Assembly: GCF_010500845.1 (NCBI RefSeq)
Contig: NZ_JAAAMI010000009.1
Span: 62,001 to 126,000, forward strand
Origin: Flagellimonas sediminis
Lineage (GTDB): Bacteria > Bacteroidota > Bacteroidia > Flavobacteriales > Flavobacteriaceae
Length of the DNA stretch: 64,000 bases
Direction: 5' to 3'
Below the pieces are notes generated by a model. It did no database searches. It had not been told where the DNA came from and saw only the letters and a program-made list of their open reading frames with translations. A program made the translations under genes and the position numbers. Positions 1 through 64,000 of the stretch are shown piece after piece (within the stretch, counting starts at the first letter, position 1; every line of letters begins with the position of its first letter).

Positions 1-471
1 GGCATGGCAATTTTCAGACAAGGTGACTGCTTCCCCCTCCTCAATATTTTCAAAAAGATTTAGAGCCGCGTCCACATCGTACTGTGTGTAAAGAGGAAGT
101 GCAGGATGATGTTTGCTATAGCCTTCCCTATTGGCCCTCTCGGCTTCTTCTTCATGAATCTTGGCACTGTCCTCTAAAATGATCTTAGCTATTTCCAAAC
201 TGGGGGCCGTTCCTAAAATCTTTCCCGAAAAGCCCTGACGGACCAACAAGGGCAAATATCCGCAATGGTCCAAATGCCCATGGGTCAATAATACCACATC
301 AATATTTGCAACCTGAATGGGCAGGGGTTCCCAATTTTGCAACCTGAGTTCCTTTAATCCTTGAAACATGCCGCAGTCCACCAAGATGTTAATCTGATCC
401 GTTTCCAAATAAAACTTAGATCCTGTAACGGTTCCAGCTCCTCCTAAAAACTGTATCTTAAGTTTGTTCAT
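1..471 (-). CDS. MBL-fold/beta-CASP-type metallohydrolase, N-terminal part
   Basis: The gene begins at the ATG whose complement is at 469-471 and runs off the left edge, so only about 157 N-terminal residues are present. The translation opens with MNKLKIQFLGGAGTVTGSKF, has a DCGMFQG strand and the metal-binding signature LTHGHLDHCGYLPLL, which is the HxHxDH motif of metallo-beta-lactamase folds. The GAGTVTGSK and DCGMFQG combination is typical of the beta-CASP exonuclease/mRNA 3'-processing-like branch, so an RNA or DNA hydrolase is likely. The beta-CASP insert lies outside the window and cannot be checked. It starts 7 bp after the stop of the upstream ATP-cone gene and is probably co-transcribed with it. 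Confidence 0.85.
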   Translation of the reverse strand, partial: MNKLKIQFLGGAGTVTGSKFYLETDQINILVDCGMFQGLKELRLQNWEPLPIQVANIDVVLLTHGHLDHCGYLPLLVRQGFSGKILGTAPSLEIAKIILEDSAKIHEEEAERANREGYSKHHPALPLYTQYDVDAALNLFENIEEGEAVTLSENCHA

Positions 472-478
472 ACCGATC

Positions 479-1321
479 TTACATTACACACAATGATTTC
501 ATCTCGCCCAAAATGCGTTCCTTTCTTCCATTGGATACCCCAAGGTGGTCCAATAAAAAGCTGTCCTGCAACAACTGACGGCAAAGCACTACATCACGTT
601 CCAACAAAAAATCCTTTTCCCGATTGCTGAGTAAAGTAGAAACGGTTATCGGATATAGTCCCAACCTATCAATCCGGTCCTTTAGTCCATCCCCTTCTGG
701 GTAGTCCCAACTTAACAAATACAGACCCATACATTTTCCATATTGAATGGCATCCATGGTAAAACGGGTATTGGTGACCACCCAACCCAACGTGTCTTCA
801 AAATCCTTGTCTTGGTTGGACTCAAGTGGACCTTTAACATCTTGATAACGGGAGTTGATGTACAAGGGAACTTTTACATTGCAATTGAGCCCGTCCTCAC
901 TATGGAATTTGCATTCAATAATGTTCAAGGTGCCATTTTTAATGGCCAGCACATCAATTTCATGGGAAACGCAGGTTCCCTGTAACACCTCGCCTACCTT
1001 GGTACGATACCCGGAATAATGTAAGATCCCACTCAAAAATCGTTCGAACGGAAAACCGGTGGGTCCCAATTCATAAATGGCTTTTTTTAATTTGTATTTG
1101 GAGGCATAGATGGACTTTCTTTTTTTCAAAAGGGCAAAAGCACGATTGTGAATTTCCCTAGTGGTGATGCCCGGGTACAGTTCATCCTGAACCATTTTAA
1201 CGATTTCCTGTACCGTGGTTTCACTTGCACCGCTAAGTCGAAGTGATTTTTGCAACTTATCGATGGAAAACCGAACCTTTTCCCCGGTTGATTTGGTGAT
1301 GTCTATCTTCTTATGTGCCAT
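479..1321 (-). CDS. ATP-cone plus restriction-endonuclease-like (PD-(D/E)XK) protein
   Basis: The 280-residue protein has an N-terminal ATP-cone (about residues 4-90; a KSTGEKVRFSIDKL start, the nucleotide-sensing fold of NrdR and ribonucleotide reductases). A Mrr-like nuclease fold follows (about 90-210), with D123 and E136-C137-K138 (HEIDVLAIKNG then IIECKFH) forming a PD-(D/E)XK site. The C-terminal 70 residues are unassigned. A nucleotide-regulated nuclease is inferred from these parts, but the substrate is unknown. The gene is followed after 7 bp by the MBL/beta-CASP hydrolase, suggesting a nucleic-acid-related operon. No signal peptide or membrane segment is visible, so it should be cytoplasmic. 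Confidence 0.75.
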   Translation of the reverse strand: MAHKKIDITKSTGEKVRFSIDKLQKSLRLSGASETTVQEIVKMVQDELYPGITTREIHNRAFALLKKRKSIYASKYKLKKAIYELGPTGFPFERFLSGILHYSGYRTKVGEVLQGTCVSHEIDVLAIKNGTLNIIECKFHSEDGLNCNVKVPLYINSRYQDVKGPLESNQDKDFEDTLGWVVTNTRFTMDAIQYGKCMGLYLLSWDYPEGDGLKDRIDRLGLYPITVSTLLSNREKDFLLERDVVLCRQLLQDSFLLDHLGVSNGRKERILGEMKSLCVM

Positions 1322-1431
1322 AATACTAAATTAAACAACCTAGAGCTTCTTTTTACTAAACCCAACCGCAAGTTGACCAATATCACTTTGCAAAAAAACC
1401 TAAAAACTTTTTACTTATACCGATTAAATGA

Positions 1432-1476
1432 AATGGGCAACACCTTGCTGAAATCATCAGTTTGGCATTGCCCATT
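1432..1476 (-). terminator. Possible stem-loop terminator
   Basis: A perfect 9-bp inverted repeat, AATGGGCAA (1432-1440) and TTGCCCATT (1468-1476), encloses a 27-nt loop about 60 bp downstream of the stop of the small secreted-protein cluster on the minus strand. There is no clear U-run after it, so this is a weak terminator candidate. Confidence 0.35.
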
Positions 1477-1534
1477 CCTCATTACAAAATGAAAGCTAAA
1501 TGACCTTCATTTTCAAACACCAATCAAAAAACAA

Positions 1535-2062
1535 TCATGATACTTTTAGGATTTTACCTTTTTCATCAGTATACACCCTCATTTTTTTATCGTTTTTGCC
1601 AAGGAGCAGTTTATATCGTTCCTTGGCCTTTTTACCTTCGTAGTGTACCATTTTAAAAGCATCTTTTTCAATGGTCCAACCGGGGTACATTTGCGCTACG
1701 GAATTTCTCACAGGAGCTGGTGGGGTAACGTTTTTAAGATGTTCCACAGAACTCAAAAGCTCGCCCTTATGGTTATATGTGGCTTCCAAATATCTATCGG
1801 CACCTTGGTTTAGGGTCAATTGATAGGTGTCATACCCTGATCCAGGTTTATGGGCGGTATCCACAAAAACTTCCTCATCAATTAATTCCAGCGGGATGGT
1901 GGCATACTCGGTAACAGAAAATCCCGGAAAATCCTTTTCCACTGCTTCCACAATGGCAACAGGTACTTCTTTCTCATTCACTTCAGCCTTAAATAACACT
2001 TCTTGGGCATAGGTTTGGGCCGACAAACCTGTTAAAACTAAGCCCATAATTAAATTTTTCAT
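1535..2062 (-). CDS. Secreted PepSY-like protein
   Basis: A 175-residue protein with a signal peptide (MKNLIMGLVLTGLSAQTYAQ, cleaved after AQA/AYAQ-type residues). It has two similar halves, VAIVEAVEKDFPGFSVTEY and VRNSVAQMYPGWTIEKDAF, followed by strands ending in GELLSS and EKGKILKVS. This is the pattern of the small periplasmic PepSY-like/beta-lactamase-inhibitor-like proteins common in Bacteroidota. The function of these proteins is unknown; binding or inhibition of a partner in the periplasm is only a guess. It is the last gene of a four-gene minus-strand cluster starting at 3563, 40 bp after the HMA-like gene. Confidence 0.7.
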   Translation of the reverse strand: MKNLIMGLVLTGLSAQTYAQEVLFKAEVNEKEVPVAIVEAVEKDFPGFSVTEYATIPLELIDEEVFVDTAHKPGSGYDTYQLTLNQGADRYLEATYNHKGELLSSVEHLKNVTPPAPVRNSVAQMYPGWTIEKDAFKMVHYEGKKAKERYKLLLGKNDKKMRVYTDEKGKILKVS

Positions 2063-2102
2063 GATATAAATTATTTATGTTTTACTTTATTTTTCAGTTA
2101 TT

Positions 2103-2363
2103 TTAGATGGCGAATATTCCCTTGGATAAAATATCAAAACCCAGTTTTCCCACTTCTTTTTGAATGTTTTCCACAGAGACCATTCTATTGGTCCGGACCA
2201 CCAGTTCTTTCGGATATTTTTTGTGGTCGATAGTAACGTCATCAATACCCTTCATTTTCAATAATTGCCTTTTAATCTCGGCCAAATCGTCCATGGTCTC
2301 GGCATTGGTGGTAAAGATTCTGCCACGCGTATCCGGCACTATATTTTTTGATAGAAAACTCAT
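2103..2363 (-). CDS. HMA-like small protein lacking the metal-binding cysteines
   Basis: The 86-residue protein has no signal peptide. The central part, ETMDDLAEIKRQLLKMKGIDDVTID followed by ELVVRTNRMVSVENIQKEVGKLGF, fits the beta-alpha-beta-beta-alpha-beta layout of heavy-metal-associated (HMA) domains, in which one helix precedes GIxxV. The usual CxxC metal site is absent; the protein has no cysteine at all. It may therefore be a protein-interaction relic of the fold and not a metal carrier. It lies 18 bp from the upstream gene and 40 bp from the downstream gene in a cluster with secreted proteins. Confidence 0.65.
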   Translation of the reverse strand: MSFLSKNIVPDTRGRIFTTNAETMDDLAEIKRQLLKMKGIDDVTIDHKKYPKELVVRTNRMVSVENIQKEVGKLGFDILSKGIFAI

Positions 2364-2381
2364 CGCTTGTTGTTTTATAGA

Positions 2382-2873
2382 TTATTCTGCTTTTTGTTCG
2401 ACATAGTTGAAAACTTCTTGTTTTTCCAAGGAGGTAAGCCCTCGATTGAAATCCAACAACCATGCTTCCAATTTTTTTGCTGCAACCTTATCCTGTCCTT
2501 GGTTGGACAAATAGGTGCCATCCTTTTTCTGAACATTGATGGATAGATTGACTCCCGTTTCACTAGTGTTTGGGAACAACAGGGTATTCAAGGTCACAGT
2601 TTCATTATCCAATGGAGGCAACATTACATCTTTTGATACCATTTGAAGGTCTCCCTTTTCATACCCCAGAATTTCCGATTTGCCCCCGTGCTCCAGAATA
2701 TACTGTTGCCAATGGTCCAGTACAAAATCTTCGCCCAAACCAAGGATCTCTGTGGTAAAATTGATTTCATTGGGATAGTAGGGCAATTTTTCCTCGATAA
2801 CGGAATTACTGGCCTGGGCATTTATCATTCCCATGAAGCCCACACAAATTGTATATGTTAACCACGTTTTCAT
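2382..2873 (-). CDS. Secreted protein of unknown function
   Basis: A 163-residue protein with a signal peptide (MKTWLTYTICVGFMGMINAQA, likely cleaved near INAQA). No family is recognised. The mature part is acidic, rich in hydrophobic positions and free of cysteine; a beta-rich middle (LQMVSKDVMLPPLDNETVTL) is followed by a helical, charged tail (QDKVAAKKLEAWLLDF). Its position, 24 bp after a lipoprotein gene and 18 bp before the HMA-like gene, implies a shared transcript and an envelope role. Confidence 0.65.
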   Translation of the reverse strand: MKTWLTYTICVGFMGMINAQASNSVIEEKLPYYPNEINFTTEILGLGEDFVLDHWQQYILEHGGKSEILGYEKGDLQMVSKDVMLPPLDNETVTLNTLLFPNTSETGVNLSINVQKKDGTYLSNQGQDKVAAKKLEAWLLDFNRGLTSLEKQEVFNYVEQKAE

Positions 2874-2897
2874 TTTATCAGGATTTATTCATTTGCA

Positions 2898-3563
2898 CTA
2901 TCTCAAGGGTAGATTCCCTTCCAAAATTTCACTCTCCAAAAAATCGGATGTTTTGGCATTGTGCACTTTTACTTTCTCCAACCATTGTTTGTACTCTTTG
3001 CCCAGTTCAACACCTTCGGCATATAGTTTTTTAGCGGTATCCTTATTATCGGTTTTAAGGTCTTTGTTGAAAGCATCCAAGGCTTCCATATTGTTGGTGA
3101 ACACATCCCTGACCTGATTTTCTTCTTTATTTTTGGTAGATGTGAGCACGTAAAAATCCTCGGTGACCAGATAATTGTGCTTAATGACGAGTTCTGCCTC
3201 CAAAATGGTTTCTCTAAATTCGTTCAATTCCACGGTTCCTCCATTTTTTAAGGTGTTGGCCATCTCATCAAGTTTAAAAACTGCTGAGTCCAGTTGATCT
3301 TTTCCTTTCAAGGTCAAGATTACCCTACCACTTTCATTGATCAATCCTTGCTTTCCCTTTTGGATTTCTTCTGCAGCTTTCAAATTGTCCTTGTTCTGGA
3401 CAGATTGTAGCGCAAGTTCAAAGTGGGCATCGGAAATATTCGGGATTTCCAATTCGGTGGTTTCATCTGCCAAGGCAATTTCCTTATTGTCCTGGTTTTT
3501 GCATGATACTGATAAAAGCATCAGTAAAATCAAGAATGTACTGTTGGTGAACTTTGCTTTCAT
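2898..3563 (-). CDS. Helical lipoprotein of unknown function
   Basis: The ATG at 3563 gives a 221-residue protein with a clean lipoprotein signal (MKAKFTNSTFLILLMLLSVSC, lipobox LSVSC). The longer frame reaching 3644 adds 27 residues without signal character, so the internal start is preferred. The mature part is strongly helical and charged (for example FELALQSVQNKDNLKAAEEIQKG), resembling YfdX-like or four-helix periplasmic proteins, but no family can be assigned with confidence. It heads the four-gene cluster 3563-1535. Confidence 0.65.
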   Translation of the reverse strand: MKAKFTNSTFLILLMLLSVSCKNQDNKEIALADETTELEIPNISDAHFELALQSVQNKDNLKAAEEIQKGKQGLINESGRVILTLKGKDQLDSAVFKLDEMANTLKNGGTVELNEFRETILEAELVIKHNYLVTEDFYVLTSTKNKEENQVRDVFTNNMEALDAFNKDLKTDNKDTAKKLYAEGVELGKEYKQWLEKVKVHNAKTSDFLESEILEGNLPLR

Positions 3564-3652
3564 TGTAGTAACTTTTAGAAATTCGTACTTCATTTTGTCC
3601 ACACAAAGTTCCACAAGCAAATGCTCAAAGCCTAGTATTTTCAAGGGATTGG

Positions 3653-3677
3653 AGTTCGGAATTCAGAAATTCGAACT
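3653..3677 (-). terminator. Imperfect hairpin after the AraC gene
   Basis: AGTTCG (3653-3658) and CGAACT (3672-3677) pair and extend inward through AATT/AATT with one bulged base, leaving a very small loop. The hairpin is about 60 bp after the stop of the AraC-type gene. A run of six T follows it on the plus strand but not on the minus strand, so its role as terminator of the minus-strand gene is uncertain. Confidence 0.3.
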
Positions 3678-3736
3678 TTTTTGACACAACTGTCCATTTA
3701 AATAATCCTTGAAAGCGAAAGGTAAAACCCAATATG

Positions 3737-4882
3737 TTATTCCGGTCTAAGTTTGGCAGGCGTAGTCCCCTCAATTTTCTTAAAGGCAGCGTAAAAAGTG
3801 CTCTTGGAATGAAAGCCGGCCTCCATACCAATCCCTTCTATGGACAGGTTTTTGCATTGGTCGCTGGAGAAAAGTTCTTTGGCGTATTCTACCCTAAAAC
3901 TGTTGATGTAGTTATTAAAATTGGTCCCCAACAAACTGTTTATGGATTGTGAGATACGACGTGGGTGTTCGTGTATTGCTTCGGAAACATCTACAATGGT
4001 AAGGTCTTCCTTGGTAAAACACCTGCTCTTTACCATATGGTCCTGGATGCGGTCCAATACTTGTCTGAATATTTCCTGCTCATCAGGAGTTTTAATGGTT
4101 TTCATGTGTGCAGGGTTTTCCTTTATGATTTTATCTTCATTTTTATCAAGTTCATTTTTGACATTCGAAGGAACATTCAAAATGGAATGATAAACCGGTG
4201 AAACATTCTGTTGAGCAAATCCTTGGTAAGAAATCCAATAGATCAGCACAACGTTCACTACTGAATAAACAAGATAAACCGAACGATCTTCAGTGAGAAA
4301 AGTGAGCAGGAACAATACACTGAACAAAATACTGGCATAGATAAAATAAGTGGACCACTGCAGGCTGCGATGCAAAATCAAACTGTATTGGTTTTCCAGT
4401 TCGGTACGATGGCGAGCAAGCCATCTCAAAGCCAAAATTTGAATGATCAGGGAATACCCCATCCCGAGCAAAAAATAAATTAGCATGGCATTGGAATCCT
4501 TGATCCATGTTTTGATATGCAAAGGCAAAAAGAAAACCACAACCCCGACTATCAACTCCAGGAACCCTGGTATCATGGTCCAATAACTGGGCCTTTCATC
4601 TTCAAGAATTGAAATTTTTTGAAGGTAGATGTAAAACAAGGGATACGCCAAAAAGTGAAAACTCACTGGAAGAAGAATCAAATGGGGCCATTTTTGCAAA
4701 ACACCCAGTTCATGAAAAATGTTCTCCAAAGGTTCCAAGGAAAACAGGATGACAAACAGTCCCAAATACACTACTGTCTTCCGCCTTCTTGAATGGATCA
4801 CAATCAACATGACACCCAGCAGCAACCCCTGCACAAGCCCCAGAGTGTCCAAAAGTGATACTAGGTTGAATGTTTCCTTCAT
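3737..4882 (-). CDS. Membrane-anchored AraC-family regulator
   Basis: A 381-residue protein with about seven hydrophobic segments in the first 240 residues (for example LGLVQGLLLGVMLIVI, LIVGVVVFFLPL and ASILFSVLFLLTFL). A linker and a C-terminal AraC-type double helix-turn-helix (about 275-381) follow, with LTIVDVSEAIHEHPRRISQSIN and IGMEAGFHSKSTFYAAFKK. This 7TM-AraC layout is common in Bacteroidota and suggests direct coupling of a membrane signal to transcription. The ligand and targets are not known. It is divergent from the DJ-1/PfpI gene, which is its most obvious candidate target. Confidence 0.85.
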   Translation of the reverse strand: MKETFNLVSLLDTLGLVQGLLLGVMLIVIHSRRRKTVVYLGLFVILFSLEPLENIFHELGVLQKWPHLILLPVSFHFLAYPLFYIYLQKISILEDERPSYWTMIPGFLELIVGVVVFFLPLHIKTWIKDSNAMLIYFLLGMGYSLIIQILALRWLARHRTELENQYSLILHRSLQWSTYFIYASILFSVLFLLTFLTEDRSVYLVYSVVNVVLIYWISYQGFAQQNVSPVYHSILNVPSNVKNELDKNEDKIIKENPAHMKTIKTPDEQEIFRQVLDRIQDHMVKSRCFTKEDLTIVDVSEAIHEHPRRISQSINSLLGTNFNNYINSFRVEYAKELFSSDQCKNLSIEGIGMEAGFHSKSTFYAAFKKIEGTTPAKLRPE

Positions 4883-4929
4883 GTGTAACGGGTACTGTTA
4901 TAACATTTCGAAGATATGCATTCCATGGT

Positions 4930-4946
4930 GTTGTGCCGCACACAAC
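4930..4946. promoter_or_regulatory. Inverted repeat in divergent AraC/DJ-1 promoter region
   Basis: GTTGTG (4930-4935) and CACAAC (4941-4946) form a perfect 6-bp inverted repeat around CCGCA. It lies 48 bp before the AraC start and about 150 bp before the DJ-1/PfpI start, a position suited to an operator used by either gene. This is position-based inference only. Confidence 0.3.
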
Positions 4947-5095
4947 CAATAACTTTATAAAAGCTCAAAAAGAATGGTATCCACCGATGGATTTAGCATA
5001 ATCTTAGCATGACTTTCAAAAGGAATACTGCAATCCATAAGTATCTTTATAATGCTACAGATAAATTATTTACAAATCCAATAAATATTAAAAAA

Positions 5096-5671
5096 ATGAA
5101 AAAAGTATTGTTCCTTACCGGAGATTTTGCCGAGGACTATGAAACCATGGTCCCCTTTCAAATGCTCTTAATGGTTGGTTATGAAGTACATGCTGTCTGT
5201 CCTGACAAAAAGAAAGGTGATACCATTAAAACGGCCATCCACGATTTTGAAGGCGACCAGACTTATTCCGAAAAGCCAGGTCATAATTTCGCCCTTAACT
5301 ACAGTTTTGCCGATGTAAACCCCACCGATTATGCCGGATTGGTCATTGCCGGAGGGCGTGCCCCAGAATATCTAAGGTTAAATCCAAAAGTTTTGGAGAT
5401 CACCAAACATTTCTTTGATGCAAACAAACCGGTGGCTGCAGTCTGCCATGGCATACAGATCCTTACTGCGGCCGGAGTGGTAAAAGGACGGAAACTGACC
5501 GCCTACCCTGCTGTTGGGCCCGAAGTGACGGTGGCCGGTGGGGAGTTTCAAAGTATTCCCGTGGACGGGGCCTACGTGGACGGTAATTTGGTGACATCCC
5601 CAGCATGGCCAGCACATCCTGTGTTTATTCGGGAATTCTTGAAATTAATGGGCGCCACCATCACGATTTAG
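5096..5671 (+). CDS. DJ-1/PfpI family protein
   Basis: The ATG at 5096 is preferred over the upstream one at 5009 because the protein then opens with the family's first strand, [20 protein letters not shown]. The 191-residue product has the conserved acidic residue (E in DYETMVPF), the GGRAPEYLR loop and the nucleophile elbow [13 protein letters not shown] with the reactive Cys. Members include proteases, glyoxalases, deglycases and chaperones. Length and motifs fit the YhbO/PfpI group, but the activity cannot be assigned. It is monocistronic, with a strong terminator at 5705-5751. Confidence 0.85.
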
Positions 5672-5704
5672 TTTGAAAAGGGTTTCGATGCCCACAAAAC
5701 ATTT

Positions 5705-5751
5705 AAAAGGACAAGACCCGATCAGAACAAAAGGTTTTGTCCTTTTCTTTT
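5705..5751 (+). terminator. Rho-independent terminator of the DJ-1/PfpI gene
   Basis: AAAAGGACAA (5705-5714) pairs perfectly with TTGTCCTTTT (5737-5746), followed by CTTTT. It lies 34 bp after the stop codon, a standard intrinsic terminator position. Confidence 0.75.
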
Positions 5752-5802
5752 ATGGTTGGGGTCATTGGCCCTCAAAATTTATCGCTAAATTGAAAAGTAA
5801 TA

Positions 5803-5819
5803 TATGTAGTTCCTACATT
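5803..5819 (+). promoter_or_regulatory. Candidate ModE-type operator before the ModE-like gene
   Basis: TATGTA (5803-5808), a 5-bp spacer and TACATT (5814-5819) form an inverted repeat about 35 bp before the start of the ModE-like gene; a smaller core ATGTAG-TTC-CTACAT is perfect. The arms match those of the repeat at 14619-14636 in front of the molybdenum cofactor operon (TATGTA-N6-TACATA). Autoregulation is inferred from position and from the match between the two sites. Confidence 0.5.
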
Positions 5820-5853
5820 ACATATGTTGGAGTTTTACTATTGAAGAACAATT

Positions 5854-6201
5854 ATGGAGGTACACAAAGAACTTCGAATGCGATGTTGGATCGACATCGA
5901 TGGGGAAAAGTTTTTCGGGCCGGGGCGTGCCCAATTGTTGGCCCATATAGACCGGCAAGGTTCCATCAGCAAAGCTGCCAAAGCTATGGGCATGTCCTAT
6001 AAAAAGGCCTGGTCCATGGTGGATGATATGAACCAAAAGGGGCAAGAACCCTATGTAATACTCCACAAAGGTGGAAACAAAGGAGGTGGTGCCGCACTAA
6101 CGGAAACCGGAAAAACAATTCTAACAGCCTTTAATGAATTGATGGAAAATTTGAATGAAGCCCTTCGGGACGGAGAGGAAAAAATCCTTCGTTTGGTTTG
6201 A
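5854..6201 (+). CDS. ModE-like winged-helix regulator without molybdate-binding domain
   Basis: The 115-residue protein has the ModE N-terminal winged helix: WIDIDGEKFFGPGRAQLLAHI, then GSISKAAKAMGMSYKKAWSMVDDMN (recognition helix SYKKAW) and a GGGAALTETGKTIL wing. E. coli ModE is about 260 residues, with two TOBE/Mop domains that bind molybdate; these are absent here, so molybdate is either sensed by another protein or not sensed. The gene converges on the end of the molybdenum cofactor operon (stop codons 19 bp apart), which strongly suggests it regulates that operon. DNA-binding family is clear; ligand response is open. Confidence 0.85.
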   Translation: MEVHKELRMRCWIDIDGEKFFGPGRAQLLAHIDRQGSISKAAKAMGMSYKKAWSMVDDMNQKGQEPYVILHKGGNKGGGAALTETGKTILTAFNELMENLNEALRDGEEKILRLV

Positions 6202-6219
6202 CCCAAACAGGTCCCAACC

Positions 6220-6975
6220 TTAAATTTTGACACCAAAACCATGTAGCAAAATCAACCTTAGACCTACATAGAGTACCAAAATACTGGTAAGAATTCCCAA
6301 AAACTTGAGATTGAACTTTCGGTTAGAGAGGTATGACCCTAAACTTCCTCCCAACACCACAGCCACTACAAGCTGAAGCATGAGACTCTGGTTCAACCTA
6401 AAGGTTCCCGCCACGTGTAACCCGACCAAACCCGAAAGGGAATTGACCAGAATAAACACTGATGCCAAAGAGGCCACAACCCGGGGATTGGCCCATTTCA
6501 ATAGGTTCAAAACCGGGGAAAGGAAGATACCTCCTCCTATTCCCGATATTCCAGACAAAAGTCCAATACTCCCTCCCAGCAACAGCTTTTTGGTGTTGTT
6601 GAATTCCTTGGATTCCAACTTTTGTTTCACGAATCGCAACAACATGAAAATTCCTGCCAAGATCAGGGCACTTCCCAAAATCAGAAAGAAAGCCTTTTGC
6701 GAAAGTCTAACCTGGGTGCCCACATAGGCAAAGGGAATGCTTAGTACCAAAAACGGCCAGAACATCTTAAAACTGAACACTCGGTTCCGAATGAACACAA
6801 ATGTCCCGATTGTGACCACACAAATATTTAGGATGAGTGCCGTGGAACGGATTTCGTAGAAATCGGTAAGGAACAGACTAAGAATGGCCAAATAGCTAGA
6901 CCCACCTCCAAATCCCACAGAGCTATAGAACAAGGCTATCAAAAAGAAAACTATGGGCAAGTATTCTATAGGCAT
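6220..6975 (-). CDS. TauE/SafE-family membrane permease
   Basis: The 251-residue protein has about eight hydrophobic segments and the family's repeated glycine-rich motifs, SSVGFGGGSSYLA near residue 20 and GLLSGISGIGGGIFLSPVL near 145. TauE/SafE proteins export sulfite or sulfonates or move other sulfur compounds and anions. It is the last gene of the molybdenum cofactor operon, 1 bp after moeA, so a role in anion or sulfur handling linked to cofactor sulfuration or to the target enzyme is plausible but unproven. Confidence 0.85.
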   Translation of the reverse strand: MPIEYLPIVFFLIALFYSSVGFGGGSSYLAILSLFLTDFYEIRSTALILNICVVTIGTFVFIRNRVFSFKMFWPFLVLSIPFAYVGTQVRLSQKAFFLILGSALILAGIFMLLRFVKQKLESKEFNNTKKLLLGGSIGLLSGISGIGGGIFLSPVLNLLKWANPRVVASLASVFILVNSLSGLVGLHVAGTFRLNQSLMLQLVVAVVLGGSLGSYLSNRKFNLKFLGILTSILVLYVGLRLILLHGFGVKI

Positions 6976-6976
6976 G

Positions 6977-8143
6977 TCAGGAAATGAGTTTGCATTTGAT
7001 CAGGTCTCCTTTTTTGAATTTTTCACCCAATTCAACAAACGCCAAGGCATTGCCCAAAGCCATCGACTGGATCATGGACGAACCTTGTCCATCTAAAATC
7101 TGTGCTCCATCAGAAGTCACTCGAGCCTTTAAAAAGGAAGGCCGATCAAAACGGTTTTCATAGTCATGCCTCAGTGGAAACCTATACCAAGGCAGTCCCA
7201 AATCTGTATGCCCGCTCCATTTTTGTAGCAAGGGCAACACATATATGAAAAAACAAGTCAACGATGAGGCCGGATTACCGGGCAAAGCAAACGCAAACTG
7301 ATTCCCTTTTCGACCAAAATACAAAGGTTTACCCGGTTTTTGGAAGACTTTATAGAACAGTTCCTGCACTCCATTTTCCTCCAACGCCTGTTTTACAAAA
7401 TCATAATCACCTACCGAAATTCCCCCGGAAACAATTAAAACGTCACAGGTTTCCATGGATTTTTGGATACTTTTTTTAGTCTCCTCAAAATCATCCTTAA
7501 CCTGTAGCTGTTGGGCACATTGAAACCCGAACTGTTCCAAGGCCCCTGCAATCGCAAAACTATTGGATTCATAAATTTGGCCTTCCTTCTTCGGTTGACC
7601 GGGTTTCACCAATTCATTTCCTGTGGTGATCATGTGAATCCTCGGTTTGGAAATCACTTTCACTATGTCCAATCCCAAACTTCCGATCAATCCTAAAGAA
7701 GAAGGATTCAGCACATGGCCTTTTTGAAGCACCAATTGTCCTTTTTGGAGTTCGGCCCCTTTTTTACGGATGCTTTGCCCTGCCTTTGGCATTTCATCCA
7801 AAAAAAGATGGTTTCCCTGCACCTTGGTTTTTTCCTGCATCATCACTGCAGAGGCACTGGCAGGAACCTTTGCCCCAGTAAAAATTCGGACCGCCTCACC
7901 GTCTTTTAGCGCTGTCTCCTTGGTATCTCCCGCGGCAACTTCCCCTACAATTTCATATTCTAAATAAAGCCCACAAAGGGCATACCCATCCATGGCCGAA
8001 TTGTCAAAAGAAGGCATATCAAAAGGAGCCACAATGTCTTCGGAAAGGGCAAGGCCCAAAACTTCCTGAAGCGGTTTGGTTTCCACTTTTGAAGTTGTTT
8101 CTTGACTTTTAATGCTATTTAGGGCTTCTTCTATGGTTACCAT
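6977..8143 (-). CDS. moeA: Molybdopterin molybdenumtransferase MoeA
   Basis: A 388-residue cytoplasmic protein, near the usual length of about 400. It inserts molybdate into adenylylated molybdopterin. Visible motifs are PSFDNSAMDGYAL in the N-terminal domain, then the MogA-like domain with MITTGNELVKPG, VSGGISVGDYDF and FALPGNPASS, and a C-terminal beta domain. The start overlaps the moaA stop by one base, so translation is probably coupled. The adenylyl-transfer partner is supplied by the MogA half of the moaCB fusion gene in the same operon. Confidence 0.95.
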   Translation of the reverse strand: MVTIEEALNSIKSQETTSKVETKPLQEVLGLALSEDIVAPFDMPSFDNSAMDGYALCGLYLEYEIVGEVAAGDTKETALKDGEAVRIFTGAKVPASASAVMMQEKTKVQGNHLFLDEMPKAGQSIRKKGAELQKGQLVLQKGHVLNPSSLGLIGSLGLDIVKVISKPRIHMITTGNELVKPGQPKKEGQIYESNSFAIAGALEQFGFQCAQQLQVKDDFEETKKSIQKSMETCDVLIVSGGISVGDYDFVKQALEENGVQELFYKVFQKPGKPLYFGRKGNQFAFALPGNPASSLTCFFIYVLPLLQKWSGHTDLGLPWYRFPLRHDYENRFDRPSFLKARVTSDGAQILDGQGSSMIQSMALGNALAFVELGEKFKKGDLIKCKLIS

Positions 8144-9135
8144 TATCCTCCTATTGATATCATGGAACGGTTCTGTTCGTAATGTTCCTCCTCCATTTTT
8201 ACTTCCATACCGTCCCGTGAATGCTTTTTGGATTTGATGGCGTTGATGATGATGTCATCCAACTTTTCACCATTTCGTAAGGGTGATAGTAAATCAGTCT
8301 CCGAAGTGGCGAACAAACAGTTTTTCATTTTTCCATCTGCCGTAAGCCTGATCCTATTGCAATCATCGCAAAAAGGATTGGTGATGGTGCTTACGATACC
8401 GAAACTGCCTTTGTGGCCCTTCACTCGAAAATTGGTAGAAGTACTGTGCTTGGGGTTTTGCAGTTCTTCAATTTCACCAAAACTGGAACCGATAGTGTGC
8501 AAAATTTCTTCCCTTCCCACACCCTTGTTCCAATCCCATTTGTTCCCCTTGAATGGCATAAACTCTATGAATTTGACCACTAAATTTTTGTTCTTGGTCA
8601 ATGCAATAAAATCATTGATCTCGTTATCATTGACCCCCTTGATCAGGACCACATTGAGTTTGAGGTCCATATCCATCTCCAAGGCTCTATTCAAATTGGC
8701 CATGATGCGCTCGTAATAATCCCGCTTGGTGATGAACACGGATTTGGCTTTATCCAACGTATCCAAACTAAGATTGATTTTCCGAAGGTCAATCTTTTCA
8801 AACAGGTCAAGATATTTATCCAGAACGATTCCGTTGGTCGTCAACTTGAGCGTTACTCCCAACTTGGACAATTCTTCCACCAAAAAATCAAAATTCTTCC
8901 GAACCAAAGGTTCGCCACCCGTCAAGCGAATGGTATCCACACCCAAATCCCTAAACGTACGCGCCATCTCAATGATCTCTTCCAAGGTCATGATGTTGGG
9001 CTTTTCAATCAATTCGATACCTTCTTCGGGCATGCAGTAAAAACAGCGCAGGTTGCACCGATCCGTCAACGAAATCCTCAGATACGTATGCGGCCTACCG
9101 AAATTATCGATTATTTTGGGGGTTCTTTCAATCAT
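8143..9135 (-). CDS. moaA: GTP 3',8-cyclase MoaA
   Basis: A 330-residue radical SAM enzyme for the first step of molybdenum cofactor synthesis, acting with MoaC on GTP. The N-terminal cluster motif is CNLRCFYC within RISLTDRCNLRCFYCMPEEG, followed by RLTGGEPLVRKN. The C-terminal cluster motif NPFCDDCNRIRL, with a further Cys at MKNCLF, binds the second 4Fe-4S cluster. The C-terminal SIGG ends in the Gly-Gly tail needed by MoaA proteins. Its start overlaps the moaCB end by 8 bp. Confidence 0.96.
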   Translation of the reverse strand: MIERTPKIIDNFGRPHTYLRISLTDRCNLRCFYCMPEEGIELIEKPNIMTLEEIIEMARTFRDLGVDTIRLTGGEPLVRKNFDFLVEELSKLGVTLKLTTNGIVLDKYLDLFEKIDLRKINLSLDTLDKAKSVFITKRDYYERIMANLNRALEMDMDLKLNVVLIKGVNDNEINDFIALTKNKNLVVKFIEFMPFKGNKWDWNKGVGREEILHTIGSSFGEIEELQNPKHSTSTNFRVKGHKGSFGIVSTITNPFCDDCNRIRLTADGKMKNCLFATSETDLLSPLRNGEKLDDIIINAIKSKKHSRDGMEVKMEEEHYEQNRSMISIGG

Positions 9136-10024
9136 GTCGTTTTCCTTCTATCACCTTAAATGCATGCAACACATGGGGGAAAATGGCTTCCATGGACTCG
9201 ATTGCCCCCCGGGCCGAACCTGGCAGAGCCAGTATCAATTTTCCGTCTTTTATCCCTGCCACGGAGCGTGAGAACATGGCATACGGCATACGGTCCTGAC
9301 CGTAGCTTCGCATCTGTTCCTCCACACCTTTCAATCTAATCTCCAATAAGGGTTCCAAGGTTTGAGGCGTTACGTCGCGAGGGCCCACGCCCGTACCACC
9401 GGTATATATGATGAGGTCCGATGAAGTGGTCTCCAAAATTTTCACAATCTCCGATGGTTCATCCGGGATGATGGCTTTCATCGTTTCCATTCCTAAATCC
9501 TGAAGTTTTTGTATGATTCCTTCTCCCGCGGTATCCTCTCCTTTTCCTTTGGAAATGGTATCGGAACAGACCACCACATGGGCCTTTAAACCTTCACTGT
9601 TTACTTTATAGGATGATTTTCCGCCCTTCTTCGATTTGAGTCGAATGGTTCCGATTTCCACATTTTTATCGATGGGTTTCAGCATATCGTACATGGTGAG
9701 CGCCACTACGCTGGCCCCATGCATGGCCTCTACCTCTACCCCTGTTTTATAAATGGTCTTTACCGTCAGGGTGATGTAAATCTCCAGCCCTTTGATTTCA
9801 TATTCAATCCCTGTGAATTCAATGGGCAGAGGATGACAATCAGGCAAAAGGTCTGGTGTTTTTTTCACCCCCAAAAGTCCGGCGGCTTTGGCCATCTCGA
9901 ACACATTTCCCTTGGGAACCCTATTGTTCTTTAGGGCATCGATGGTTTCTTGGCTGCTCGTTTTTACGATGGCCTCTGCGGTAGCTTCCCGCAGGGTGTT
10001 CACTTTGTGTGTTATATCGACCAT
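9128..10024 (-). CDS. moaCB: MoaC-MogA fusion (MoaCB), cyclic pyranopterin synthase and molybdopterin adenylyltransferase
   Basis: The 298-residue protein fuses MoaC (about 1-150; VDITHKVNTLREATAEA, PDLLPDCHPLPIE and VEVEAMHGASVVALTMYDM) to a MoaB/MogA domain (about 165-298; VVCSDTISKGKGEDTAG and IYTGGTGVGPRDVTPQ). MoaC completes cyclic pyranopterin monophosphate, and the MogA half adenylylates molybdopterin for MoeA. The fusion is a known Bacteroidota arrangement. It joins an early and a late pathway step in one chain. The start abuts the moaE stop directly. Confidence 0.95.
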   Translation of the reverse strand: MVDITHKVNTLREATAEAIVKTSSQETIDALKNNRVPKGNVFEMAKAAGLLGVKKTPDLLPDCHPLPIEFTGIEYEIKGLEIYITLTVKTIYKTGVEVEAMHGASVVALTMYDMLKPIDKNVEIGTIRLKSKKGGKSSYKVNSEGLKAHVVVCSDTISKGKGEDTAGEGIIQKLQDLGMETMKAIIPDEPSEIVKILETTSSDLIIYTGGTGVGPRDVTPQTLEPLLEIRLKGVEEQMRSYGQDRMPYAMFSRSVAGIKDGKLILALPGSARGAIESMEAIFPHVLHAFKVIEGKRHD

Positions 10025-10468
10025 TTATTTGTTTACTTTCCATTGATGGGTTTCATCCTCGAATATTTCCTTGCCGAAGATGGGTACTTTCGCCTTGATT
10101 TCCTCCACAAAATAATTGGTGGCCTCGATGGCGGTCTTTCTGTGGGCGGACGAGGTAAAAACGAACAGGCATAGTTCCCCTGCCTTCACGGTGCCCAAAC
10201 TATGGTAAATATGGGCGCAGGTAATATCGAATTTTGCAAATGCCGCTTCCCTTATCTCGTGGAATACTTTCCCAGCCATTTCTTCGTACGCCGTGTACTG
10301 AATCGCAGCCACCGTTTTGCCATCGATCTTATCGGCCCTTATCTGGCCCAAAAAAATACTGTGGGCCCCAATATTGGTCTTGCTCTGATGGTTCGCCACC
10401 GACTGGGCAATTTTCTCGGGGGGTATGGCCCCCTCCACAAATACCTTTTTTAATTTTTTAGTCTCCAT
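10025..10468 (-). CDS. moaE: Molybdopterin synthase catalytic subunit MoaE
   Basis: With the ATG at 10468 the protein has 147 residues, the normal MoaE length, and overlaps the moeB stop by 11 bp. An upstream ATG at 10498 would add ten residues and deepen the overlap. Motifs include GAHSIFLGQIRADKIDGK (substrate pocket), the YTAYEEMA segment, ITCAHIYHSLGTVKAGE and FVFTSSAHRKTAIEA, and a conserved lysine near KAKVPIFGKEIFED. It joins two sulfurs carried on MoaD to cyclic pyranopterin monophosphate. Confidence 0.95.
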   Translation of the reverse strand: METKKLKKVFVEGAIPPEKIAQSVANHQSKTNIGAHSIFLGQIRADKIDGKTVAAIQYTAYEEMAGKVFHEIREAAFAKFDITCAHIYHSLGTVKAGELCLFVFTSSAHRKTAIEATNYFVEEIKAKVPIFGKEIFEDETHQWKVNK

Positions 10469-11474
10469 TGATGATGGTTTCAATTCCTCCTTCCACATTG
10501 ATCAGGTTACTGAACCCGAATTCCCTTTCCAATATTTCTATGGCGTTCTGGCTCCGTTTGCCAGATTGACAAAACACCATGACTTCTTGGTCTTTCGGTA
10601 TTTCATGATGGCGTACCACAAGGTCGGCCATCGGTATTTTTAGGATGTTGTTCCCACTGGGTTTGGGCTGCTCAAAGGATTCCCTGACATCCAAATACCA
10701 TTGAAATTCACTTTTTAAGGTGCATTCCACTTTTACCGGAACAATGCCACTCATTATGATTTTTTCTATTTCTTCTGGACGTTTTTTTATGTTGATGATT
10801 TGTTCCGCTCCTGAAAAAATGTTGAAGAGCTTCAATTTGCTCGATAACACTTCGCCTTTCCCTAAAATCATTTTCAACACCTCGGTTGCCTGCATAATAC
10901 CCAGCATTCCTGGTAAAACCCCAAGGACCCCGGTTGCCTCACAACTGATATTTTGTCGTGTTGTTTTGGGGAAAAGACACCTATAACTTGGTCCATTTTG
11001 GTGATTGAACACCGAAAGTTGTCCTTCATTTTTATAAATGGAAGCATACACCCATGGCTTTTCGGACAATATGCAAGCATCGTTGATCAGGTATTTGGTT
11101 TCGAAATTGTCGGTGCCATCTAGAACAATATCATATCTGTCAATTATGCTTTGCGCATTTTCTTGTGTCAAGGCTTCCTGAATGATCTCAAAAACCACCT
11201 CACTATTTCTTTTCGACAACTGTTCCGCCGCCGCAACGGCCTTTGGTTTGCCCAAATCTGATTCTTGGAACAACACTTGTCGGTGAAGATTGGTCACATC
11301 CACCTTGTCATGGTCCATAAGGCCAATGTTTCCGACACCTGCAGCGGACAAATACAAGGCAGCAGGGCAACCTAATCCACCCACACCAATGATTAACACT
11401 TTGGCATGGCGTAGTTTGTCCTGTCCTTCAGTACCTACTTCCTGTAGTTTTATTTGTCTTTCGTATCGGTTCAT
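10458..11474 (-). CDS. moeB: MoeB-like MoaD adenylyltransferase with rhodanese domain
   Basis: The 338-residue E1-like enzyme has an N-terminal ThiF/MoeB domain (1-235; GVGGLGCPAALYLSAAG nucleotide loop, DGTDNFETKYLINDAC) and a C-terminal rhodanese domain (about 250-338) with active-site loop FCQSGKRSQNA. It adenylylates the MoaD C-terminus and could pass persulfide sulfur via the rhodanese Cys. In E. coli MoeB four Cys bind zinc; here the first pair reads S163-Y-R-C166 and the second CxxC is missing, so the zinc site looks lost. The start overlaps moaD by 4 bp (ATGA). Confidence 0.92.
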   Translation of the reverse strand: MNRYERQIKLQEVGTEGQDKLRHAKVLIIGVGGLGCPAALYLSAAGVGNIGLMDHDKVDVTNLHRQVLFQESDLGKPKAVAAAEQLSKRNSEVVFEIIQEALTQENAQSIIDRYDIVLDGTDNFETKYLINDACILSEKPWVYASIYKNEGQLSVFNHQNGPSYRCLFPKTTRQNISCEATGVLGVLPGMLGIMQATEVLKMILGKGEVLSSKLKLFNIFSGAEQIINIKKRPEEIEKIIMSGIVPVKVECTLKSEFQWYLDVRESFEQPKPSGNNILKIPMADLVVRHHEIPKDQEVMVFCQSGKRSQNAIEILEREFGFSNLINVEGGIETIINGD

Positions 11475-11707
11475 CCTCCTGCGAAGGGTGGTAATAGGGC
11501 CACCTCATCCCCATCTTTTAAAATGATGTTTTCATCCAAATTTTGGTTCACGGCCACTTGAATGGATTCTTGATCCATAATTCCATGTGGATTTAAACAC
11601 TTCAATTTTAATTCATATGCCGTAGTGGGTGCTGTCAAATTCAAGACCTCCTCATTTGTGCCTTTTGCTTCGGCAACCAGACCAAAATATTTTACGGTGA
11701 CCCTCAT
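11471..11707 (-). CDS. moaD: Molybdopterin synthase sulfur carrier MoaD
   Basis: A 78-residue ubiquitin-fold protein (MRVTVKYFGLVAEAKGTNEE) that ends in LLPPFAGG, the Gly-Gly tail that is adenylylated by MoeB and converted to a thiocarboxylate. The length fits MoaD proteins (about 80). It overlaps moeB by 4 bp and shares one base with the end of the MocA-like gene, consistent with translational coupling and balanced synthesis with MoaE. Confidence 0.95.
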   Translation of the reverse strand: MRVTVKYFGLVAEAKGTNEEVLNLTAPTTAYELKLKCLNPHGIMDQESIQVAVNQNLDENIILKDGDEVALLPPFAGG

Positions 11708-12306
11708 TATTCCAATCCTTTCAATTTTTCAACATCCGCTTCCGTATCGATATCAAAACCACCTTGTTCAAATTCTATGGTCCTATAAACGAAATCTGCA
11801 TTCATGGTTAATTTTTTAGCGCCTTGGTCCCCTTTTAAATTTTCCAAAAACGTAAAGGCCGATTTGGAAAAAATGGCCGGCACACCCAATTCTGAACCAT
11901 ATTTGGAATATGTTGCCATTGGTTTTTGGTACACATGTGCCATGCTCAATCTTTGTATGTATTCCGTGGTCAACATGGGCTGATCGGAAAGCAGCAAAAG
12001 GATGTGTTCCAATTCTGTGTCTCGAGTCAATTCCTGTAGCCCTATTTTTATGCTGCCTGCCATCCCTTTTTCCCATTCCGGGTTTTGTACCACTTCAAAA
12101 TTCTTGATATCCACTTCATTTAGAATCAAATCCTCATGGGAACCCAAAACCAAAATTTTCTTATTGAAATCCAACTTTTCAACCAAATCAATTGTGTGCT
12201 GTAAAAGTGGTTTTCCTTTGAACTTTACTAATTGTTTAGGTCTACCCAATCGGCTTGATCCACCAGCCGCCAAAATGACTACTCCTATTTTTGCCGTTTT
12301 ACTCAA
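11707..12306 (-). CDS. MocA/MobA-like molybdopterin nucleotidyltransferase
   Basis: The 199-residue protein starts with the nucleotidyltransferase loop VVILAAGGSSRLGRPKQLVKFKGKPLL and has the acceptor signature LLLSDQPMLTTEYI and ending FDIDTEADVEKL. The GxSxRxGRPKQL form and the neighbouring XdhC gene favour the MocA branch, which makes molybdopterin cytosine dinucleotide, over the guanine-specific MobA; this assignment is inferred from context and motif, since the branches are similar. It overlaps xdhC-like and moaD genes by 4 and 1 bp. Confidence 0.88.
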   Translation of the reverse strand: MSKTAKIGVVILAAGGSSRLGRPKQLVKFKGKPLLQHTIDLVEKLDFNKKILVLGSHEDLILNEVDIKNFEVVQNPEWEKGMAGSIKIGLQELTRDTELEHILLLLSDQPMLTTEYIQRLSMAHVYQKPMATYSKYGSELGVPAIFSKSAFTFLENLKGDQGAKKLTMNADFVYRTIEFEQGGFDIDTEADVEKLKGLE

Positions 12307-13457
12307 ATATGTATTTTTTGAAATTCGGTCCCTTCCTTGTCATGGATGGGGGCCGATCTATGTTTTAAAGGTCGTGCCTGTTTTCCTTTCAACACGCTTT
12401 GTATTTCTGCCAAAATGGAAAGTCCTATCTCGGCCGGAGTTTCTGCTCCAATTTCCAATCCCACAGGGGCATGGATCTTGGCCAAATCCTGTTGAGAAAT
12501 CTGCAATCCCTTTTGATCCAGATCATCCAACATTCGATTGTACTTTTTCAAGGGGCCCAAAATACCAATGTAAAAAAGTTGCGGTTGACCCAGTAAAAGT
12601 TCCAAAACCGACAGGTCATAATTATAATTATGGCTCATGAGCACAAAACAAGTCCGTGCATCGATATTTATATGTTTCAGGGTCTCTTCCGGTTTGGATA
12701 CCAGCACTTGACAAGTCCCTGCAAAACGTTCCTTGTTGGCATGCGTTGGGCGACCATCGGTGACAAAAACTTTCCATCCCAAAAGTTCGGCCTGTTGGGC
12801 CAAGAGCTGGGCATCATTCCCGGCGCCTACCAAAACCAATTTAACGGGTGGTTGAAGCACTTCTACAAATACATATTGCTGGCCAGCTTTCGTTGCCAAT
12901 GACACAAAACTTGATGTGTTTTCTGCAAGAGCTCTTTTGCCTTCCGCTATCAAAATTTCGGAAACTTTACCACTCATATACATGGAAGTCGCCACTGCTG
13001 AAGTGGTAACCATCATTATGGTGCCAAGTTGTTTTTCCCTACTTTCCAAATTGAAGCCAATGATAATGGCAACTGTCTCTTCTTTCTCCGAGGTTTTTCC
13101 CAATAATTCACAAGCATTTCCACTTGAAGTAAAATCAATGGGTTCGAACAATACTTGAATTACCCCGTTACAACCCAATTGCGCTCCAATGACCGCATCA
13201 TCCTCATCACTGGTATCGTAAGTGACCAATCTATTTTCTTGTCTTTCCCAAGCATATAGGGCCTTGCGTAGCGCATCACCTTCCAAACAACCACCGCTGA
13301 TGGCTCCTGTAATGTTTCCATATTCATCCACCAACATTCGTGCACCCTCCCTACGATACGATGATCCCTCCACATGGACGACAGTGGCCATAACACAGCC
13401 TATGTTTTGGGCTTTCAACTCTTTATACTTTTTTATGATGGCATCCAACTCTCTCAT
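12303..13457 (-). CDS. XdhC/CoxI-family molybdenum cofactor insertion protein
   Basis: A 384-residue protein with the XdhC/CoxI N-terminal domain (VMATVVHVEGSSYRREGARMLV, AISGGCLEGDA and QLGCNGVIQVLFEP) and a C-terminal Rossmann domain starting at VKLVLVGAGNDAQLLAQQA. XdhC binds mature cofactor, protects it, promotes its sulfuration with a cysteine desulfurase and delivers it to xanthine-dehydrogenase-type enzymes. The desulfurase gene is directly upstream (4-bp overlap), matching that role. The client enzyme is not in this window. Confidence 0.92.
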   Translation of the reverse strand: MRELDAIIKKYKELKAQNIGCVMATVVHVEGSSYRREGARMLVDEYGNITGAISGGCLEGDALRKALYAWERQENRLVTYDTSDEDDAVIGAQLGCNGVIQVLFEPIDFTSSGNACELLGKTSEKEETVAIIIGFNLESREKQLGTIMMVTTSAVATSMYMSGKVSEILIAEGKRALAENTSSFVSLATKAGQQYVFVEVLQPPVKLVLVGAGNDAQLLAQQAELLGWKVFVTDGRPTHANKERFAGTCQVLVSKPEETLKHINIDARTCFVLMSHNYNYDLSVLELLLGQPQLFYIGILGPLKKYNRMLDDLDQKGLQISQQDLAKIHAPVGLEIGAETPAEIGLSILAEIQSVLKGKQARPLKHRSAPIHDKEGTEFQKIHI

Positions 13458-14608
13458 GCAGATACTGTTTTAAGCTGGTTGACCACCCTTTCAATTTCTT
13501 CCATGGCCAGCATTATGTCTCTTGCCGTGGTAGCCCTCCCCATACTAATTCGAAGGCTGGCCAAAGCGGTTCGTTCATTATGACCCATTGCCATCAACAC
13601 ATGGGACGGGCTAACCAGGTTCGCAGTGCAAGCTGAACCTCTGGAGACAGCCAGCCTTTTTAAATGCAATAGCAATTTGGAACCCTCTATCCCTGAAAAT
13701 GAAACATTGGTTGTATTGGACAATCGTGGCGAACCTGTCCCATTTATTACGGCACCTCCCATCTGGGTAAGTCGCAATTCCAGTTGTTCTCTCAACTTCA
13801 ACAATCTTTCACTTTCCTCTCTTATTCTGAAAGTCATGATTTTACAGGCTTCCCCGAACCCTACAATGGCCGGAACATTAAGTGAACCCGGGCGTAACCC
13901 TTGTTCCTGATTTCCACCAAAAAGATGCTTTTCCAGTTTTATTTGATTCTTTTTGTTCAGGTACAAGGCCCCTATTCCCTTCGGGCCATATATTTTATGG
14001 GAAGAGAAAATAGCCAAATCAACATTTAAATCTTTCAGGTCGACAGGAATTTTCCCAACGGCCTGGGTGATGTCTGACATGACCGCAACACCATTTTCGT
14101 GGGCAATTTTAGCAATTGGTTTCATGGCATGGATGATACCTGTTTCATTGTTTGCCAACATAAGGCACACCAAAATGGTCGTAGGTAACAAAGCCTTTTG
14201 AAACTGTTCCAAGTCAATGCTCCCTTGGCTGTCCACATCCAAATAGGTCACTTGCAAACCTTGGCTTTCCAAGGCCTTCATGGTTTCCAATACAGCCTTG
14301 TGTTCCGTTTTGCAGGTAACAATATGATTTCCCTTATGCTGATTTGCTTTACAGAATCCCATCAAGCCCAAATTGGCAGCTTCCGTGGCACCAGAAGTGA
14401 AAATGATTTCACTTGGACGGCAACCCAGCGACCTTGAAATTTGGGTACGTGCATTTTCCACGGCATCATCGGCATACCATCCATAGGAATGATCGCTTGT
14501 AGCATTGCCAAAGTGTTCGGAAAAATAGGGCAGCATGGCCTCCAACACTTCTGGATCTACTGGTGTTGTAGCGTTATAATCAAGATAAATTTTATCGTTT
14601 ACTACCAT
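13454..14608 (-). CDS. Cysteine desulfurase (NifS/IscS-like)
   Basis: The 384-residue PLP enzyme opens with YLDYNATTPVDPEVLEAM. It has the TSGATEAANLGLMG loop, the cofactor lysine in FSSHKIYGPKGIGALY and the catalytic loop SRGSACTANLVSPSHVL with the persulfide Cys. First gene of the molybdenum cofactor operon, it most likely supplies sulfur for MoeB/MoaD thiocarboxylation and/or for terminal sulfuration of the cofactor on XdhC, rather than for general Fe-S assembly. A ModE-box-like repeat ends 8 bp before its start codon. Confidence 0.93.
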   Translation of the reverse strand: MVVNDKIYLDYNATTPVDPEVLEAMLPYFSEHFGNATSDHSYGWYADDAVENARTQISRSLGCRPSEIIFTSGATEAANLGLMGFCKANQHKGNHIVTCKTEHKAVLETMKALESQGLQVTYLDVDSQGSIDLEQFQKALLPTTILVCLMLANNETGIIHAMKPIAKIAHENGVAVMSDITQAVGKIPVDLKDLNVDLAIFSSHKIYGPKGIGALYLNKKNQIKLEKHLFGGNQEQGLRPGSLNVPAIVGFGEACKIMTFRIREESERLLKLREQLELRLTQMGGAVINGTGSPRLSNTTNVSFSGIEGSKLLLHLKRLAVSRGSACTANLVSPSHVLMAMGHNERTALASLRISMGRATTARDIMLAMEEIERVVNQLKTVSA

Positions 14609-14615
14609 AATTTCC

Positions 14616-14639
14616 CGTTATGTATGCGCGTACATATTG
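14616..14639 (-). promoter_or_regulatory. ModE-box-like operator of the molybdenum cofactor operon
   Basis: CGTTATGTA (14616-14624), six bases and TACATATTG (14631-14639) form an inverted repeat resembling the E. coli ModE box, CGTTATATA-N6-TATATAACG. It lies 8 bp before the start codon of the first operon gene, where bound protein would block initiation. A related repeat precedes the ModE-like gene at 5803-5819. Confidence 0.6.
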
Positions 14640-14788
14640 CAATTTACTAAGATTTCAGGACCCTTTCCTACATTTTTCAAACCATTTTTGATGAAATCCA
14701 AACAAAAAATCCGCTTTTCCCTTGCCGATTAAGTTTGTATCTTCCAGATTCAAACCGTTATCCATCAATACTCTAAAACCGAGATAAA

Positions 14789-15199
14789 ATGACCGAAGGC
14801 TATTCAGGCACTCCCTTGGCTAAAAAAATGGGCATAAAACCAGGGTTCAAAATTTCAGTATTGAATAGGCCAAATGAGTATTTTGGTTTATTTTCGGATT
14901 TGCCAAACGACTTGGAATGGATTGATGACACCTCTTTCAAAAAGGATCTTATCCATTACTTTTCGGATAGTAAGGACCAACTGGAACAAGATATCCGTAA
15001 GCTTCGACAAGAGATTGAACAGCGTGGGGCAATCTGGATCTCTTGGCCTAAGAAAATATCTAAAATGCCGACTGACCTGGATGGAAATGTGGTCCGTGAG
15101 ATTGGATTGCGGAATGGCCTAGTGGATATTAAAGTCTGCGCTGTTAGCGAGATTTGGTCTGGACTCAAGTTCGTTATCCCTGTCAAGGACAGAACATAA
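14789..15199 (+). CDS. DUF3052-like protein
   Basis: A 136-residue protein without signal peptide, opening with GYSGTPLAKKMGIKPGFKISVLNRP and containing GAIWISWPKKISKMPTDLDGNVVRE and VDIKVCAVSEIWSGLKFVIP. This pattern matches the DUF3052 family, small cytoplasmic proteins of unknown function in which a conserved Trp-Pro-Lys segment precedes the DL..N..R. motif. It is divergent from the molybdenum cofactor operon and 29 bp upstream of a GH43-like lipoprotein gene, with no evident functional link to either. Confidence 0.75.
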   Translation: MTEGYSGTPLAKKMGIKPGFKISVLNRPNEYFGLFSDLPNDLEWIDDTSFKKDLIHYFSDSKDQLEQDIRKLRQEIEQRGAIWISWPKKISKMPTDLDGNVVREIGLRNGLVDIKVCAVSEIWSGLKFVIPVKDRT

Positions 15200-15228
15200 A
15201 TTATTAAATTACCGACTAAACCATTTAA

Positions 15229-16281
15229 ATGAATTCAACCCGCAAATTACGGTCATCAGCTTTCTTCCTTGCATTATCATCAATATTGGCCTTAGGTTGT
15301 AAATCCTATCAGGGTACAGCAGAAAAACAAACTTCTGGCAATCCTATTTTTGAAGGTTGGTACGCCGATCCCGAGGGAGTAGTTTTTGGGAAAGAATATT
15401 GGATCTATCCTACTTTTTCTGCTAAATATACAGACCAATTATTTTTGGATGCCTTTTCATCAAGGGACCTGGTTACTTGGAAAAAACATTCCCACGTTTT
15501 GGATACCAGTATTATAAAATGGGCCAAACAGGCCATTTGGGCACCCGCAGCCATAGAAAAGGATGGGAAATATTTTCTCTTTTTCTCTGCCAATGATGTG
15601 CAACGACCTGGGGGACCCATGTGGGATACTGAAAACGACATCAACCATTATGGGGGCATTGGTATTGCCGTTTCGGCATCACCCGCTGGGCCGTTCAAGG
15701 ATTATTTGGGAAAACCTCTGGTTTCTGATTTTTACAATGGTGCCCAACCCATTGATCAATTTGTCTTTAAGGATGTGGATGGCACCCATTATTTCTTCTA
15801 TGGAGGATGGAGCCACTGCAATATGGGGATTTTAAATGATGATTTCACAGGGTTTGTCCCTTTTGAAGATGGCGAAATTTTTAAAGAAATCACTCCCGAG
15901 GGATACGTGGAAGGCCCTTTGATGTTTTTGAGAAACAAAAACTATTATTTGATGTGGTCCGAAGGTGGATGGACCAATGATACCTATAAAGTGGCCTACG
16001 CTATGGGAGATAGTCCAAGAGGCCCATTTAAAAGGATCGGAACCATTTTAGAGGCCGATCGTTCGATTGCCACAGGTGCGGGGCATAATTCCGTTATCCA
16101 GGTTCCAGGGACAGATGATTGGTATATGATCTATCACCGTAGGCCCATCCCTAATTTGGACAGGGACCATCGGGTGGTGTGTATCGACAAAATGGAATTC
16201 AACCCGGACGGAACCATCAAAAACATTATCATGACTTTTGACGGAATACGGCCTCAATTGATTTCGAACCCTAAAAAGTAA
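15229..16281 (+). CDS. GH43-like glycosidase lipoprotein
   Basis: A 350-residue protein with lipoprotein signal (SSILALGC lipobox around residue 24). The five-bladed beta-propeller catalytic triad of GH43-type enzymes can be placed: base Asp in EGWYADPEGVVFG, middle Asp in PIDQFVFKD and acid Glu in YVEGPLMFL. Repeated W/F blades such as KYFLFFSAND and NYYLMWSEGG support the propeller. GH43 enzymes act on arabinans, xylans or galactans; substrate cannot be read from sequence. A cell-surface or periplasmic location is expected. No SusCD lies beside it. Confidence 0.85.
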   Translation: MNSTRKLRSSAFFLALSSILALGCKSYQGTAEKQTSGNPIFEGWYADPEGVVFGKEYWIYPTFSAKYTDQLFLDAFSSRDLVTWKKHSHVLDTSIIKWAKQAIWAPAAIEKDGKYFLFFSANDVQRPGGPMWDTENDINHYGGIGIAVSASPAGPFKDYLGKPLVSDFYNGAQPIDQFVFKDVDGTHYFFYGGWSHCNMGILNDDFTGFVPFEDGEIFKEITPEGYVEGPLMFLRNKNYYLMWSEGGWTNDTYKVAYAMGDSPRGPFKRIGTILEADRSIATGAGHNSVIQVPGTDDWYMIYHRRPIPNLDRDHRVVCIDKMEFNPDGTIKNIIMTFDGIRPQLISNPKK

Positions 16282-16295
16282 AAGTGATACAATTT

Positions 16296-16311
16296 TAAAC
16301 CTTAAGGTTTA
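16296..16311. terminator. Palindrome between convergent GH43 and trkA-type genes
   Basis: A perfect 16-bp palindrome (TAAACCTTAAGGTTTA) lies 15 bp after the GH43 stop and covers the stop codon of the convergent TrkA-type gene. It could form a short hairpin ending both transcripts, although the loop would be tiny and no T-run follows. Confidence 0.3.
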
Positions 16312-16992
16312 GTCCTTCAAGAATTTTTTGATATCCTTATTGGCGCCATATACCACAATCAGATCATCCTTGTTGAGCACACTGTTGGGATTGGCAACAC
16401 CTTTTACCTCGGTAACATTTTTCACCTTGCCCACAATAGTTCGTTCCGTAGTATTGGCAATGGTGGTCAACACCAAAAGATTGTATTGCTCGCGAATATT
16501 ACTGTCCTTAATGGTCTTCCCGTGAAGTTTTAAAGGAACACTTACTTCCACAATACTGTAATCATCGTTTAATTCAAAAGAGTCTACCACTCCTTTCAAG
16601 CATAATTTTTTTGCCCAGCGTTCCGCAGATTCTTCCTCTGGATGTACTATTTCGTCCACACCAATGGCATGGAGTACTTTTTCATGCAAGGTATCAATGG
16701 ATCTGCTGATCAACTTTTTCACTTGAAGGTTCTTGAACAATGCTGTGGCCATAACACTGGCCCCTTTATCTTCCCCAATGGCCACTACAACCATATCGGT
16801 ATCCTTCAAGGGCAGTCCGGCCACCGTAAACTCGTCCGTGGCGTCCATGCAAATGGTATGGGAAATATATTCTTTGTAATGATCTACGCGATCCATGTTA
16901 GTGTCTATACCGATTACTTCATTTCCTGCCTCGGTCAATTTTGCCGCCAAAGAGGCCCCAAAGCTTCCCAATCCCACAACAATATATTTCAT
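16309..16992 (-). CDS. KtrA/TrkA-type potassium uptake regulatory subunit
   Basis: The 227-residue cytosolic protein has an N-terminal RCK/TrkA-N Rossmann domain (MKYIVVGLGSFGASLAAKL, acidic binding residue in VIGIDTNMDRV, MVVVAIGEDKGASVMA) and a TrkA-C domain (about 140-222). One RCK unit, not the two of E. coli TrkA, makes it KtrA-like. It gates the transport subunit encoded 11 bp upstream by binding nucleotides such as ATP/ADP or NAD(H). Confidence 0.92.
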   Translation of the reverse strand: MKYIVVGLGSFGASLAAKLTEAGNEVIGIDTNMDRVDHYKEYISHTICMDATDEFTVAGLPLKDTDMVVVAIGEDKGASVMATALFKNLQVKKLISRSIDTLHEKVLHAIGVDEIVHPEEESAERWAKKLCLKGVVDSFELNDDYSIVEVSVPLKLHGKTIKDSNIREQYNLLVLTTIANTTERTIVGKVKNVTEVKGVANPNSVLNKDDLIVVYGANKDIKKFLKD

Positions 16993-17003
16993 AAGCCTGA
17001 CTT

Positions 17004-18791
17004 TTAATTGATGGTGAGTTCCTCCACCGGATACTTATAATTTTTCTCTTTTACTTTTTTGAACACGGCAATCAATAGGGTCAACATACTCACCCTTCCC
17101 AAAAACATGACCACAATGATCACAAATTTACTGGCAGCACTCAAATCAGCCGTTATGCCAAGACTCAATCCAACCGTGCTATAGGCCGAAAAACACTCAA
17201 AAGCAATGTCCAACAACTTTTTGTTCCCGTCAAAAACAGAAATCAAAATAATGCCCAATCCAATGACCAATAGGGATAGGGAAATGACCGCAAAAGCCCT
17301 TCTTACCGATATCTCGGATATCTCCCTCCTAAAAATCTCTATCTTGGCCTTACCCTTGGCAAGACTCAGGAAGTTGAGGGTTGCTATAGCAAAGGTGTTG
17401 GTCTTGATACCACCTCCTGTAGATGCCGGTGAGGCACCGATCCACATTAAAAGGAATATCATCATAACAGTGGAAAAATCCAGGGATCCCATATCCACAG
17501 AATTGAAACCGGCCGTCCTGGGCGTAGCTGCACCGAATAAGGCAGTTACCCACTTTCCGAATCCATTATGCTCCGCCAAGGTATTGTTGTACTCATTAAA
17601 ATAAAAAAACAGCGTACCTACAATGGTCAAAGTAGTTGTGGTTAGTAGGGTAATACGGCTGTTGAGTGTCAACACCCATGGTTTATAGGTCTGCCGTTTA
17701 CCACGGAAATAGAAGAACATCCTGAGCAAAAAGTATTTTAGGTATTTGATGATATTGACCACAATGGGAAAACCCAACCCCCCAAGTACAAAGGCGATAA
17801 TGATTATGATCTGAAAAGTATAGTTATATCGGATTCCTGATTCGAACAAGCTGTTGGGCAACGTGGAAAAACCAGCATTACAAAAGGCCGATACCGCATG
17901 AAACACGGAAAAAAAACTACGCTCAAAAAAAGAACCGAAGAAAAATTTATCCAAGCTTAAATATATCAGCAGTGCAGCCACCAATTCAATGGAGAAGGTG
18001 ATGACCAAAATTCGCTTTAATGTAGAGAATACCTCCCCGAGCTTGCTCGAACCCGTCATATCACTGAGTGTCAACTGGTTTTCATAGGAAGCCCCTCCTT
18101 TAAAAAAGTAACTGAAGAAACTCGCAACGGTCAAGATACCGATTCCTCCTGCCTGTATCAAAAAGAGGATAATGGATTGGCCAAAAGTGGTGAAATAAGT
18201 TCCTGTGTCCACCACTATCAAACCCGTAACACACACAGCACTGGTTGACGTGAACAAGGCATCCAAAAAAGAGAGCCCATTATAGGTGGCATTGGGAAGC
18301 ATCAAAAGTACCGCTCCCAACAAAATGATAACGAAAAAACTGGCAATAAACAATTGCGCCGGATTGAGCAAGGTCCGCTTGTAATTGATGTTCTGCTCGG
18401 AAAACTCCCTGATGAAGGTAAGGATGATGGCAAACTTCACCCAGTTATCGTTGTACAAAAAGGAAATATGCCTGTGCGCCTCTTCTCCTAAAAAATGGGC
18501 GTAAAGAATGACTATGGTGGCAAAAATACTGAAGACATCAAAGATGACTACAGAACGCTTCATCTGTTTGTCTTGCTGCCAATACCGTAAACCAGTTGCC
18601 ACGATACCAAGAGTGATTACAACAAAATAGTAGGTGTTGTACCAAACTTGAATTTCCTGGGATTTGTCGAAACCAAAATCGATTATGAACAAAAACAATC
18701 CAAGGATACTGGCATAAAATGCAATTTGAAAAAGATATTTGGAATACTTCAGATAATCGGGACGTTCATTTCCCCAATTGATAAGGGCCAT
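17004..18791 (-). CDS. TrkH/KtrB-type potassium transporter
   Basis: The start at 18791 gives 595 residues (an upstream ATG at 18821 would add ten). After an N-terminal extension of four or so hydrophobic segments (residues about 15-140), the core has the four pseudo-repeated pore regions, for example LFTSTSAVCVTGLIVVDTG, FHAVSAFCNAGFSTLPNS, GAATPRTAGFNSVDMG and FECFSAYSTVGLSLGITAD, each with the selectivity-filter glycine. It imports K+ coupled to Na+ or H+. The N-terminal membrane extension is longer than in KtrB and resembles other Bacteroidota members. Confidence 0.9.
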   Translation of the reverse strand: MALINWGNERPDYLKYSKYLFQIAFYASILGLFLFIIDFGFDKSQEIQVWYNTYYFVVITLGIVATGLRYWQQDKQMKRSVVIFDVFSIFATIVILYAHFLGEEAHRHISFLYNDNWVKFAIILTFIREFSEQNINYKRTLLNPAQLFIASFFVIILLGAVLLMLPNATYNGLSFLDALFTSTSAVCVTGLIVVDTGTYFTTFGQSIILFLIQAGGIGILTVASFFSYFFKGGASYENQLTLSDMTGSSKLGEVFSTLKRILVITFSIELVAALLIYLSLDKFFFGSFFERSFFSVFHAVSAFCNAGFSTLPNSLFESGIRYNYTFQIIIIIAFVLGGLGFPIVVNIIKYLKYFLLRMFFYFRGKRQTYKPWVLTLNSRITLLTTTTLTIVGTLFFYFNEYNNTLAEHNGFGKWVTALFGAATPRTAGFNSVDMGSLDFSTVMMIFLLMWIGASPASTGGGIKTNTFAIATLNFLSLAKGKAKIEIFRREISEISVRRAFAVISLSLLVIGLGIILISVFDGNKKLLDIAFECFSAYSTVGLSLGITADLSAASKFVIIVVMFLGRVSMLTLLIAVFKKVKEKNYKYPVEELTIN

Positions 18792-18871
18792 AGAATACCA
18801 AGATTCGTTTTGTAGGAACAAAGGTAGGTATTGTACCTTAAAGAATTGGGAGATTGATCTGAATTGTTAAA

Positions 18872-18888
18872 AATCAACCTTGTTGATT
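18872..18888 (-). terminator. Short hairpin after the AraC/TPR gene
   Basis: AATCAAC (18872-18878) and GTTGATT (18882-18888) form a perfect 7-bp stem with a 3-nt loop, 40 bp after the stop of the AraC/TPR gene. On the minus strand a short TTT follows the stem, so this is a moderate terminator candidate. Confidence 0.45.
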
Positions 18889-18927
18889 ATCAACGGCTAA
18901 TCTAAATGCCACCGATCAAAATCCAAC

Positions 18928-20808
18928 TTATTGATGGTCTTCCCCTTCTGATTCCCATTGGCTGGACTCGTCCTCTTCGTTCAACTTTTCAATGAAATAG
19001 GAAGGCAAGATTCCCAAACGTTTTTTAAATGCGGAATAAAACGTATTAAGGTTATTGAACCCGCTTGTTGTTGCTATGTAGGTCAGTTTGCTGTTCCTAT
19101 ATTCCTTATCTTCCAACAACCTATTCAACAAATGATTGATCCTGAGCTCATTGATATAGTTGTTAAAATTGGATTTTTTTTCATGGTTGATTACCTGTGA
19201 AAGATACTTTTGATTGGTCTGTAACAAATCCGCCAAACTGCGCAGGCTGCATTTTGGGTTTAGAAAAAATGCTTCGTCCTCCAACCGGTTGAGTTTGGTC
19301 AAGATAATTTCCTTGATGTCCTCATCCATATAATTAGATCCTGAACTTGTCTTGACCACCTGTCCACTAGGGTTTCTAACTTTATCCAGCGCGACCAATT
19401 TTTTTTGATTCAGCTTTTCTACCGCCAATTCCTTGGTTCTCGCAAATAGCAACTTATTTTTCTTGCTCACCCTGAAATATGAGATTGTGGCAATACTGCC
19501 CAATGCCAAGGTGAGCGCAAAAATGATGGTCATAAAGCGATAGCGTTCATCTTGTACCTCCGCCTTTATCTCAAGAATTTCCTTTTGTTTCGAGATTTCC
19601 GAAATACTCCTCTTGGCTTCCAATATCTTTACACGCTGTTCCGATTCTATGGAGAAAAGGGAATCACTGACCTTGAGATAGAGATCTGAAAAAAATGCAG
19701 CCTCTTTTTTGTTTCCCATTGCCTTGTTTATGGAAGCCAACGATTTACTTACTTCCTTGATCACATCAAAGGCATTGATTCCTTCGGCGGAGGCATAGGC
19801 CAGTTCATAATCTTTCTTGGCAGTGATGCTATCCCCTTTTTTTAAATGTAGGTCTGCCGTGAGCAAATGAACACGTGGTTTTCTAAACCTATAATTGTTG
19901 GATTCAATAATGTGCTGCGACCTATTAAGAAAGTCCTGTGCCTTTTCAAACTCGGACTCTTCTATATAAATGGTAGCAATGTTCATGTACACCACACTTT
20001 GGATGTAACTTCCCGGGCTTCCAAAAGTATTTTCAAGCTCCAGATAAAAATCATAGATTTTAAGAGCTTCCTTGCTCCCTTTAATTTTATGTGTCATCCG
20101 GGCTATTTCGTCAATCTTTGGAAAAATAAACCGGACTTCTTTTAACTCCAATATAAAATCAAGTCCTTTTAAACAATTTTCCAATGCCTTATCGTATTCG
20201 CCAAGTCTGAGATAAAAATGGGATATGGCAGAATACGCCCTCATCATACTATAATGGTTCTTTGAGGCCTCTCCTTTTTCAAGTAAATTCAAAGCAGTCT
20301 CATAGGCAAGGTCATACTCTCCCCTCTCTGTAAAAATATAGGATTTAAGGGTTTCGCCATCCGCTTCTATGGCACTGTAATATTGGCATTTGTCATGAGT
20401 CTCCACCTCATCGATGAGATCCATGGCCCTGTCAAATTCGCCCTGAATGAAAAATATAAAGGCCTGGTTCAAATTGGTTCTCAAATAAGCCCCATCATAG
20501 CCAATGCTCGAGGCAATTTGGTGTGCTTCATCATTGTGCTTTTTTGCTTGTACGGTAGATTTGAAAATATAACGCGTGAACAATTCCAAACAAAGGTCTA
20601 CTCTTTCCTTTCCTTCGGCCTGGGATTTTTGTTGCAGGAGTATTTCTAAACTTGGTAACCGTTGCTCATCTACCAATTTTTCAATTTCTTTAAAATAAGT
20701 ATCGAGCTGTAACGGTGGCGGTGATGTTATTTTTGATGGTCCTTGTTGATTATATGCTGGTGCCATTGCACAGAAAAGCAGTATAACCAATATATTATTT
20801 AGTGACAT
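18928..20808 (-). CDS. AraC-family regulator with periplasmic TPR sensor
   Basis: The 626-residue protein has a signal/anchor at 1-20, a helical TPR array (about 50-400; LNQAFIFFIQGEFDRAMDLID and YSAISHFYLRLGEYDKALENC units), a membrane segment near 425-447 (FMTIIFALTLALGSIATISYF) and a C-terminal AraC DNA-binding domain (about 505-612; CSLRSLADLLQTNQKYLSQVIN, IATTSGFNNLNTFYSAFKK). The layout suggests signal detection by the TPR part, but the ligand is unknown. It lies next to the SusC-SusD-UnbV operon and is the best candidate for its regulator; a copy of the shared 17-bp palindrome lies 394 bp upstream. Confidence 0.88.
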   Translation of the reverse strand: MSLNNILVILLFCAMAPAYNQQGPSKITSPPPLQLDTYFKEIEKLVDEQRLPSLEILLQQKSQAEGKERVDLCLELFTRYIFKSTVQAKKHNDEAHQIASSIGYDGAYLRTNLNQAFIFFIQGEFDRAMDLIDEVETHDKCQYYSAIEADGETLKSYIFTERGEYDLAYETALNLLEKGEASKNHYSMMRAYSAISHFYLRLGEYDKALENCLKGLDFILELKEVRFIFPKIDEIARMTHKIKGSKEALKIYDFYLELENTFGSPGSYIQSVVYMNIATIYIEESEFEKAQDFLNRSQHIIESNNYRFRKPRVHLLTADLHLKKGDSITAKKDYELAYASAEGINAFDVIKEVSKSLASINKAMGNKKEAAFFSDLYLKVSDSLFSIESEQRVKILEAKRSISEISKQKEILEIKAEVQDERYRFMTIIFALTLALGSIATISYFRVSKKNKLLFARTKELAVEKLNQKKLVALDKVRNPSGQVVKTSSGSNYMDEDIKEIILTKLNRLEDEAFFLNPKCSLRSLADLLQTNQKYLSQVINHEKKSNFNNYINELRINHLLNRLLEDKEYRNSKLTYIATTSGFNNLNTFYSAFKKRLGILPSYFIEKLNEEDESSQWESEGEDHQ

Positions 20809-21005
20809 GAGGAGTGTTAGTTAGTTAGTTTATTGTGCTGTAAAGGTTCCGGTCAGGTTTTTTAGCCTATCCCGAACAGGAGAGCATTAACCGGATAATA
20901 TTGCTCCACTAAATGATCTAAAACTTGCTTCCATATTTTTTACAATTTCACTGTAATTCCTTTTAGATGTTATTTTAACTTTAAATTAACAAAAAAAATG
21001 GATAA

Positions 21006-21041
21006 GAAAAAAAGCAATGTTGAACAATTACAACATTGCTT
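21006..21041 (-). terminator. Rho-independent terminator of the SusC-SusD-UnbV operon
   Basis: AAGCAATGTTG (21012-21022) and CAACATTGCTT (21031-21041) form a perfect 11-bp stem with an 8-nt loop. On the minus strand the stem is followed by at least six T. It is about 230 bp after the last stop codon of the operon. Confidence 0.75.
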
Positions 21042-21201
21042 CTAACTAAACTTGAATTAAACCTCAACTAACTCAAAATTATTCAGGAACCTAATCCATC
21101 TATAAATCTTGAAGACCAGTTAACAGCATAATTAAAACTAACTCAAATAAATTTAGTTCATACAACGGGTTAAAACACAATTAATTAAAGTAAAACACCT
21201 C

Positions 21202-21218
21202 CAAATTCATGAATTTTA
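21202..21218 (-). promoter_or_regulatory. Shared 17-bp palindromic motif, copy 1
   Basis: On the minus strand this reads TAAAATTCATGAATTTG, with the perfect core AAATTCATGAATTT. The same motif occurs at 29890-29906 (before susC) and 32515-32531 (before the GMC gene). This copy is 54 bp after the UnbV/VCBS stop and 394 bp before the AraC/TPR start. Confidence 0.5.
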
Positions 21219-21272
21219 ACCCACTGCATATTATTGTTAAAAACGGGCTTTTTTTTTGACCTTTTTACTTCA

Positions 21273-24200
21273 TTAAAGCATGCTTTTTTTATGGCTTGTC
21301 TTGCCCGATAATTCTCTAAAAACCAATAGTTTTCCCTTATTCTGCGTCACAAAGATCATACTTGCCCCAGATACACTTTTAACCATGGCCATTGCTTTGG
21401 CATCCCCTGGCACCATAAAACCACTTGAGGAAGTTTTTTGCGGTACAAATTTTCCCTTACCATCTCCTTTTAAATACACGCCATTGAAAGCATCGTACCT
21501 GCCAATGAATATTTCATTGCCAAAGTCATTCCCCACTCCGAGGATATCCATGTTCCCATCGCCATCCACATCGGTAAGGAGCACATCGTTCAATGGGGCC
21601 AGTTGTGCTTCAATGGGCAAGGAGTGAAAAGCAAACTTGCCATTGCCCAAGTTTTCCAAATAAACACTTTCATCAAAATTTCCCTCCAATTTTAGTGCAT
21701 CCTTCATTTCCTCCTCACTGAACAAGGTGTTCAAGGAAGCTTCGGCATAATCCCTAAAGTAATCGAACTTTTTCCTGAACAAGGGACTTTGTAAATTCAA
21801 ATCGCCCCAAAAATTTACGGGATAGGGTTGATACATTCCTTTGGTATCTTTCAAATAGGCAAAAAAGACAGGGTCCTGGGTTCCGTTTGCATCAAAATCC
21901 TTCGTTAACAAACGTACGGGTCTGTCTTCCGAGGGTTGAAAAAAATTGTTCCTTCCTAGGTTACCTGCAACAAAATCAATATCCCCATCACCGTCCATAT
22001 CCTTGGCCTTTATGGATTCCCACCAACCTATTTTTCTTTCCAGTCCGGTTTCTTCAACTTTTTGAAAAGAGGTCGTTTCATTTTTAAAAAATGTAATGGG
22101 CATAAATTCTCCTACGATTACCAAGTCTGGTTTGCCATCTGCATCATAATCGGTCCAAATGGCATCGGTAACCATCCCCACATTTACCAGTTTGGGCGCC
22201 AATTCTTGGGTAACATCCTTTAGAATTCCATTGTCATTTTTAAGTAGAAAGCTTCTTTCGGCCATGGGATATTTACCGGCAGGGGTTCTTCCTCCCACGA
22301 AAAGATCTATAAACCCATCGCCGTCAAAGTCTGCCGCCCTAACAACCGAACCGCTTGCACTGATCTGCGGTATCCTATTTTTGTCGACAGTAAAATTTCC
22401 TTTGCCATCGTTTATCAAGATACGATCGTTGTAAAATTCACTTCCCTCAGCAAATTCATTGCTCCCTGAAACCAGGTAAAGATCCAAATCACCATCATTG
22501 TCAATATCGAACAACTCCATGCCCAATTCTTCAAAGCCCATCTCCTGTTTGTCAACAAACATTTGGCTTTCATTAAAATTGCCATTTGCATCTTGAAGCA
22601 TGATTGTAGGTGAATAGCCCGCTGAACTTCCGACAATAACATCTTCGAAAGTATCCCCATTAATGTCTCCTACCACAAGGCATGGTCCGTTCTGTGTTAA
22701 TTTATGCGGAAGAATCCTTTGCTGGGAATTAAAATCCACAAAGTCTTGTTCCGTATGTTTATAGTCGATTCCAACTTGCGCTGAAACTTCAGATAATGTA
22801 GGATTTACCAATGGATTGGATTTCAACTCGAACATATCCGGGTTTTCCTGGTTTTTGCCGTTCTTATAATCCAACTGTACCAATTGATTCGTCGGAACGT
22901 TGTTCAAAACGCTATATTTTCCATCCGGCCATTCCACTTCAATCTGGGTTATCGTTTTATTGGCTCCCAAGCCAAAATGGGCAATGGGTTCTATGGAAGA
23001 CATATACCCCCTACTGAGATAATGCTGGTAGTATTGCTTTTGATCATCTCCGTAGTGGATCAATACTTTTGTGCCGATGGCCAGCGGATTTTCTTTGCTG
23101 CCTTTTAGTTGTAACCTGAGGGAATTATTCTTTCCAAAAGCTTCCTTCTCGGATTGGTTTTCAAAAACAAATGCCTCCTCATTTATGTTGTTTACCACAT
23201 AATCCAAATCGCCATCATTGTCCAGATCCGCAAAAGCCGCACCATTTGAGAAGGACGGAATATTCAAGCCCCATGTGGTGCTTACTTCTTCAAAGGTCCA
23301 ATCCCCTTTGTTCCTGTAGGCATAATTTGGAATTTTCACCACGGGAATGGAATCGAGGATTTGGGCGGGACTAAGAAATGATGCCGCCCCTAGTCTAAAA
23401 TCACCAAAATCACGATCCGTAACATCCCTTGGAAATCCATTTGTAATCAAAAGATCCCGAAATCCGTCATTATCCACATCCATAAAAAGAGGTGCCCAAC
23501 TCCAATCCGTTTTCGATATTCCGGCCATAAGACCGATTTCGCTAAAATTACCTCCAGTACCAGAACCTTTGTGCAACATGTTACGCATGTACTGGTATTG
23601 GTAGTCGTATCTTTCGTTCAGGATATATTCCAAATAATTGGTGCTCCCAATGGTTGTTTTCATACGTTGGTTGGTTTCCCCCAACATGTCCAAGGTGATA
23701 ATGTCCAAGAAACCATCGTTATCATAATCCGCGATGTCGGAACCCATGGAAAACTTGCTTTGATGTTTTATAAAATCCTCTATTTTATTGGTAAAAGTTC
23801 CATCACCATTGTTTATGTAGAGGAGATCATTGGTCAAATAGTCGTTACTAACATGAATGTCGGGCCATCCATCGTAGTTCAAATCTGAAATTGCAAGCCC
23901 CAAACCAAAACCTTCGTAAACGATTCCGGCCTGCAAGGTGACATCGGTAAAAGTACCATCACCATTATTGTGATAGAGCTTGTCATTACTTATCGCCGTA
24001 CCATCATTGATTTTAGGACGATAGTTGGTCGGTAGGGTATGAACCTGTTGGTTGTTCAGCACATAAAGATCCAGAAGACCATCTTTATCATAATCAAAAA
24101 ACGTGGCATTCATACTATTGCTTGAGTCATCAATGCCATAATTGGCTGCCATTTCACGAAAGATGGGAACTCCGCTTTTGTTAAGTCCCTGATTCACAAA

Positions 24201-24629
24201 AAGCAGATTTTTTCTATGTTGTCCTTCCTCTTTCATGGCCGTGCATATGTAAACATCAAGCCATCCATCCAAATTAATGTCAACAACGGCTACTCCTGTA
24301 CACCATCTATCTTCGGCGCCAATGCCCGATTGCTTGCCAACTTCCTTGAACTTAAAATCCCCTTGGTTCAAATACAATTGATTGGCCACCTGGTTACCTG
24401 TAAACAAAAGATCACTTTTACCGTCATTGTTGAAGTCCCCTACGGCTACACCTCCACCATTAAAAATATATTCACTGGTAAGTATGTTAAAGCTATCCGT
24501 TTCCTCAATCCTGTTATTGAAGTAAATACCTGTATCATCCGCATGTTTTTGCTTGTACAAAACCAACGGGTCTTTATGGCAAGAGCTTAAAAAAATAATT
24601 AACAACAATAGGGGGATACTCCTTCTCAT
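21273..24629 (-). CDS. Surface lipoprotein with FG-GAP/VCBS repeats and ASPIC/UnbV domain
   Basis: The ATG at 24629 gives 1118 residues with a lipoprotein signal (PLLLLIIFLSSC). Many calcium-binding blades of the form AVGDFNNDGKSDLLF, DINLDGWLDVYIC and ADFDGDGFIDLFVG build two propeller regions (about 50-480 and 650-1090). Between them lies an ASPIC/UnbV-type domain with FGLGANKTITQIEVEWPDGK. In Bacteroidota such proteins occur at the third position after SusC/SusD, where SusE/F-like glycan binders are common, so a surface glycan-binding role is inferred. It is separated from susD by a hairpin. Confidence 0.88.
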   Translation of the reverse strand: MRRSIPLLLLIIFLSSCHKDPLVLYKQKHADDTGIYFNNRIEETDSFNILTSEYIFNGGGVAVGDFNNDGKSDLLFTGNQVANQLYLNQGDFKFKEVGKQSGIGAEDRWCTGVAVVDINLDGWLDVYICTAMKEEGQHRKNLLFVNQGLNKSGVPIFREMAANYGIDDSSNSMNATFFDYDKDGLLDLYVLNNQQVHTLPTNYRPKINDGTAISNDKLYHNNGDGTFTDVTLQAGIVYEGFGLGLAISDLNYDGWPDIHVSNDYLTNDLLYINNGDGTFTNKIEDFIKHQSKFSMGSDIADYDNDGFLDIITLDMLGETNQRMKTTIGSTNYLEYILNERYDYQYQYMRNMLHKGSGTGGNFSEIGLMAGISKTDWSWAPLFMDVDNDGFRDLLITNGFPRDVTDRDFGDFRLGAASFLSPAQILDSIPVVKIPNYAYRNKGDWTFEEVSTTWGLNIPSFSNGAAFADLDNDGDLDYVVNNINEEAFVFENQSEKEAFGKNNSLRLQLKGSKENPLAIGTKVLIHYGDDQKQYYQHYLSRGYMSSIEPIAHFGLGANKTITQIEVEWPDGKYSVLNNVPTNQLVQLDYKNGKNQENPDMFELKSNPLVNPTLSEVSAQVGIDYKHTEQDFVDFNSQQRILPHKLTQNGPCLVVGDINGDTFEDVIVGSSAGYSPTIMLQDANGNFNESQMFVDKQEMGFEELGMELFDIDNDGDLDLYLVSGSNEFAEGSEFYNDRILINDGKGNFTVDKNRIPQISASGSVVRAADFDGDGFIDLFVGGRTPAGKYPMAERSFLLKNDNGILKDVTQELAPKLVNVGMVTDAIWTDYDADGKPDLVIVGEFMPITFFKNETTSFQKVEETGLERKIGWWESIKAKDMDGDGDIDFVAGNLGRNNFFQPSEDRPVRLLTKDFDANGTQDPVFFAYLKDTKGMYQPYPVNFWGDLNLQSPLFRKKFDYFRDYAEASLNTLFSEEEMKDALKLEGNFDESVYLENLGNGKFAFHSLPIEAQLAPLNDVLLTDVDGDGNMDILGVGNDFGNEIFIGRYDAFNGVYLKGDGKGKFVPQKTSSSGFMVPGDAKAMAMVKSVSGASMIFVTQNKGKLLVFRELSGKTSHKKSML

Positions 24630-24694
24630 GTTCAATTGTTTAAGTAGTTGGAAAGGCATTTAACTATGTTAAAATCACTAATTTCCTATAATTT

Positions 24695-24729
24695 CAAAAG
24701 GCCGTGATAATAAATATCAAGGCCTTTTG
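24695..24729 (-). terminator. Hairpin between susD and UnbV/VCBS gene (attenuator or partial terminator)
   Basis: CAAAAGGCC (24695-24703) pairs perfectly with GGCCTTTTG (24721-24729) around a 17-nt loop, 39 bp after the SusD stop. On the minus strand the stem ends in TTTTG and is followed by an A/T-rich stretch. It may lower expression of the third gene relative to SusC/SusD. Confidence 0.5.
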
Positions 24730-24767
24730 ATTGCTAGGCTACTAATTCTAAAAATAAAAAAACTTTT

Positions 24768-26522
24768 TTAGTACGCGGGATCTTGTGTCAAGGTTGGCGC
24801 ACCGTCTTTCACAGATCTATCAATCGCTTCGATCGGAATTGGGAAATACTCATTTTTATTCTGTTGGAACGACCTTCCTGACAGATAAGTCCTGTGTTGT
24901 GATTCGCTTTGCAAATACGCATTCAAAACGCTAGCGGATACGCCCCAACGCTGAAGGTCAAAAAAGCGGTGTCCTTCCATGGAGAATTCCAATCTGGTCT
25001 CAAAACGTACAGCCTTCCTGGCCACATCTTTGTCAGTCCATGGAGTCTCGTACTGAGAAATCTCATAGTTAGCCGCAGGAGTCCCTTCAACAATTGTAAA
25101 GTCGTTACGCTCCTCACCTTGGGTGGCCAAGGGTACAAAACCATCTGGATTGGCCGCTCTAGCCCTAATCTGGTTAACCAAACCTCTTGCCACTTCCAAG
25201 TCACCAATCTCTACCTCTACTTCTGCAAGCCAAAGAATGATCATATCCAAACGCATAAGTCGGTAGTTATTGGCCGATAGGTTACCCCATCCACCTTGTC
25301 CGAAAGCTTCTGGTTCCGCAACATGTTTCATACTGAAAAAAGGTCCGGCGTAAGTAAGGTCACGAACGAAATCTGTTTGGTAAATCTTGAATCCTTTATA
25401 AAGAATACCTGGTCTACCCACAGAATGGTCGATACGTGGATCCAAAGGTCCATTATAAGTTGACAAAGTGGTCACAGGATCTACTGTGGAAGGCACATCC
25501 TCGTTGTCAAAAGTATCCAACATTGGAAGTCCACCTTCGGTCTTGAAGGCATTCACCAAGTTTTGCGACACTTGATAAAATCCACAACAACCCCAAGGAT
25601 CGATATATGGGTGAGCCAAACCGATACCTCTGTTCGCAGCATCACCGGTAGCGCTGCTAATGGCATACTGAACCTCAAAAATAGATTCTGAATTGTTACG
25701 GGTAGCCACCAAGAAATTGTCTTGGTACTTGTCCATCAAAGAGAAAGGACCATTGTTCAAGATATCTTCCAAAATTGGTTTGGCTTCTTGCAATTTAGTT
25801 GCATTGGCAGAACCATCAGAATTCCATCCTTGGTACATTTTGGCCTTGGCCAAAAATGCTTTGGCGGCCCAACTTGTAGGTCTTCCCACTTCACTTTGTG
25901 TCTCTGGTAACACGGCGGCGGCGGCGGCAAAATCCGCTTCAATGAACGGCCATATTTCACGGTCGTTCGGAATCTTGGTGCTCTCAAGGTCGTTCAAATC
26001 AAAGTTTTCGTCGCTAATATAAGTAGGCATCCTCCACATCTTTCGTGCTTCAAAATGGAACAACCCTCTTAAAAACCTAGCTTCAGCAATAATCTGTGCC
26101 TTTTGTTCTTCTGAAGCATCCTCAACTTTTTCCAAAGTTTTGATGACATTATTGGTCGCGGCAACTCCTTTATAAAGCCCTCTCCATTTGTCCCTAATAT
26201 GAACATTGAAGGATTGGAAGTCATATGCTTCAATGAAAGACTGCTCGGGTTGGTCACCCGCATCGGTTCCTTTTAAAGCATCATCAGAGGCCAAATTGAA
26301 CACCCAGTTTTGAATGTCGTTATGCCATGTTTGGCCTTCCAAGCCACCGCCGGGCACCATTGTATAGGCACCGAGCAAGAGACCATTTACTCCATCCAAT
26401 GTAGCAACATCCGATTCACTGAACTGGCCCTGTGGCTGTCTATCCAAAAAATCGTTGTTACAACTTAGTACCAAAGCTAACAAGCCAAGAGTTCCAAGTA
26501 ATGTCGATATTATCTTTTTCAT
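24768..26522 (-). CDS. SusD/RagB-family glycan-binding lipoprotein
   Basis: The ATG at 26522 gives 584 residues with a lipoprotein signal (LGLLALVLSC). The family's helical TPR core and C-terminal part are visible: LKGTDAGDQP.., ARFLRGLFHFEARKMWRMPTYI, GRPTSWAAKAFLAKAKMYQGW and the conserved end RFETRLEFSMEGHRFFDLQRWG. SusD proteins form the lid over the SusC channel and bind glycan at the cell surface. It lies 21 bp after susC. The glycan is not predictable; the neighbouring GMC and DUF1080 genes suggest a glucoside- or glucuronide-containing substrate. Confidence 0.95.
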   Translation of the reverse strand: MKKIISTLLGTLGLLALVLSCNNDFLDRQPQGQFSESDVATLDGVNGLLLGAYTMVPGGGLEGQTWHNDIQNWVFNLASDDALKGTDAGDQPEQSFIEAYDFQSFNVHIRDKWRGLYKGVAATNNVIKTLEKVEDASEEQKAQIIAEARFLRGLFHFEARKMWRMPTYISDENFDLNDLESTKIPNDREIWPFIEADFAAAAAVLPETQSEVGRPTSWAAKAFLAKAKMYQGWNSDGSANATKLQEAKPILEDILNNGPFSLMDKYQDNFLVATRNNSESIFEVQYAISSATGDAANRGIGLAHPYIDPWGCCGFYQVSQNLVNAFKTEGGLPMLDTFDNEDVPSTVDPVTTLSTYNGPLDPRIDHSVGRPGILYKGFKIYQTDFVRDLTYAGPFFSMKHVAEPEAFGQGGWGNLSANNYRLMRLDMIILWLAEVEVEIGDLEVARGLVNQIRARAANPDGFVPLATQGEERNDFTIVEGTPAANYEISQYETPWTDKDVARKAVRFETRLEFSMEGHRFFDLQRWGVSASVLNAYLQSESQHRTYLSGRSFQQNKNEYFPIPIEAIDRSVKDGAPTLTQDPAY

Positions 26523-26543
26523 TTCTGTAAACATTAGTTTTAG

Positions 26544-29500
26544 TTATTTAAGTGTAACATTTAACCCCAAACTTATTGTTTTGGCCACTGGTTGTGAACC
26601 TCCATCATAACCTAAAGTAAGGTTCCTTCTTGAGTCGTCCGCATTGCTCAATTGAACTTCAGGGTTAAGACCTGTGTACTTGGTAAAGGTGGCTATGTTC
26701 TGCGCTTGCACATAAACCTGTGCCCTGTCCAAGCCAATTGTGGATATAATTTTCTCAGGGAAGTTATAGGTCAATTGAATGTTTTTTAACCTGAAGAAAC
26801 TACCATCCTCGATCAAGTAAGAAGAAGGTCTACTACTGATCTGGTCATTGGCATCCATAATTGGTGAAGTGGCACCAGGATTGGCGGCCACCCAAGTACT
26901 AGGATCTGCCGTTGGGTTGGTTGGTTGCCACGCATCATACAATGCTCTTTTGCTTCTGTTACCTTGGAAGGTATTGAAATCCGCAAAATATCTCACGTAG
27001 TTAAACACATCGTTACCCTGTGAACCATTTCCAAAGATATTCAAATCCAAATTTTTATAGCTCAAATTAATGTTGATACCATAGGTGAAATCAGGGTGCG
27101 GGCTACCGATAATGGTACGGTCATCATCATTGATAACCCCATCGTTGTTAATGTCAGCCACCCTAAATTTACCTGGCGCATTATAATCTCCATAAGGAGC
27201 CCATGCATCGGCCTCGGCCTGTGATTGGAAAATACCCAAGGTTTTGAAACCATAGAAAGAAGACAATGGCGAACCTGCTTCGGTGATGGACAAAGCCGGA
27301 ATCCTTCTACTTTGGCCAAAAATTCTGGTACTTTCTCCTTCAAGAGCGTCAACATTGTTCGTATAAGTTGAAAAGTTGGCACTCACTTCATAAGAGAAAT
27401 CTCCTTTTTTATCTCCATAGCTGATTCCCAAATCGATACCTTTGTTGGTCATTTGCCCAACGTTGAAAGCTGGTTCATCAGCTTGTCCTGCAGTATAGGT
27501 AACCGGAACGTTGATCAACATGTCCGTAGTGACCCTTTTCCATACATCCAAGTTAACGGACAACTTATTATCCAACATTACCAAGTCCATACCGATGTTG
27601 TTGGAAGTAGTGGCCTCCCACTTGGCATTTGGATTTCCGAATGCTCTTGGAGCAAATCCAATCTGTGGAGAACCGGTGGAACCATCAATTGGATAGCCTC
27701 CTGTTAAGATATCTGAACGATAAGTGGTATAGGCATTATAGTCACCAATTTGCTGGTTACCTGTTTTACCCCAACCATAACGAAGTTTCAAGTTATCGAT
27801 CCAAGTAACATTATCCATGAACTTTTCATCGGACATCCTCCAACCCAAACTGAAGGCTGGGAAGAATGCACTTCTGGAGGCTTGTTGGAATCTAGACGAG
27901 GAATCGTTTCTCAAGATCACCTGGGCCAAATACTTTCCGTCATAGTCATAGTTCAACTGACCGAATTGCGACCATAAGGTATAATCTTGAAATACATATC
28001 CTCTGTTGGTTGCCGTTGTGGCATCACCCAAATCCAGATAGCTCAAGATATTGGTCGTTCCGAAAGCATATCTCTCACGACGGGCCTCAAAACGCTCTTC
28101 AAATTGCTGAATGGATTCCACACCCACATACGCTTTAAAATTGTGGACTTCATTGAACGTTTTGGCATAGGTCAATGTATTGGTCCATGTCCACTGATAT
28201 TCATATTGCTCTCTAGCTTCTGAACTTCTGATAAAATTACCCTCAACATATTCAGGCTGTGGGCGGTCCAAATTCCTTACTCTTTGCACCCTAGCATCCA
28301 CACCAAAACTGGTACGCAGATCAAGGCCTGGAATCAACTCATAGTTTCCATAAGCATTCCCCAATAGTCGCAGACCGTATCTTCTATCGTCCTGATCTCT
28401 AAATAGTCTTGCATATGGGTTGAAGTTATTTCCCAAGTTGGCTCCCCTACTACCTGCAAAATTACCGGCAATATCATAAATGGGAAGTAAAGGATGGTGT
28501 TTGTAAGCACCGGAAACCGGGCTTTGCTCATCATCATTGGAAACGTTTCCTTTCAGGTTATCAAAGGAAGTTGTGAAATTTTCTCCAATGGTCAATTTCT
28601 TGTTCAATGTCTTGAACTCTGTATTTGCCCTCAAAGACACCCTATCATAGCTAGCGAACTTCACAACGCTCTCTTGGGAGAAATAACCTAGACTAAAGGC
28701 ATAACGTGCAGATTCCGTAGCACCGGAAGCCGAAATGTTGTGGCTTTGGATTGGTGCCGATCTGGTTACAGCATCCCACCAATTGGTATCGGCAGAACGC
28801 GTAATGGCATAGATATTGCCTGGTTCCAAAGCATAAAGGCTAGGATCTGTGCCTGGATCTCCCTCATTGGCGCCACTAGGGAAAACATAATCAGGTATGG
28901 TAACCTCACCATTGGGTCCGAAGGTATACTGTCCATGGCTTGGCGTTTTACCAGCATATAAATCGGCCAAATACAAATACCTACCAAGTTCCTCAGCATT
29001 CAAAGACTCTGCGTCCTTAGCTGGGGACTGAATTCCATAGAATGTATTATAGGTAATGGTGGGTTTGCCCATTTTTCCCTTTTTGGTGGTGATGATGATA
29101 ACCCCATTAGCGGCTCTAGACCCATAAATAGAAGCTGAAGAGGCATCTTTCAATACCTGTAAAGATTCTATGTCATTGGGGTTCAAGTTTGATTGTCGCT
29201 GGGATGGTACACCATCTATAATGTAAAGGGGGTCGTTGTTACCCAACGTACCGAAACCACGGATACGCACTGTGGCCTCTCCACCTGGTCTTGCATCGTT
29301 AACGATGGTAACCCCGGCGGCCCTACCTTGCAATTGTTGCGAAAAAGTAGTGGCAGGGACCGATTTCAGTTCATCGGTATCCACAACGGTAACAGCACCT
29401 GTCAAATCCTTTTTGGCCTGGGATCCATATCCCGTAACCACAATCTCATCCAATCGGTTGGCATCCTCTTCCATCGTCACATTGATTGTGCTTTGCCCAT

Positions 29501-29750
29501 TGACGGGAACTTCAATCGTTTTGTAACCGATATAGCTAATTACCAATGTCGCATCACTAGGGGCATCGATGCTAAAGTTACCGTCAAAATTGGTCTGGGT
29601 TCCATTGGTAGTTCCCTTGACCAGAACGTTGGCACCCGGTAAGGGCCCCGTCTCATCGGACACCGTACCCGTTACGGTCTGGGCTTGCGCAAAACCCATA
29701 CATAGTACAGCGGCCAAAAAAATAATTCTCTTGAAAAAAGGTTTTTTCAT
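26544..29750 (-). CDS. SusC/RagA-family TonB-dependent outer-membrane transporter
   Basis: A 1068-residue protein with signal peptide (ending FAQAQ), an N-terminal carboxypeptidase-regulatory-like domain (VTGTVSDETGPLPGANVLVKG, about 23-100), plug domain (RLDEIVVTGYGSQAKKDLTG to SIYGSRAANGVIIITTKKG) and a large beta-barrel ending in a terminal LGLNVTLK strand. It lacks the STN signalling domain seen in the second SusC of this window, in agreement with the absence of a sigma/FecR pair here and the presence of an AraC regulator. It imports oligosaccharides with SusD. Confidence 0.96.
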   Translation of the reverse strand: MKKPFFKRIIFLAAVLCMGFAQAQTVTGTVSDETGPLPGANVLVKGTTNGTQTNFDGNFSIDAPSDATLVISYIGYKTIEVPVNGQSTINVTMEEDANRLDEIVVTGYGSQAKKDLTGAVTVVDTDELKSVPATTFSQQLQGRAAGVTIVNDARPGGEATVRIRGFGTLGNNDPLYIIDGVPSQRQSNLNPNDIESLQVLKDASSASIYGSRAANGVIIITTKKGKMGKPTITYNTFYGIQSPAKDAESLNAEELGRYLYLADLYAGKTPSHGQYTFGPNGEVTIPDYVFPSGANEGDPGTDPSLYALEPGNIYAITRSADTNWWDAVTRSAPIQSHNISASGATESARYAFSLGYFSQESVVKFASYDRVSLRANTEFKTLNKKLTIGENFTTSFDNLKGNVSNDDEQSPVSGAYKHHPLLPIYDIAGNFAGSRGANLGNNFNPYARLFRDQDDRRYGLRLLGNAYGNYELIPGLDLRTSFGVDARVQRVRNLDRPQPEYVEGNFIRSSEAREQYEYQWTWTNTLTYAKTFNEVHNFKAYVGVESIQQFEERFEARRERYAFGTTNILSYLDLGDATTATNRGYVFQDYTLWSQFGQLNYDYDGKYLAQVILRNDSSSRFQQASRSAFFPAFSLGWRMSDEKFMDNVTWIDNLKLRYGWGKTGNQQIGDYNAYTTYRSDILTGGYPIDGSTGSPQIGFAPRAFGNPNAKWEATTSNNIGMDLVMLDNKLSVNLDVWKRVTTDMLINVPVTYTAGQADEPAFNVGQMTNKGIDLGISYGDKKGDFSYEVSANFSTYTNNVDALEGESTRIFGQSRRIPALSITEAGSPLSSFYGFKTLGIFQSQAEADAWAPYGDYNAPGKFRVADINNDGVINDDDRTIIGSPHPDFTYGININLSYKNLDLNIFGNGSQGNDVFNYVRYFADFNTFQGNRSKRALYDAWQPTNPTADPSTWVAANPGATSPIMDANDQISSRPSSYLIEDGSFFRLKNIQLTYNFPEKIISTIGLDRAQVYVQAQNIATFTKYTGLNPEVQLSNADDSRRNLTLGYDGGSQPVAKTISLGLNVTLK

Positions 29751-29889
29751 AAGTTCAATTTTAGGTTTGTGTTAGTTAATCAATTGAGATTCCATCAACT
29801 CCGACAGATGGAAAAAACATACAGTTTGTGTATGGTAAACTTAGATTTTAAAGGCTATACTTGTTGAGACATACACTATTATAAGCCTT

Positions 29890-29906
29890 CAAATTCATGA
29901 ATTTTA
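29890..29906 (-). promoter_or_regulatory. Shared 17-bp palindromic motif, copy 2 (susC upstream)
   Basis: Minus-strand TAAAATTCATGAATTTG, 140 bp before the susC start. Together with the copy at 32515-32531 the match extends to TTATAAAATTC-N-TGAATTTG. Its position suits a regulator site upstream of the susC promoter. Confidence 0.55.
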
Positions 29907-29984
29907 TAATAAACCATTCCAGTTTTTATGCTTTTGGAAATAAATTTCTTAAAATCAACCTATGGTAGTGTTTTTAAAATAACA

Positions 29985-30007
29985 GACCTGGTCATCTTTA
30001 TCAGGTC
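29985..30007 (-). terminator. Stem-loop overlapping the stop of the GMC small-subunit gene
   Basis: GACCTG (29985-29990) and CAGGTC (30002-30007) pair around an 11-nt loop; the right arm covers the stop codon. On the minus strand TGTTATTTT follows, so it is a plausible, moderately strong terminator. Confidence 0.45.
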
Positions 30008-30708
30008 AATAGATTCCCGTGTTCGTCCCATTCCGCAATTTCGTTCCGTTTACTTTGGTCCACACATTTGGCAATCCATTTGGGATCATAGGCCACTCCA
30101 TGCTGATCGAGCACATCTTGGGGAACACCATCCCATATATTGGGTTGATTACCTTTATAGCCCAAATCGACAATTCCTACTCTGGAAGTGTAATATCCGG
30201 TAACCGTTAAATTTCGCATCAAGGCAAAAAATTGAATTTCCAAAGGTTGTTCGTCCAAAGGAATTTCGGCATCCTGAAATGCAATGGTATCCAGAATTTG
30301 CTTTTGCTGTTCCAAGGATGCACTTTTAAATTCTTGATTGAAATGAGAATTACTTTGATGATCCAACCACATAAGACCACCTTTCAAAGTGAGTTCCAAT
30401 TCAGGAATATCCTTGGCTATGAACTCAATAAACTCAGGTACTTCGGCCTCGATTGGTCCCCCGTGAGGTTCCTTTGGAGGTAAAATGATGGTACTCAACA
30501 AGGTAATGGTCTCCATTTCATGTTCGTTGAACAATTGGATTGCCTTTAACTTTTCAATACGTTCCAACTCTTCAGGAGTCCTTCCAAAGTAAGGGCCTTC
30601 AGATGGTACAGGTACCTCAATTTCGGTATCCGACTTACATCCGTGGAACATCAGGGCAGAAGCACCAGCCCCCATAATGATGGTTTGTATACTTTTTCTT
30701 CTGTCCAT
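30001..30708 (-). CDS. Tat-exported small (gamma) subunit of a GMC dehydrogenase
   Basis: The 235-residue protein is of the gluconate 2-dehydrogenase subunit 3 family. It starts with a twin-arginine motif (DRRKSIQTIIMG) and has a lipobox at FHGC, with Cys24 as the lipid site, so it should be a Tat-exported lipoprotein. The family core is visible as LFNEHEMETITLLSTIILPPKE, LDTIAFQDAEIPL and FFALMRNLTVTGYYTSRVGIVDLGYKG. In three-subunit sugar dehydrogenases the small subunit carries the folded flavin subunit through Tat. It is 3 bp after the GMC gene, which has no signal of its own. Confidence 0.9.
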   Translation of the reverse strand: MDRRKSIQTIIMGAGASALMFHGCKSDTEIEVPVPSEGPYFGRTPEELERIEKLKAIQLFNEHEMETITLLSTIILPPKEPHGGPIEAEVPEFIEFIAKDIPELELTLKGGLMWLDHQSNSHFNQEFKSASLEQQKQILDTIAFQDAEIPLDEQPLEIQFFALMRNLTVTGYYTSRVGIVDLGYKGNQPNIWDGVPQDVLDQHGVAYDPKWIAKCVDQSKRNEIAEWDEHGNLLT

Positions 30709-30711
30709 TTC

Positions 30712-32433
30712 CTATATATTTTGTTGTTTCAATTGTTCAATGATGTAGTCCGATGCACGCCAAGACAATGCCAAGATGGTCCATGTACAGTTTTTGTCCG
30801 CCTGTGAGGTAAAAGGCCCTGCATCTACAACAAACACGTTGTTCACATCATGCAATTGGTTGAATTTGTTGGTCACTGAGGTTTTAGGATCGTCTCCCAT
30901 TCTTGTGGTTCCCACCTCATGAATGATTCTCCCAGGTGCAAGTAGTCCGTAATCAATATCTGCAGAAGGTTTATCGCCCAAGGGCTCACCCCCCATATTG
31001 TGGATGATTTCTTCAAAAGTATCTTGCATGTGTTTGGCCTGCTTCACTTCCAAGTCAGACCATCTATAGTTGAACTTGAGCACCGGAATTCCAAATTGAT
31101 CCACAGTGGTGGGATCGATTTCACAATAATTTTCTTTTCGGGCGATGCCTTCACCCCTGCCGGCCATGTGAATCACTGAGCCGTAATATTTTTTCACATC
31201 GTCACGCAGCACATCGCCATATCCTCCCACATTGAGGCCAAAGAACTTATTGAACTCATTGGCATTAAAACCAAAGCCATAGTTGGGTTGACGCATTCCT
31301 CCCCCTATTTCAATATGATAACCACGCGGAAAATCCAATTTGCTATTATCTCCCCACCATGGAGAATACACGTGCATGCCACCTGTACCATCTTCATTAT
31401 AGGAAACCTTTCGGTTCATAAGGGCAGGGATAAATGCAGAACGGCTTGCCCCAGTGGAATCATGGAGGTACCTACCCACATGATCGCTACTATTACCCAA
31501 TCCATTTGGATGTTGTTTGCTCTTGGAATTCAACAAGATACGAGCAGAACTACAGGCAGAAGCGGCAAGTACAATAACCTTACCCCTTAGTTTATATTCC
31601 TTTCTGTCATCCTTGCTGATATAGGACACCCCTGTAGCCTTGCCTTCCTCATCGGTTGTAACCTCACGCACCACGGAATTGACATATATTTTGACCTTAC
31701 CTCCACTCTTTTGTGCCGGGAATATTAAACAACTACCGGATGAAAAATCGGCATATACGGAACAAGATCTGGAACATTGTCCACAGTAAAAGCAAACACC
31801 CCTGTCCTTGTTGATTCGCTTGGTCAACATGGAAAGCCGACCAGGAATTACAGGTACCCCTGATTTTTGGGCTCCGTTTATATAGAAAAGCTCATGCAAT
31901 CTTGGTTTTGGCGGCGGTAGAAAAAATCCATCAGGATCATTTTCCAAACCTTCATTGGTACCGTATACCCCAATGAGTTTGTCTACCTTATCATAATACG
32001 GTTTCACATCTTCATAGCCTATGGGCCAATCATCCCCATGACCGTCACGGGTCTTTCCTTTAAAGTCCTTTGGGCCAAAACGAAGCGAAATCCTTCCCCA
32101 GTGATTGGTCCTACCGCCCAACATATGGGAACGGAACCAATCAAACTTTGTCCCAGGTTCATGGGTATAGGGTTCCCCTTCAATTTCCCAGCCACCATAG
32201 GCCATATCCCAACCTCCAAAGGCCCTTGTGGTACCTGCACCCCTGTTTGGGGATTCGTAGGGCCACTTCAATTGGGTCATTGTTTTGGGATCGGCAGGGT
32301 CAAAAAACGGACCCGCTTCCACAACGGCAACATTTAATCCGGCATCAGCCAGTTGTTTGGTTGCCATACCCCCTCCTGCTCCTGAACCAACAATGATCAC
32401 ATCATATAGTTCCGGCGCTTCTTTGATCTGCAT
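30712..32433 (-). CDS. GMC-family flavin dehydrogenase subunit with a four-cysteine Fe-S-like motif
   Basis: The 573-residue protein begins with an FAD loop (YDVIIVGSGAGGGMATKQL) and ends with the GMC C-terminal region (HEVGTTRMGDDP, CTWTILALSWRASDYI). It has no signal peptide. C214-x2-C217-x2-C220-x3-C224 resembles the iron-sulfur ligand region of the Fe-S-containing FAD-dependent glucose dehydrogenase alpha subunits. The likely reaction is C3 or C1 oxidation of a sugar or glycoside in the periplasm, with electrons leaving through the Fe-S centre to a cytochrome; a fitting heptaheme cytochrome lies 164 bp upstream. C3 oxidation is favoured by the DUF1080 gene nearby but not proven. Confidence 0.92.
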   Translation of the reverse strand: MQIKEAPELYDVIIVGSGAGGGMATKQLADAGLNVAVVEAGPFFDPADPKTMTQLKWPYESPNRGAGTTRAFGGWDMAYGGWEIEGEPYTHEPGTKFDWFRSHMLGGRTNHWGRISLRFGPKDFKGKTRDGHGDDWPIGYEDVKPYYDKVDKLIGVYGTNEGLENDPDGFFLPPPKPRLHELFYINGAQKSGVPVIPGRLSMLTKRINKDRGVCFYCGQCSRSCSVYADFSSGSCLIFPAQKSGGKVKIYVNSVVREVTTDEEGKATGVSYISKDDRKEYKLRGKVIVLAASACSSARILLNSKSKQHPNGLGNSSDHVGRYLHDSTGASRSAFIPALMNRKVSYNEDGTGGMHVYSPWWGDNSKLDFPRGYHIEIGGGMRQPNYGFGFNANEFNKFFGLNVGGYGDVLRDDVKKYYGSVIHMAGRGEGIARKENYCEIDPTTVDQFGIPVLKFNYRWSDLEVKQAKHMQDTFEEIIHNMGGEPLGDKPSADIDYGLLAPGRIIHEVGTTRMGDDPKTSVTNKFNQLHDVNNVFVVDAGPFTSQADKNCTWTILALSWRASDYIIEQLKQQNI

Positions 32434-32514
32434 AATAGATTTTCTTTGAAATAATTGTTTGGGAAAATAGTGTTATGGCCCATGAAAATTAGGGAATTGA
32501 AAACAAAACGGACC

Positions 32515-32531
32515 CAAATTCAAGAATTTTA
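32515..32531 (-). promoter_or_regulatory. Shared 17-bp palindromic motif, copy 3 (GMC operon upstream)
   Basis: Minus-strand TAAAATTCTTGAATTTG, 82 bp before the GMC start. The TTG at its end and a TAATTTTC 23 bp further on could serve as the -33 and -7 parts of a Bacteroidota promoter (TTG-N17-23-TAnnTTTG), so a bound regulator would contact the promoter. The promoter reading is tentative. Confidence 0.5.
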
Positions 32532-32597
32532 TAAAATATGAAGTTTTCTTGGCGAATCGCCTATGGTATTTTTTCCAGTGCCGGATTTCTTACGTAA

Positions 32598-33833
32598 TCA
32601 GTTTGCTTGTTTTTGAAGTATCCCGTCCACATAAATCCCAATAAGATGTGTCCTGATATTGACCGATGTTTCTTTAGCGTTGTCTTCTAGTTGTACTTTC
32701 ATGGTCTGGGAAGGAAAAAGTGGCATATGACAACTGATGCAATTATTTAAATCGGACAAATTTAGACCCGAACCATCGTGAAGGTCTTTTGGGGACATAT
32801 GGCATTCAATACACTTGGAATTAAAATGTTCCGTTTGCCCACGTTGACCCTGATGAGGGTCATGACAGGTGGTGCAGCTTAAGGTACTTGAGTTTTTATA
32901 GCACTCACTGCTTTTAAGGAGACCATACTGGTTGCCATGCACATCAAGTTGTGCCTCGGGTCTTCCAAAGTTGTAGTTTTTCGCATAGTCGTCCAATCGT
33001 TCCCCGGTTACAAATGAAAAAGGGTTGTCCTTTATTTGAATAGCGCGCAGCCCAGAATGGCATTGGACACAAATGTCCATTTTCAATTGCCTGGCCAACG
33101 TGTCTATTTTGATCACCACATCTTCATCCAATTGCTGTGGGTTACCGGTTCTATAATCAACATGCTTTTTTAGGGGGCCATGGCACCGTTCACAATCTAT
33201 GCCATAAATAAAGGACTCTCTTTCATAAATATTGGTGTTTCCTTTAAAATCACCGTTCTTGGCAAACGTTACATGACATTTGATACAGTTATCCGTTACC
33301 GACCTGTTGAATTTATAGTTCGGATAGCCGGGACTGTTGATAAAATCATCGGTGAGTGTAAAATATGATAGCTGTAGTTGCGTAAGAAAATCTTCCTTGA
33401 ACGTCAAATAGGATTGGCCTTTTACCCCGGAACCGACAACAATATCCAAACGGGATTTATCCATTATTTCCCCCGTAGTTTTGGAAGATATGGTTTGATA
33501 ATATGTATCTCCCTCATGTATCATCCGTGCCACGCCATCAATGAGTTCAACTTCATGGGACGGATTATCGAAAGGTCCTTTCAAGGTCTCTTCACTTGCA
33601 ATTGCCGAGGTGTTGAAATGGGGTGTATTTATGTGGGTTTTATAGATATTTTGATGACAGGGAATACAGGATTGGGATCCTGCAAATTGCTCACCATTGT
33701 AATGAGTAGGCATCTCTTTGTCCACAGTTTGATAGACTTCTTTCTCTCCTGCGTCCATAAGAAAAAACAAAAGTATGACCCCTACAAGAGCGATCAGGAC
33801 ATATCCTATTTTAGTTTTGATATTCACAAGCAA
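32598..33833 (-). CDS. Membrane-anchored heptaheme cytochrome c
   Basis: The 411-residue protein has one N-terminal membrane anchor (about 8-26) and seven CxxCH heme sites: residues 56-60, 183-187, 214-218, 255-259, 320-324, 341-345 and 365-369. The CERCHGP and CIECHMSP contexts resemble cytochrome c554/NrfB-like multiheme proteins. It is the last gene of the hexuronate operon, 10 bp after uxaC, and directly precedes the GMC dehydrogenase operon. An electron-acceptor role for that dehydrogenase is inferred from position and from known alpha-beta-gamma dehydrogenases, whose beta subunit is usually triheme. Confidence 0.9.
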   Translation of the reverse strand: MLVNIKTKIGYVLIALVGVILLFFLMDAGEKEVYQTVDKEMPTHYNGEQFAGSQSCIPCHQNIYKTHINTPHFNTSAIASEETLKGPFDNPSHEVELIDGVARMIHEGDTYYQTISSKTTGEIMDKSRLDIVVGSGVKGQSYLTFKEDFLTQLQLSYFTLTDDFINSPGYPNYKFNRSVTDNCIKCHVTFAKNGDFKGNTNIYERESFIYGIDCERCHGPLKKHVDYRTGNPQQLDEDVVIKIDTLARQLKMDICVQCHSGLRAIQIKDNPFSFVTGERLDDYAKNYNFGRPEAQLDVHGNQYGLLKSSECYKNSSTLSCTTCHDPHQGQRGQTEHFNSKCIECHMSPKDLHDGSGLNLSDLNNCISCHMPLFPSQTMKVQLEDNAKETSVNIRTHLIGIYVDGILQKQAN

Positions 33834-33843
33834 TTTTATTCAG

Positions 33844-35265
33844 TCAATTATCTAAAGAATTATGTTGAAAATCAAAATATTTCTTGGCATTTCCATAGCA
33901 AATATCCATGACCATATTGCCAATCAGCTCCACATCATTGGGTAATTCACCTTTTTCAATCTCTTCTCCCAATAGATTGCAAAGTATCCTTCTAAAGTAT
34001 TCATGGCGGGGATAGGAAAGAAAACTTCTTGAATCCGTGAGCATTCCAATGAAGCAACTCAACAGCCCCATGTTGGACAGCGCGTTCAATTGTTTCGTAA
34101 TACCATCTTTTTGGTCTAAAAACCACCAGCCCGATCCAAACTGCATTTTTCCCTTTATGGTTCCATCATTGAAATTGCCAATCATGGCCGCCAACACTTC
34201 ATTATCCGATGGATTCAAATTGTACAAGATGGTCTTTGCAAGCTTGTCCTTTGAATCCAAGGCATCCAAAAATCGGGACAAGGTATAGGCTTGCGGATAA
34301 TCACCCATGGAATCCCAACCCGTATCCGGACCCAATTTATGAAGCATACGGGAGTTATTATTTCGAAGTGCTCCCAAATGGAACTGTTGCACCCATCCTT
34401 TGGCATGGTATTGTTCTCCCAGAAATAATAGTAGTGCCGTCTGGTATTTCTCAATTTCAACAGGAGTCAACTGTTCCTCCTTTTCTTTTTTGGTGAAAAT
34501 GGATTCAATTTCAGTGTCCGAAGCTTCCGTATAGGGAACATAACTCAACCCGTGATCGGAAAGTCTACAGCCGTTTTCATGGAAATAATCGACTCGTTTG
34601 GCCAATGCATCACATAAAGTCTTGAAGGAATTAATTTCCAACCCACTAGCCTTCTCCAATTTCCGTAAATAGGATTTGTATCCGTCATGGGAAATGAGCA
34701 GCGCTTTGTCCGGCCTGAAAGATGTACTGATGTGGACTCCGTATCCGCTCTTGGCCAATTTCCTGTGATGTTCCAAGGTATCAGTAGGATCTTCCGTGGT
34801 ACAGACCACCTCAACATTCATGTTTTGGATCAGCTTTTGGCAGCTATATGCTGCGCTGTTCAATCTTGTGGAAGCTTCTTGATATATTTCTTGGGCAGTT
34901 TTCTTGTTCAACAGCAAATCGATGTCAAAATACCGCTTAAGCTCCAAATGCGTCCAATGGTACAATGGATTTCTTAGGGTTTGGGGAACTGTTTCTGCCC
35001 ATGCCTGAAATTTTTCAGCATCACCTGCATTACCTGTAATGTATTTTTCATTAATCCCGACCGTACGCATGGCCCGCCATTTATAATGATCGCCATTGAT
35101 CCAAACTTGGGTGAGATTTTCAAAAACATGGTCCGCTGCAATTTGGTCCGGAGGCAAGTGGCAATGATAGTCTATGATGGGTTGTTTTGCCGCATAGTCA
35201 TGATAGAGTTCTTCCGCAAATTTGCTTTGCAGCAAAAAATTATCTGTTATAAAATGGTTTTTCAT
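33844..35265 (-). CDS. uxaC: Glucuronate (uronate) isomerase UxaC
   Basis: A 473-residue cytoplasmic enzyme of the amidohydrolase fold, the family's usual length. Its N-terminal metal motif is DYHCHLPPDQIAAD, followed by YKWRAMRTVGINEKYITG; further conserved parts are TTEDPTDTLEHH, FHLGALRNNNSRM and the C-terminal GMLTDSRSFLSYPRHEYFRRILC. It interconverts D-glucuronate and D-fructuronate (or galacturonate and tagaturonate). UxuA and a mannonate-type SDR in the same operon favour the glucuronate route. It is 49 bp after the upstream oxidoreductase gene. Confidence 0.96.
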   Translation of the reverse strand: MKNHFITDNFLLQSKFAEELYHDYAAKQPIIDYHCHLPPDQIAADHVFENLTQVWINGDHYKWRAMRTVGINEKYITGNAGDAEKFQAWAETVPQTLRNPLYHWTHLELKRYFDIDLLLNKKTAQEIYQEASTRLNSAAYSCQKLIQNMNVEVVCTTEDPTDTLEHHRKLAKSGYGVHISTSFRPDKALLISHDGYKSYLRKLEKASGLEINSFKTLCDALAKRVDYFHENGCRLSDHGLSYVPYTEASDTEIESIFTKKEKEEQLTPVEIEKYQTALLLFLGEQYHAKGWVQQFHLGALRNNNSRMLHKLGPDTGWDSMGDYPQAYTLSRFLDALDSKDKLAKTILYNLNPSDNEVLAAMIGNFNDGTIKGKMQFGSGWWFLDQKDGITKQLNALSNMGLLSCFIGMLTDSRSFLSYPRHEYFRRILCNLLGEEIEKGELPNDVELIGNMVMDICYGNAKKYFDFQHNSLDN

Positions 35266-35314
35266 CCTCTTTTCTTACTCCCTTGAATATTCTTCCTATT
35301 CAAACTCTTTTAAA

Positions 35315-36511
35315 CTACCCCAAAATATCGTTTACCATTTTTGTGTCAGTTTGTACGATGGTATTCCCATACATGGCATCGAGGCCCATCTGCACACACA
35401 TTGCGGCCATGGCCCCTGTTTTGGCATTGGATATGGGCCGTGTGTTGTTAACAATATTGTCCCTAAAGTCAATCAAGGCCTGTTTACTGGGATCGTCATG
35501 GTCAAAATTTACGGGTATGCCCCTGTCCTGGTCCCAATTCAAGGTGGCGCCAGAAACACCATCTACCTGGCCCATTTCTTTTTGGTAGCCTCCTTCCGGG
35601 TAATACCAAGCCTTAACATAATCCAGGATATAGGCTCCTTTATCTCCCATCACTTTCACTTTATAGTCGCCCATGGCATTGCTGGTCAAACAAGTAAAAG
35701 ATGCCCTTACTCCATCGGGATAGCTATAAATCAGATGGATGTTGTCATAGGTTTCACGACCATCCTTCCAATAATCGATTCCTCCCACACCCATGACCTT
35801 TTCAGGCATAGAACCCAGTACCCAATTGGCAAAATCCAACTGGTGCGAACAAAGTTCCGCCAAAAGTCCTCCTGAAAACTCACGGTACATCCGCCAATTG
35901 ATCATACGCTCCCATTTGGGATCGGGAACGGGCCTTCGCCAGTTGTTGTTTCGGTTCCATTGGCATTCAAAAGCGGTAATTTTACCAATCTTCCCTTTTT
36001 TAATTTCATCAACAATGTGAGTGTATAACCGAGAACTATGGTATTGGTGGCCCGCCTGAAAAATAGTACTTGAGTTTTCCGCAGCATTCACCAACGATCT
36101 TATGCCATCATATCCCTTGGCCATGGTTTTTTCGCCGTACACATGTTTGCCTGCTTTTAGGGCATCGGTCACGATTTGGGAGTGTGTGCTGAACGGAGTT
36201 GCGACCAGTACGGCATCCACATTCTTATCATCCAACAACTTTCGGTAATCCTCATAACCTTTGGCCTTACCTTCCACTTTGGAAAGGCCCGAACTGAGCC
36301 TGAAAGGCATGATATCACTACAGGCCACCACCCTCATATTCGGTATTTCGTTGATAAAAGGAATAAGTCCGCCACCACGGTCCCCCGTTCCAATAACCCC
36401 TACATTGATGGTTTCATTGGCACTTGGGTTTGCAGCACCCAAAACCGTTGGTGCGTACATCACAACAGAACTGGCCAAACTACCCTTTACTATAAAATCG
36501 CGTCGCTTCAT
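35315..36511 (-). CDS. Tat-exported Gfo/Idh/MocA-family oxidoreductase (first)
   Basis: The 398-residue protein starts with a twin-arginine signal (MKRRDFIVKGSLASSVVMYA). The NAD-binding fold (INVGVIGTGDRGGGLIPFI) and the GKHVYGEKTMAKG loop follow; the usual EKP is EKT here. The C-terminal domain has GLLAELCSHQLDFANWVLG. Exported members hold NAD(P) tightly and can act without free cofactor turnover, as in GH109 glycosidases and glucose-fructose oxidoreductase. In this operon it could process 3-keto sugars or glycosides; the exact reaction is unknown. It is 6 bp after its paralogue. Confidence 0.88.
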   Translation of the reverse strand: MKRRDFIVKGSLASSVVMYAPTVLGAANPSANETINVGVIGTGDRGGGLIPFINEIPNMRVVACSDIMPFRLSSGLSKVEGKAKGYEDYRKLLDDKNVDAVLVATPFSTHSQIVTDALKAGKHVYGEKTMAKGYDGIRSLVNAAENSSTIFQAGHQYHSSRLYTHIVDEIKKGKIGKITAFECQWNRNNNWRRPVPDPKWERMINWRMYREFSGGLLAELCSHQLDFANWVLGSMPEKVMGVGGIDYWKDGRETYDNIHLIYSYPDGVRASFTCLTSNAMGDYKVKVMGDKGAYILDYVKAWYYPEGGYQKEMGQVDGVSGATLNWDQDRGIPVNFDHDDPSKQALIDFRDNIVNNTRPISNAKTGAMAAMCVQMGLDAMYGNTIVQTDTKMVNDILG

Positions 36512-36517
36512 CTTTGT

Positions 36518-37846
36518 TTAAAGTTTAGGTTCCCATCCATTTTCATACTCCCGCTTCCAGCCCCTCATAGCTTTTTCACTGTTCAACACCTTGCCTGTTT
36601 GGGTATCAATCTGAATGGTATGGCGGGCATCGTGGGCCATATTGCCCAAGTGACAGAGCATGGTGGAAACACTGGCGTCCCTTATATCCGAATTTAAGGA
36701 CGTGTCCTTTCTGATGGCATTGAAAAAGTTGCCCACATGGTCCACATCCAGTCCGCCAATGCCTTGGGTATTTAAAGTGGCACTGATGTTTGCCTCATCT
36801 TCCTGTTTGATCAGGTTTCCACCCAGATCATATAATTTATAAAAGTTCCGGCTCAACTCCATAACACCTTTACTACCATAAATGGTAATGCCACGGCCAG
36901 GTCGTTCCGGTTTCATAATACCACGGCTGTGGGAGGTCCATGTGATGAATTTATCGCCTGGGAAGGTATAGGTTACTTGTTGGTTATCTGGGAATTCCCA
37001 GTCATCATCAAAGGTATACTTTCCACCAAATGCCGTAACCGTTTCAGGAAGGTCCACACCCAAGGCCCAACGGCAGATATCGATCTCGTGGGTACCATTG
37101 TTGTGTATTTCCCCTGTTCCCCAATTTTTAAACCAATGCCAATTATAGGGATGGACATTGTCTCGATAACTTTCCCGTGGGGCCGGGCCCTGCCACATAT
37201 CCCAATCCAAGGTCTGGGGCACATCGATTATTTTACCATGTCCGATGGACTCCCGATTGTTGGAGTAATACGCCTCTCCTTTGAAGACATTCCCTAGTAC
37301 TCCTTTTTTGATATCCTCCACAGCCATCATAGAAGTTTTGGCCGATCGCTGCTGGTTTCCCATCTGTACCTTTTTCCCATACTTGTTACTGGCCGCCACC
37401 AAAAGATCATTTTCATGGGGATCATGGCTACAGGGTTTCTCCACGTACACGTGTTTTCCCGCCTGTAGGCCCATAATGGCCATCGGGGCGTGCCAGTGAT
37501 CCGGTGTAGCAATAAAGATGGCGTCCACATCCTTATCTTCAAGTACTTTACGAAAATCCTTTTCCACCTTTGGAACATACCCGATATGTTCTTGGCACCA
37601 AGCATTGTGTTCTTCCAAAATCGTATCATCCACATCACAGCTATACAAAATCTTGGCATTGGCATCTTGATGAATGGCCAAAACATGGGCCTTGGCACGG
37701 CTCCTCACACCGATTACCGCACAGTTGATTTGGTCATTGGCCCCCAGAATTCGGGCATTGGCCCAAGAGGGTAATACCATACCGCCCAAGGTAACGGCGG
37801 CAGTTCCGGTAGTTGTTTTTTTGATGAAATCGCGTCTTGTGGTCAT
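36518..37846 (-). CDS. Tat-exported Gfo/Idh/MocA-family oxidoreductase (second)
   Basis: The 442-residue protein has a twin-arginine signal (MTTRRDFIKKTTTGTAAVTL), the nucleotide-binding start INCAVIGVRSRAKAHVLAI and the catalytic loop ATPDHWHAPMAIMGLQAGKHVYVEKPCSHD, which retains EKP. HNNGTHEIDICRWALG supplies the conserved His. The pattern is near that of the bacteroidal oxidoreductases that include GH109, but the GH109 activity cannot be claimed. It sits 4 bp after the DUF1080 gene. Being exported, it probably acts on the same periplasmic substrate as the DUF1080 protein and the GMC dehydrogenase. Confidence 0.88.
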   Translation of the reverse strand: MTTRRDFIKKTTTGTAAVTLGGMVLPSWANARILGANDQINCAVIGVRSRAKAHVLAIHQDANAKILYSCDVDDTILEEHNAWCQEHIGYVPKVEKDFRKVLEDKDVDAIFIATPDHWHAPMAIMGLQAGKHVYVEKPCSHDPHENDLLVAASNKYGKKVQMGNQQRSAKTSMMAVEDIKKGVLGNVFKGEAYYSNNRESIGHGKIIDVPQTLDWDMWQGPAPRESYRDNVHPYNWHWFKNWGTGEIHNNGTHEIDICRWALGVDLPETVTAFGGKYTFDDDWEFPDNQQVTYTFPGDKFITWTSHSRGIMKPERPGRGITIYGSKGVMELSRNFYKLYDLGGNLIKQEDEANISATLNTQGIGGLDVDHVGNFFNAIRKDTSLNSDIRDASVSTMLCHLGNMAHDARHTIQIDTQTGKVLNSEKAMRGWKREYENGWEPKL

Positions 37847-37850
37847 GGTC

Positions 37851-39215
37851 TTATTCTTTTTCGGTGGTTTTTATCTTGATGTTCCTAAAACTTACCCTAT
37901 CCCCATGGTCTTGCAATAAAATGGGACCCGTTGGAGCTTCGCCAAAATTGGGCCATACCACATACTTACTTTCGGAAACAAGCTTTTTGAATTCGTCGCT
38001 TCCCCGTTCGTATTCCAAGACCTTCATACCATTGAGCCAGTGTTCCACATGATTTCCTTTGGAAACGATATGGGCGGTATTCCACTCCCCAATCGGGTTG
38101 GCGGGTTTATTAGAATCCGCTTTGATAAGATCGTAGAGCGATGCCAAAGTTCGGCTCCCTTCGTGGTTACCCAATTTGGCATCGGGATGGACAGCATCAT
38201 CCAGAATTTGATATTCCAACCCAATGGATGACCCTGGGCCTTTGTTCAAATCGGTATTCACATAATATTTAATGCCGCTATTGGCACCTTCGGTCAATTT
38301 AAAATCAACCATCAATTCAAAATCCCCGAATAGCTCTGTGGTCACAATATCGCCGCCAGCCGCCGACTCTTCACCACCGGATGACAAAACGGTCAAAACC
38401 CCATCTTCTATCTCCCAGCCTTTATCCGGAAAACTATCCAATCGGGCCCCTCTCCATCCATTGGTGGTCTTGCCATCCCATAACAATTTCCATCCATTTT
38501 TGGCCTCGTCCACATTGATAACGTTTTGGGTCACCACGGGTTGCAGGGACATGGGTTTGGTATATTTTGAAAGACTATCGGTCAAAATCTTGATATTGCG
38601 CCACGCAATCTCCGTTCCCGACTTTTGATCTTTTCCAATGCTGTGTACTTGTAGCGCGATAAACCCACTTGGTGTTTTATCATCTATCAAATGGGCGGCA
38701 GGAACACCATTGATCCATGTTTTGATGGTATCACCGATCGCTTCGATGCGATAATGGTTCCAATCGTTTTGTCTGAAGGCTTTTTGGGCCTCTGGATTGT
38801 CGTCCAAGGTCACGAGCCAACCCCTTCTTCCCTCATCATAAATGCCCGCACTCCAGGCCCTTTCCGAAGGATCGATTTCAATCTGATAGCCGTGCACCCT
38901 TCCATTTTGGTAGTATGGAAAACTATTGCTCCTAATCTGTATTCCTGAATTCATGGTAGAATCTACTTTGTAATCCAACTCCAAAATGAAATCATCGTAC
39001 ATCTTATCGGTGGTCAAAAAGGAATTTGGGGTATCATGGACCGTGGAGCCTACAATGGCATCGTCCTCAACCGCATAATTGGCTTCGCCTCCCTTTTGGT
39101 TCCATCCGTTGAGCGTTCCATCAAACAAATCGACCCAAGGGGTGTCATCCTTGGGAGTTTCGGCACAGGCCCAACACAGCAGAAGTACCAATGTCCCGTA
39201 TTTTAGTTTGTTCAT
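37851..39215 (-). CDS. Lipoprotein with two DUF1080 (3-keto-disaccharide hydrolase-type) domains
   Basis: The ATG at 39215 gives 454 residues with a lipoprotein signal ([11 protein letters not shown]); a start at 39227 is also possible, whereas the longer frame to 39440 invades the TRAP gene. Two tandem domains are visible. The first is about 30-215 ([40 protein letters not shown]) and the second 245-450 ([41 protein letters not shown]). The family, PF06439, includes enzymes cleaving 3-keto-glycosides. Its placement with a GMC dehydrogenase and exported Gfo/Idh proteins suggests that it cuts 3-oxidised glycosides. Confidence 0.88.
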
Positions 39216-39253
39216 TTTATGTGTCATATTTAAAAGTTTATTGTATAATTCGA

Positions 39254-40549
39254 TTATAGTCCAAACAAACCCGGTAGCCAAAGGGCCAGTTCGGGGATAT
39301 ACGTGATCAGGAACAAGGCCAGTATCATTGCCGCAAAAAGGGGCAACAAGGGTTTTATCACTTTTTCTATGGATGTCTTTGCAATACCCACCCCCACAAA
39401 GAGTACCGAACCGACCGGAGGGGTGCACAAGCCGATACATAGGTTCAATATCATGATGATACCAAAATGTACCGGATCGATTCCCAATTTTGTCACAATA
39501 GGCAAAAATATCGGGGTGAAGATGAGTACTGCCGGGGTGATATCCATAAAAATGCCCACAAACAACAGTATCAGATTGATGATGAGCAACAAAGCAATCT
39601 TGTTATCGGTAATGGACAAAAGCCCGGTACTGATATCCTGAGGAATATGCTCAAAGGAAAGGGCCCAAGACATGCTCATGGAAGCTGCGATCAACAACAT
39701 GACCACTGCGGTAGTAGATGAGGCATTTAAAAAGATCTGGGGCAATTTTTTCAAGGTAATCTGCTTATAAGCAAAGCCCAACAGAAGACTATAGAGTACT
39801 GCGATAGCAGAGGCTTCGGTGGCCGTAAAGATGCCCGCTACAATACCCCCTATGACCAAAACCAATAAAAATAAGCTCGGGACGGCATCAATAAAGGTTT
39901 TAAAGATTTGCCTAAAAGTGCTACGTTCCCCAGTGCCATATCCTTTTTTCTTGGCCCAAAAAATGGTGACCACCATCAACAACAAGCCTGTGAGAAGACC
40001 AGGGATATAACCCGCCAAAAAGAGTGCTGCTATGGACGCCCCACCACTAGCCAGTGAATACACAATCAAAATATTGCTAGGCGGTATGACCAATCCCGTG
40101 GTGGCAGAAGTAATGTTCACTGCTGCCGCGAATTCCCTATCATACCCTTCTTTTTCCATCTCTGGCCCGAGGATACTGCCCATGGCCGAGGCCGAGGCCA
40201 TGGCCGACCCTGCAATGGCCCCCATAAACATGGCCGAAATGATATTGATCAAGGCGAGGCCTCCCGGCATAGCCCCTACCAAAGATTTGGCAAAAGCAAT
40301 CAATCTGTGGGCAATCCCCCCCTGGTTCATCAATTCTCCCGATAAAATAAAGAAAGGAATGGCCAGTAAGGCAAAACTATCCAACCCAGTAGCCATCCTT
40401 TGGGAGATGGTCGCCAATGCAGGCAAGGTAGGAACGCTCACCAATAAGGTCAACATGGAAGATATGGCAATGCTCCACGCTACGGGAGTACCGATTGCCA
40501 AGAGGCCCACAAAACTGATAATCAATACAAGTAAGGGGATATATTCCAT
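39254..40549 (-). CDS. TRAP transporter large permease (DctM type)
   Basis: A 431-residue, very hydrophobic protein with about 12 membrane segments and family motifs such as [44 protein letters not shown] and the late [17 protein letters not shown]. It forms the Na+-coupled permease core of a TRAP uptake system together with the DctQ and DctP genes directly upstream. It should import a carboxylate; the catabolic genes of the operon point to a hexuronate. Confidence 0.95.
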
Positions 40550-40554
40550 AGGGT

Positions 40555-41016
40555 CTATTCGGATATGATGTCAAAAAAATTGTAGTAAACCACAATCAGC
40601 CCACTTAACGGAATTACAATATACACGTATGGCAAAGGTACCCCCAATGCAGGGGATAACTGCTTTAGTTCATAGGTGGTAAACACTAACCATCCACCGC
40701 CCGTCACCATAGCGGCCAAACAAAAAATTATAATGAAAATGGACACGCCTCTTTTTAACCATTTCTGATTTTTCACACTGGCCCGTTTGGCCAATACATC
40801 TATGGCCACATGACCCTTTTTCCCAGATACAAAGGCAGCCCCCAACAGGCCCAGCCAGATCATCAGGAATCGGGCGAGTTCATCCGTGAAAGCGCTCGGC
40901 TCCCCTAGAACATATCTGCTGAACACCTGCCAAAGCACGTTCAGCACCATTAGGCCCATCAGCAACACCAGAAGATGTGCCAAAATACTGTCCAATGTTT
41001 TTTTGAAGCCCATCAA
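40555..41016 (-). CDS. TRAP transporter small permease (DctQ type)
   Basis: A 153-residue protein with four hydrophobic segments and the family pattern VLWQVFSRYVLGEPSAFTDELARFLMIWLGLLGAAFVSGKKGHVAIDVL. It overlaps the DctP gene by 4 bp and is 5 bp before the DctM gene. It is the small membrane subunit that pairs with DctM. Confidence 0.94.
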   Translation of the reverse strand: MMGFKKTLDSILAHLLVLLMGLMVLNVLWQVFSRYVLGEPSAFTDELARFLMIWLGLLGAAFVSGKKGHVAIDVLAKRASVKNQKWLKRGVSIFIIIFCLAAMVTGGGWLVFTTYELKQLSPALGVPLPYVYIVIPLSGLIVVYYNFFDIISE

Positions 41017-41993
41017 TTTGTCATGTTTTTGATCTGTTGTATCATGTTGTTCAATTCTTCATCCGCTTCATACGCTTTGTACATTTCCTTTGTCATTTGG
41101 ATGAAAGGCTCTTTGTTGGGATATGAAATCTTCACCCCTGCCTTCTGCACTTCTTCCAACGCCTCCGCTTCTGAATCCGCCCACAATTTTCGTTGATGGC
41201 CCAAAGACCTTTTCACCGCTTCGTTTACCCATCCTTGCTCTTGCTCTGAAAGTTTGTTCCAAAATTGGGTGCCTACAATCAATACATCAGGGGAAAAAGT
41301 GTGCTCATCCAATGCATAGTAGGGACAAACTTCATAGTGTTTGGAAAGGTAAAAACTGGGCGGATTGTTCTCTGCCCCGTCCACTACTCCTTGTTGAAGG
41401 GATGTGTACAATTCTCCCCAAGAAATGGGGGTTGGCGACCCTCCAAGGCTTTTGACCATATCCATGGCCGTGACACTTTCCATCACCCTGATCTTGAGCC
41501 CCTTTAGATCTTCTGGGGAATCAACAGGCTCGTGTTCGGTGTAAAAGCTTCTAAACCCGGCATCGTAATAGCCCAGTCCTTTCAATCTAAATTGCTGTGC
41601 ATTGTCCAACAACGCTTGTCCGATGGGGCCATCCAGTACTTCAAAGGCATGCTTTCTGCTTTCAAAAAGATAGGGTAGTCCCAAAATGCGGGTCTTGGGG
41701 GCAAAGTTTTCCAGGGTAGCGACCGATACCTTGGTCATGTCTAGACTACCCAATTGTATCAATTCCAAAATCTCCCGTTCGGTTCCCAATTGTTGGTTTG
41801 GATAAATTTCAATGCGAAGTTTCCCTCCTGAAATATTTTCTATGTCTTCACCCATTTTTACCATGGCCCTGTGCACGGAATGGTTCACATCCAATCCATG
41901 GGCCAACCGGATGGTCTTCACGTCATTTTCTTGCATGCAGCCGGTAAACTGTGCAATCAAGACAAGCGATAAGACCACCCTGAAAAATTTCAT
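41013..41993 (-). CDS. TRAP substrate-binding lipoprotein (DctP type)
   Basis: The 326-residue protein has a lipoprotein signal (LVLIAQFTGC) and the DctP core: IRLAHGLDVNHSVHRAM, LGTEREILELIQLGSLDM, YYDAGFRSFYT (with the Arg that usually binds the substrate carboxylate), LKIRVMESVTAMDMVKSLGGSPTPI and LQQGVVDGAENNPPSFY. Closely related binders in hexuronate operons bind glucuronate or galacturonate; this specificity is inferred from the UxaC/UxuA neighbours. A lipid anchor is unusual for Gram-negative DctP but common in Bacteroidota. Confidence 0.94.
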   Translation of the reverse strand: MKFFRVVLSLVLIAQFTGCMQENDVKTIRLAHGLDVNHSVHRAMVKMGEDIENISGGKLRIEIYPNQQLGTEREILELIQLGSLDMTKVSVATLENFAPKTRILGLPYLFESRKHAFEVLDGPIGQALLDNAQQFRLKGLGYYDAGFRSFYTEHEPVDSPEDLKGLKIRVMESVTAMDMVKSLGGSPTPISWGELYTSLQQGVVDGAENNPPSFYLSKHYEVCPYYALDEHTFSPDVLIVGTQFWNKLSEQEQGWVNEAVKRSLGHQRKLWADSEAEALEEVQKAGVKISYPNKEPFIQMTKEMYKAYEADEELNNMIQQIKNMTN

Positions 41994-42027
41994 TTTACTA
42001 TTATTTGATAAAGCTTAAGTGCTATTC

Positions 42028-43233
42028 TCATGTCCACGATCTTTCAATGCCCAACATCAATCCTCTCAATTCCGCCAATCCCCTGAGTCTACCAATAGCC
42101 GAATACCCCGGATTGGTATGTTTTTTCAGATCGTCCAGCATTTGATGGCCATGATCGGGCCTCATCGGAATTTGCCAGTCCGTTCTTCCTTCCTGTTTAC
42201 GGCGTTGTTGTTCCTTCAGGGCTTTCTCCATTATATCGAACATATCCACGTCCCCTTCCAGATGGTTGGCTTCATAAAAATTGCCTTTTCCGTCCCTTTT
42301 TGTGCTTCGCAAATGCATAAAATGAACCCGATCGGCAAACCTTTGGAACATGGTCCCCAAATCATTGTCCGCCCTCACTCCCAACGATCCCGTGCAAAAA
42401 GTAATGCCGTTGTGGATGGATGGCACCTCCTTAAAAATATGGGCATAATCCGCTTCGGTGCTCATAATTCTTGGCAGGCCCAAAATGGGAAACGGCGGAT
42501 CATCCGGATGGATGCACATCAAAATCCCATGTTCTTCTGCCACTGGGACAACTTCCTTTAAAAATTCAACCAGATTGCCTCGCATTTGTTCGGCATCAAT
42601 GCCCTTGTAGGTATCCAAAATGGTTTGGAACTTTTGCAGGTTATACCCGTTTTTAGCATCCAAATACCCTTCGGAGGAACCCGGAAGTCCTGCAATAATG
42701 TTCTTGACCAACAACTGAATTTGATCTTCGGACATCCCATCAAAATATGCTTTTGCTTCAGCAATCTGTTCCTTGGTATAGTCCTTTTCCGCTCCGGGCC
42801 GTCTTAAAATATGGATATCAAAAGCAGCCAAGGCATTGAATTCAAAAAACAAGGCCTTGGAACCATCTTCCACAGTGTATGCCAGATTGGTGCGCGTCCA
42901 ATCCAAAACGGGCATAAAATTGTAGCAGACTACCTTTACATCGCACTGGGCCAAATGCATCAGGCTTTGTTTATAATGGGCAATATGTTCTTTGTAACTT
43001 CCTGAACGGGTCTTGATGTTTTCATGTATTGGGAGTGATTCCACAACCGACCATCTTAGTCCGACATTTTCCAACATGGTTTTTCGTTCCAAAATGCTTT
43101 GCACGGGCCAAACCTCCCCATTTGGAATATGATGCAATGCCGTGACAATACCTGTGGCACCGGCCATTTTGATGTCTTCCAACGAAACAGGGTCATCTGG
43201 CCCGTACCAACGCCAAGTCTGTTCCAATCCCAT
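42028..43233 (-). CDS. uxuA: Mannonate dehydratase UxuA
   Basis: The ATG at 43233 (or 43239) gives about 401 residues, the UxuA length, and starts with [20 protein letters not shown], the family's typical opening. The longer frame overlaps the upstream SDR gene and is not used. Conserved parts are [63 protein letters not shown] and [11 protein letters not shown], and [12 protein letters not shown] supplies further metal/catalytic residues. It converts D-mannonate to 2-keto-3-deoxygluconate. KDG kinase and aldolase are not in this window. Confidence 0.96.
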
Positions 43234-43246
43234 TTGCATTCCTTGT

Positions 43247-44065
43247 TTATACACCGCTATAAGCACTAAATCCCCCATCAATAGGTATGATGGCACCTGT
43301 AACAAAACTGGCAGCATCGCTGATGAGCCAATGCACGGTACCGTGCAATTCATCGGCTTTCCCAAATCGCTTCATGGGGGTGTTATCTATTATTCTTTTA
43401 CCACGGTCGGTATAGCTGCCATCTTCATTTAAGAGCAGTTTTTTATTCTGGTTGCTGATAAAAAATCCTGGGGCTATGGCATTTACGCGAAGGCCTTCCC
43501 CAAATTTCAGGGCCAGTTCGGTGGCCATCCATTTGGTGAAATTATCAATGGCCGCCTTGGATGCCGAATAGCCTACCACACGGGTAAGTGCCCTTGTTGC
43601 TGCCATGGAGGATACATTAAGGATGCATCCATGACCTTGGTCCGCCATTTGCTTTCCAAAAACCAAGGAGGGGATTACGGAACCATCCAAATTCAATTCG
43701 GACACTTTCCTAAAGTCTTCCATTTGCAGGTCGAAGATGGTCTGTCCTTCTCCTATCACAGCACCTGGCATATTACCCCCCGCGGCATTGATGAGTACAT
43801 CTATGCTACCCCATTCCTGCACCACCTTGCTCTTAACTTTCTCCAGAAACTCTTTATCCAACACACTTCCCGAAAATCCAAACACATCGGAATAAGTTTC
43901 CTTCAACAATTTGACCTTTGCAATTACTTTGTCTTCGGTCTGGCCCAAAAGAACAATCTTGGCTCCTTCTGAAAGCAGGTACTCCGCCATGCTTCCTCCC
44001 AATACTCCGGTGGCACCGGTAATCAAGATGACTTTATTGGATATATCGAACAATGATTTTCCCAT
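43247..44065 (-). CDS. SDR-family D-mannonate (fructuronate) oxidoreductase
   Basis: The ATG at 44065 gives 272 residues, matching homologues that start near [21 protein letters not shown]. Short-chain dehydrogenase features are TGATGVLGG for NAD(P) binding, [11 protein letters not shown] and the SYK triad at [23 protein letters not shown], with the C-terminal [10 protein letters not shown]. The order SDR-UxuA with UxaC in the same operon points to fructuronate reduction to D-mannonate, replacing the classic UxuB. A gluconate 5-dehydrogenase-like activity is a possible alternative. It is the first gene of a ten-gene operon ending at 32598. Confidence 0.88.
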
Positions 44066-44078
44066 TCCTGTATGATGA

Positions 44079-44092
44079 CCCAAATATTTGGG
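44079..44092. promoter_or_regulatory. Perfect palindrome upstream of the hexuronate operon
   Basis: CCCAAATATTTGGG is a perfect 14-bp palindrome, 14 bp before the SDR start codon in the divergent region shared with the Nudix-fold regulator gene. Bound protein here would block the operon's transcription or translation start. It is a candidate operator for that regulator. Confidence 0.45.
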
Positions 44093-44119
44093 GGATTTTT
44101 TTCAAAAATTATTATTTCT

Positions 44120-44134
44120 GTGTACTTTAGACAC
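44120..44134. promoter_or_regulatory. Inverted repeat in the SDR/Nudix-regulator divergent region
   Basis: GTGT (44120-44123) and ACAC (44131-44134) flank ACTTTAG, 40 bp before the Nudix-regulator start. A weaker second candidate operator beside the 14-bp palindrome. Confidence 0.25.
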
Positions 44135-44174
44135 GGATACTAATTTAGAAGTTTTAGTCCAATAAAAAAATCAA

Positions 44175-44873
44175 ATGAGCAATAAAAAGGTATTGGAGCC
44201 GCCGAATCTTCAAAATTTAACAGTAAACGCTGATTCATTTGAATGTTCTATAACAACCGATATTGCCGTATTCGGATATGTGGACCATCGGTTGAAACTA
44301 TTGCTCACTAAACGTTCGGTTGGGGAATTTACCAACCACTGGATGTTACCTGGGGGGGTTATGGAAGCCAACGAGACCCTGAAGGATTGTGCCAGTAAAG
44401 TATTGCTTGCCCTGACTGGGGTAAAGGACATCCATTTTGAGCAGGTGAAAGTGTATTCCGATTTAAAAAGGCATCCTTTAAAGCGCGTAATCACCGTTTC
44501 TTTCTATGCCATGGTAAGGCCGGAAAATCATCCCCTTTTTCTTAAGGGAAATGTGGAACAGATCTCATGGTTTGATATGGAGGAAATCCCTGTGAACCTG
44601 GGATTTGACCATGCCCAAATCATCCATGACGCCCATATGTTCCTTAAAAACAACCTTAAGGACCGATTGATCATGGGGGAATTATTACCCAAACAGTTCA
44701 CCCTATCAGAACTCCAAGGTCTATATGAAGACATTTTGGGGATCAAATTGGATAAACGTAATTTTAGAAAACGAATCTTTCAGATGGAAGTGTTGAAAAA
44801 CACCGGGGAAGTCAAGGCAGGCATTAAAGGTGGCCCCGTTCTTTATGAATATGATGTTTCGGTAAAAGGATGA
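44175..44873 (+). CDS. Nudix-fold (NrtR/AraR-type) transcriptional regulator with degenerate Nudix box
   Basis: The 232-residue protein has an N-terminal Nudix fold (about 25-155; LPGGVMEANETLKDCASKVLL) and a C-terminal winged helix (160-232; LLPKQFTLSELQGLYEDILG, DKRNFRKRIFQME). In the Nudix consensus G-x5-E-x7-REUxEExGU, the REUxEE part reads K75-V-L-L-A-L80, so all three metal-binding Glu are lost and hydrolysis is not expected. Non-catalytic NrtR-family members in Bacteroidota sense sugars or intermediates. Divergence from the uxa/uxu operon makes it the best candidate hexuronate regulator. Confidence 0.88.
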   Translation: MSNKKVLEPPNLQNLTVNADSFECSITTDIAVFGYVDHRLKLLLTKRSVGEFTNHWMLPGGVMEANETLKDCASKVLLALTGVKDIHFEQVKVYSDLKRHPLKRVITVSFYAMVRPENHPLFLKGNVEQISWFDMEEIPVNLGFDHAQIIHDAHMFLKNNLKDRLIMGELLPKQFTLSELQGLYEDILGIKLDKRNFRKRIFQMEVLKNTGEVKAGIKGGPVLYEYDVSVKG

Positions 44874-44984
44874 TTCCAATAAAAAAATGACACGTCGAAA
44901 TGCATCAATTAAATCCGAAAAAATAATATCTTACAAAGACATCCAAATAGACAAATCTCAGGAAATCAACTAAACAACCATACC

Positions 44985-46322
44985 ATGAAAACCAATCGAG
45001 CACTTAGTATTTTGTTCTTCTTTATATCATTTATATCCTTTGGTCAGGGCCAGAAAGATTACAAACCCACCAAAGAAAACCTGGAAGCTCGAAAATGGTT
45101 CCAAGAGGCAAAATTTGGGATGTTTATCCATTGGGGCGTATACAGCATTTTGGGTGATGGTGAATGGGTGATGAACAATCAAAATATCCCTCTACAGGCC
45201 TATGAAAAGCTGCCTACTTTTTTTAATCCAACTGGCTATGATGCCGAGGCATGGGTAAAAATGGCAAAGGATGCGGGGATGAAATACATTACCATCACTA
45301 GCAGGCACCATGATGGGTTCTCCATGTTCGATACCAAGGCCAACAATTATGACATTGTGGATAGTACTCCCTATGGAAAGGATGTCCTGAAGCAATTAGC
45401 GGATGCTTGCCATAAAGAAGGCATCAAACTCTTTTTCTATTATTCTCTGTTGGACTGGCACAACGACGATTATTTTCCTCGTGGCCGTACAGGAACCGAT
45501 ATTCCAGGTCGAGGTGCAGGGGAATGGGACAACTACATCGCCTTTATGAAAGCGCAGTTGACCGAGCTCTTAACCAACTATGGTGAAATTGCGGGTATTT
45601 GGTTTGATGGGCATTGGGATCAAAAACTGTGGGATGGTGAACGGTTTGGGGCCCTCCAGGTAGATTGGCATTATGATGAGATCTACAAATTGATCCATGA
45701 ACTACAGCCCCAATGTTTAATTGGGAACAACCACCATTTGGCTACCATTGAAGGGGAAGATTTTCAAATGTTCGAAAAGGACCTGCCAGGCAAGAACACG
45801 ACCGGTTTTGGTACATCGGCATCGGATATTGGTAAACTGCCCATGGAAGTTTGTGAAACCATCAACGGTTCATGGGGTTTCAATTTGCAGGATAGACGAC
45901 ATAAATCGAAGGAAGAATTGATCCATTTCATTGTTAAGGCTGCCGGGTATGGAAGTAACCTATTGCTCAACGTAGGTCCCATGCCCAATGGAAAAATCCA
46001 AGAAGAACATCAGGAATCCCTCAAAGAAATTGGCGCATGGATGCGAGAAAATGGTTCAACCATCTATAGCACCATGGCCGGGCCTTTCCTTCCCAACGAA
46101 AAATTTGCCACGACCAGAAAAGGAAACACCATTTTTCTACACATTTTGGATAGAAGTCAGAAAATTTTCTTGGAGGATTTTGGCAAAAAAATTAAAGATG
46201 TGAAACTGTTCCCCGACCAATCTAAATTGACTTTTCAACAAAACAAATTCGGTTTGTTCGTAGAAGTACCTAAGGACAAAATCGACAGTGTGGACACCAT
46301 CGTAGAAATTACCCTAAAGTAA
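44985..46322 (+). CDS. Alpha-L-fucosidase-like GH29 glycosidase
   Basis: A 445-residue protein with signal peptide (SILFFFISFISFGQG). The GH29 core is clear: WFQEAKFGMFIHWGVYSILGDGEWVM near the start, YITITSRHHDGFSMFDTKANNYDIVD, and the nucleophile Asp in YGEIAGIWFDGHW. ETINGSWGFNLQDRRHKSKEELIHFIVKAAGYGSNLLLNVGP is the classic C-terminal stretch of the barrel. A short beta-sandwich follows. It should release fucose or a similar sugar in the periplasm or outside. It begins 111 bp after the Nudix regulator and may be co-transcribed with it. Confidence 0.92.
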   Translation: MKTNRALSILFFFISFISFGQGQKDYKPTKENLEARKWFQEAKFGMFIHWGVYSILGDGEWVMNNQNIPLQAYEKLPTFFNPTGYDAEAWVKMAKDAGMKYITITSRHHDGFSMFDTKANNYDIVDSTPYGKDVLKQLADACHKEGIKLFFYYSLLDWHNDDYFPRGRTGTDIPGRGAGEWDNYIAFMKAQLTELLTNYGEIAGIWFDGHWDQKLWDGERFGALQVDWHYDEIYKLIHELQPQCLIGNNHHLATIEGEDFQMFEKDLPGKNTTGFGTSASDIGKLPMEVCETINGSWGFNLQDRRHKSKEELIHFIVKAAGYGSNLLLNVGPMPNGKIQEEHQESLKEIGAWMRENGSTIYSTMAGPFLPNEKFATTRKGNTIFLHILDRSQKIFLEDFGKKIKDVKLFPDQSKLTFQQNKFGLFVEVPKDKIDSVDTIVEITLK

Positions 46323-46390
46323 CTTTTGCCATATTTGATTTTCGATTTTACCTGATAGGAATACCTAAATTGAAAATCACACATCAATAA

Positions 46391-46418
46391 AAAGGGTTGC
46401 ATTATAATGCAACCCTTT
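46391..46418. terminator. Bidirectional terminator between fucosidase and PorP/SprF genes
   Basis: A perfect 28-bp palindrome (arms AAAGGGTTGCATTA and its complement) lies between two convergent genes. Five A precede it and GTTTTT follows, so it can terminate transcription in both directions. Confidence 0.85.
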
Positions 46419-46518
46419 GTTTTTCAATTAAATAAAATCATGTGAAAGATTACTCCCTGTTAGGTTATAAACCAATTGCATGGGTCAAAACCTTTGGGTT
46501 TGGCCATTCTTTAGCCTT

Positions 46519-47409
46519 TTACATCCTCAATCTCATAAAAAGCTCGTGGGTATTGTTGTCCAACCCATTGATCGGACTCTGCAGGGCAGTCTCGTAGGCA
46601 TACCCTATGTTCAGACCATTACTGACATTGAAGAGCACCAGACCACTGACACTCTCATCAAAACGGTAAGAGGCACCAAATTCAAAACGCTCCCCAAAAT
46701 CCAGGATCCCCGTAAGTTCAAGGGACACAGGCGAGGCATCTGCATAACGGAACATCCCCATGGTCTTCAAATCCAAGGTCTTACCAAGAAGAAAGGTGTA
46801 CCCCCCGCTCAAATAGGCATGCATCCGGTCCACACCAAGGTAGGCGTTACCATCACGCTCTTGTAAACGCTTAGGGGTCAACAGTTTTGGTGCCGACAGG
46901 GAAACAAAATATCTGTCGTGTTTCAAATAGGCCCCAGCTCCCACATTGGGCGTGAACCGGCTTTCATAACCCATGAGTGCTCCATCCTGTCCTACCCCAT
47001 AAGTGACCAATCCGTCTGTATTGGCATCGTAGGAATTCGCGCTCCCCTTGAGTCCAAAGTACAATGTATGCTCCGCATCCAACTGTATATGGTATGACAC
47101 ATCGATGGCCACCCAAGTCTGGCGCTCAATAAAGGTCTTATCGTTCAAGATGGAAACCCCGAGCCCCACTTTTCTTCCTACAGGCATTCCAAAAATGGCA
47201 CTTTGGCTTTCCGGTGCCCCTTGAACGCCTGCCCATTGACTCCGAATTCCCAAGGAGAACTCCGTGGACTCGGAACTTCCCGCAAAGGCCGGATTATAAA
47301 TGTTCATATTGTACCTGTAAAAAGTAAAACTAGGGTCCTGTTGGGCCTTAACGGCCACCGAAAGGACCAAGGCCATTATAAGTACTGCTATTCTATTGAT
47401 TGTATTCAT
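46519..47409 (-). CDS. PorP/SprF-family T9SS membrane protein
   Basis: The ATG at 47409 gives 296 residues with a signal peptide (VLIMALVLSVAVKAQ) directly followed by QDPSFTFYRYNMNIYNPAFAGSSESTEFSLGIRSQW, the typical opening of this family. Repeated amphipathic strands to the end (LFMRLRM) indicate an outer-membrane barrel. SprF-type proteins retain partner adhesins that carry type B sorting domains; the upstream adhesin ends in such a domain, so the two form a pair. The start lies 33 bp after the adhesin stop. Confidence 0.92.
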   Translation of the reverse strand: MNTINRIAVLIMALVLSVAVKAQQDPSFTFYRYNMNIYNPAFAGSSESTEFSLGIRSQWAGVQGAPESQSAIFGMPVGRKVGLGVSILNDKTFIERQTWVAIDVSYHIQLDAEHTLYFGLKGSANSYDANTDGLVTYGVGQDGALMGYESRFTPNVGAGAYLKHDRYFVSLSAPKLLTPKRLQERDGNAYLGVDRMHAYLSGGYTFLLGKTLDLKTMGMFRYADASPVSLELTGILDFGERFEFGASYRFDESVSGLVLFNVSNGLNIGYAYETALQSPINGLDNNTHELFMRLRM

Positions 47410-47441
47410 GATTTTAATTGTGCTTTTTGTTTTGTTGATTT

Positions 47442-50400
47442 TTAATAGTTGATAAAGATCCATCCCTGTAGCGGTGCATCGCCATTGCCCAGATCAATAA
47501 TGTATAGGTAAGATCCCGACGGAAGCTTTTCGTTCCGGTTCTTATAGAAACCTCCCCAATCATTGTGATAGGATCTTGTGCCAAATACCTCATGCCCCCA
47601 TCGATTATACACCTTAACCACATTGTTGGGATAATTGTCGATTCCCGGAATAATCCAAGTATCGTTATTACCATCTCCATTGGGAGTGAACGCCTGGGCT
47701 GGGACCAAAGTGGGTTCCTCACTAGTTGGGAAAGCATCATCCCCATCCAGTACACCATCGTTGTCATCATCGTCATCCAAACTATCGGGTATACCATCAC
47801 CGTCCGTATCCAAAGGAGTGCTTGAAGCATCTGTTGGGTCTGTACCTTCGTTCAACTCAACTTCATCGGAATACCCGTCCCCATCATCATCCGTATCAGC
47901 ATTGTCACCAATCCCATCTCCATCGGTATCGGTGTCTTCACTGGCATCTGTTGGGAATGCATCTTCATTGTCAAGTATACCATCGTTATCATCATCGTTG
48001 TCCACATTGTCCCCAAGGCCATCGCCATCACTGTCCATGTCCTCTATCCCATCATTGTCATCATCTGTATCGGCATTGTCACCAATTCCATCCCCATCAA
48101 CATCCGAGCTTTCATTCGGGTCTGTTGGAAAGGCATCCTCATCATCGGGAAGTCCATCGTTATCGGCATCATTATCGGCATTGTCCCCAGTTCCGTCGCC
48201 ATCGGTATCGGTATCCTCCATGGGGTCTTTAGGGAAGGCGTCGTTGCTATCCAAGGTGCCGTCACCGTCATCGTCGTCATCGGCATTGTCCCCAGTTCCG
48301 TCCCCATCGGTATCGGTATCCTCCATGGGGTCTTTAGGGAAGGCGTCGTTGCTATCCAAGGTGCCGTCACCGTCATCGTCGTCATCGGCATTGTCCCCAG
48401 TTCCGTCCCCATCGGTATCGGTATCCTCCATGGGGTCTTTAGGGAAGGCGTCGTTGCTATCCAAGGTGCCGTCACCGTCATCGTCGTCATCGGCATTGTT
48501 CCCCGTTCCGTCCCCATCGGTATCGGTATCTTCCGTTGGGTCCTTAGGGAAGGCGTCGTTGATGTCCAAAGTACCATCTCCATCATCATCGTCATCGGCA
48601 TTGTCCCCTGTTCCGTCCCCATCGGTATCGGTATCCTCCGTTGGGTCCTTAGGGAAGGCGTCGTTGCTATCCAAGGTGCCGTCACCGTCATCGTCTTCGT
48701 CGGCATTGTCCCCAGTTCCGTCCCCATCGGTATCGGTATCCTCCATAGGGTCTTTCGGGAAGGCGTCGTTGATGTCCAAAGTACCATCTCCGTCATCATC
48801 GTCATCGGCATTGTCCCCTGTTCCGTCCCCATCGGTATCGGTGTCCTCCATTGGGTCCTTAGGGAAGGCATCGTTGCTATCCAAGGTGCCGTCGCCGTCA
48901 TCGTCGTCATCGGCATTGTCGCCCGTTCCGTCGCCATCGGTATCGGTATCCTCCGTTGGGTCCTTAGGAAATGCGTCGTTGCTATCCAAGGTGCCGTCTC
49001 CGTCATCGTCGTCATCGGCATTGTCGCCCGTTCCGTCGCCATCGGTATCGGTGTCCTCCGTTGGGTCCTTAGGAAATGCGTCGTTGCTATCCAAGGTGCC
49101 GTCTCCGTCATCGTCATCATCGGCATTATCGCCCGTTCCGTCGCCATCGGTATCGGTATCCTCCATGGGGTCTTTAGGGAAGGCGTCGTTGCTATCCAAG
49201 GTGCCGTCACCGTCATCATCGTCATCGGCATTGTCGCCCGTTCCGTCGCCATCGGTATCGGTGTCCTCTGTTGGGTCTTTTGGGAAGGCGTCGTTGATGT
49301 CCAAGGTACCGTCGCCGTCATCGTCTTCATCGGCATTGTCCCCAGTTCCGTCGCCATCGGTATCGGTATCCTCCGTTGGGTCTTTTGGGAAGGCGTCGTT
49401 GCTATCCAAGGTGCCGTCGCCGTCATCGTCGTCATCGGCATTGTCCCCTGTTCCGTCCCCATCGGTATCGGTATCCTCCGTTGGGTCTTTTGGGAAGGCG
49501 TCGTTGATGTCCAAAGTGCCATCCCCGTCATCGTCGTCATCAGAATCGTCAGGGATTCCATCACCATCGGTATCTTGGGCTGCTGTAATATCTGCACTAT
49601 AAGTAATGCTACTCAATGCATCATCCCCATCCTTCACTTTAAATGAAAAGGAAGCGTAGCTTTCGCCAAATTCACCAGTCTCCGTGATATATACCAACAA
49701 AGTCACATCATCGACCATATCATTGATGGATACCGGATTGCCGTTATATGTCAATGTTCCTTTTGAGGGAAGAGAAACAATCTGAATGCCGTTGAAGGCA
49801 TCACTGGGGTCATCATCAGTAAAAGTGAAATCGCTTACGGCAAATGCATATCCTAAATCCTGAATTACATCCACCGTAATGTTTCCTCCTTGGGGAGCAT
49901 CATTCACATTGTTGATGCTAAAGGAAACGGTAACCGTTTCAGAGAAAGAAACCGCATCTTCAAAGTTATAGGTGAAACTGTCCGTTCCTGACTCGTCACC
50001 ATCATGCTCATAAGAAAAGGTACCATCCGCATTGAATGTAAACGATGCCGCATGGGACGGGTTGGTAATGATATGATACACTAAATCATCTCCATCTACC
50101 TCCACATCGTTGGTGGAAACATCCTCGTTCAAGGTTGCATTTTCATCCAAATTGAAGCTGTCAGCATTTGCCACAGGGATATCATCCGCAGGTAAAATGG
50201 AAAGCGTGATATTGGCCGTTACCTTTTGCCCTTGATCGTCCAATTCATAGGTTACGGTATCGGTACCATTCATGTTGGCATCGGGAGTATACACTACTTG
50301 GTTACTTTCGTTGACCACGGCAGTACCTTTGGTGCCCTGTACCGTGATAGTGACCGTTGGTGTGGCACCTGTATCATACACGTCGTTGTACAACACATCA

Positions 50401-52880
50401 ATGGGGTCCGATACGGTATCTTCATCCAAAATGGCCAAGTCGTCATCTGCGCTGACCACTAGGGTAATATCGTAAGGTCCAAAAGTGGCCGTACCCACAT
50501 TGCCTGCATTGTCCTTAACTTCAGCATGGATATACCATCCTGAACCTCCAGAATTGAATGAAGTTGTTTTGGACTGGCTATTGCTCCATGAGGTCCAAGC
50601 CGCATTATCCGTTGCCGGTGGGGTGGCACTTTGTACTTTTGCAAAACGCTGCACATCAAAACCACTACCCCCGTTTTCATCCTGAAAAACCAATTGAATA
50701 TCGGTATTGGTATCCAAGCTTCCACTGGATGGGTTAGCCGTAATGGTCGGCAGGGTATTATCATCAACAATGGTCAGCGTTCGATAGAACGGTTCCGACC
50801 AAACCCCTGTATCTGTTTGGGTACGCAAACTGATGATGTAATCCGCAGAAAGGTTGTTATAGGCCGAGAAATCGGTCATTGGAGTCGTGGCATTGTAAAT
50901 CTGGGTATCGGTTGGGTCTCCGTTACCATCGTAAGTTCGTTGGGTCACGATCCATTCTTGGGTGGATAAGGTCCTGCCGTAAGGGTCAACCGAGTTATCC
51001 TCAATGGCAACTGTCATGTTCCCAGTATAGGTGTTGATCAAATCAGGTTGTATGTTGAACTGTGCTATAGGCAGATCGGTACTGCCACCGGAGCCTGATG
51101 TCTTTTCAACATAGATACTGGTGGGACTACTCCAGGTACCCTGATGGTCCTGAACTGTCAACATCACCAAGTATTGGCCATCAGGTACTGAATTTTTGTC
51201 AAACTGTCCTATGGTCCAATCATTTGTAGAAGCGGCATCAACGGATTTCCATTTCCATTCGGATTGGGCAATACCATTATTTGAACCTCCATCCAAGTCA
51301 TAGGAGGTATTGTTGATGAACCCAGTATCACTGCTATAGGTAAAGCTTGCCACTGGTCTACGGTGAAAGAACAACGTGGTTGGTGCCGTTGGCATTTCTT
51401 CAAAGGTGAAGGTGTACTTTCCTGGCTTTTCATAATACTCGGGTACATCTTCCAAGTACAGTCCACTCCAAGAAACACGTCCCGTGTTGTTTTCAAAATA
51501 GGTTTCATCATGGGTAATTTTCCAGCGTCCGCTTGGGTAACTGGCATTGGCCGTATTGTTTTTCAGCTGTGCCGGATCCACATCGATCTCCACTGAAGTA
51601 CCCGCAATAAAGAACTCACCTGCACTCACGGTACCGAATTGGTATTGCTCATAAATGTATTGGGCTATATCGTCGATCCAAGTAGACCAACTTCCGGCAT
51701 CCCTATTGACAAAGGTTCCCTGATTGTTGTTCTGGGTAATAAACCGTTCAAACTGTGCCTCATTGGCATTGGTTCCCCAACCGATGTAATGGATATCCTC
51801 GTTGATGGTACGCATCAAGATTTCGGAAAGATCGGTGTCCACATCAAAATCGGCAACTTCAATATCATCCAGGTTTACGTTGAACCTCAGTGCACTGTTC
51901 CTCCATTGTGGCTCACGCAATACATCTTTAAAGGCACGCAGCTCCAATTTTTCTATATTGATATCCTTGAAATAGGCACCAGATTGTTCGTGTACGTAAA
52001 AACCATAACTTCCTTCAGAGAAAGTTGCATCGGAAATGTTGAACGATTCAATCCAATCCGTACCGGCACTTCCACCCCCTCCTTTTCTTGAGATTTTGAT
52101 ATCGTCACCACTCATTTCAATCTTAAATTCAATGCTCTGCCCATCATAATAGGCGGCAAACATATCGGCACGGTTACCATCCCAGCCATAGGTTGCTGTA
52201 CCAGAATTACCGCTATTGGTGTTCAAGGCCAAAACGGTTTTAACCCCGTTTTCAATTTTTATGATGGCCTCGGCAGGGTCACCGTCTGTTCCATAGCCGC
52301 TCACATTTCCACATGCTGTATGGTTGTCAATGATATAGGCATAAAAGTTTTGGTTGTCCACTTTTCTAAAGATAAAGCCTACTTCACCATGTACATAAGG
52401 TGCACCTATTAACCCCCAGGTTGCAGAAATGGAACCATCGGCTATATCCCCTGTGGGATCATACATGGCATATCCATAACCGTTGTAACGGCTCACAAAA
52501 TCCGCAATGATTCGGTTGGTTCCGGAATCAAAGGTGAAGTAGTCTCCTGTGTAAGAAGAATGGACCGGTGGTTCGGTACCATTAAAGTTCATTTTGTTCC
52601 AGTTGTTGAAAATGTCACTGGCATCGGCCTGGTCGGAAGAAATGGAGCTTCGTTGAAAGGCCTCCACACGGAGTTTTCCCAAAGGGATTCCCTTAAGATG
52701 CATGGCTTGTTCAAGATCGGCCTCAAAGGTGGATAGATCCACATTAGCCGAGCCAACAGTTACCATGACATCCACATTAGGGCCCTGTTTTACGGTCATG
52801 TCCACGGTTTGGGCCTGTACGGCTCCAAACAGAAGAAAAAGTAAAAAGAATGATAAGGTATTTGTTAAGGTTTGTTTCAT
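47442..52880 (-). CDS. Very large T9SS adhesin with TSP3-like calcium-binding repeats and type B C-terminal domain
   Basis: The 1812-residue protein has a signal peptide (LLFLLFGAVQAQ) and a lectin/laminin-G-like N-terminal region (about 70-320, for example YTGDYFTFDSGTNRIIADF). Ig/PKD-like segments and cadherin-like domains follow (ADDDLAILDEDTVSDPIDVLYND; DIPVANADSFNLDENATL), then a run of Asp-rich thrombospondin type 3-like repeats (about 1110-1700). The end, AQAFTPNGDGNNDTWIIPG through VKVYNRWGHEVF, is a gliding-motility-associated (type B) sorting domain. It is expected to be secreted by T9SS and act in adhesion. It starts 11 bp after the DUF4347 gene. Confidence 0.92.
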   Translation of the reverse strand: MKQTLTNTLSFFLLFLLFGAVQAQTVDMTVKQGPNVDVMVTVGSANVDLSTFEADLEQAMHLKGIPLGKLRVEAFQRSSISSDQADASDIFNNWNKMNFNGTEPPVHSSYTGDYFTFDSGTNRIIADFVSRYNGYGYAMYDPTGDIADGSISATWGLIGAPYVHGEVGFIFRKVDNQNFYAYIIDNHTACGNVSGYGTDGDPAEAIIKIENGVKTVLALNTNSGNSGTATYGWDGNRADMFAAYYDGQSIEFKIEMSGDDIKISRKGGGGSAGTDWIESFNISDATFSEGSYGFYVHEQSGAYFKDINIEKLELRAFKDVLREPQWRNSALRFNVNLDDIEVADFDVDTDLSEILMRTINEDIHYIGWGTNANEAQFERFITQNNNQGTFVNRDAGSWSTWIDDIAQYIYEQYQFGTVSAGEFFIAGTSVEIDVDPAQLKNNTANASYPSGRWKITHDETYFENNTGRVSWSGLYLEDVPEYYEKPGKYTFTFEEMPTAPTTLFFHRRPVASFTYSSDTGFINNTSYDLDGGSNNGIAQSEWKWKSVDAASTNDWTIGQFDKNSVPDGQYLVMLTVQDHQGTWSSPTSIYVEKTSGSGGSTDLPIAQFNIQPDLINTYTGNMTVAIEDNSVDPYGRTLSTQEWIVTQRTYDGNGDPTDTQIYNATTPMTDFSAYNNLSADYIISLRTQTDTGVWSEPFYRTLTIVDDNTLPTITANPSSGSLDTNTDIQLVFQDENGGSGFDVQRFAKVQSATPPATDNAAWTSWSNSQSKTTSFNSGGSGWYIHAEVKDNAGNVGTATFGPYDITLVVSADDDLAILDEDTVSDPIDVLYNDVYDTGATPTVTITVQGTKGTAVVNESNQVVYTPDANMNGTDTVTYELDDQGQKVTANITLSILPADDIPVANADSFNLDENATLNEDVSTNDVEVDGDDLVYHIITNPSHAASFTFNADGTFSYEHDGDESGTDSFTYNFEDAVSFSETVTVSFSINNVNDAPQGGNITVDVIQDLGYAFAVSDFTFTDDDPSDAFNGIQIVSLPSKGTLTYNGNPVSINDMVDDVTLLVYITETGEFGESYASFSFKVKDGDDALSSITYSADITAAQDTDGDGIPDDSDDDDDGDGTLDINDAFPKDPTEDTDTDGDGTGDNADDDDDGDGTLDSNDAFPKDPTEDTDTDGDGTGDNADEDDDGDGTLDINDAFPKDPTEDTDTDGDGTGDNADDDDDGDGTLDSNDAFPKDPMEDTDTDGDGTGDNADDDDDGDGTLDSNDAFPKDPTEDTDTDGDGTGDNADDDDDGDGTLDSNDAFPKDPTEDTDTDGDGTGDNADDDDDGDGTLDSNDAFPKDPMEDTDTDGDGTGDNADDDDDGDGTLDINDAFPKDPMEDTDTDGDGTGDNADEDDDGDGTLDSNDAFPKDPTEDTDTDGDGTGDNADDDDDGDGTLDINDAFPKDPTEDTDTDGDGTGNNADDDDDGDGTLDSNDAFPKDPMEDTDTDGDGTGDNADDDDDGDGTLDSNDAFPKDPMEDTDTDGDGTGDNADDDDDGDGTLDSNDAFPKDPMEDTDTDGDGTGDNADNDADNDGLPDDEDAFPTDPNESSDVDGDGIGDNADTDDDNDGIEDMDSDGDGLGDNVDNDDDNDGILDNEDAFPTDASEDTDTDGDGIGDNADTDDDGDGYSDEVELNEGTDPTDASSTPLDTDGDGIPDSLDDDDDNDGVLDGDDAFPTSEEPTLVPAQAFTPNGDGNNDTWIIPGIDNYPNNVVKVYNRWGHEVFGTRSYHNDWGGFYKNRNEKLPSGSYLYIIDLGNGDAPLQGWIFINY
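48180..49548. repeat. Tandem 105-bp repeats in the adhesin gene (13 copies)
   Basis: Thirteen near-identical copies of a 105-bp unit encode 35 residues each, of the form DTDTDGDGTGDNADDDDD-GDGTLDSNDAFPKDPTE. Copies differ mainly at S/I in the DSND/DIND position and T/M in DPTED/DPMED. Neighbouring copies are almost the same at DNA level, while more divergent repeats continue to about 47770. The run is likely to change in copy number and to be hard to assemble. Confidence 0.95.
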
Positions 52881-52891
52881 GGCTGGTAGCT

Positions 52892-53440
52892 CTATTTGAA
52901 TATTGAATTATTGACAGGTTGGTTCATGGTGGTATGATCAAAGTCCAAATCTGCCCCGAAAATGGAGCTACAATTCGTAGGAACTGCAATGTTGAGATAA
53001 GCCTTGTCACTAATTTTCTTCAGCAAGGCCAGTCCTTCTGGATTTGAACCGAGGTTACAATCGTAAATAAGAAGCTGTATGTGAATTCCTTGGAATAGCC
53101 CTTCGAGCATGGAAAGCTCAAATTCTTGGTCTACAGCATCGGCATCATAGGTTTTGCCCCCGAGCTCCATAGCGTTGTAGTTAGCGTTGGCAAATAGATG
53201 GACCACCTGTGTAGACCTGCTCTGCTCCAGATATTGTCGGATGGACTCCCACGGATTTTTGGGCGCATTAACTTCAAAAACTGGTATTCCCGATGCCAAA
53301 TGATCGAGTACTTGCTGTTTTTGGGAATAGTTGGAATCGATGACGACCAATTCATTGGATTGCGCCATGCTCCTAGTAACAAAAAGGATGATCAGCATCA
53401 AAAAGAAGATTGAAGATTTCCGGTTAACTTGATTTTTCAT
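52892..53440 (-). CDS. Secreted stand-alone DUF4347 protein
   Basis: The 182-residue protein has a signal peptide (FFLMLIILFVTRSMAQS) and is then almost entirely one DUF4347-like domain: ELVVIDSNYSQKQQVLDHL, PWESIRQYLEQSRSTQVVHLF, MELGGKTYDADAVDQ and IHIQLLIYDCNLGSNPEG. In most bacterial adhesins this domain is at the N-terminus of the large protein; here it is a separate gene 11 bp before the adhesin. The usual HIVSHG motif reads VVHLFAN, so any catalytic role of that His appears lost. Function is unknown. Confidence 0.8.
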   Translation of the reverse strand: MKNQVNRKSSIFFLMLIILFVTRSMAQSNELVVIDSNYSQKQQVLDHLASGIPVFEVNAPKNPWESIRQYLEQSRSTQVVHLFANANYNAMELGGKTYDADAVDQEFELSMLEGLFQGIHIQLLIYDCNLGSNPEGLALLKKISDKAYLNIAVPTNCSSIFGADLDFDHTTMNQPVNNSIFK

Positions 53441-53918
53441 TGTTTTGTTGATTTTGATTTTATTGGATTAAAAATGATTTGTTCTGTATGTTCCTTCCGC
53501 CTAAAAAAGACATGGGAGGGTCAGGCCGCCCAAGGGGCAGCAATTTTTATGGATGTCCTAAAAGTCCTTTTGGACTATGGGGTCCGATCAATAAGTCTGT
53601 GATTGTTTATCCAGAAGTGCTTTAGTAGATTTCTTTCATGACAAGGGAATCTTATTAATTGTTTCAATTTGTTTGGATAACATTTTTTCCTACTTTTTAA
53701 ATCAAAAAATGTAGATTTTTTCCTATCCTTTGTCTAAGAAACGGAGGTGTAGGAGTCTTATTTCAACAAATCTTTTAGGGAATTGACAAAAGTCAATTTC
53801 AGGTTATTTTCTTACAAAAAAGAGAGTAATTCAACCAATAAATCCGTATCAATCAATGTAGTACGCTCTTTACTTGGAATACAGTATTGGGAGGAATTGA
53901 TTAGATATAAAAGAAAAA
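53441..53918. other. 478-bp non-coding gap between Crp-type gene and adhesin operon
   Basis: No convincing ORF is present. The gap contains a TTGAC-N4-GTCAA site (53783-53796), a small hairpin AGTCC-TTTT-GGACT (53563-53576) and a long leader upstream of the DUF4347 start. The length suggests regulated expression of the adhesin operon. Confidence 0.6.
53783..53796. promoter_or_regulatory. Crp/Fnr-type site, adhesin-operon side
   Basis: TTGAC-AAAA-GTCAA is a perfect inverted repeat, extended to AATTGAC/GTCAATT. It resembles an FNR box (TTGAT-N4-ATCAA). It is 343 bp before the adhesin operon start and 123 bp after the stop of the Crp-family gene. Confidence 0.6.
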
Positions 53919-54524
53919 CTAGGAAGTGATCTTCTTTTCTTTCAGTAAACGGGATAAGGTTTCTGGTCTCATTGCCAAGTAAGAGGCCAAATATTTTTTA
54001 GGTATCCTGTTGATGATGTGAGGATTGAGATTTTCAATGAAAAAATTCAATCGCTTTTTAGCATTGGGAATCCTGGCCAAGTATACCCTATGTTCTGCCA
54101 TTATGTAATATTCCTCAAGCAGTATTCTGTAGATTTGTCGCATTTCGGAAAAATTATTGAGGCAATATTTGTAATCCTCATACTCCAAATAATCACAGTG
54201 GGTTTCCTCAAGGCTCTGAATGTATTCCCTGGTCGGCTCGTTCCTAAAAAACCCGGTTATCGAGGTAAATACTTCATTCTCGCTATCGATCCATGTAGTA
54301 ATCTCTGTGGAGTCACTTTTAAAATACCCTCTTACCATACCCGTTTTGATAAAGTACAATTTATTACATACTTCACCTTTTTTGCTTATAATCTCATTCT
54401 TACCAAAAGAACAGCTCTTTATTTTTGTGGACAGATATGATTTTATACCGGATCCGAGTGGATAAATGGAATTGAGATAAAAGAGGACAAAAAGGTTTTT
54501 TTCAGGGCTTGGTTTGGCAATCAT
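53919..54524 (-). CDS. Crp/Fnr-family transcriptional regulator
   Basis: With the ATG at 54524 the protein has 201 residues, a common length for this family; an upstream ATG at 54566 would add 14. It has a cyclic-nucleotide-binding-like beta-barrel (about 25-130; GEVCNKLYFIKTGMVRGYFK, TTWIDSENEVFTSITGFF) and a C-terminal helix-turn-helix with RIPKKYLASYLAMRPETLSRLLKE. No cysteine set for an Fe-S cluster is visible, so it is unlikely to be a true FNR. Two matching TTGAC-N4-GTCAA sites flank the gene and suggest self-control and control of the adhesin operon. Confidence 0.9.
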   Translation of the reverse strand: MIAKPSPEKNLFVLFYLNSIYPLGSGIKSYLSTKIKSCSFGKNEIISKKGEVCNKLYFIKTGMVRGYFKSDSTEITTWIDSENEVFTSITGFFRNEPTREYIQSLEETHCDYLEYEDYKYCLNNFSEMRQIYRILLEEYYIMAEHRVYLARIPNAKKRLNFFIENLNPHIINRIPKKYLASYLAMRPETLSRLLKEKKITS

Positions 54525-54621
54525 GCTTTGAATGAAATTTCTGGAGAACAGAAAGGCGTTTCCCAAAAATAGTATTTTGAAGAGATTAACGAGTTTCAGC
54601 AGTTAGGTAATTTCGCTGAAT

Positions 54622-54635
54622 TTGACAAATGTCAA
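54622..54635. promoter_or_regulatory. Crp/Fnr-type site upstream of the Crp-family gene
   Basis: TTGAC-AAAT-GTCAA, 56 bp before the 54566 start (98 bp before 54524). It shares TTGACAAA-W-GTCAATTT with the site at 53783-53796. The position suits autoregulation. Confidence 0.6.
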
Positions 54636-54750
54636 TTTATATGCGTTCAGAGGTTGTTTGGGAGATACAAAATTCAGATATCACAGCCTCCCAACCCATA
54701 AAAATTTATAAAACCCAGTCGGTTTCGAAAATACTGTCAACCAATTAAAA

Positions 54751-54777
54751 GGCGCAGTATCATAAGATCCCTGCGCC
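54751..54777 (-). terminator. Rho-independent terminator of the YdcF-family gene
   Basis: GGCGCAG (54751-54757) pairs with CTGCGCC (54771-54777) around a 13-nt loop; on the minus strand TTTTAATT follows. It is 73 bp after the stop codon. Confidence 0.65.
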
Positions 54778-54849
54778 CTTTCCAATTAAACAAACAAACT
54801 CACTCAACTTTGATTCATTCCAACTAAAATGCTCTATTTCCTAATCCCA

Positions 54850-56097
54850 TCAAGGGTCTAAAGGTTGATAGGGATTTTGATGTGTGGAAACTTTGTTTCC
54901 CGTAAATTCCAAGGTGAATGGAGACAATCTCTTGTGTAGGTCAACAGGTTGGTAGCCCAGTTCCTTTTGGCAACGTTCCTTAAAGACATTACTCTCCACA
55001 TAAGAGCTATGCCATGGATTGGTAACCACCAGACTTTTTTTATCTATGGGTATACCATATTCAATCATCAATCGCGTGGCATTCCGCATGTTGGTGGTGG
55101 TATGCCTTGCATAGGGTTCTATAATGATACGCTCTTCCGGTACCCCATATTCCTCCATCAATTCCCTCTTCATTTCCACCGCTTCACAATAAGGGGTCAT
55201 ATAAGGATGGACGTGACCACCGGATACTATAATGAACGGGGCTTTGTTTTCCCGATATTCCTTCATGGCCAATTGAAGATTGACTTTCCCAGCAATGGAA
55301 AGTTTGTCCCTATAGTTTTCCGGACCACCACCCAAAACCACAATGGAGGCATAATCATACGCTCCAAAATCGATTGTTTTGACAGCTTGTACGGCCTTGG
55401 CATTTTCCTTTTGGCCCAAGGGGTCATAGCGTACGGCTTCATCCTTGTGGTTGGCATACAATAATGAGAGGGAAAGATTCAAGCTGGGTTGGAAAAACAA
55501 GTTGGTTTCCCTTGCATCTTGCCGTGCCTGTTGTCCCAAAATGGAAACGGCATAAACATATTGTTTGGACCTTACATCAAAGGATACGGAGTCAATGTTT
55601 TGATAAAATGGCATTTTCCCCGTCCCATAAACCTCTAGAACCGTATCCAATCCTTTGGCACACAACTCCCAAGCCTTGTAAAGGAATTCATCATCTGGAT
55701 GGCTTTCAAAATGGGCATATTTATGGGATTTCCTTAGTTTCTGGATCAAACTTGAAAATGCGGCATTGCTCTCGGATATTTCCATCAACCGTTTTCCAAC
55801 GGTCTGTATTTTTTGTTCACTCCATAAAAAAGGAGCAACAACCTCGGTAACATTTTTTGGAGGAGCATCCGGTACTTCAGTTTGACTCCCGAGCATGAAA
55901 TCTTTCAAAATTTCATCCTCCCGCAAAAGCTGACTGACTTTTTGGTCATCCATAATAGCGGAAAACAAATAGAAGTTCTTATCCTGCAATCCTTTCAAGG
56001 TCTTGTTCGGATATTTTTGGTCTTGCTGCTTGGTCTGGGCCATTGAAATTATGGAAAGACCAAAAACCAATGAAAAGAGGAGAAGTTTTTTCATCAT
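54850..56097 (-). CDS. Secreted YdcF/SanA-family (DUF218) protein
   Basis: The ATG at 56097 or 56094 gives about 415 residues with a signal peptide (LLLFSLVFGLSIISMAQ). The DUF218 domain (about 240-390) shows SIVVLGGGPENYRDK, PFIIVSGGHVHPYMTPYCEAVEMKREL, VPEERIIIEPYARHTTTNMRNAT and KKSLVVTNPWHSSYVESNVF. The N-terminal half is specific to this Bacteroidota group. These proteins are linked to envelope or DNA-binding roles without a proven reaction. It ends the second SusC/SusD locus, behind a terminator-like hairpin, so it may be read at low level with it. Confidence 0.82.
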   Translation of the reverse strand: MMKKLLLFSLVFGLSIISMAQTKQQDQKYPNKTLKGLQDKNFYLFSAIMDDQKVSQLLREDEILKDFMLGSQTEVPDAPPKNVTEVVAPFLWSEQKIQTVGKRLMEISESNAAFSSLIQKLRKSHKYAHFESHPDDEFLYKAWELCAKGLDTVLEVYGTGKMPFYQNIDSVSFDVRSKQYVYAVSILGQQARQDARETNLFFQPSLNLSLSLLYANHKDEAVRYDPLGQKENAKAVQAVKTIDFGAYDYASIVVLGGGPENYRDKLSIAGKVNLQLAMKEYRENKAPFIIVSGGHVHPYMTPYCEAVEMKRELMEEYGVPEERIIIEPYARHTTTNMRNATRLMIEYGIPIDKKSLVVTNPWHSSYVESNVFKERCQKELGYQPVDLHKRLSPFTLEFTGNKVSTHQNPYQPLDP

Positions 56098-56104
56098 CTT
56101 GAAT

Positions 56105-56141
56105 AAAAAAGGGCGGCTCCAATGCATACTGAAGCCACCCT
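56105..56141 (-). terminator. Terminator or attenuator after the second susD
   Basis: On the minus strand GGGTGGCT pairs with AGCCGCCC (8 bp, one G-U) and is followed by six T. It ends 53 bp after the SusD stop and 8 bp before the YdcF-family start, so it may partly stop transcription into that gene. Confidence 0.7.
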
Positions 56142-56157
56142 ATATTTAATTTCCGGA

Positions 56158-57834
56158 TTAATAGCCGTTGTTCTGGGTCACCAAGCCGTCATCCACACTG
56201 TCAATATATTCCTGTGGAATAGGCCAGTACTCATTTTTGCCAGCGGTGAAGGCAGCATTTGTCAAATGGCTCCTCCTTGTTTTTTCAACCGAGAGGTAAT
56301 CATCGATCACTTCCTTGGCAACACCCCAACGCACCAAATTGAAGAATCGGTGTCCTTCCATGGCCAGTTCCAAACGGGTTTCCATACGCACTTTGTCCCT
56401 AGCATCGGCGGCATCGGTCCAAGTAGTATTATAGGTTCCAATATTGTAATTGGCCGCATCTGTGGCTCCATCCAAAGTTTGGACGTATTGGGAATTGGCG
56501 GCACGTTCACGGATTTGGTTTACCAAGCCGCGCGCTTCTTCCAAGTTCCCCAATTCTACTGCAGCCTCGGCCCTCCACAACAATACTTCCGCATAGCGGA
56601 TGATATAATAGTTCAGGGCATCCACATAAGGCCAAACCGTTACATGGTAAGGGGAATTTGCTGACAATATCCGTTTTTTGGGACCAAATGGACCATAGGT
56701 GGCCAAATCACGGGCCCAAGTATCCTCGTAAAGAATATTCAAATCCTTGTAGGGAATACCTGGTCTGCCGACGGTGATATCCAATCTAGGGTCCACAAAA
56801 TCGGTGTCGGCAACGTCAACATTGTCTTCCACTGGCAACCCATTGGCATTGGTCTTGAATGCATTCACCAAATTCTGTGAGGGACGATGGAAACCATATT
56901 GGGAGTAATACGGTCCTCCGGGGGCCGTCAATCGGTCACCTATACTTCCATTATAATTACTGGATTGTCCATCGTTTACGGAGTATTGTACCGCAAAGAT
57001 CACTTCTTTTCCATTATCATTCTCAGGCAAGAAAACCGATTGGAAATCATCCATAAGACCATAGTTTCCTGCCATTACCAAGGTAGTTGCATCATAGGCC
57101 TGTTGCCATTTATCCTGGAACAGATACGTCTTTGCCAAATATGCCATAGCGGCCAATTTGGTAGGTCTTCCCACTTGTTCTTGGGTATTGGGCAACACAT
57201 CATAGGCCGCTTGGAAGTCATCTTCGATCTTGCCCCATAGTTGGTCCGAAGTGAACTCTGTGTTAGAACGGGCATAATCGGAAACCGTTTCCGCTGTTTC
57301 GTCTATATACGGAATTTGATTGTAGATTTTTTTGAGTTCAAAGTAATAATGGCCTCTTAAAAATCTAAGTTCCGCAGTTCTTTGGATCTTTAGGGATGCA
57401 TCAAAGTCCTCGGAGGCATTCAAAAGTTTCATGGCCTCATTGGTCCTTTTCACCCCTTCGTACAATGCCATCCACTTTCGTTGCACATCGTAGGTGGTTG
57501 GAGAAGTGTTGTAAAGTTCCATTTGATGGATCTGGTTTTGGTCGCCGGTTCCGCCACCGCCTTTGTAACAATCATCAGATACCACATCGCCAAAACTCCA
57601 GTTGGAAGCCGGGGAATTATAGGCATTACTGGCCCCGTCAATCTGTCCATTAAGAACGCTATAAGCCGAAATAATGGCTTTTTCAACGTTTTCCGCTTTG
57701 GTCATTTCCGAAGGGGAAACTTCACCAAAGGTGACCTCTTCCAAATAATCCTTGGAACAGGATCCCAAGAGGGTAAGTGCCATTGTGGCTCCTACCATCA
57801 TATATTTTGATTTTGCTTTCAATATGTTTTTCAT
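56158..57834 (-). CDS. SusD/RagB-family glycan-binding lipoprotein
   Basis: A 558-residue protein with a lipoprotein signal (GATMALTLLGSC). Typical parts are ELRFLRGHYYFELKKIYNQIPYI, GRPTKLAAMAYLAKTYLFQDKW, YAEVLLWRAEAAVELGNLEEARGLVNQIRERA and RMETRLELAMEGHRFFNLVRWG. It follows susC after 7 bp and forms the lid of that transporter. The substrate is not predictable, but a fucosidase at the right edge of the window lies nearby. Confidence 0.95.
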   Translation of the reverse strand: MKNILKAKSKYMMVGATMALTLLGSCSKDYLEEVTFGEVSPSEMTKAENVEKAIISAYSVLNGQIDGASNAYNSPASNWSFGDVVSDDCYKGGGGTGDQNQIHQMELYNTSPTTYDVQRKWMALYEGVKRTNEAMKLLNASEDFDASLKIQRTAELRFLRGHYYFELKKIYNQIPYIDETAETVSDYARSNTEFTSDQLWGKIEDDFQAAYDVLPNTQEQVGRPTKLAAMAYLAKTYLFQDKWQQAYDATTLVMAGNYGLMDDFQSVFLPENDNGKEVIFAVQYSVNDGQSSNYNGSIGDRLTAPGGPYYSQYGFHRPSQNLVNAFKTNANGLPVEDNVDVADTDFVDPRLDITVGRPGIPYKDLNILYEDTWARDLATYGPFGPKKRILSANSPYHVTVWPYVDALNYYIIRYAEVLLWRAEAAVELGNLEEARGLVNQIRERAANSQYVQTLDGATDAANYNIGTYNTTWTDAADARDKVRMETRLELAMEGHRFFNLVRWGVAKEVIDDYLSVEKTRRSHLTNAAFTAGKNEYWPIPQEYIDSVDDGLVTQNNGY

Positions 57835-57841
57835 AGCTTTT

Positions 57842-60800
57842 TTAGAGTTTAAGGTTACATCCGATTACAAAAGTCCTGCTCGGAGGATACAATCCACGAT
57901 CGATTCCAATGTCGAGGTTCCTATTGCTACCCGAGTAGTTTTGAAGCCCCACTTGTGGGTTCATCCCACTATAATCGGTTATGGTGAACAAGTTGCTTGC
58001 TTGGGCATATATTCTCAATTTGAGGCCACCAAGCAATTCTGGGTTAACGTTGTATCCCAATTGCGCATTGGTCAACCGAACATATGATCCGTTCTCCACA
58101 TAGTAGCTAGAGGGGCGAATGTTGTTGTTAGGGTCATCCAGGGATAAACGTGGAATGCTGGAATCGGTATTGTTTTCGGACCAAGCATCCAACAAGACAT
58201 TCTCTTTGTTATAAGCTGCTTGGTTGAAGAAATGGTTCTTGTACTTGGTAAAATTGTAGGTGTCATTGCCGAAGCTTCCATTAAAGAAAAGACCCAAGTC
58301 AAAATTCTTATAGTTGAACTGTAGATTAAGGCCCAACATGACATCGGGGTGAGGGGAACCAATAAACGTCCTGTCATCGGCATCCACATCACCATCGCCA
58401 TCCACATCCTTGAACTTGATATCACCGGGTTGGGCATTGGGCTGCAGTCCATAACTATCCACCTCAGCCTGACTTTGGAACAATCCTTCGACCACATAGC
58501 CATAGAACGAGGCAATCGGCTGACCGACAGCACTTCTGGAAATCTCTTGGTCAAAGTTTACACTGTGCAAGGATGAACTTGGAATACCCAAATAATCGGA
58601 CGTGTTCAACTCTGTCAACTCGTTCTTTGACCCGGTAAGATTGAGACCAATCTGATAGCCCAAATCACCCACTTTGTCGTTATAATTGACATTCAATTCA
58701 AATCCGTTGTTCTTCATTTTCCCATCGTTCACCCACTGTCCGTCATTGGTACCCCCATAGGTCAACGGAACGGTGTTGTACACCAAGATGTCATCGGTTT
58801 TCTTGATGTAGTAGTCAGCAGTAATGTTCAGGTGATCTTTCAAAAGGCCCATATCCACACCAATGGAGGTCTGGGTCGTGGTCTCCCATTTCAAATCGGG
58901 GTTCGGGATCCTGGATTGGGTAAGTCCGATGTATACGGATTCCTGGGCACCATCAATGGCATAGTTGGAGTTCGCATTGTTATTGCGATAACTATCCACA
59001 GTGGCGTAATTGGAAATATCCTGATTACCTGTTTGTCCCCAGCTTCCTCTCAAAAGCAGGGAAGAGACAATTCCATCTGGATTAAAAAAGTCCTCGCGGT
59101 CCAACCTCCATCCCAAAGAGAATGCAGGGAATGTTCCCCAGCGGTTGTCCTCGTTGAACCTTGAGCTACCATCACGCCTAACGGTGGCCGTAAAAAGATA
59201 CTTTTCATCATAGTTGTAGTTCAACCTTCCGAAGTAAGAGTTAAGTGACCATCCGGATGCGTTACCGGAATTGAGCATGTTCTCGGTTCCAAAACTCAAA
59301 TACCTGAAGTTTTCATCCTCGTACAAGAATTCACTTACCGAAGCACCAAAACCTTCATAATTGTACTCGATGGCCTCCTGCCCTACCAACACATCCACAT
59401 TGTGGGCACCAAACTGCTTTTTATAGTTTAGCGTATTGGTAAAGGAGAATTGATAATTGAAGCTATTGGACGTGGATAACGAATTGGTGTTGTTGGTGGA
59501 AAGAATTTCATTAAACGTAGGCGAAAAACTCCTGATGTTATAATTCTGATAATCCAATCCAAAAGAAGTCTTAAACGTAAAATCCTTGATGTATAGATTG
59601 GCATATACATTTCCCAAAGCTTGGACCCGTTTCTGCTTGTTGTCCTTATTGCGATACAATTGGCCCATGGGGTTTTGGGTATCGTTGAGTGGGTTACCTG
59701 CATATTCCCCATTGATATCCTTAACGGGGACTATGGACGGGAACTGCATGGCACTCAAGACAATACTCCCCAAAGCACTATTGGTACCTATGGAAACCTG
59801 CTCCTTGTAATTGGCCGTAAAGTTTTCACCAATGGTCAAGAAGTCGCCAATGTTATAGGATGAATTGAACCTTGCTGAATACCTCTCAAACCCCGTGTAT
59901 TTGATCAAACCTTCCTGGTTGTAATATCCCAATGAAAATAAATGCTGCCCTTTGGAGTCCCCTTTGGCCAATGATACGTTATAGGATTGAACGGTGGCCG
60001 TTTGCAAAATCTGCTTTACCCAGTCCACATCAGCGCTAGGGATGGTCTGTTCGTCATTCAGCCATTGTGGGATTACGGCCTGCGCGGGATTGTCCCCATA
60101 AATATCGTGGGAAGGAGTTCCCCCATCATTGATCGTAGCTTGCCATAAAAGATCCCCATATTGCTGGGCATTGAGCATTCTTGGAAGGTTATATGAGGAT
60201 TGAAGACCGGCATAACTGTCAAAGGATACTACATATTCCCCACCGGTATCCGACCCCTTTTTGGTGGTAATGATCACAACACCATTGGCGGCACGAGATC
60301 CATAGATGGAAGCTGAGGCAGCATCCTTCAATACCTGTATGGTTTCAATATCGGAAGGATTGATCCCATTAAGTCCGTTGGAAGCAGGGATTCCATCCAC
60401 GATTACCAATGGATCGTTACTATTAATCGTACTAAAACCCCTAACGCGAATGGAAGTTCCCCCACCAGGAGAATTATCGCTCATGATCTGTACACCGGGC
60501 AAACGACCATCCAACATTTCCACCACATTGGCCTTGGGTTGGGTATTTATTTCCTCAGGGGAAACAGAAGCAATGGCACCCGTAATGTTCCTTCTGGCCT
60601 CTGTGCCATACCCCACCACCACGATTTCATCCAGTTGGGACGCGCTTTCAATGAGGGTGACCGTTACGTTCTCCATATTTTCAATGTTCACGTCCTGTCT
60701 TCTGTATCCAATATAGGTTATGGAAAGTGTCTTGAAATTGGAAGGGATTTCCATCGTGAACTTTCCATCAAAATCGGACACTGTGCCATAATCGGTCCCT

Positions 60801-61210
60801 TCAACAAATACGTTGGCCCCTGGAATGGGGTTGCCCGCCTCATCGATCACAGATCCGGATATTTTTCGCTTTTCCTGGATAAACTTCACCAAAACGCCTT
60901 GTTCCGTTACCCGAAAATCCACATTGGCCTTGTTTTTAATAACTTCAAGGACGGTTTCCAGATTCCCTTTGGTCACGTCTATGCTGATGCGTTGATCCAA
61001 GGATTCGGCATCCGCAGCGTAGATGAATCTTTGGCCGGTCTGCTTTTCTATAAGGTCGAACACCTTTTCCAAAGCAACACTTTTAAGGTTAAGGTTGATC
61101 ATGTCGAAATTTTGTGTATTCACCACATTGGTTACGGATATGGGGACATTACTTCCCCTACCCAACAATGGAAGACACAGTAGCAATGCTAACAAGCTTA
61201 TTTTTTTCAT
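57842..61210 (-). CDS. SusC-family TonB-dependent transporter with STN signalling domain
   Basis: The 1122-residue protein has a signal peptide, an STN domain (about 40-112; LKSVALEKVFDLIEKQTGQRFIYAAD), a carboxypeptidase-regulatory-like domain (KISGSVIDEAGNPIPGANVFVEG), plug (QLDEIVVVGYGTEARRNITG to ASIYGSRAANGVVIITTKKG) and a beta-barrel ending FVIGCNLKL. STN domains contact FecR-type anti-sigma factors, and a FecR/ECF sigma pair is encoded directly upstream, so uptake is likely to trigger its own expression. The first SusC in the window lacks STN. Confidence 0.96.
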   Translation of the reverse strand: MKKISLLALLLCLPLLGRGSNVPISVTNVVNTQNFDMINLNLKSVALEKVFDLIEKQTGQRFIYAADAESLDQRISIDVTKGNLETVLEVIKNKANVDFRVTEQGVLVKFIQEKRKISGSVIDEAGNPIPGANVFVEGTDYGTVSDFDGKFTMEIPSNFKTLSITYIGYRRQDVNIENMENVTVTLIESASQLDEIVVVGYGTEARRNITGAIASVSPEEINTQPKANVVEMLDGRLPGVQIMSDNSPGGGTSIRVRGFSTINSNDPLVIVDGIPASNGLNGINPSDIETIQVLKDAASASIYGSRAANGVVIITTKKGSDTGGEYVVSFDSYAGLQSSYNLPRMLNAQQYGDLLWQATINDGGTPSHDIYGDNPAQAVIPQWLNDEQTIPSADVDWVKQILQTATVQSYNVSLAKGDSKGQHLFSLGYYNQEGLIKYTGFERYSARFNSSYNIGDFLTIGENFTANYKEQVSIGTNSALGSIVLSAMQFPSIVPVKDINGEYAGNPLNDTQNPMGQLYRNKDNKQKRVQALGNVYANLYIKDFTFKTSFGLDYQNYNIRSFSPTFNEILSTNNTNSLSTSNSFNYQFSFTNTLNYKKQFGAHNVDVLVGQEAIEYNYEGFGASVSEFLYEDENFRYLSFGTENMLNSGNASGWSLNSYFGRLNYNYDEKYLFTATVRRDGSSRFNEDNRWGTFPAFSLGWRLDREDFFNPDGIVSSLLLRGSWGQTGNQDISNYATVDSYRNNNANSNYAIDGAQESVYIGLTQSRIPNPDLKWETTTQTSIGVDMGLLKDHLNITADYYIKKTDDILVYNTVPLTYGGTNDGQWVNDGKMKNNGFELNVNYNDKVGDLGYQIGLNLTGSKNELTELNTSDYLGIPSSSLHSVNFDQEISRSAVGQPIASFYGYVVEGLFQSQAEVDSYGLQPNAQPGDIKFKDVDGDGDVDADDRTFIGSPHPDVMLGLNLQFNYKNFDLGLFFNGSFGNDTYNFTKYKNHFFNQAAYNKENVLLDAWSENNTDSSIPRLSLDDPNNNIRPSSYYVENGSYVRLTNAQLGYNVNPELLGGLKLRIYAQASNLFTITDYSGMNPQVGLQNYSGSNRNLDIGIDRGLYPPSRTFVIGCNLKL

Positions 61211-61301
61211 TTCTTAAAGAGTAGTTTAATTATTGGTTCTCGATATTTTTTTAGGTTCTACTAATTTTGCTGTTCAGTTTTTCATAGATTTTGTTGTGAG
61301 G

Positions 61302-61895
61302 TTAATATTGTTTGTTCTTGATCACCGCCTTTCTAATGGTTTTGAGGGCTATAGCCATGTGGTTTTCGACCGTCTTGATGGAAACGCCCAAGATCTCTGA
61401 GATTTCCTTGTACTTGAGCTCGTCCAATCGGCTCATTTCAAAGATTTGTCGGGATTTTTGGGGTATTTGGTCCAGCACATCCGTAATCCGTTTTTTATAG
61501 AATTCCCTTTGCTCTTGATCGATGATTTCCTGTTCTATGCTGGGACTAGATGCTTGCTGGTTTTCCTGCCCAAACTCCAGAGGTTGTTTAAGATGAGAGT
61601 ATGCCACGGGCTCCAATAACTTGTTCTTTACCACCACATAGAGATATGGTTTGGGGTTTCGAATCTCGTGTATGCGCTCATAACCGTTCCACAATTGAAT
61701 GAAGACATCGGCCACCTTTTCCTCGACAATGTCCAATTTTGACTCATAGGTGAGTCCAAACCGACAAAGGCTTTCATAATACCTGTTGAAAACAGTTTCC
61801 AAAGCCTCATTGCTCCTTTGCTGTATTAAACTGAACAGTGCTACGTCTGTCATGCTGTTAAAATCCATCAACTCTGGGGAATGTTTAGTTTTCAT
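61302..61895 (-). CDS. ECF sigma factor (RpoE-like, SusC/FecI type)
   Basis: The 197-residue protein has region 2 (about 30-95; FNRYYESLCRFGLTYESKLDIVEEKVADVFIQLW, with NPKPYLYVVVKNKL) and region 4 (about 140-190; LDQIPQKSRQIFEMSRLDELKYKEISEILGVSIKTVENHM). Bacteroidota members like this are held by FecR and switch on the next SusC/SusD operon. It overlaps the FecR gene by 11 bp and lies downstream of it, the reverse of the usual order. Confidence 0.93.
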   Translation of the reverse strand: MKTKHSPELMDFNSMTDVALFSLIQQRSNEALETVFNRYYESLCRFGLTYESKLDIVEEKVADVFIQLWNGYERIHEIRNPKPYLYVVVKNKLLEPVAYSHLKQPLEFGQENQQASSPSIEQEIIDQEQREFYKKRITDVLDQIPQKSRQIFEMSRLDELKYKEISEILGVSIKTVENHMAIALKTIRKAVIKNKQY

Positions 61896-62871
61896 TGCTG
61901 GGGGCTATTGAAAATTTTTTGGGGGATACCGGGGTAATCTTCACATCGGCAATGAATTCCAATGTTTGTATGAACTGTTCAAGGTCTTGGTCTTCGAACG
62001 CGGCACTAATTTTTTTGCTGGCAACCAAATCATCGGAGATGACAAACTCCACTCCATAAAATTGATTGATGGGAATCAATGCATCGCCCAAGGGCATATT
62101 ATCCAATAGAAGGATATTGTCTTTCCAGGCCGTGGTCTTGGATACATCAAAATTGCGTTTTATCACTTCACCTGTTTCCGTATTCAGTTGCAGTTCCTCA
62201 TTGGGGCTCAACTGTATTTTATCGCCAGAATCCTTCAAAGTGACCTGAACCTTGCCGCTTTCCAAGGACACGGTCTTTGTTCTCCCCTTGGTATTGACAT
62301 TGAACTTGGTTCCCAGTACTTGAACCGTCAATCCGTCGGTGTTTACGTGGAAGGGTCTATCAACATCCTTGGAGATGTGGAAATACGCTTCCCCTTCCAA
62401 CCAAACCTCCCTGCTGTTCTTGGAAAAGACTTCAGGAAATTTTAGTTCAGACCCGGAATTTATCATTATCGATGATCCATCAGGCAGGGTAATTTGTTTC
62501 CGTTCCCCTTGTTGGGCTATGATATGATTGGTGTACCGGGAAGCATCACCCATTGAAAACAGGTACAGGGAAAAACCGATCAGGACTACCGCTGCTGCTG
62601 CCAAGATGACTTTCATCTTGGTTTGGAGAAAAACTCTTTTTCCCGATGGTTTTGCGGTGATAGCCTCTCTTATTCGTTTTCCAGACCGTTCTTTTCTAAG
62701 CGGTAAATCGGGTTTGGGATAGCACTCCCACAATAACTTATAATCTTGAAAGCGGTCCCGTAAACCATCATCCAACAGTAGGTTTACCTCGAACATTGAC
62801 CTCTCCTGGTCCGTGTTCATCTCTCCGGAAAGCTTTCGAGCACATTTGATATCCTCCTTGGATATATCCAT
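61885..62871 (-). CDS. FecR-family anti-sigma factor
   Basis: The ATG at 62871 (MDISKEDIKCARKL) gives 328 residues; 62889 is an alternative. A cytoplasmic N-terminus (about 1-85) is followed by a membrane segment (about 86-108; MKVILAAAAVVLIGFSLYLFSMG), the FecR domain (IAQQGERKQITLPDGSSIMINSGSELKFP, WLEGEAYFHI) and a C-terminal DUF4974 domain (about 250-325; LLDNMPLGDALIPINQFYGVEFVISD). It binds the ECF sigma in the cytoplasm and the STN domain of SusC in the periplasm. Confidence 0.93.
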   Translation of the reverse strand: MDISKEDIKCARKLSGEMNTDQERSMFEVNLLLDDGLRDRFQDYKLLWECYPKPDLPLRKERSGKRIREAITAKPSGKRVFLQTKMKVILAAAAVVLIGFSLYLFSMGDASRYTNHIIAQQGERKQITLPDGSSIMINSGSELKFPEVFSKNSREVWLEGEAYFHISKDVDRPFHVNTDGLTVQVLGTKFNVNTKGRTKTVSLESGKVQVTLKDSGDKIQLSPNEELQLNTETGEVIKRNFDVSKTTAWKDNILLLDNMPLGDALIPINQFYGVEFVISDDLVASKKISAAFEDQDLEQFIQTLEFIADVKITPVSPKKFSIAPSNEN

Positions 62872-63079
62872 AGTATGTCTTTTACACATAGGAGGGTGAA
62901 AAGGTAGAATTACCCCCAGATCACAATGTCATCAAAATGCAAAAAGAGAATTAACTTAAGGTTAACCGTTGGGATTTACCTCGGAGACTGGCTTCTGGCT
63001 GCAAAATGACCTTGGCATTATGCATTAAATTGGGCATCAAGAAAAGGGTATATTATCAGATCGAATCGACTTTGGAAAT
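62872..63079. other. Upstream region of the FecR operon
   Basis: No coding sequence is evident. A near-palindrome TTAAC-TTAAG-GTTAA (62951-62965) lies about 80 bp before the FecR start and could be part of the operon's promoter control. The rest is unremarkable. Confidence 0.3.
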
Positions 63080-63364
63080 ATGTCAAAACCAAAAAGAGGT
63101 TACACAACGGGGGTTAAACAAAAGCCTGATGAACTGAGCTATATCAGAAACAATGTCGCAGAGGCATACAGGTACGCGAGACGGGACCCTTCTGTTTTGG
63201 GGGCACAGACGAAAGGAGACCAAAAAAGTATGGGGAAGCAGTCTTTCGATAAACAAAAGGAGGCAATCGAACTCAAGAAAAGCTGGGGCGTGTGCAGATT
63301 GAGCCGATACCCCAAAAAAGCAATAGTCATCCCGGCTGGCGGCAGGTTTTATGGTTTCCGGTAA
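63080..63364 (+). CDS. Small ORF of unknown function, possibly a remnant
   Basis: A 94-codon frame rich in Lys and Arg (MSKPKRGYTTGVKQ, YIRNNVAEAYRYARRDPSVLG, QSFDKQKEAIELKKSW, VCRLSRYPKKAIVIPAGG). No family is recognised and no signal or membrane segment is present. Gene calling is uncertain. It is followed by an open stretch broken by stops (63382-63660), so it may be the intact part of a decayed gene or element. Confidence 0.3.
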   Translation: MSKPKRGYTTGVKQKPDELSYIRNNVAEAYRYARRDPSVLGAQTKGDQKSMGKQSFDKQKEAIELKKSWGVCRLSRYPKKAIVIPAGGRFYGFR

Positions 63365-63381
63365 GCACCGGAAGGGAAGGG

Positions 63382-63660
63382 ATGTACCTTACCGAGACGG
63401 GTAACGGTTCTATCAAAAGTAGTCAGATCCGATTGGTCTTTGAGCATCTCAATGCCATAATAACTGGGTAGAAATGAGCTTAGGGTAGAATGGTGGTATC
63501 ATCAAAAATGCAGGCCAAGGTCCTAATCGGAACTATCGATATTCCAGTGGATAGAGACTTGGTTCAATAAAAGCAGGAAATCCAAGAATTGGACGATAAG
63601 ACCTTGGAGGAATTTGAAAACGAAATGTACAACCAAAACCAGTTGTATGCCCTGATCTAA
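63382..63660 (+). pseudogene. Probable decayed coding sequence
   Basis: From ATG 63382 one frame reads MYLTETGNGSIKSSQIRLVF and EHLNAIITG, then meets several stops (three near 63454-63475), resumes with RMVVSSKMQAKVLIGTIDIP, has another stop at about 63568 and continues QEIQELDDKTLEEFENEMYN to a final stop at 63658-63660. Sensible, gene-like peptide on both sides of the stops suggests a broken gene. The family is unknown. Confidence 0.35.
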
Positions 63661-63663
63661 TTG

Positions 63664-64000
63664 TCAATAGATTTCAACATTGGATAACACAGGACAACCC
63701 AGAGATTCGGTAATGGCCACTTTCAATTTTGATGTCCTTGTTTTCTCAATGGGCAAGATTCTCTTATATCCGATTGTGGTTTCACTGGCAATCTTTTTCC
63801 AGGAGCCGCCCTGCCATGCAAAAACATCAAAGGCCGCCACACGCTGTCCAAGTGGAATATACTCCTGCAATATCAAAAAGTCAATCGTTTTCTCCTCTCC
63901 AAAATCAATTTCAAAAGATGCCGAGGTAACCCCATCATCAGTAGACCAGTATGAGTCTTTATCTTCATCTATCATTTTTGATGGCGCATAGGTTTCTTCA
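63664..64000 (-). CDS. C-terminal part of a GH29-type alpha-L-fucosidase (F5/8 type C domain)
   Basis: The frame stays open to the right edge, so only about the last 112 residues are present. They read EETYAPSKMIDEDKDSYWST, then DDGVTSASFEIDFGEEKTID, FLILQEYIPLGQRVAAFDVF, IGYKRILPIEKTRTSKLKVA and LGCPVLSNVEIY. This is a galactose-binding-like (F5/8 type C) domain, in the version typically found at the end of GH29 fucosidases (YWATDDG, LQEYIPLGQRV and IGYKR patterns). The catalytic part lies outside the window, so the GH29 assignment rests on this domain alone. Confidence 0.75.
   Translation of the reverse strand, partial: EETYAPSKMIDEDKDSYWSTDDGVTSASFEIDFGEEKTIDFLILQEYIPLGQRVAAFDVFAWQGGSWKKIASETTIGYKRILPIEKTRTSKLKVAITESLGCPVLSNVEIY

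Follow-up and report, generated by a model that had tools for sequence, protein, structure and literature searches.

Background

A stepwise 3-keto-glycoside pathway, reportedly set out in a Nature paper of 2024, is represented by the gene cluster BT2156-BT2160 of Bacteroides and by the glucoside-3-dehydrogenase AL3 of Alistipes. Clusters of the BT2156-BT2160 type feature an AP_endonuc_2-type hydratase, and dehydrogenases of the AL3 type require a separate lyase. BT2157 and BT2158 are described in passages of two articles (PMC9007349, PMC11300592), and a passage of a third, concerning a related system, states that deletion of either gene leaves growth on raffinose-family sugars unaffected (PMC11501099), which counts against the reading of module 1 favoured below. 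The NAD-dependent GH188 sulfoquinovosidases are, according to a passage of PMC10755693, found in sugar-acid clusters without a classical glycosidase, for which such enzymes stand in. For glucuronide-3-dehydrogenase, the activity given to P2B11 (PDB 8tdi), a literature search returned nothing. The lactose 3-dehydrogenase LacABC of Caulobacter features a GMC large subunit with a Gluconate_2-dh3 small subunit. It is a three-part enzyme encoded near a DUF1080 gene, with whose product it has been proposed to cooperate in lactose use (in a passage of PMC9007349, the only article returned by a literature search on DUF1080, 3-keto and glycoside).

Organisation of the locus

The window analysed here is a stretch of 64,000 nucleotides from Flagellimonas sediminis (contig NZ_JAAAMI010000009.1, positions 62,001 to 126,000). 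Profile searches (Pfam and NCBIfam) of its open reading frames recovered every gene listed in an original prediction made from the sequence alone, all on the minus strand and in the order described; however, the run does not end at position 30001 as that prediction had it, but continues on the same strand with genes for SusC, SusD and ASPIC/UnbV proteins. The run is most likely composed of two separable modules, the first of which (module 1, 33844-44065) comprises uxuB-uxuA-dctPQM-DUF1080x2-Gfo_A-Gfo_B-uxaC, and the second the cytochrome, GMC, Gluconate_2-dh3, SusC, SusD and ASPIC genes. Promoter and terminator scans gave counts not above those of shuffled sequences (28 versus 30.5 and 9 versus 16.0, respectively) and were of no help in placing operon borders. 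A viral scan of the DNA gave a single 44-residue match, close to a contig end.

Module 1 encodes the D-glucuronate catabolic set, all three members of which exceed curated cut-offs: the glucuronate isomerase UxaC (33844..35265; NF002794, 634.4 bits versus 387), an SDR of the UxuB type, D-mannonate (fructuronate) oxidoreductase (43247..44065; NCBIfam PRK08277, 362.6 bits versus 281), and the mannonate dehydratase UxuA (42028..43278; TIGR00695, 573.9 bits versus 199.55, and PF03786). The uxaC match is the only one in the whole host genome. The uxuB reading frame has a possible TTG start at 44083, and the real start of uxuA may lie slightly downstream of the annotated one. The TRAP transporter is likewise complete, with the solute-binding protein DctP (41013..41993; PF03480, 288.6 bits; TRAP_S1), the small membrane subunit DctQ (40555..41016; PF04290, 98.5 bits) and the large membrane subunit DctM (39254..40549; PF06808, 416 bits). 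The PDB chains closest to DctP are 4n8y, 4x8r and 4ovr, which we take to be DctP structures with hexuronate ligands, and DctP itself probably binds a hexuronate. Import of free glucuronate would require no cleavage at all, a point that counts against readings of the operon that include such a step.

Between dctM and uxaC, on the same strand and with short gaps, lie the genes for DUF1080x2, a protein with two PF06439 domains (37851..39215; 312.5 bits over two stretches versus a cut-off of 26.8), and for two Gfo/Idh/MocA proteins, Gfo_A (36518..37846) and Gfo_B (35315..36511), both identified by profile matches. Divergently, on the plus strand, a NUDIX-winged-helix protein of the NrtR/AraR-like type is encoded (44175..44873; PF21906, PF00293, PF19368), a probable regulator of the module 1 operon. 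Relatives of this protein occur in six of the 128 DUF1080x2 loci that we compared (two sets, with four DUF1080x2 sequences occurring in both), and in several of them, L079 and L081 included, lie divergently to uxuB.

Proposed function of module 1

We consider it reasonably probable that module 1 serves to scavenge D-glucuronate and brings its own oxidative step, carried out by exported enzymes, for cleaving glycosides. Gfo_A, exported with NAD tightly bound, would act outside the cytoplasm, oxidising a glucuronide at C3 of its terminal sugar, and DUF1080x2 would split the glycosidic bond by elimination, probably allowing water to add back. The 3-keto-glucuronate would be reduced by Gfo_B, or by Gfo_A acting in reverse, after which DctPQM would import free D-glucuronate, and UxaC, UxuB and UxuA would convert it to 2-keto-3-deoxygluconate. 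This reading is built on the genes themselves, their recurrent linkage, a genome without GH67, GH88 or GH115, and the kinship in fold between Gfo_A and a glucoside-3-dehydrogenase. From these we infer a glucuronide as the substrate (the same module occurs in ulvan-type loci elsewhere), as well as the sequence of reactions, the tight binding of NAD and what each DUF1080 domain does.

The GMC, cytochrome and SusCD genes

The second module, also on the minus strand, comprises a heptaheme c-type cytochrome (32598..33833; PF13435, PF14537; seven CxxCH motifs counted by eye), the large subunit of a GMC oxidoreductase (30712..32433; PF05199, PF00732), its Gluconate_2-dh3 small subunit (30001..30708; PF13618, 97.5 bits), a SusC-like TonB receptor (26544..29750; PF07715, PF00593), a SusD-like protein (24768..26534; PF07980) and a protein with ASPIC/UnbV and FG-GAP domains (21273..24659; PF07593, PF13517). 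The original prediction had cast the GMC protein as the C3 oxidant. Such a reading, in which the large subunit, the small subunit and the cytochrome would act together in the manner suggested for LacABC and lactose, with DUF1080x2 and the Gfo proteins following afterwards, draws on that proposed cooperation of LacABC with a DUF1080 protein and on the position of the cytochrome gene, which begins about 10 bp behind uxaC. The cytochrome and GMC genes are separated by a gap of about 165 bp. We nevertheless judge it unlikely, and the surroundings of GMC genes in other genomes weaken it.

Within 9 kb of 38 GMC places (six of the stretches being shortened on one side, by a contig end or by the choice of stretch), DUF1080x2 was found in two, the window and Leeuwenhoekiella L055, and a half or single DUF1080 in three more, L077, L238 and L239. 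These five places compare with a rough expectation of about two, calculated from about 10 DUF1080 per 4 Mb, and may point to a functional tie, as may the Gfo genes present near 11 of the 38. However, at the other 33 places DUF1080 is absent out to 9 kb or to the contig end, in a count whose profiles recovered PF06439 in four of five host-genome control loci and missed the most divergent. The small subunit is encoded near 36 of the GMC genes, SusC near 14, SusD near 10, an ASPIC protein near 10 and uxaC near one; SusC, SusD and ASPIC occur all together in nine places, and a cytochrome in only two, the window and L195. Seen from the other side, a GMC protein of at least 60% identity is encoded in only four of the 128 DUF1080x2 loci. 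In favour of a tie, the two are adjacent in three of the 23 genomes with matches to both GMC and DUF1080x2, one of these cases involving a half DUF1080x2. Against it, the congener L081 carries the entire hexuronate operon, yet the 6 kb behind its uxaC hold neither a cytochrome nor a GMC gene, and L082 carries module 1 with no GMC in the stretch examined. In sequence, the GMC protein is closest to solved enzymes that bear the names glucose dehydrogenase and fructose dehydrogenase, and it is probably the large subunit of a separate periplasmic dehydrogenase, to whose module we assign the cytochrome, SusC, SusD and the ASPIC protein.

DUF1080x2 and the Gfo proteins

DUF1080x2 has a lipoprotein-like N-terminus by eye (a signal followed by cysteine) and matches PDB entry 4jqt over nearly its full length (E 5.7e-165). 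It is predicted from sequence to be a 3-keto-glycoside lyase, perhaps a lyase and hydratase in one. The current Pfam name of the PF06439 family is 3-keto-disaccharide hydrolase, and the 4jqt structure is named merely 'putative glycosyl hydrolase'. The two domains are 28% identical to each other and, in an alignment, each keeps its own conserved polar set; this comparison of domain with domain does not assign them separate roles. The operon has no gene for an AP_endonuc_2 hydratase to which the hydration could be ascribed, UxuA alone grazing PF01261 (31.0 versus 31.1 bits), and AP_endonuc_2 appears in two of the 127 neighbour representatives scanned at other loci.

Twin-arginine N-termini are apparent by eye in both Gfo proteins, the NCBIfam model TAT_signal_seq matching only Gfo_A. 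The best structural match of Gfo_A is the glucoside-3-dehydrogenase AL3 of Alistipes (8tdf/8tdh; Z 39.1, versus 36.6 for the next entry that is not AL3), and on the strength of this modelled fold Gfo_A is predicted to be a Tat-exported oxidant of glycoside C3, a likelier candidate than the GMC protein. Both proteins fall far below the cut-offs of the named NCBIfam equivalogs, scoring 153.6 (Gfo_A) and 93.1 bits (Gfo_B) versus 750 for the BT_2158 glycoside 3-dehydrogenase, and 23.7 (Gfo_A) and 38.1 bits (Gfo_B) versus 650 for the BT_2159 disaccharide 3-dehydrogenase. The model of Gfo_B lies nearest to NAD-dependent sulfoquinovosidases (Z 37.5; glucuronide-3-dehydrogenase 8tdi, Z 34.4), a ranking that is weak evidence because many Gfo folds fall within 3 Z units, and Gfo_B is predicted to catalyse a second redox step or to be an NAD-dependent glycosidase. 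We also considered Gfo_B as an orthologue of 8tdi and rejected this; a match exists, but other Gfo enzymes outscore 8tdi by both sequence profile and fold.

The sulfoquinovosidase substrate likewise carries an acid at C6, and this, together with the ranking of Gfo_B and the capacity of such enzymes to replace a classical glycosidase, suggests an alternative in which the Gfo proteins would be self-contained NAD-dependent glycosidases of the GH109/GH188 kind that cut glucuronides alone, with DUF1080x2 serving another 3-keto sugar or salvage. This seems to us quite unlikely, given the closeness of the competing Gfo folds and the affinity of Gfo_A to the lyase-dependent dehydrogenase of the stepwise pathway. 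Moreover, a Gfo gene lies within two genes of DUF1080x2 in 119 of the 128 loci (with Gfo_A directly behind it in 98), whereas the Gfo_B group is found in only 54.

Recurrence of the hexuronate linkage

Within the 128 loci, uxaC is present in 25, and hexuronate genes have joined DUF1080x2 repeatedly, with at least seven label changes on the tree that are forced by well-supported branches. Hexuronate-linked DUF1080x2 occurs in Bacteroidota and one planctomycete, across genera, families and phyla, often with TRAP uptake included, which supports this part of the original prediction, the association of hexuronate catabolism with a module for cleaving 3-keto-glycosides. The gene set it described recurs in other genomes as far as DUF1080x2, Gfo and the hexuronate genes are concerned; the GMC gene, present in only the four loci noted above, rarely does. 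Two downstream routes are linked to the module: Flavobacteriaceae have UxuA, and Bacteroidales and a planctomycete have a PfkB kinase together with a 6-phosphogluconate dehydrogenase and a LarA-like protein. According to a passage of PMC7583248, homologues of LarA are able to convert D-mannonate to D-gluconate by epimerisation.

Among the matches listed, a uxaC gene is found no more than 15 kb away for 10 of 44 two-domain DUF1080 proteins (every PF06439 reading frame of 440-600 aa, some of which are not DUF1080x2 orthologues) versus two of 75 single-domain proteins (both from G020, one being a split half of DUF1080x2; p 0.0008). A class-level sample outside the family gave, again among the matches listed, a link to uxaC in four of 22 two-domain versus one of 93 single-domain proteins (p 0.005). 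Both comparisons count only genomes with a uxaC match, disregard, in most cases, a second domain within one protein, lack the weaker single-domain DUF1080 proteins and place in neither class those of 360-440 aa or above 600 aa (above 505 aa in the class-level sample). The gene set goes beyond chance, since DUF1080x2 and Gfo occur as a pair in most of the loci and the hexuronate link exceeds two controls. However, the cleavage module is not confined to hexuronides, as 103 of the 128 loci lack a uxaC within reach and in 21 msrA precedes the DUF1080x2-Gfo pair. These last figures are what favours a reading in which the operon imports hexuronates freed by other organisms while DUF1080x2 and Gfo, acting on a neutral glycoside, are mere neighbours in a sugar island, an improbable one in our view, given that the link arose several separate times with differing gene orders and two downstream routes, exceeds the single-domain controls, and in the window takes the form of a module set tightly between dctM and uxaC.

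Proposed glucuronate release without classical uronidases

The original prediction had noted that no conventional uronidase is encoded in the operon, and for the families searched this extends to the genome: in the host genome (99.95% complete), profile searches matched no GH67, GH88 or GH115, and GH2 gave one partial match barely above its cut-off (21.7 versus 21 bits), the search covering these four families. Consequently, module 1 would be the best candidate for glucuronate release. GH78 or PL28 (ulvan lyase) genes occur in 21 of the 128 DUF1080x2 loci. A more specific and rather doubtful proposal is that module 1 provides marine Bacteroidota with an exported oxidative glucuronidase dedicated to this task, in which the two-domain DUF1080 protein would both eliminate and hydrate, its two domains standing in for a lyase and a hydratase encoded separately, and would free, with Gfo_A and Gfo_B, saturated glucuronate from the rhamnose of ulvan-type oligosaccharides in hosts without classical uronidases. 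A literature search joining ulvan with DUF1080 found nothing, and among the matches listed for ulvan and MocA only PMC11036162 appeared relevant, by its title.

Should the favoured reading of module 1 hold, marine (and gut) polysaccharides would yield part of their glucuronate with no classical uronidase involved, and glycoside-hydrolase counts in surveys would therefore miss it. It would follow, too, that GMC, cytochrome and SusCD genes that chance to adjoin such an operon should be counted as members only after a test, and the two-domain DUF1080 group (4jqt) would gain a testable substrate class.

Comparison with described systems

Hexuronate operons with UxaC, UxuB, UxuA and a TRAP transporter provide the closest parallel to the catabolic part of module 1, which has the same three enzymes and a full DctPQM; unlike those known, the present operon holds an exported DUF1080x2-Gfo module inside. 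With the stepwise pathway of Bacteroides and Alistipes it shares a Gfo/Idh/MocA 3-dehydrogenase and a PF06439 protein, Gfo_A being nearest to AL3 by fold. It differs from BT2156-BT2160 in its two-domain DUF1080 protein, the lack of an AP_endonuc_2 gene, sequences far from the named equivalogs, and the presence of TRAP and UxaC/UxuB/UxuA genes. The window resembles LacABC, by description, in having GMC, small-subunit and cytochrome genes near DUF1080x2, although in this lineage the GMC unit usually stands apart from DUF1080. The NAD-dependent GH188 sulfoquinovosidases and GH109 enzymes are of a shared type, with a Gfo fold and transient oxidation at C3, yet their mechanism resides in one enzyme, whereas here a separate DUF1080 protein adjoins the Gfo genes. 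P2B11 belongs to the same Gfo superfamily and, by title, carries out the very reaction proposed here (Gfo_B match, E 3.1e-16), but it is not the nearest relative, ranking 39th by fold for Gfo_B and 16th for Gfo_A. The chemistry, glucuronide-3-dehydrogenase included, is already known, and with the substrate and activities that we infer for it the operon would be a variation on a recently described bacterial way of breaking sugar bonds.

Gene organisation of the window

Profile searches recovered every gene listed in the original prediction. Module 1 lies on the minus strand, running from 44065 down to 33844, and comprises, in this order, a uxuB-type SDR, uxuA, dctP, dctQ, dctM, a gene for a two-domain PF06439 protein (DUF1080x2), two Gfo/Idh/MocA genes (Gfo_A and Gfo_B) and uxaC. 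NCBIfam curated cut-offs are passed for UxaC as glucuronate isomerase, UxuA as mannonate dehydratase and the SDR as D-mannonate oxidoreductase. Next after uxaC, on the same strand, is a seven-heme cytochrome (32598-33833), followed after a gap of ~165 bp by GMC (30712-32433) and Gluconate_2-dh3 (30001-30708), and then, beyond the originally predicted coordinates, by genes for SusC, SusD and an ASPIC/UnbV protein that extend the run to 21273. Divergent from module 1 are a NUDIX-winged-helix regulator (starting at 44175) and a GH29 gene (at 44985). The host is near Allomuricauda/Muricauda, its DUF1080x2 being 93-94% identical to three such named records and 86% to a fourth.

Elsewhere, window positions 6977-14608 carry molybdopterin cofactor genes (MoeA, MoaA, MoaC fused to a molybdopterin-binding domain, MoaE, ThiF), beyond which are XdhC and an aminotransferase. 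Positions 47442-52880 encode a protein of 1812 aa whose many acidic repeats are nearly identical and resemble thrombospondin type 3 repeats; a 655-aa ORF opposite it is probably spurious.

The DUF1080x2-Gfo unit and its link to hexuronate genes

Relatives of DUF1080x2 occur in 44 of 149 Flavobacteriaceae genomes (E 1e-60 or better; a few are partial) and in 24 of 295 genomes of a Bacteroidia-level sample (at 1e-100), the host being included in both. We examined 48 loci found in the family search together with 80 named ones, the 80 best among the matches listed, the latter taking in Bacteroidales, Planctomycetota, one Vicinamibacterales record and Akkermansia. A Gfo protein lies at most two genes from DUF1080x2 in 45/48 family loci and 74/80 of these best named loci, the Gfo_A group stands directly behind it in 39/48 and 59/80, and the Gfo_B group is present in 19/48 and 35/80. 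Given these Gfo neighbours in most loci read, DUF1080x2 and Gfo form a real unit. One locus (L111) holds two copies of DUF1080x2-Gfo_A; behind DUF1080x2 in a variant (L057, L058, L059) stand another, longer Gfo, a DUF6807 protein and a LacI regulator, and uxaC is divergent; and in L145, L146, L150, L153, L155 and L157 (Bacteroidales, Akkermansia) an ApbE-family protein (FMN transferase type) adjoins DUF1080x2.

Within the DUF1080x2 loci, uxaC, uxuA and dctP are found in 10, 7 and 6 of the 48 family loci, and in 15, 13 and 10 of the best 80 named loci among the matches listed. As a control, among the matches listed in the same genomes, uxaC lies within 15 kb of 10/44 two-domain and 2/75 single-domain DUF1080 proteins (p 0.0008), both of the latter coming from one genome and one being a split half of DUF1080x2. 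The corresponding counts for other families of the class are 4/22 vs 1/93 (p 0.005, among the matches listed), and one locus from that sample (L210) has the entire gene set in a new order. In a tree built from 120 DUF1080x2 proteins (quick method, SH-aLRT support only), 24 rows labelled hexuronate (uxaC, or uxuA plus uxuB) require 14 label changes, of which starred branches force at least 7, and the label is more clustered than in 500 shuffles. The proposal that a cleavage module is joined to hexuronate catabolism is thus supported, since the linkage recurs in other genomes and exceeds that of single-domain controls.

The association is not exclusive: no uxaC lies within reach in 103 of the 128 loci, and in 21/128 (e.g. 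L033, L083, L093, L098) DUF1080x2-Gfo comes immediately after msrA, these loci containing no hexuronate gene. GH78 or PL28 ulvan-lyase genes occur in 21/128 loci, of which 3 also have hexuronate genes; GH78, a sulfatase-GH78 fusion or PL28 ulvan lyase was seen near DUF1080x2-Gfo in L045, L046, L048, L056, L129, L131, L134, L137 and others.

Four loci (L149, L151 and L156 from Bacteroidales, L136 from a planctomycete) combine DUF1080x2 and Gfo with uxaC (partial in L151), uxuB, a PfkB kinase, 6-phosphogluconate dehydrogenase and a LarA-like protein; Pfam assignments are from L156 and L136, and that of 6-phosphogluconate dehydrogenase from a relative in L147. They look like a glucuronate-to-gluconate route via a nickel-pincer epimerase and, because LarA homologues in two groups convert D-mannonate to D-gluconate by epimerisation (available text of PMC7583248), are probably a second way of using glucuronate. 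The cleavage module is therefore tied to two downstream routes, with UxaC and UxuB common to both.

The GMC genes as a probable second module

GMC relatives (E 1e-150 or better) occupy 38 places in 34/149 family genomes, including the host, which has three copies. Within 9 kb of GMC at all 38 places (less where a stretch ends), we counted the small subunit in 36, SusC in 14, Gfo in 11, SusD and ASPIC in 10 each (all three of SusC, SusD and ASPIC in 9), the cytochrome in 2 and uxaC in 1. DUF1080 is near GMC in five: the window, L055 (Leeuwenhoekiella; full DUF1080x2), L077 (a half), and L238 and L239 (other DUF1080 proteins). Conversely, of the 128 DUF1080x2 loci, 4 contain GMC (at least 60% identity) and 1 contains the cytochrome. 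The closest counterpart to the second module, L195, has GMC, Gluconate_2-dh3, a cytochrome relative (45%), SusC (77%), SusD (78%) and ASPIC (67%), without DUF1080 or uxaC. A congener (L081) keeps uxuB through uxaC in window order, followed by different genes including one for a CHAT-domain protein. Consequently, the single system originally predicted to span module 1 and the GMC genes is better read as two adjacent modules, the GMC genes probably being the second. A functional tie between GMC and DUF1080 is possible, given that 5/38 is somewhat above a rough expectation of 2. In L077 (10567-16761; same family as the host), PSD1/PSCyt and DUF1501 proteins, a combination typical of planctomycetes, come after GMC and its small subunit.

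Predicted glycoside cleavage and known systems

The Gfo_A AlphaFold model (mean pLDDT 87.7) best matches the Alistipes glucoside-3-dehydrogenase AL3 (8tdf/8tdh; Z 39.1, rmsd 2.6 over 367 residues), the next match other than AL3 entries having Z 36.6, and both proteins contain AGKHVYVEKP and QMGNQ stretches. For Gfo_B (pLDDT 81.8), NAD-dependent sulfoquinovosidases are closest (Z 37.5), followed by levoglucosan dehydrogenase (37.0) and glucuronide-3-dehydrogenase (34.4), a ranking too flat for its function to be named. DUF1080x2 residues 29-453 match 4jqt (E 5.7e-165); the C-terminal domain has further matches among solved structures with a single domain.

Most likely, exported Gfo_A would oxidise C3 of a glucuronide, DUF1080x2 would eliminate the aglycone, water would be added to the product, a Gfo would reduce it, and D-glucuronate would be imported through TRAP and consumed by UxaC, UxuB and UxuA. 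The identities and linkage of these genes are directly observed; we infer the glucuronide substrate, the direction of every redox step, a tightly bound NAD and the hydration. The solved DctPs nearest to that of the window are presumably hexuronate binders. A review, in its available text, credits one large screen with finding TRAP binding proteins for D-glucuronate/D-galacturonate (PMC5812351).

Oxidation at C3 followed by elimination is established for GH4, GH109 and GH188 (available text of PMC10755693); excerpts describe the same chemistry for an Agrobacterium O-glycoside eliminase acting on 3-keto-glucosides (PMC10628242) and for FAD-dependent glycoside oxidoreductases (PMC4650693), and describe BT2157 as a 3-ketotrehalose hydrolase and BT2158 as a glycoside 3-dehydrogenase (PMC9007349, PMC11300592). 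A glucuronide-3-dehydrogenase structure (8tdi) also emerged in our structure comparison. As far as literature searches reached, what is new is that the two-domain DUF1080-Gfo pair forms part of a TRAP-glucuronate operon, that it is repeatedly linked to hexuronate loci and to loci of the ulvan type, and that it usually lies apart from the GMC unit.

The host genome (99.95% complete) has one uxaC. Our uronidase search covered GH88, GH115, GH67 and GH2: profiles for GH115, GH67 and PF07470 (GH88, also taking in GH105) had no match in this genome, and GH2 gave one partial match, in a frame of 367 aa, with 21.7 bits where the cut-off is 21. In this respect the host, with no GH67, GH88 or GH115 match, parallels sulfoquinovose clusters in which, according to the available text of PMC10755693, an NAD-dependent glycosidase is present and the classical one is missing.
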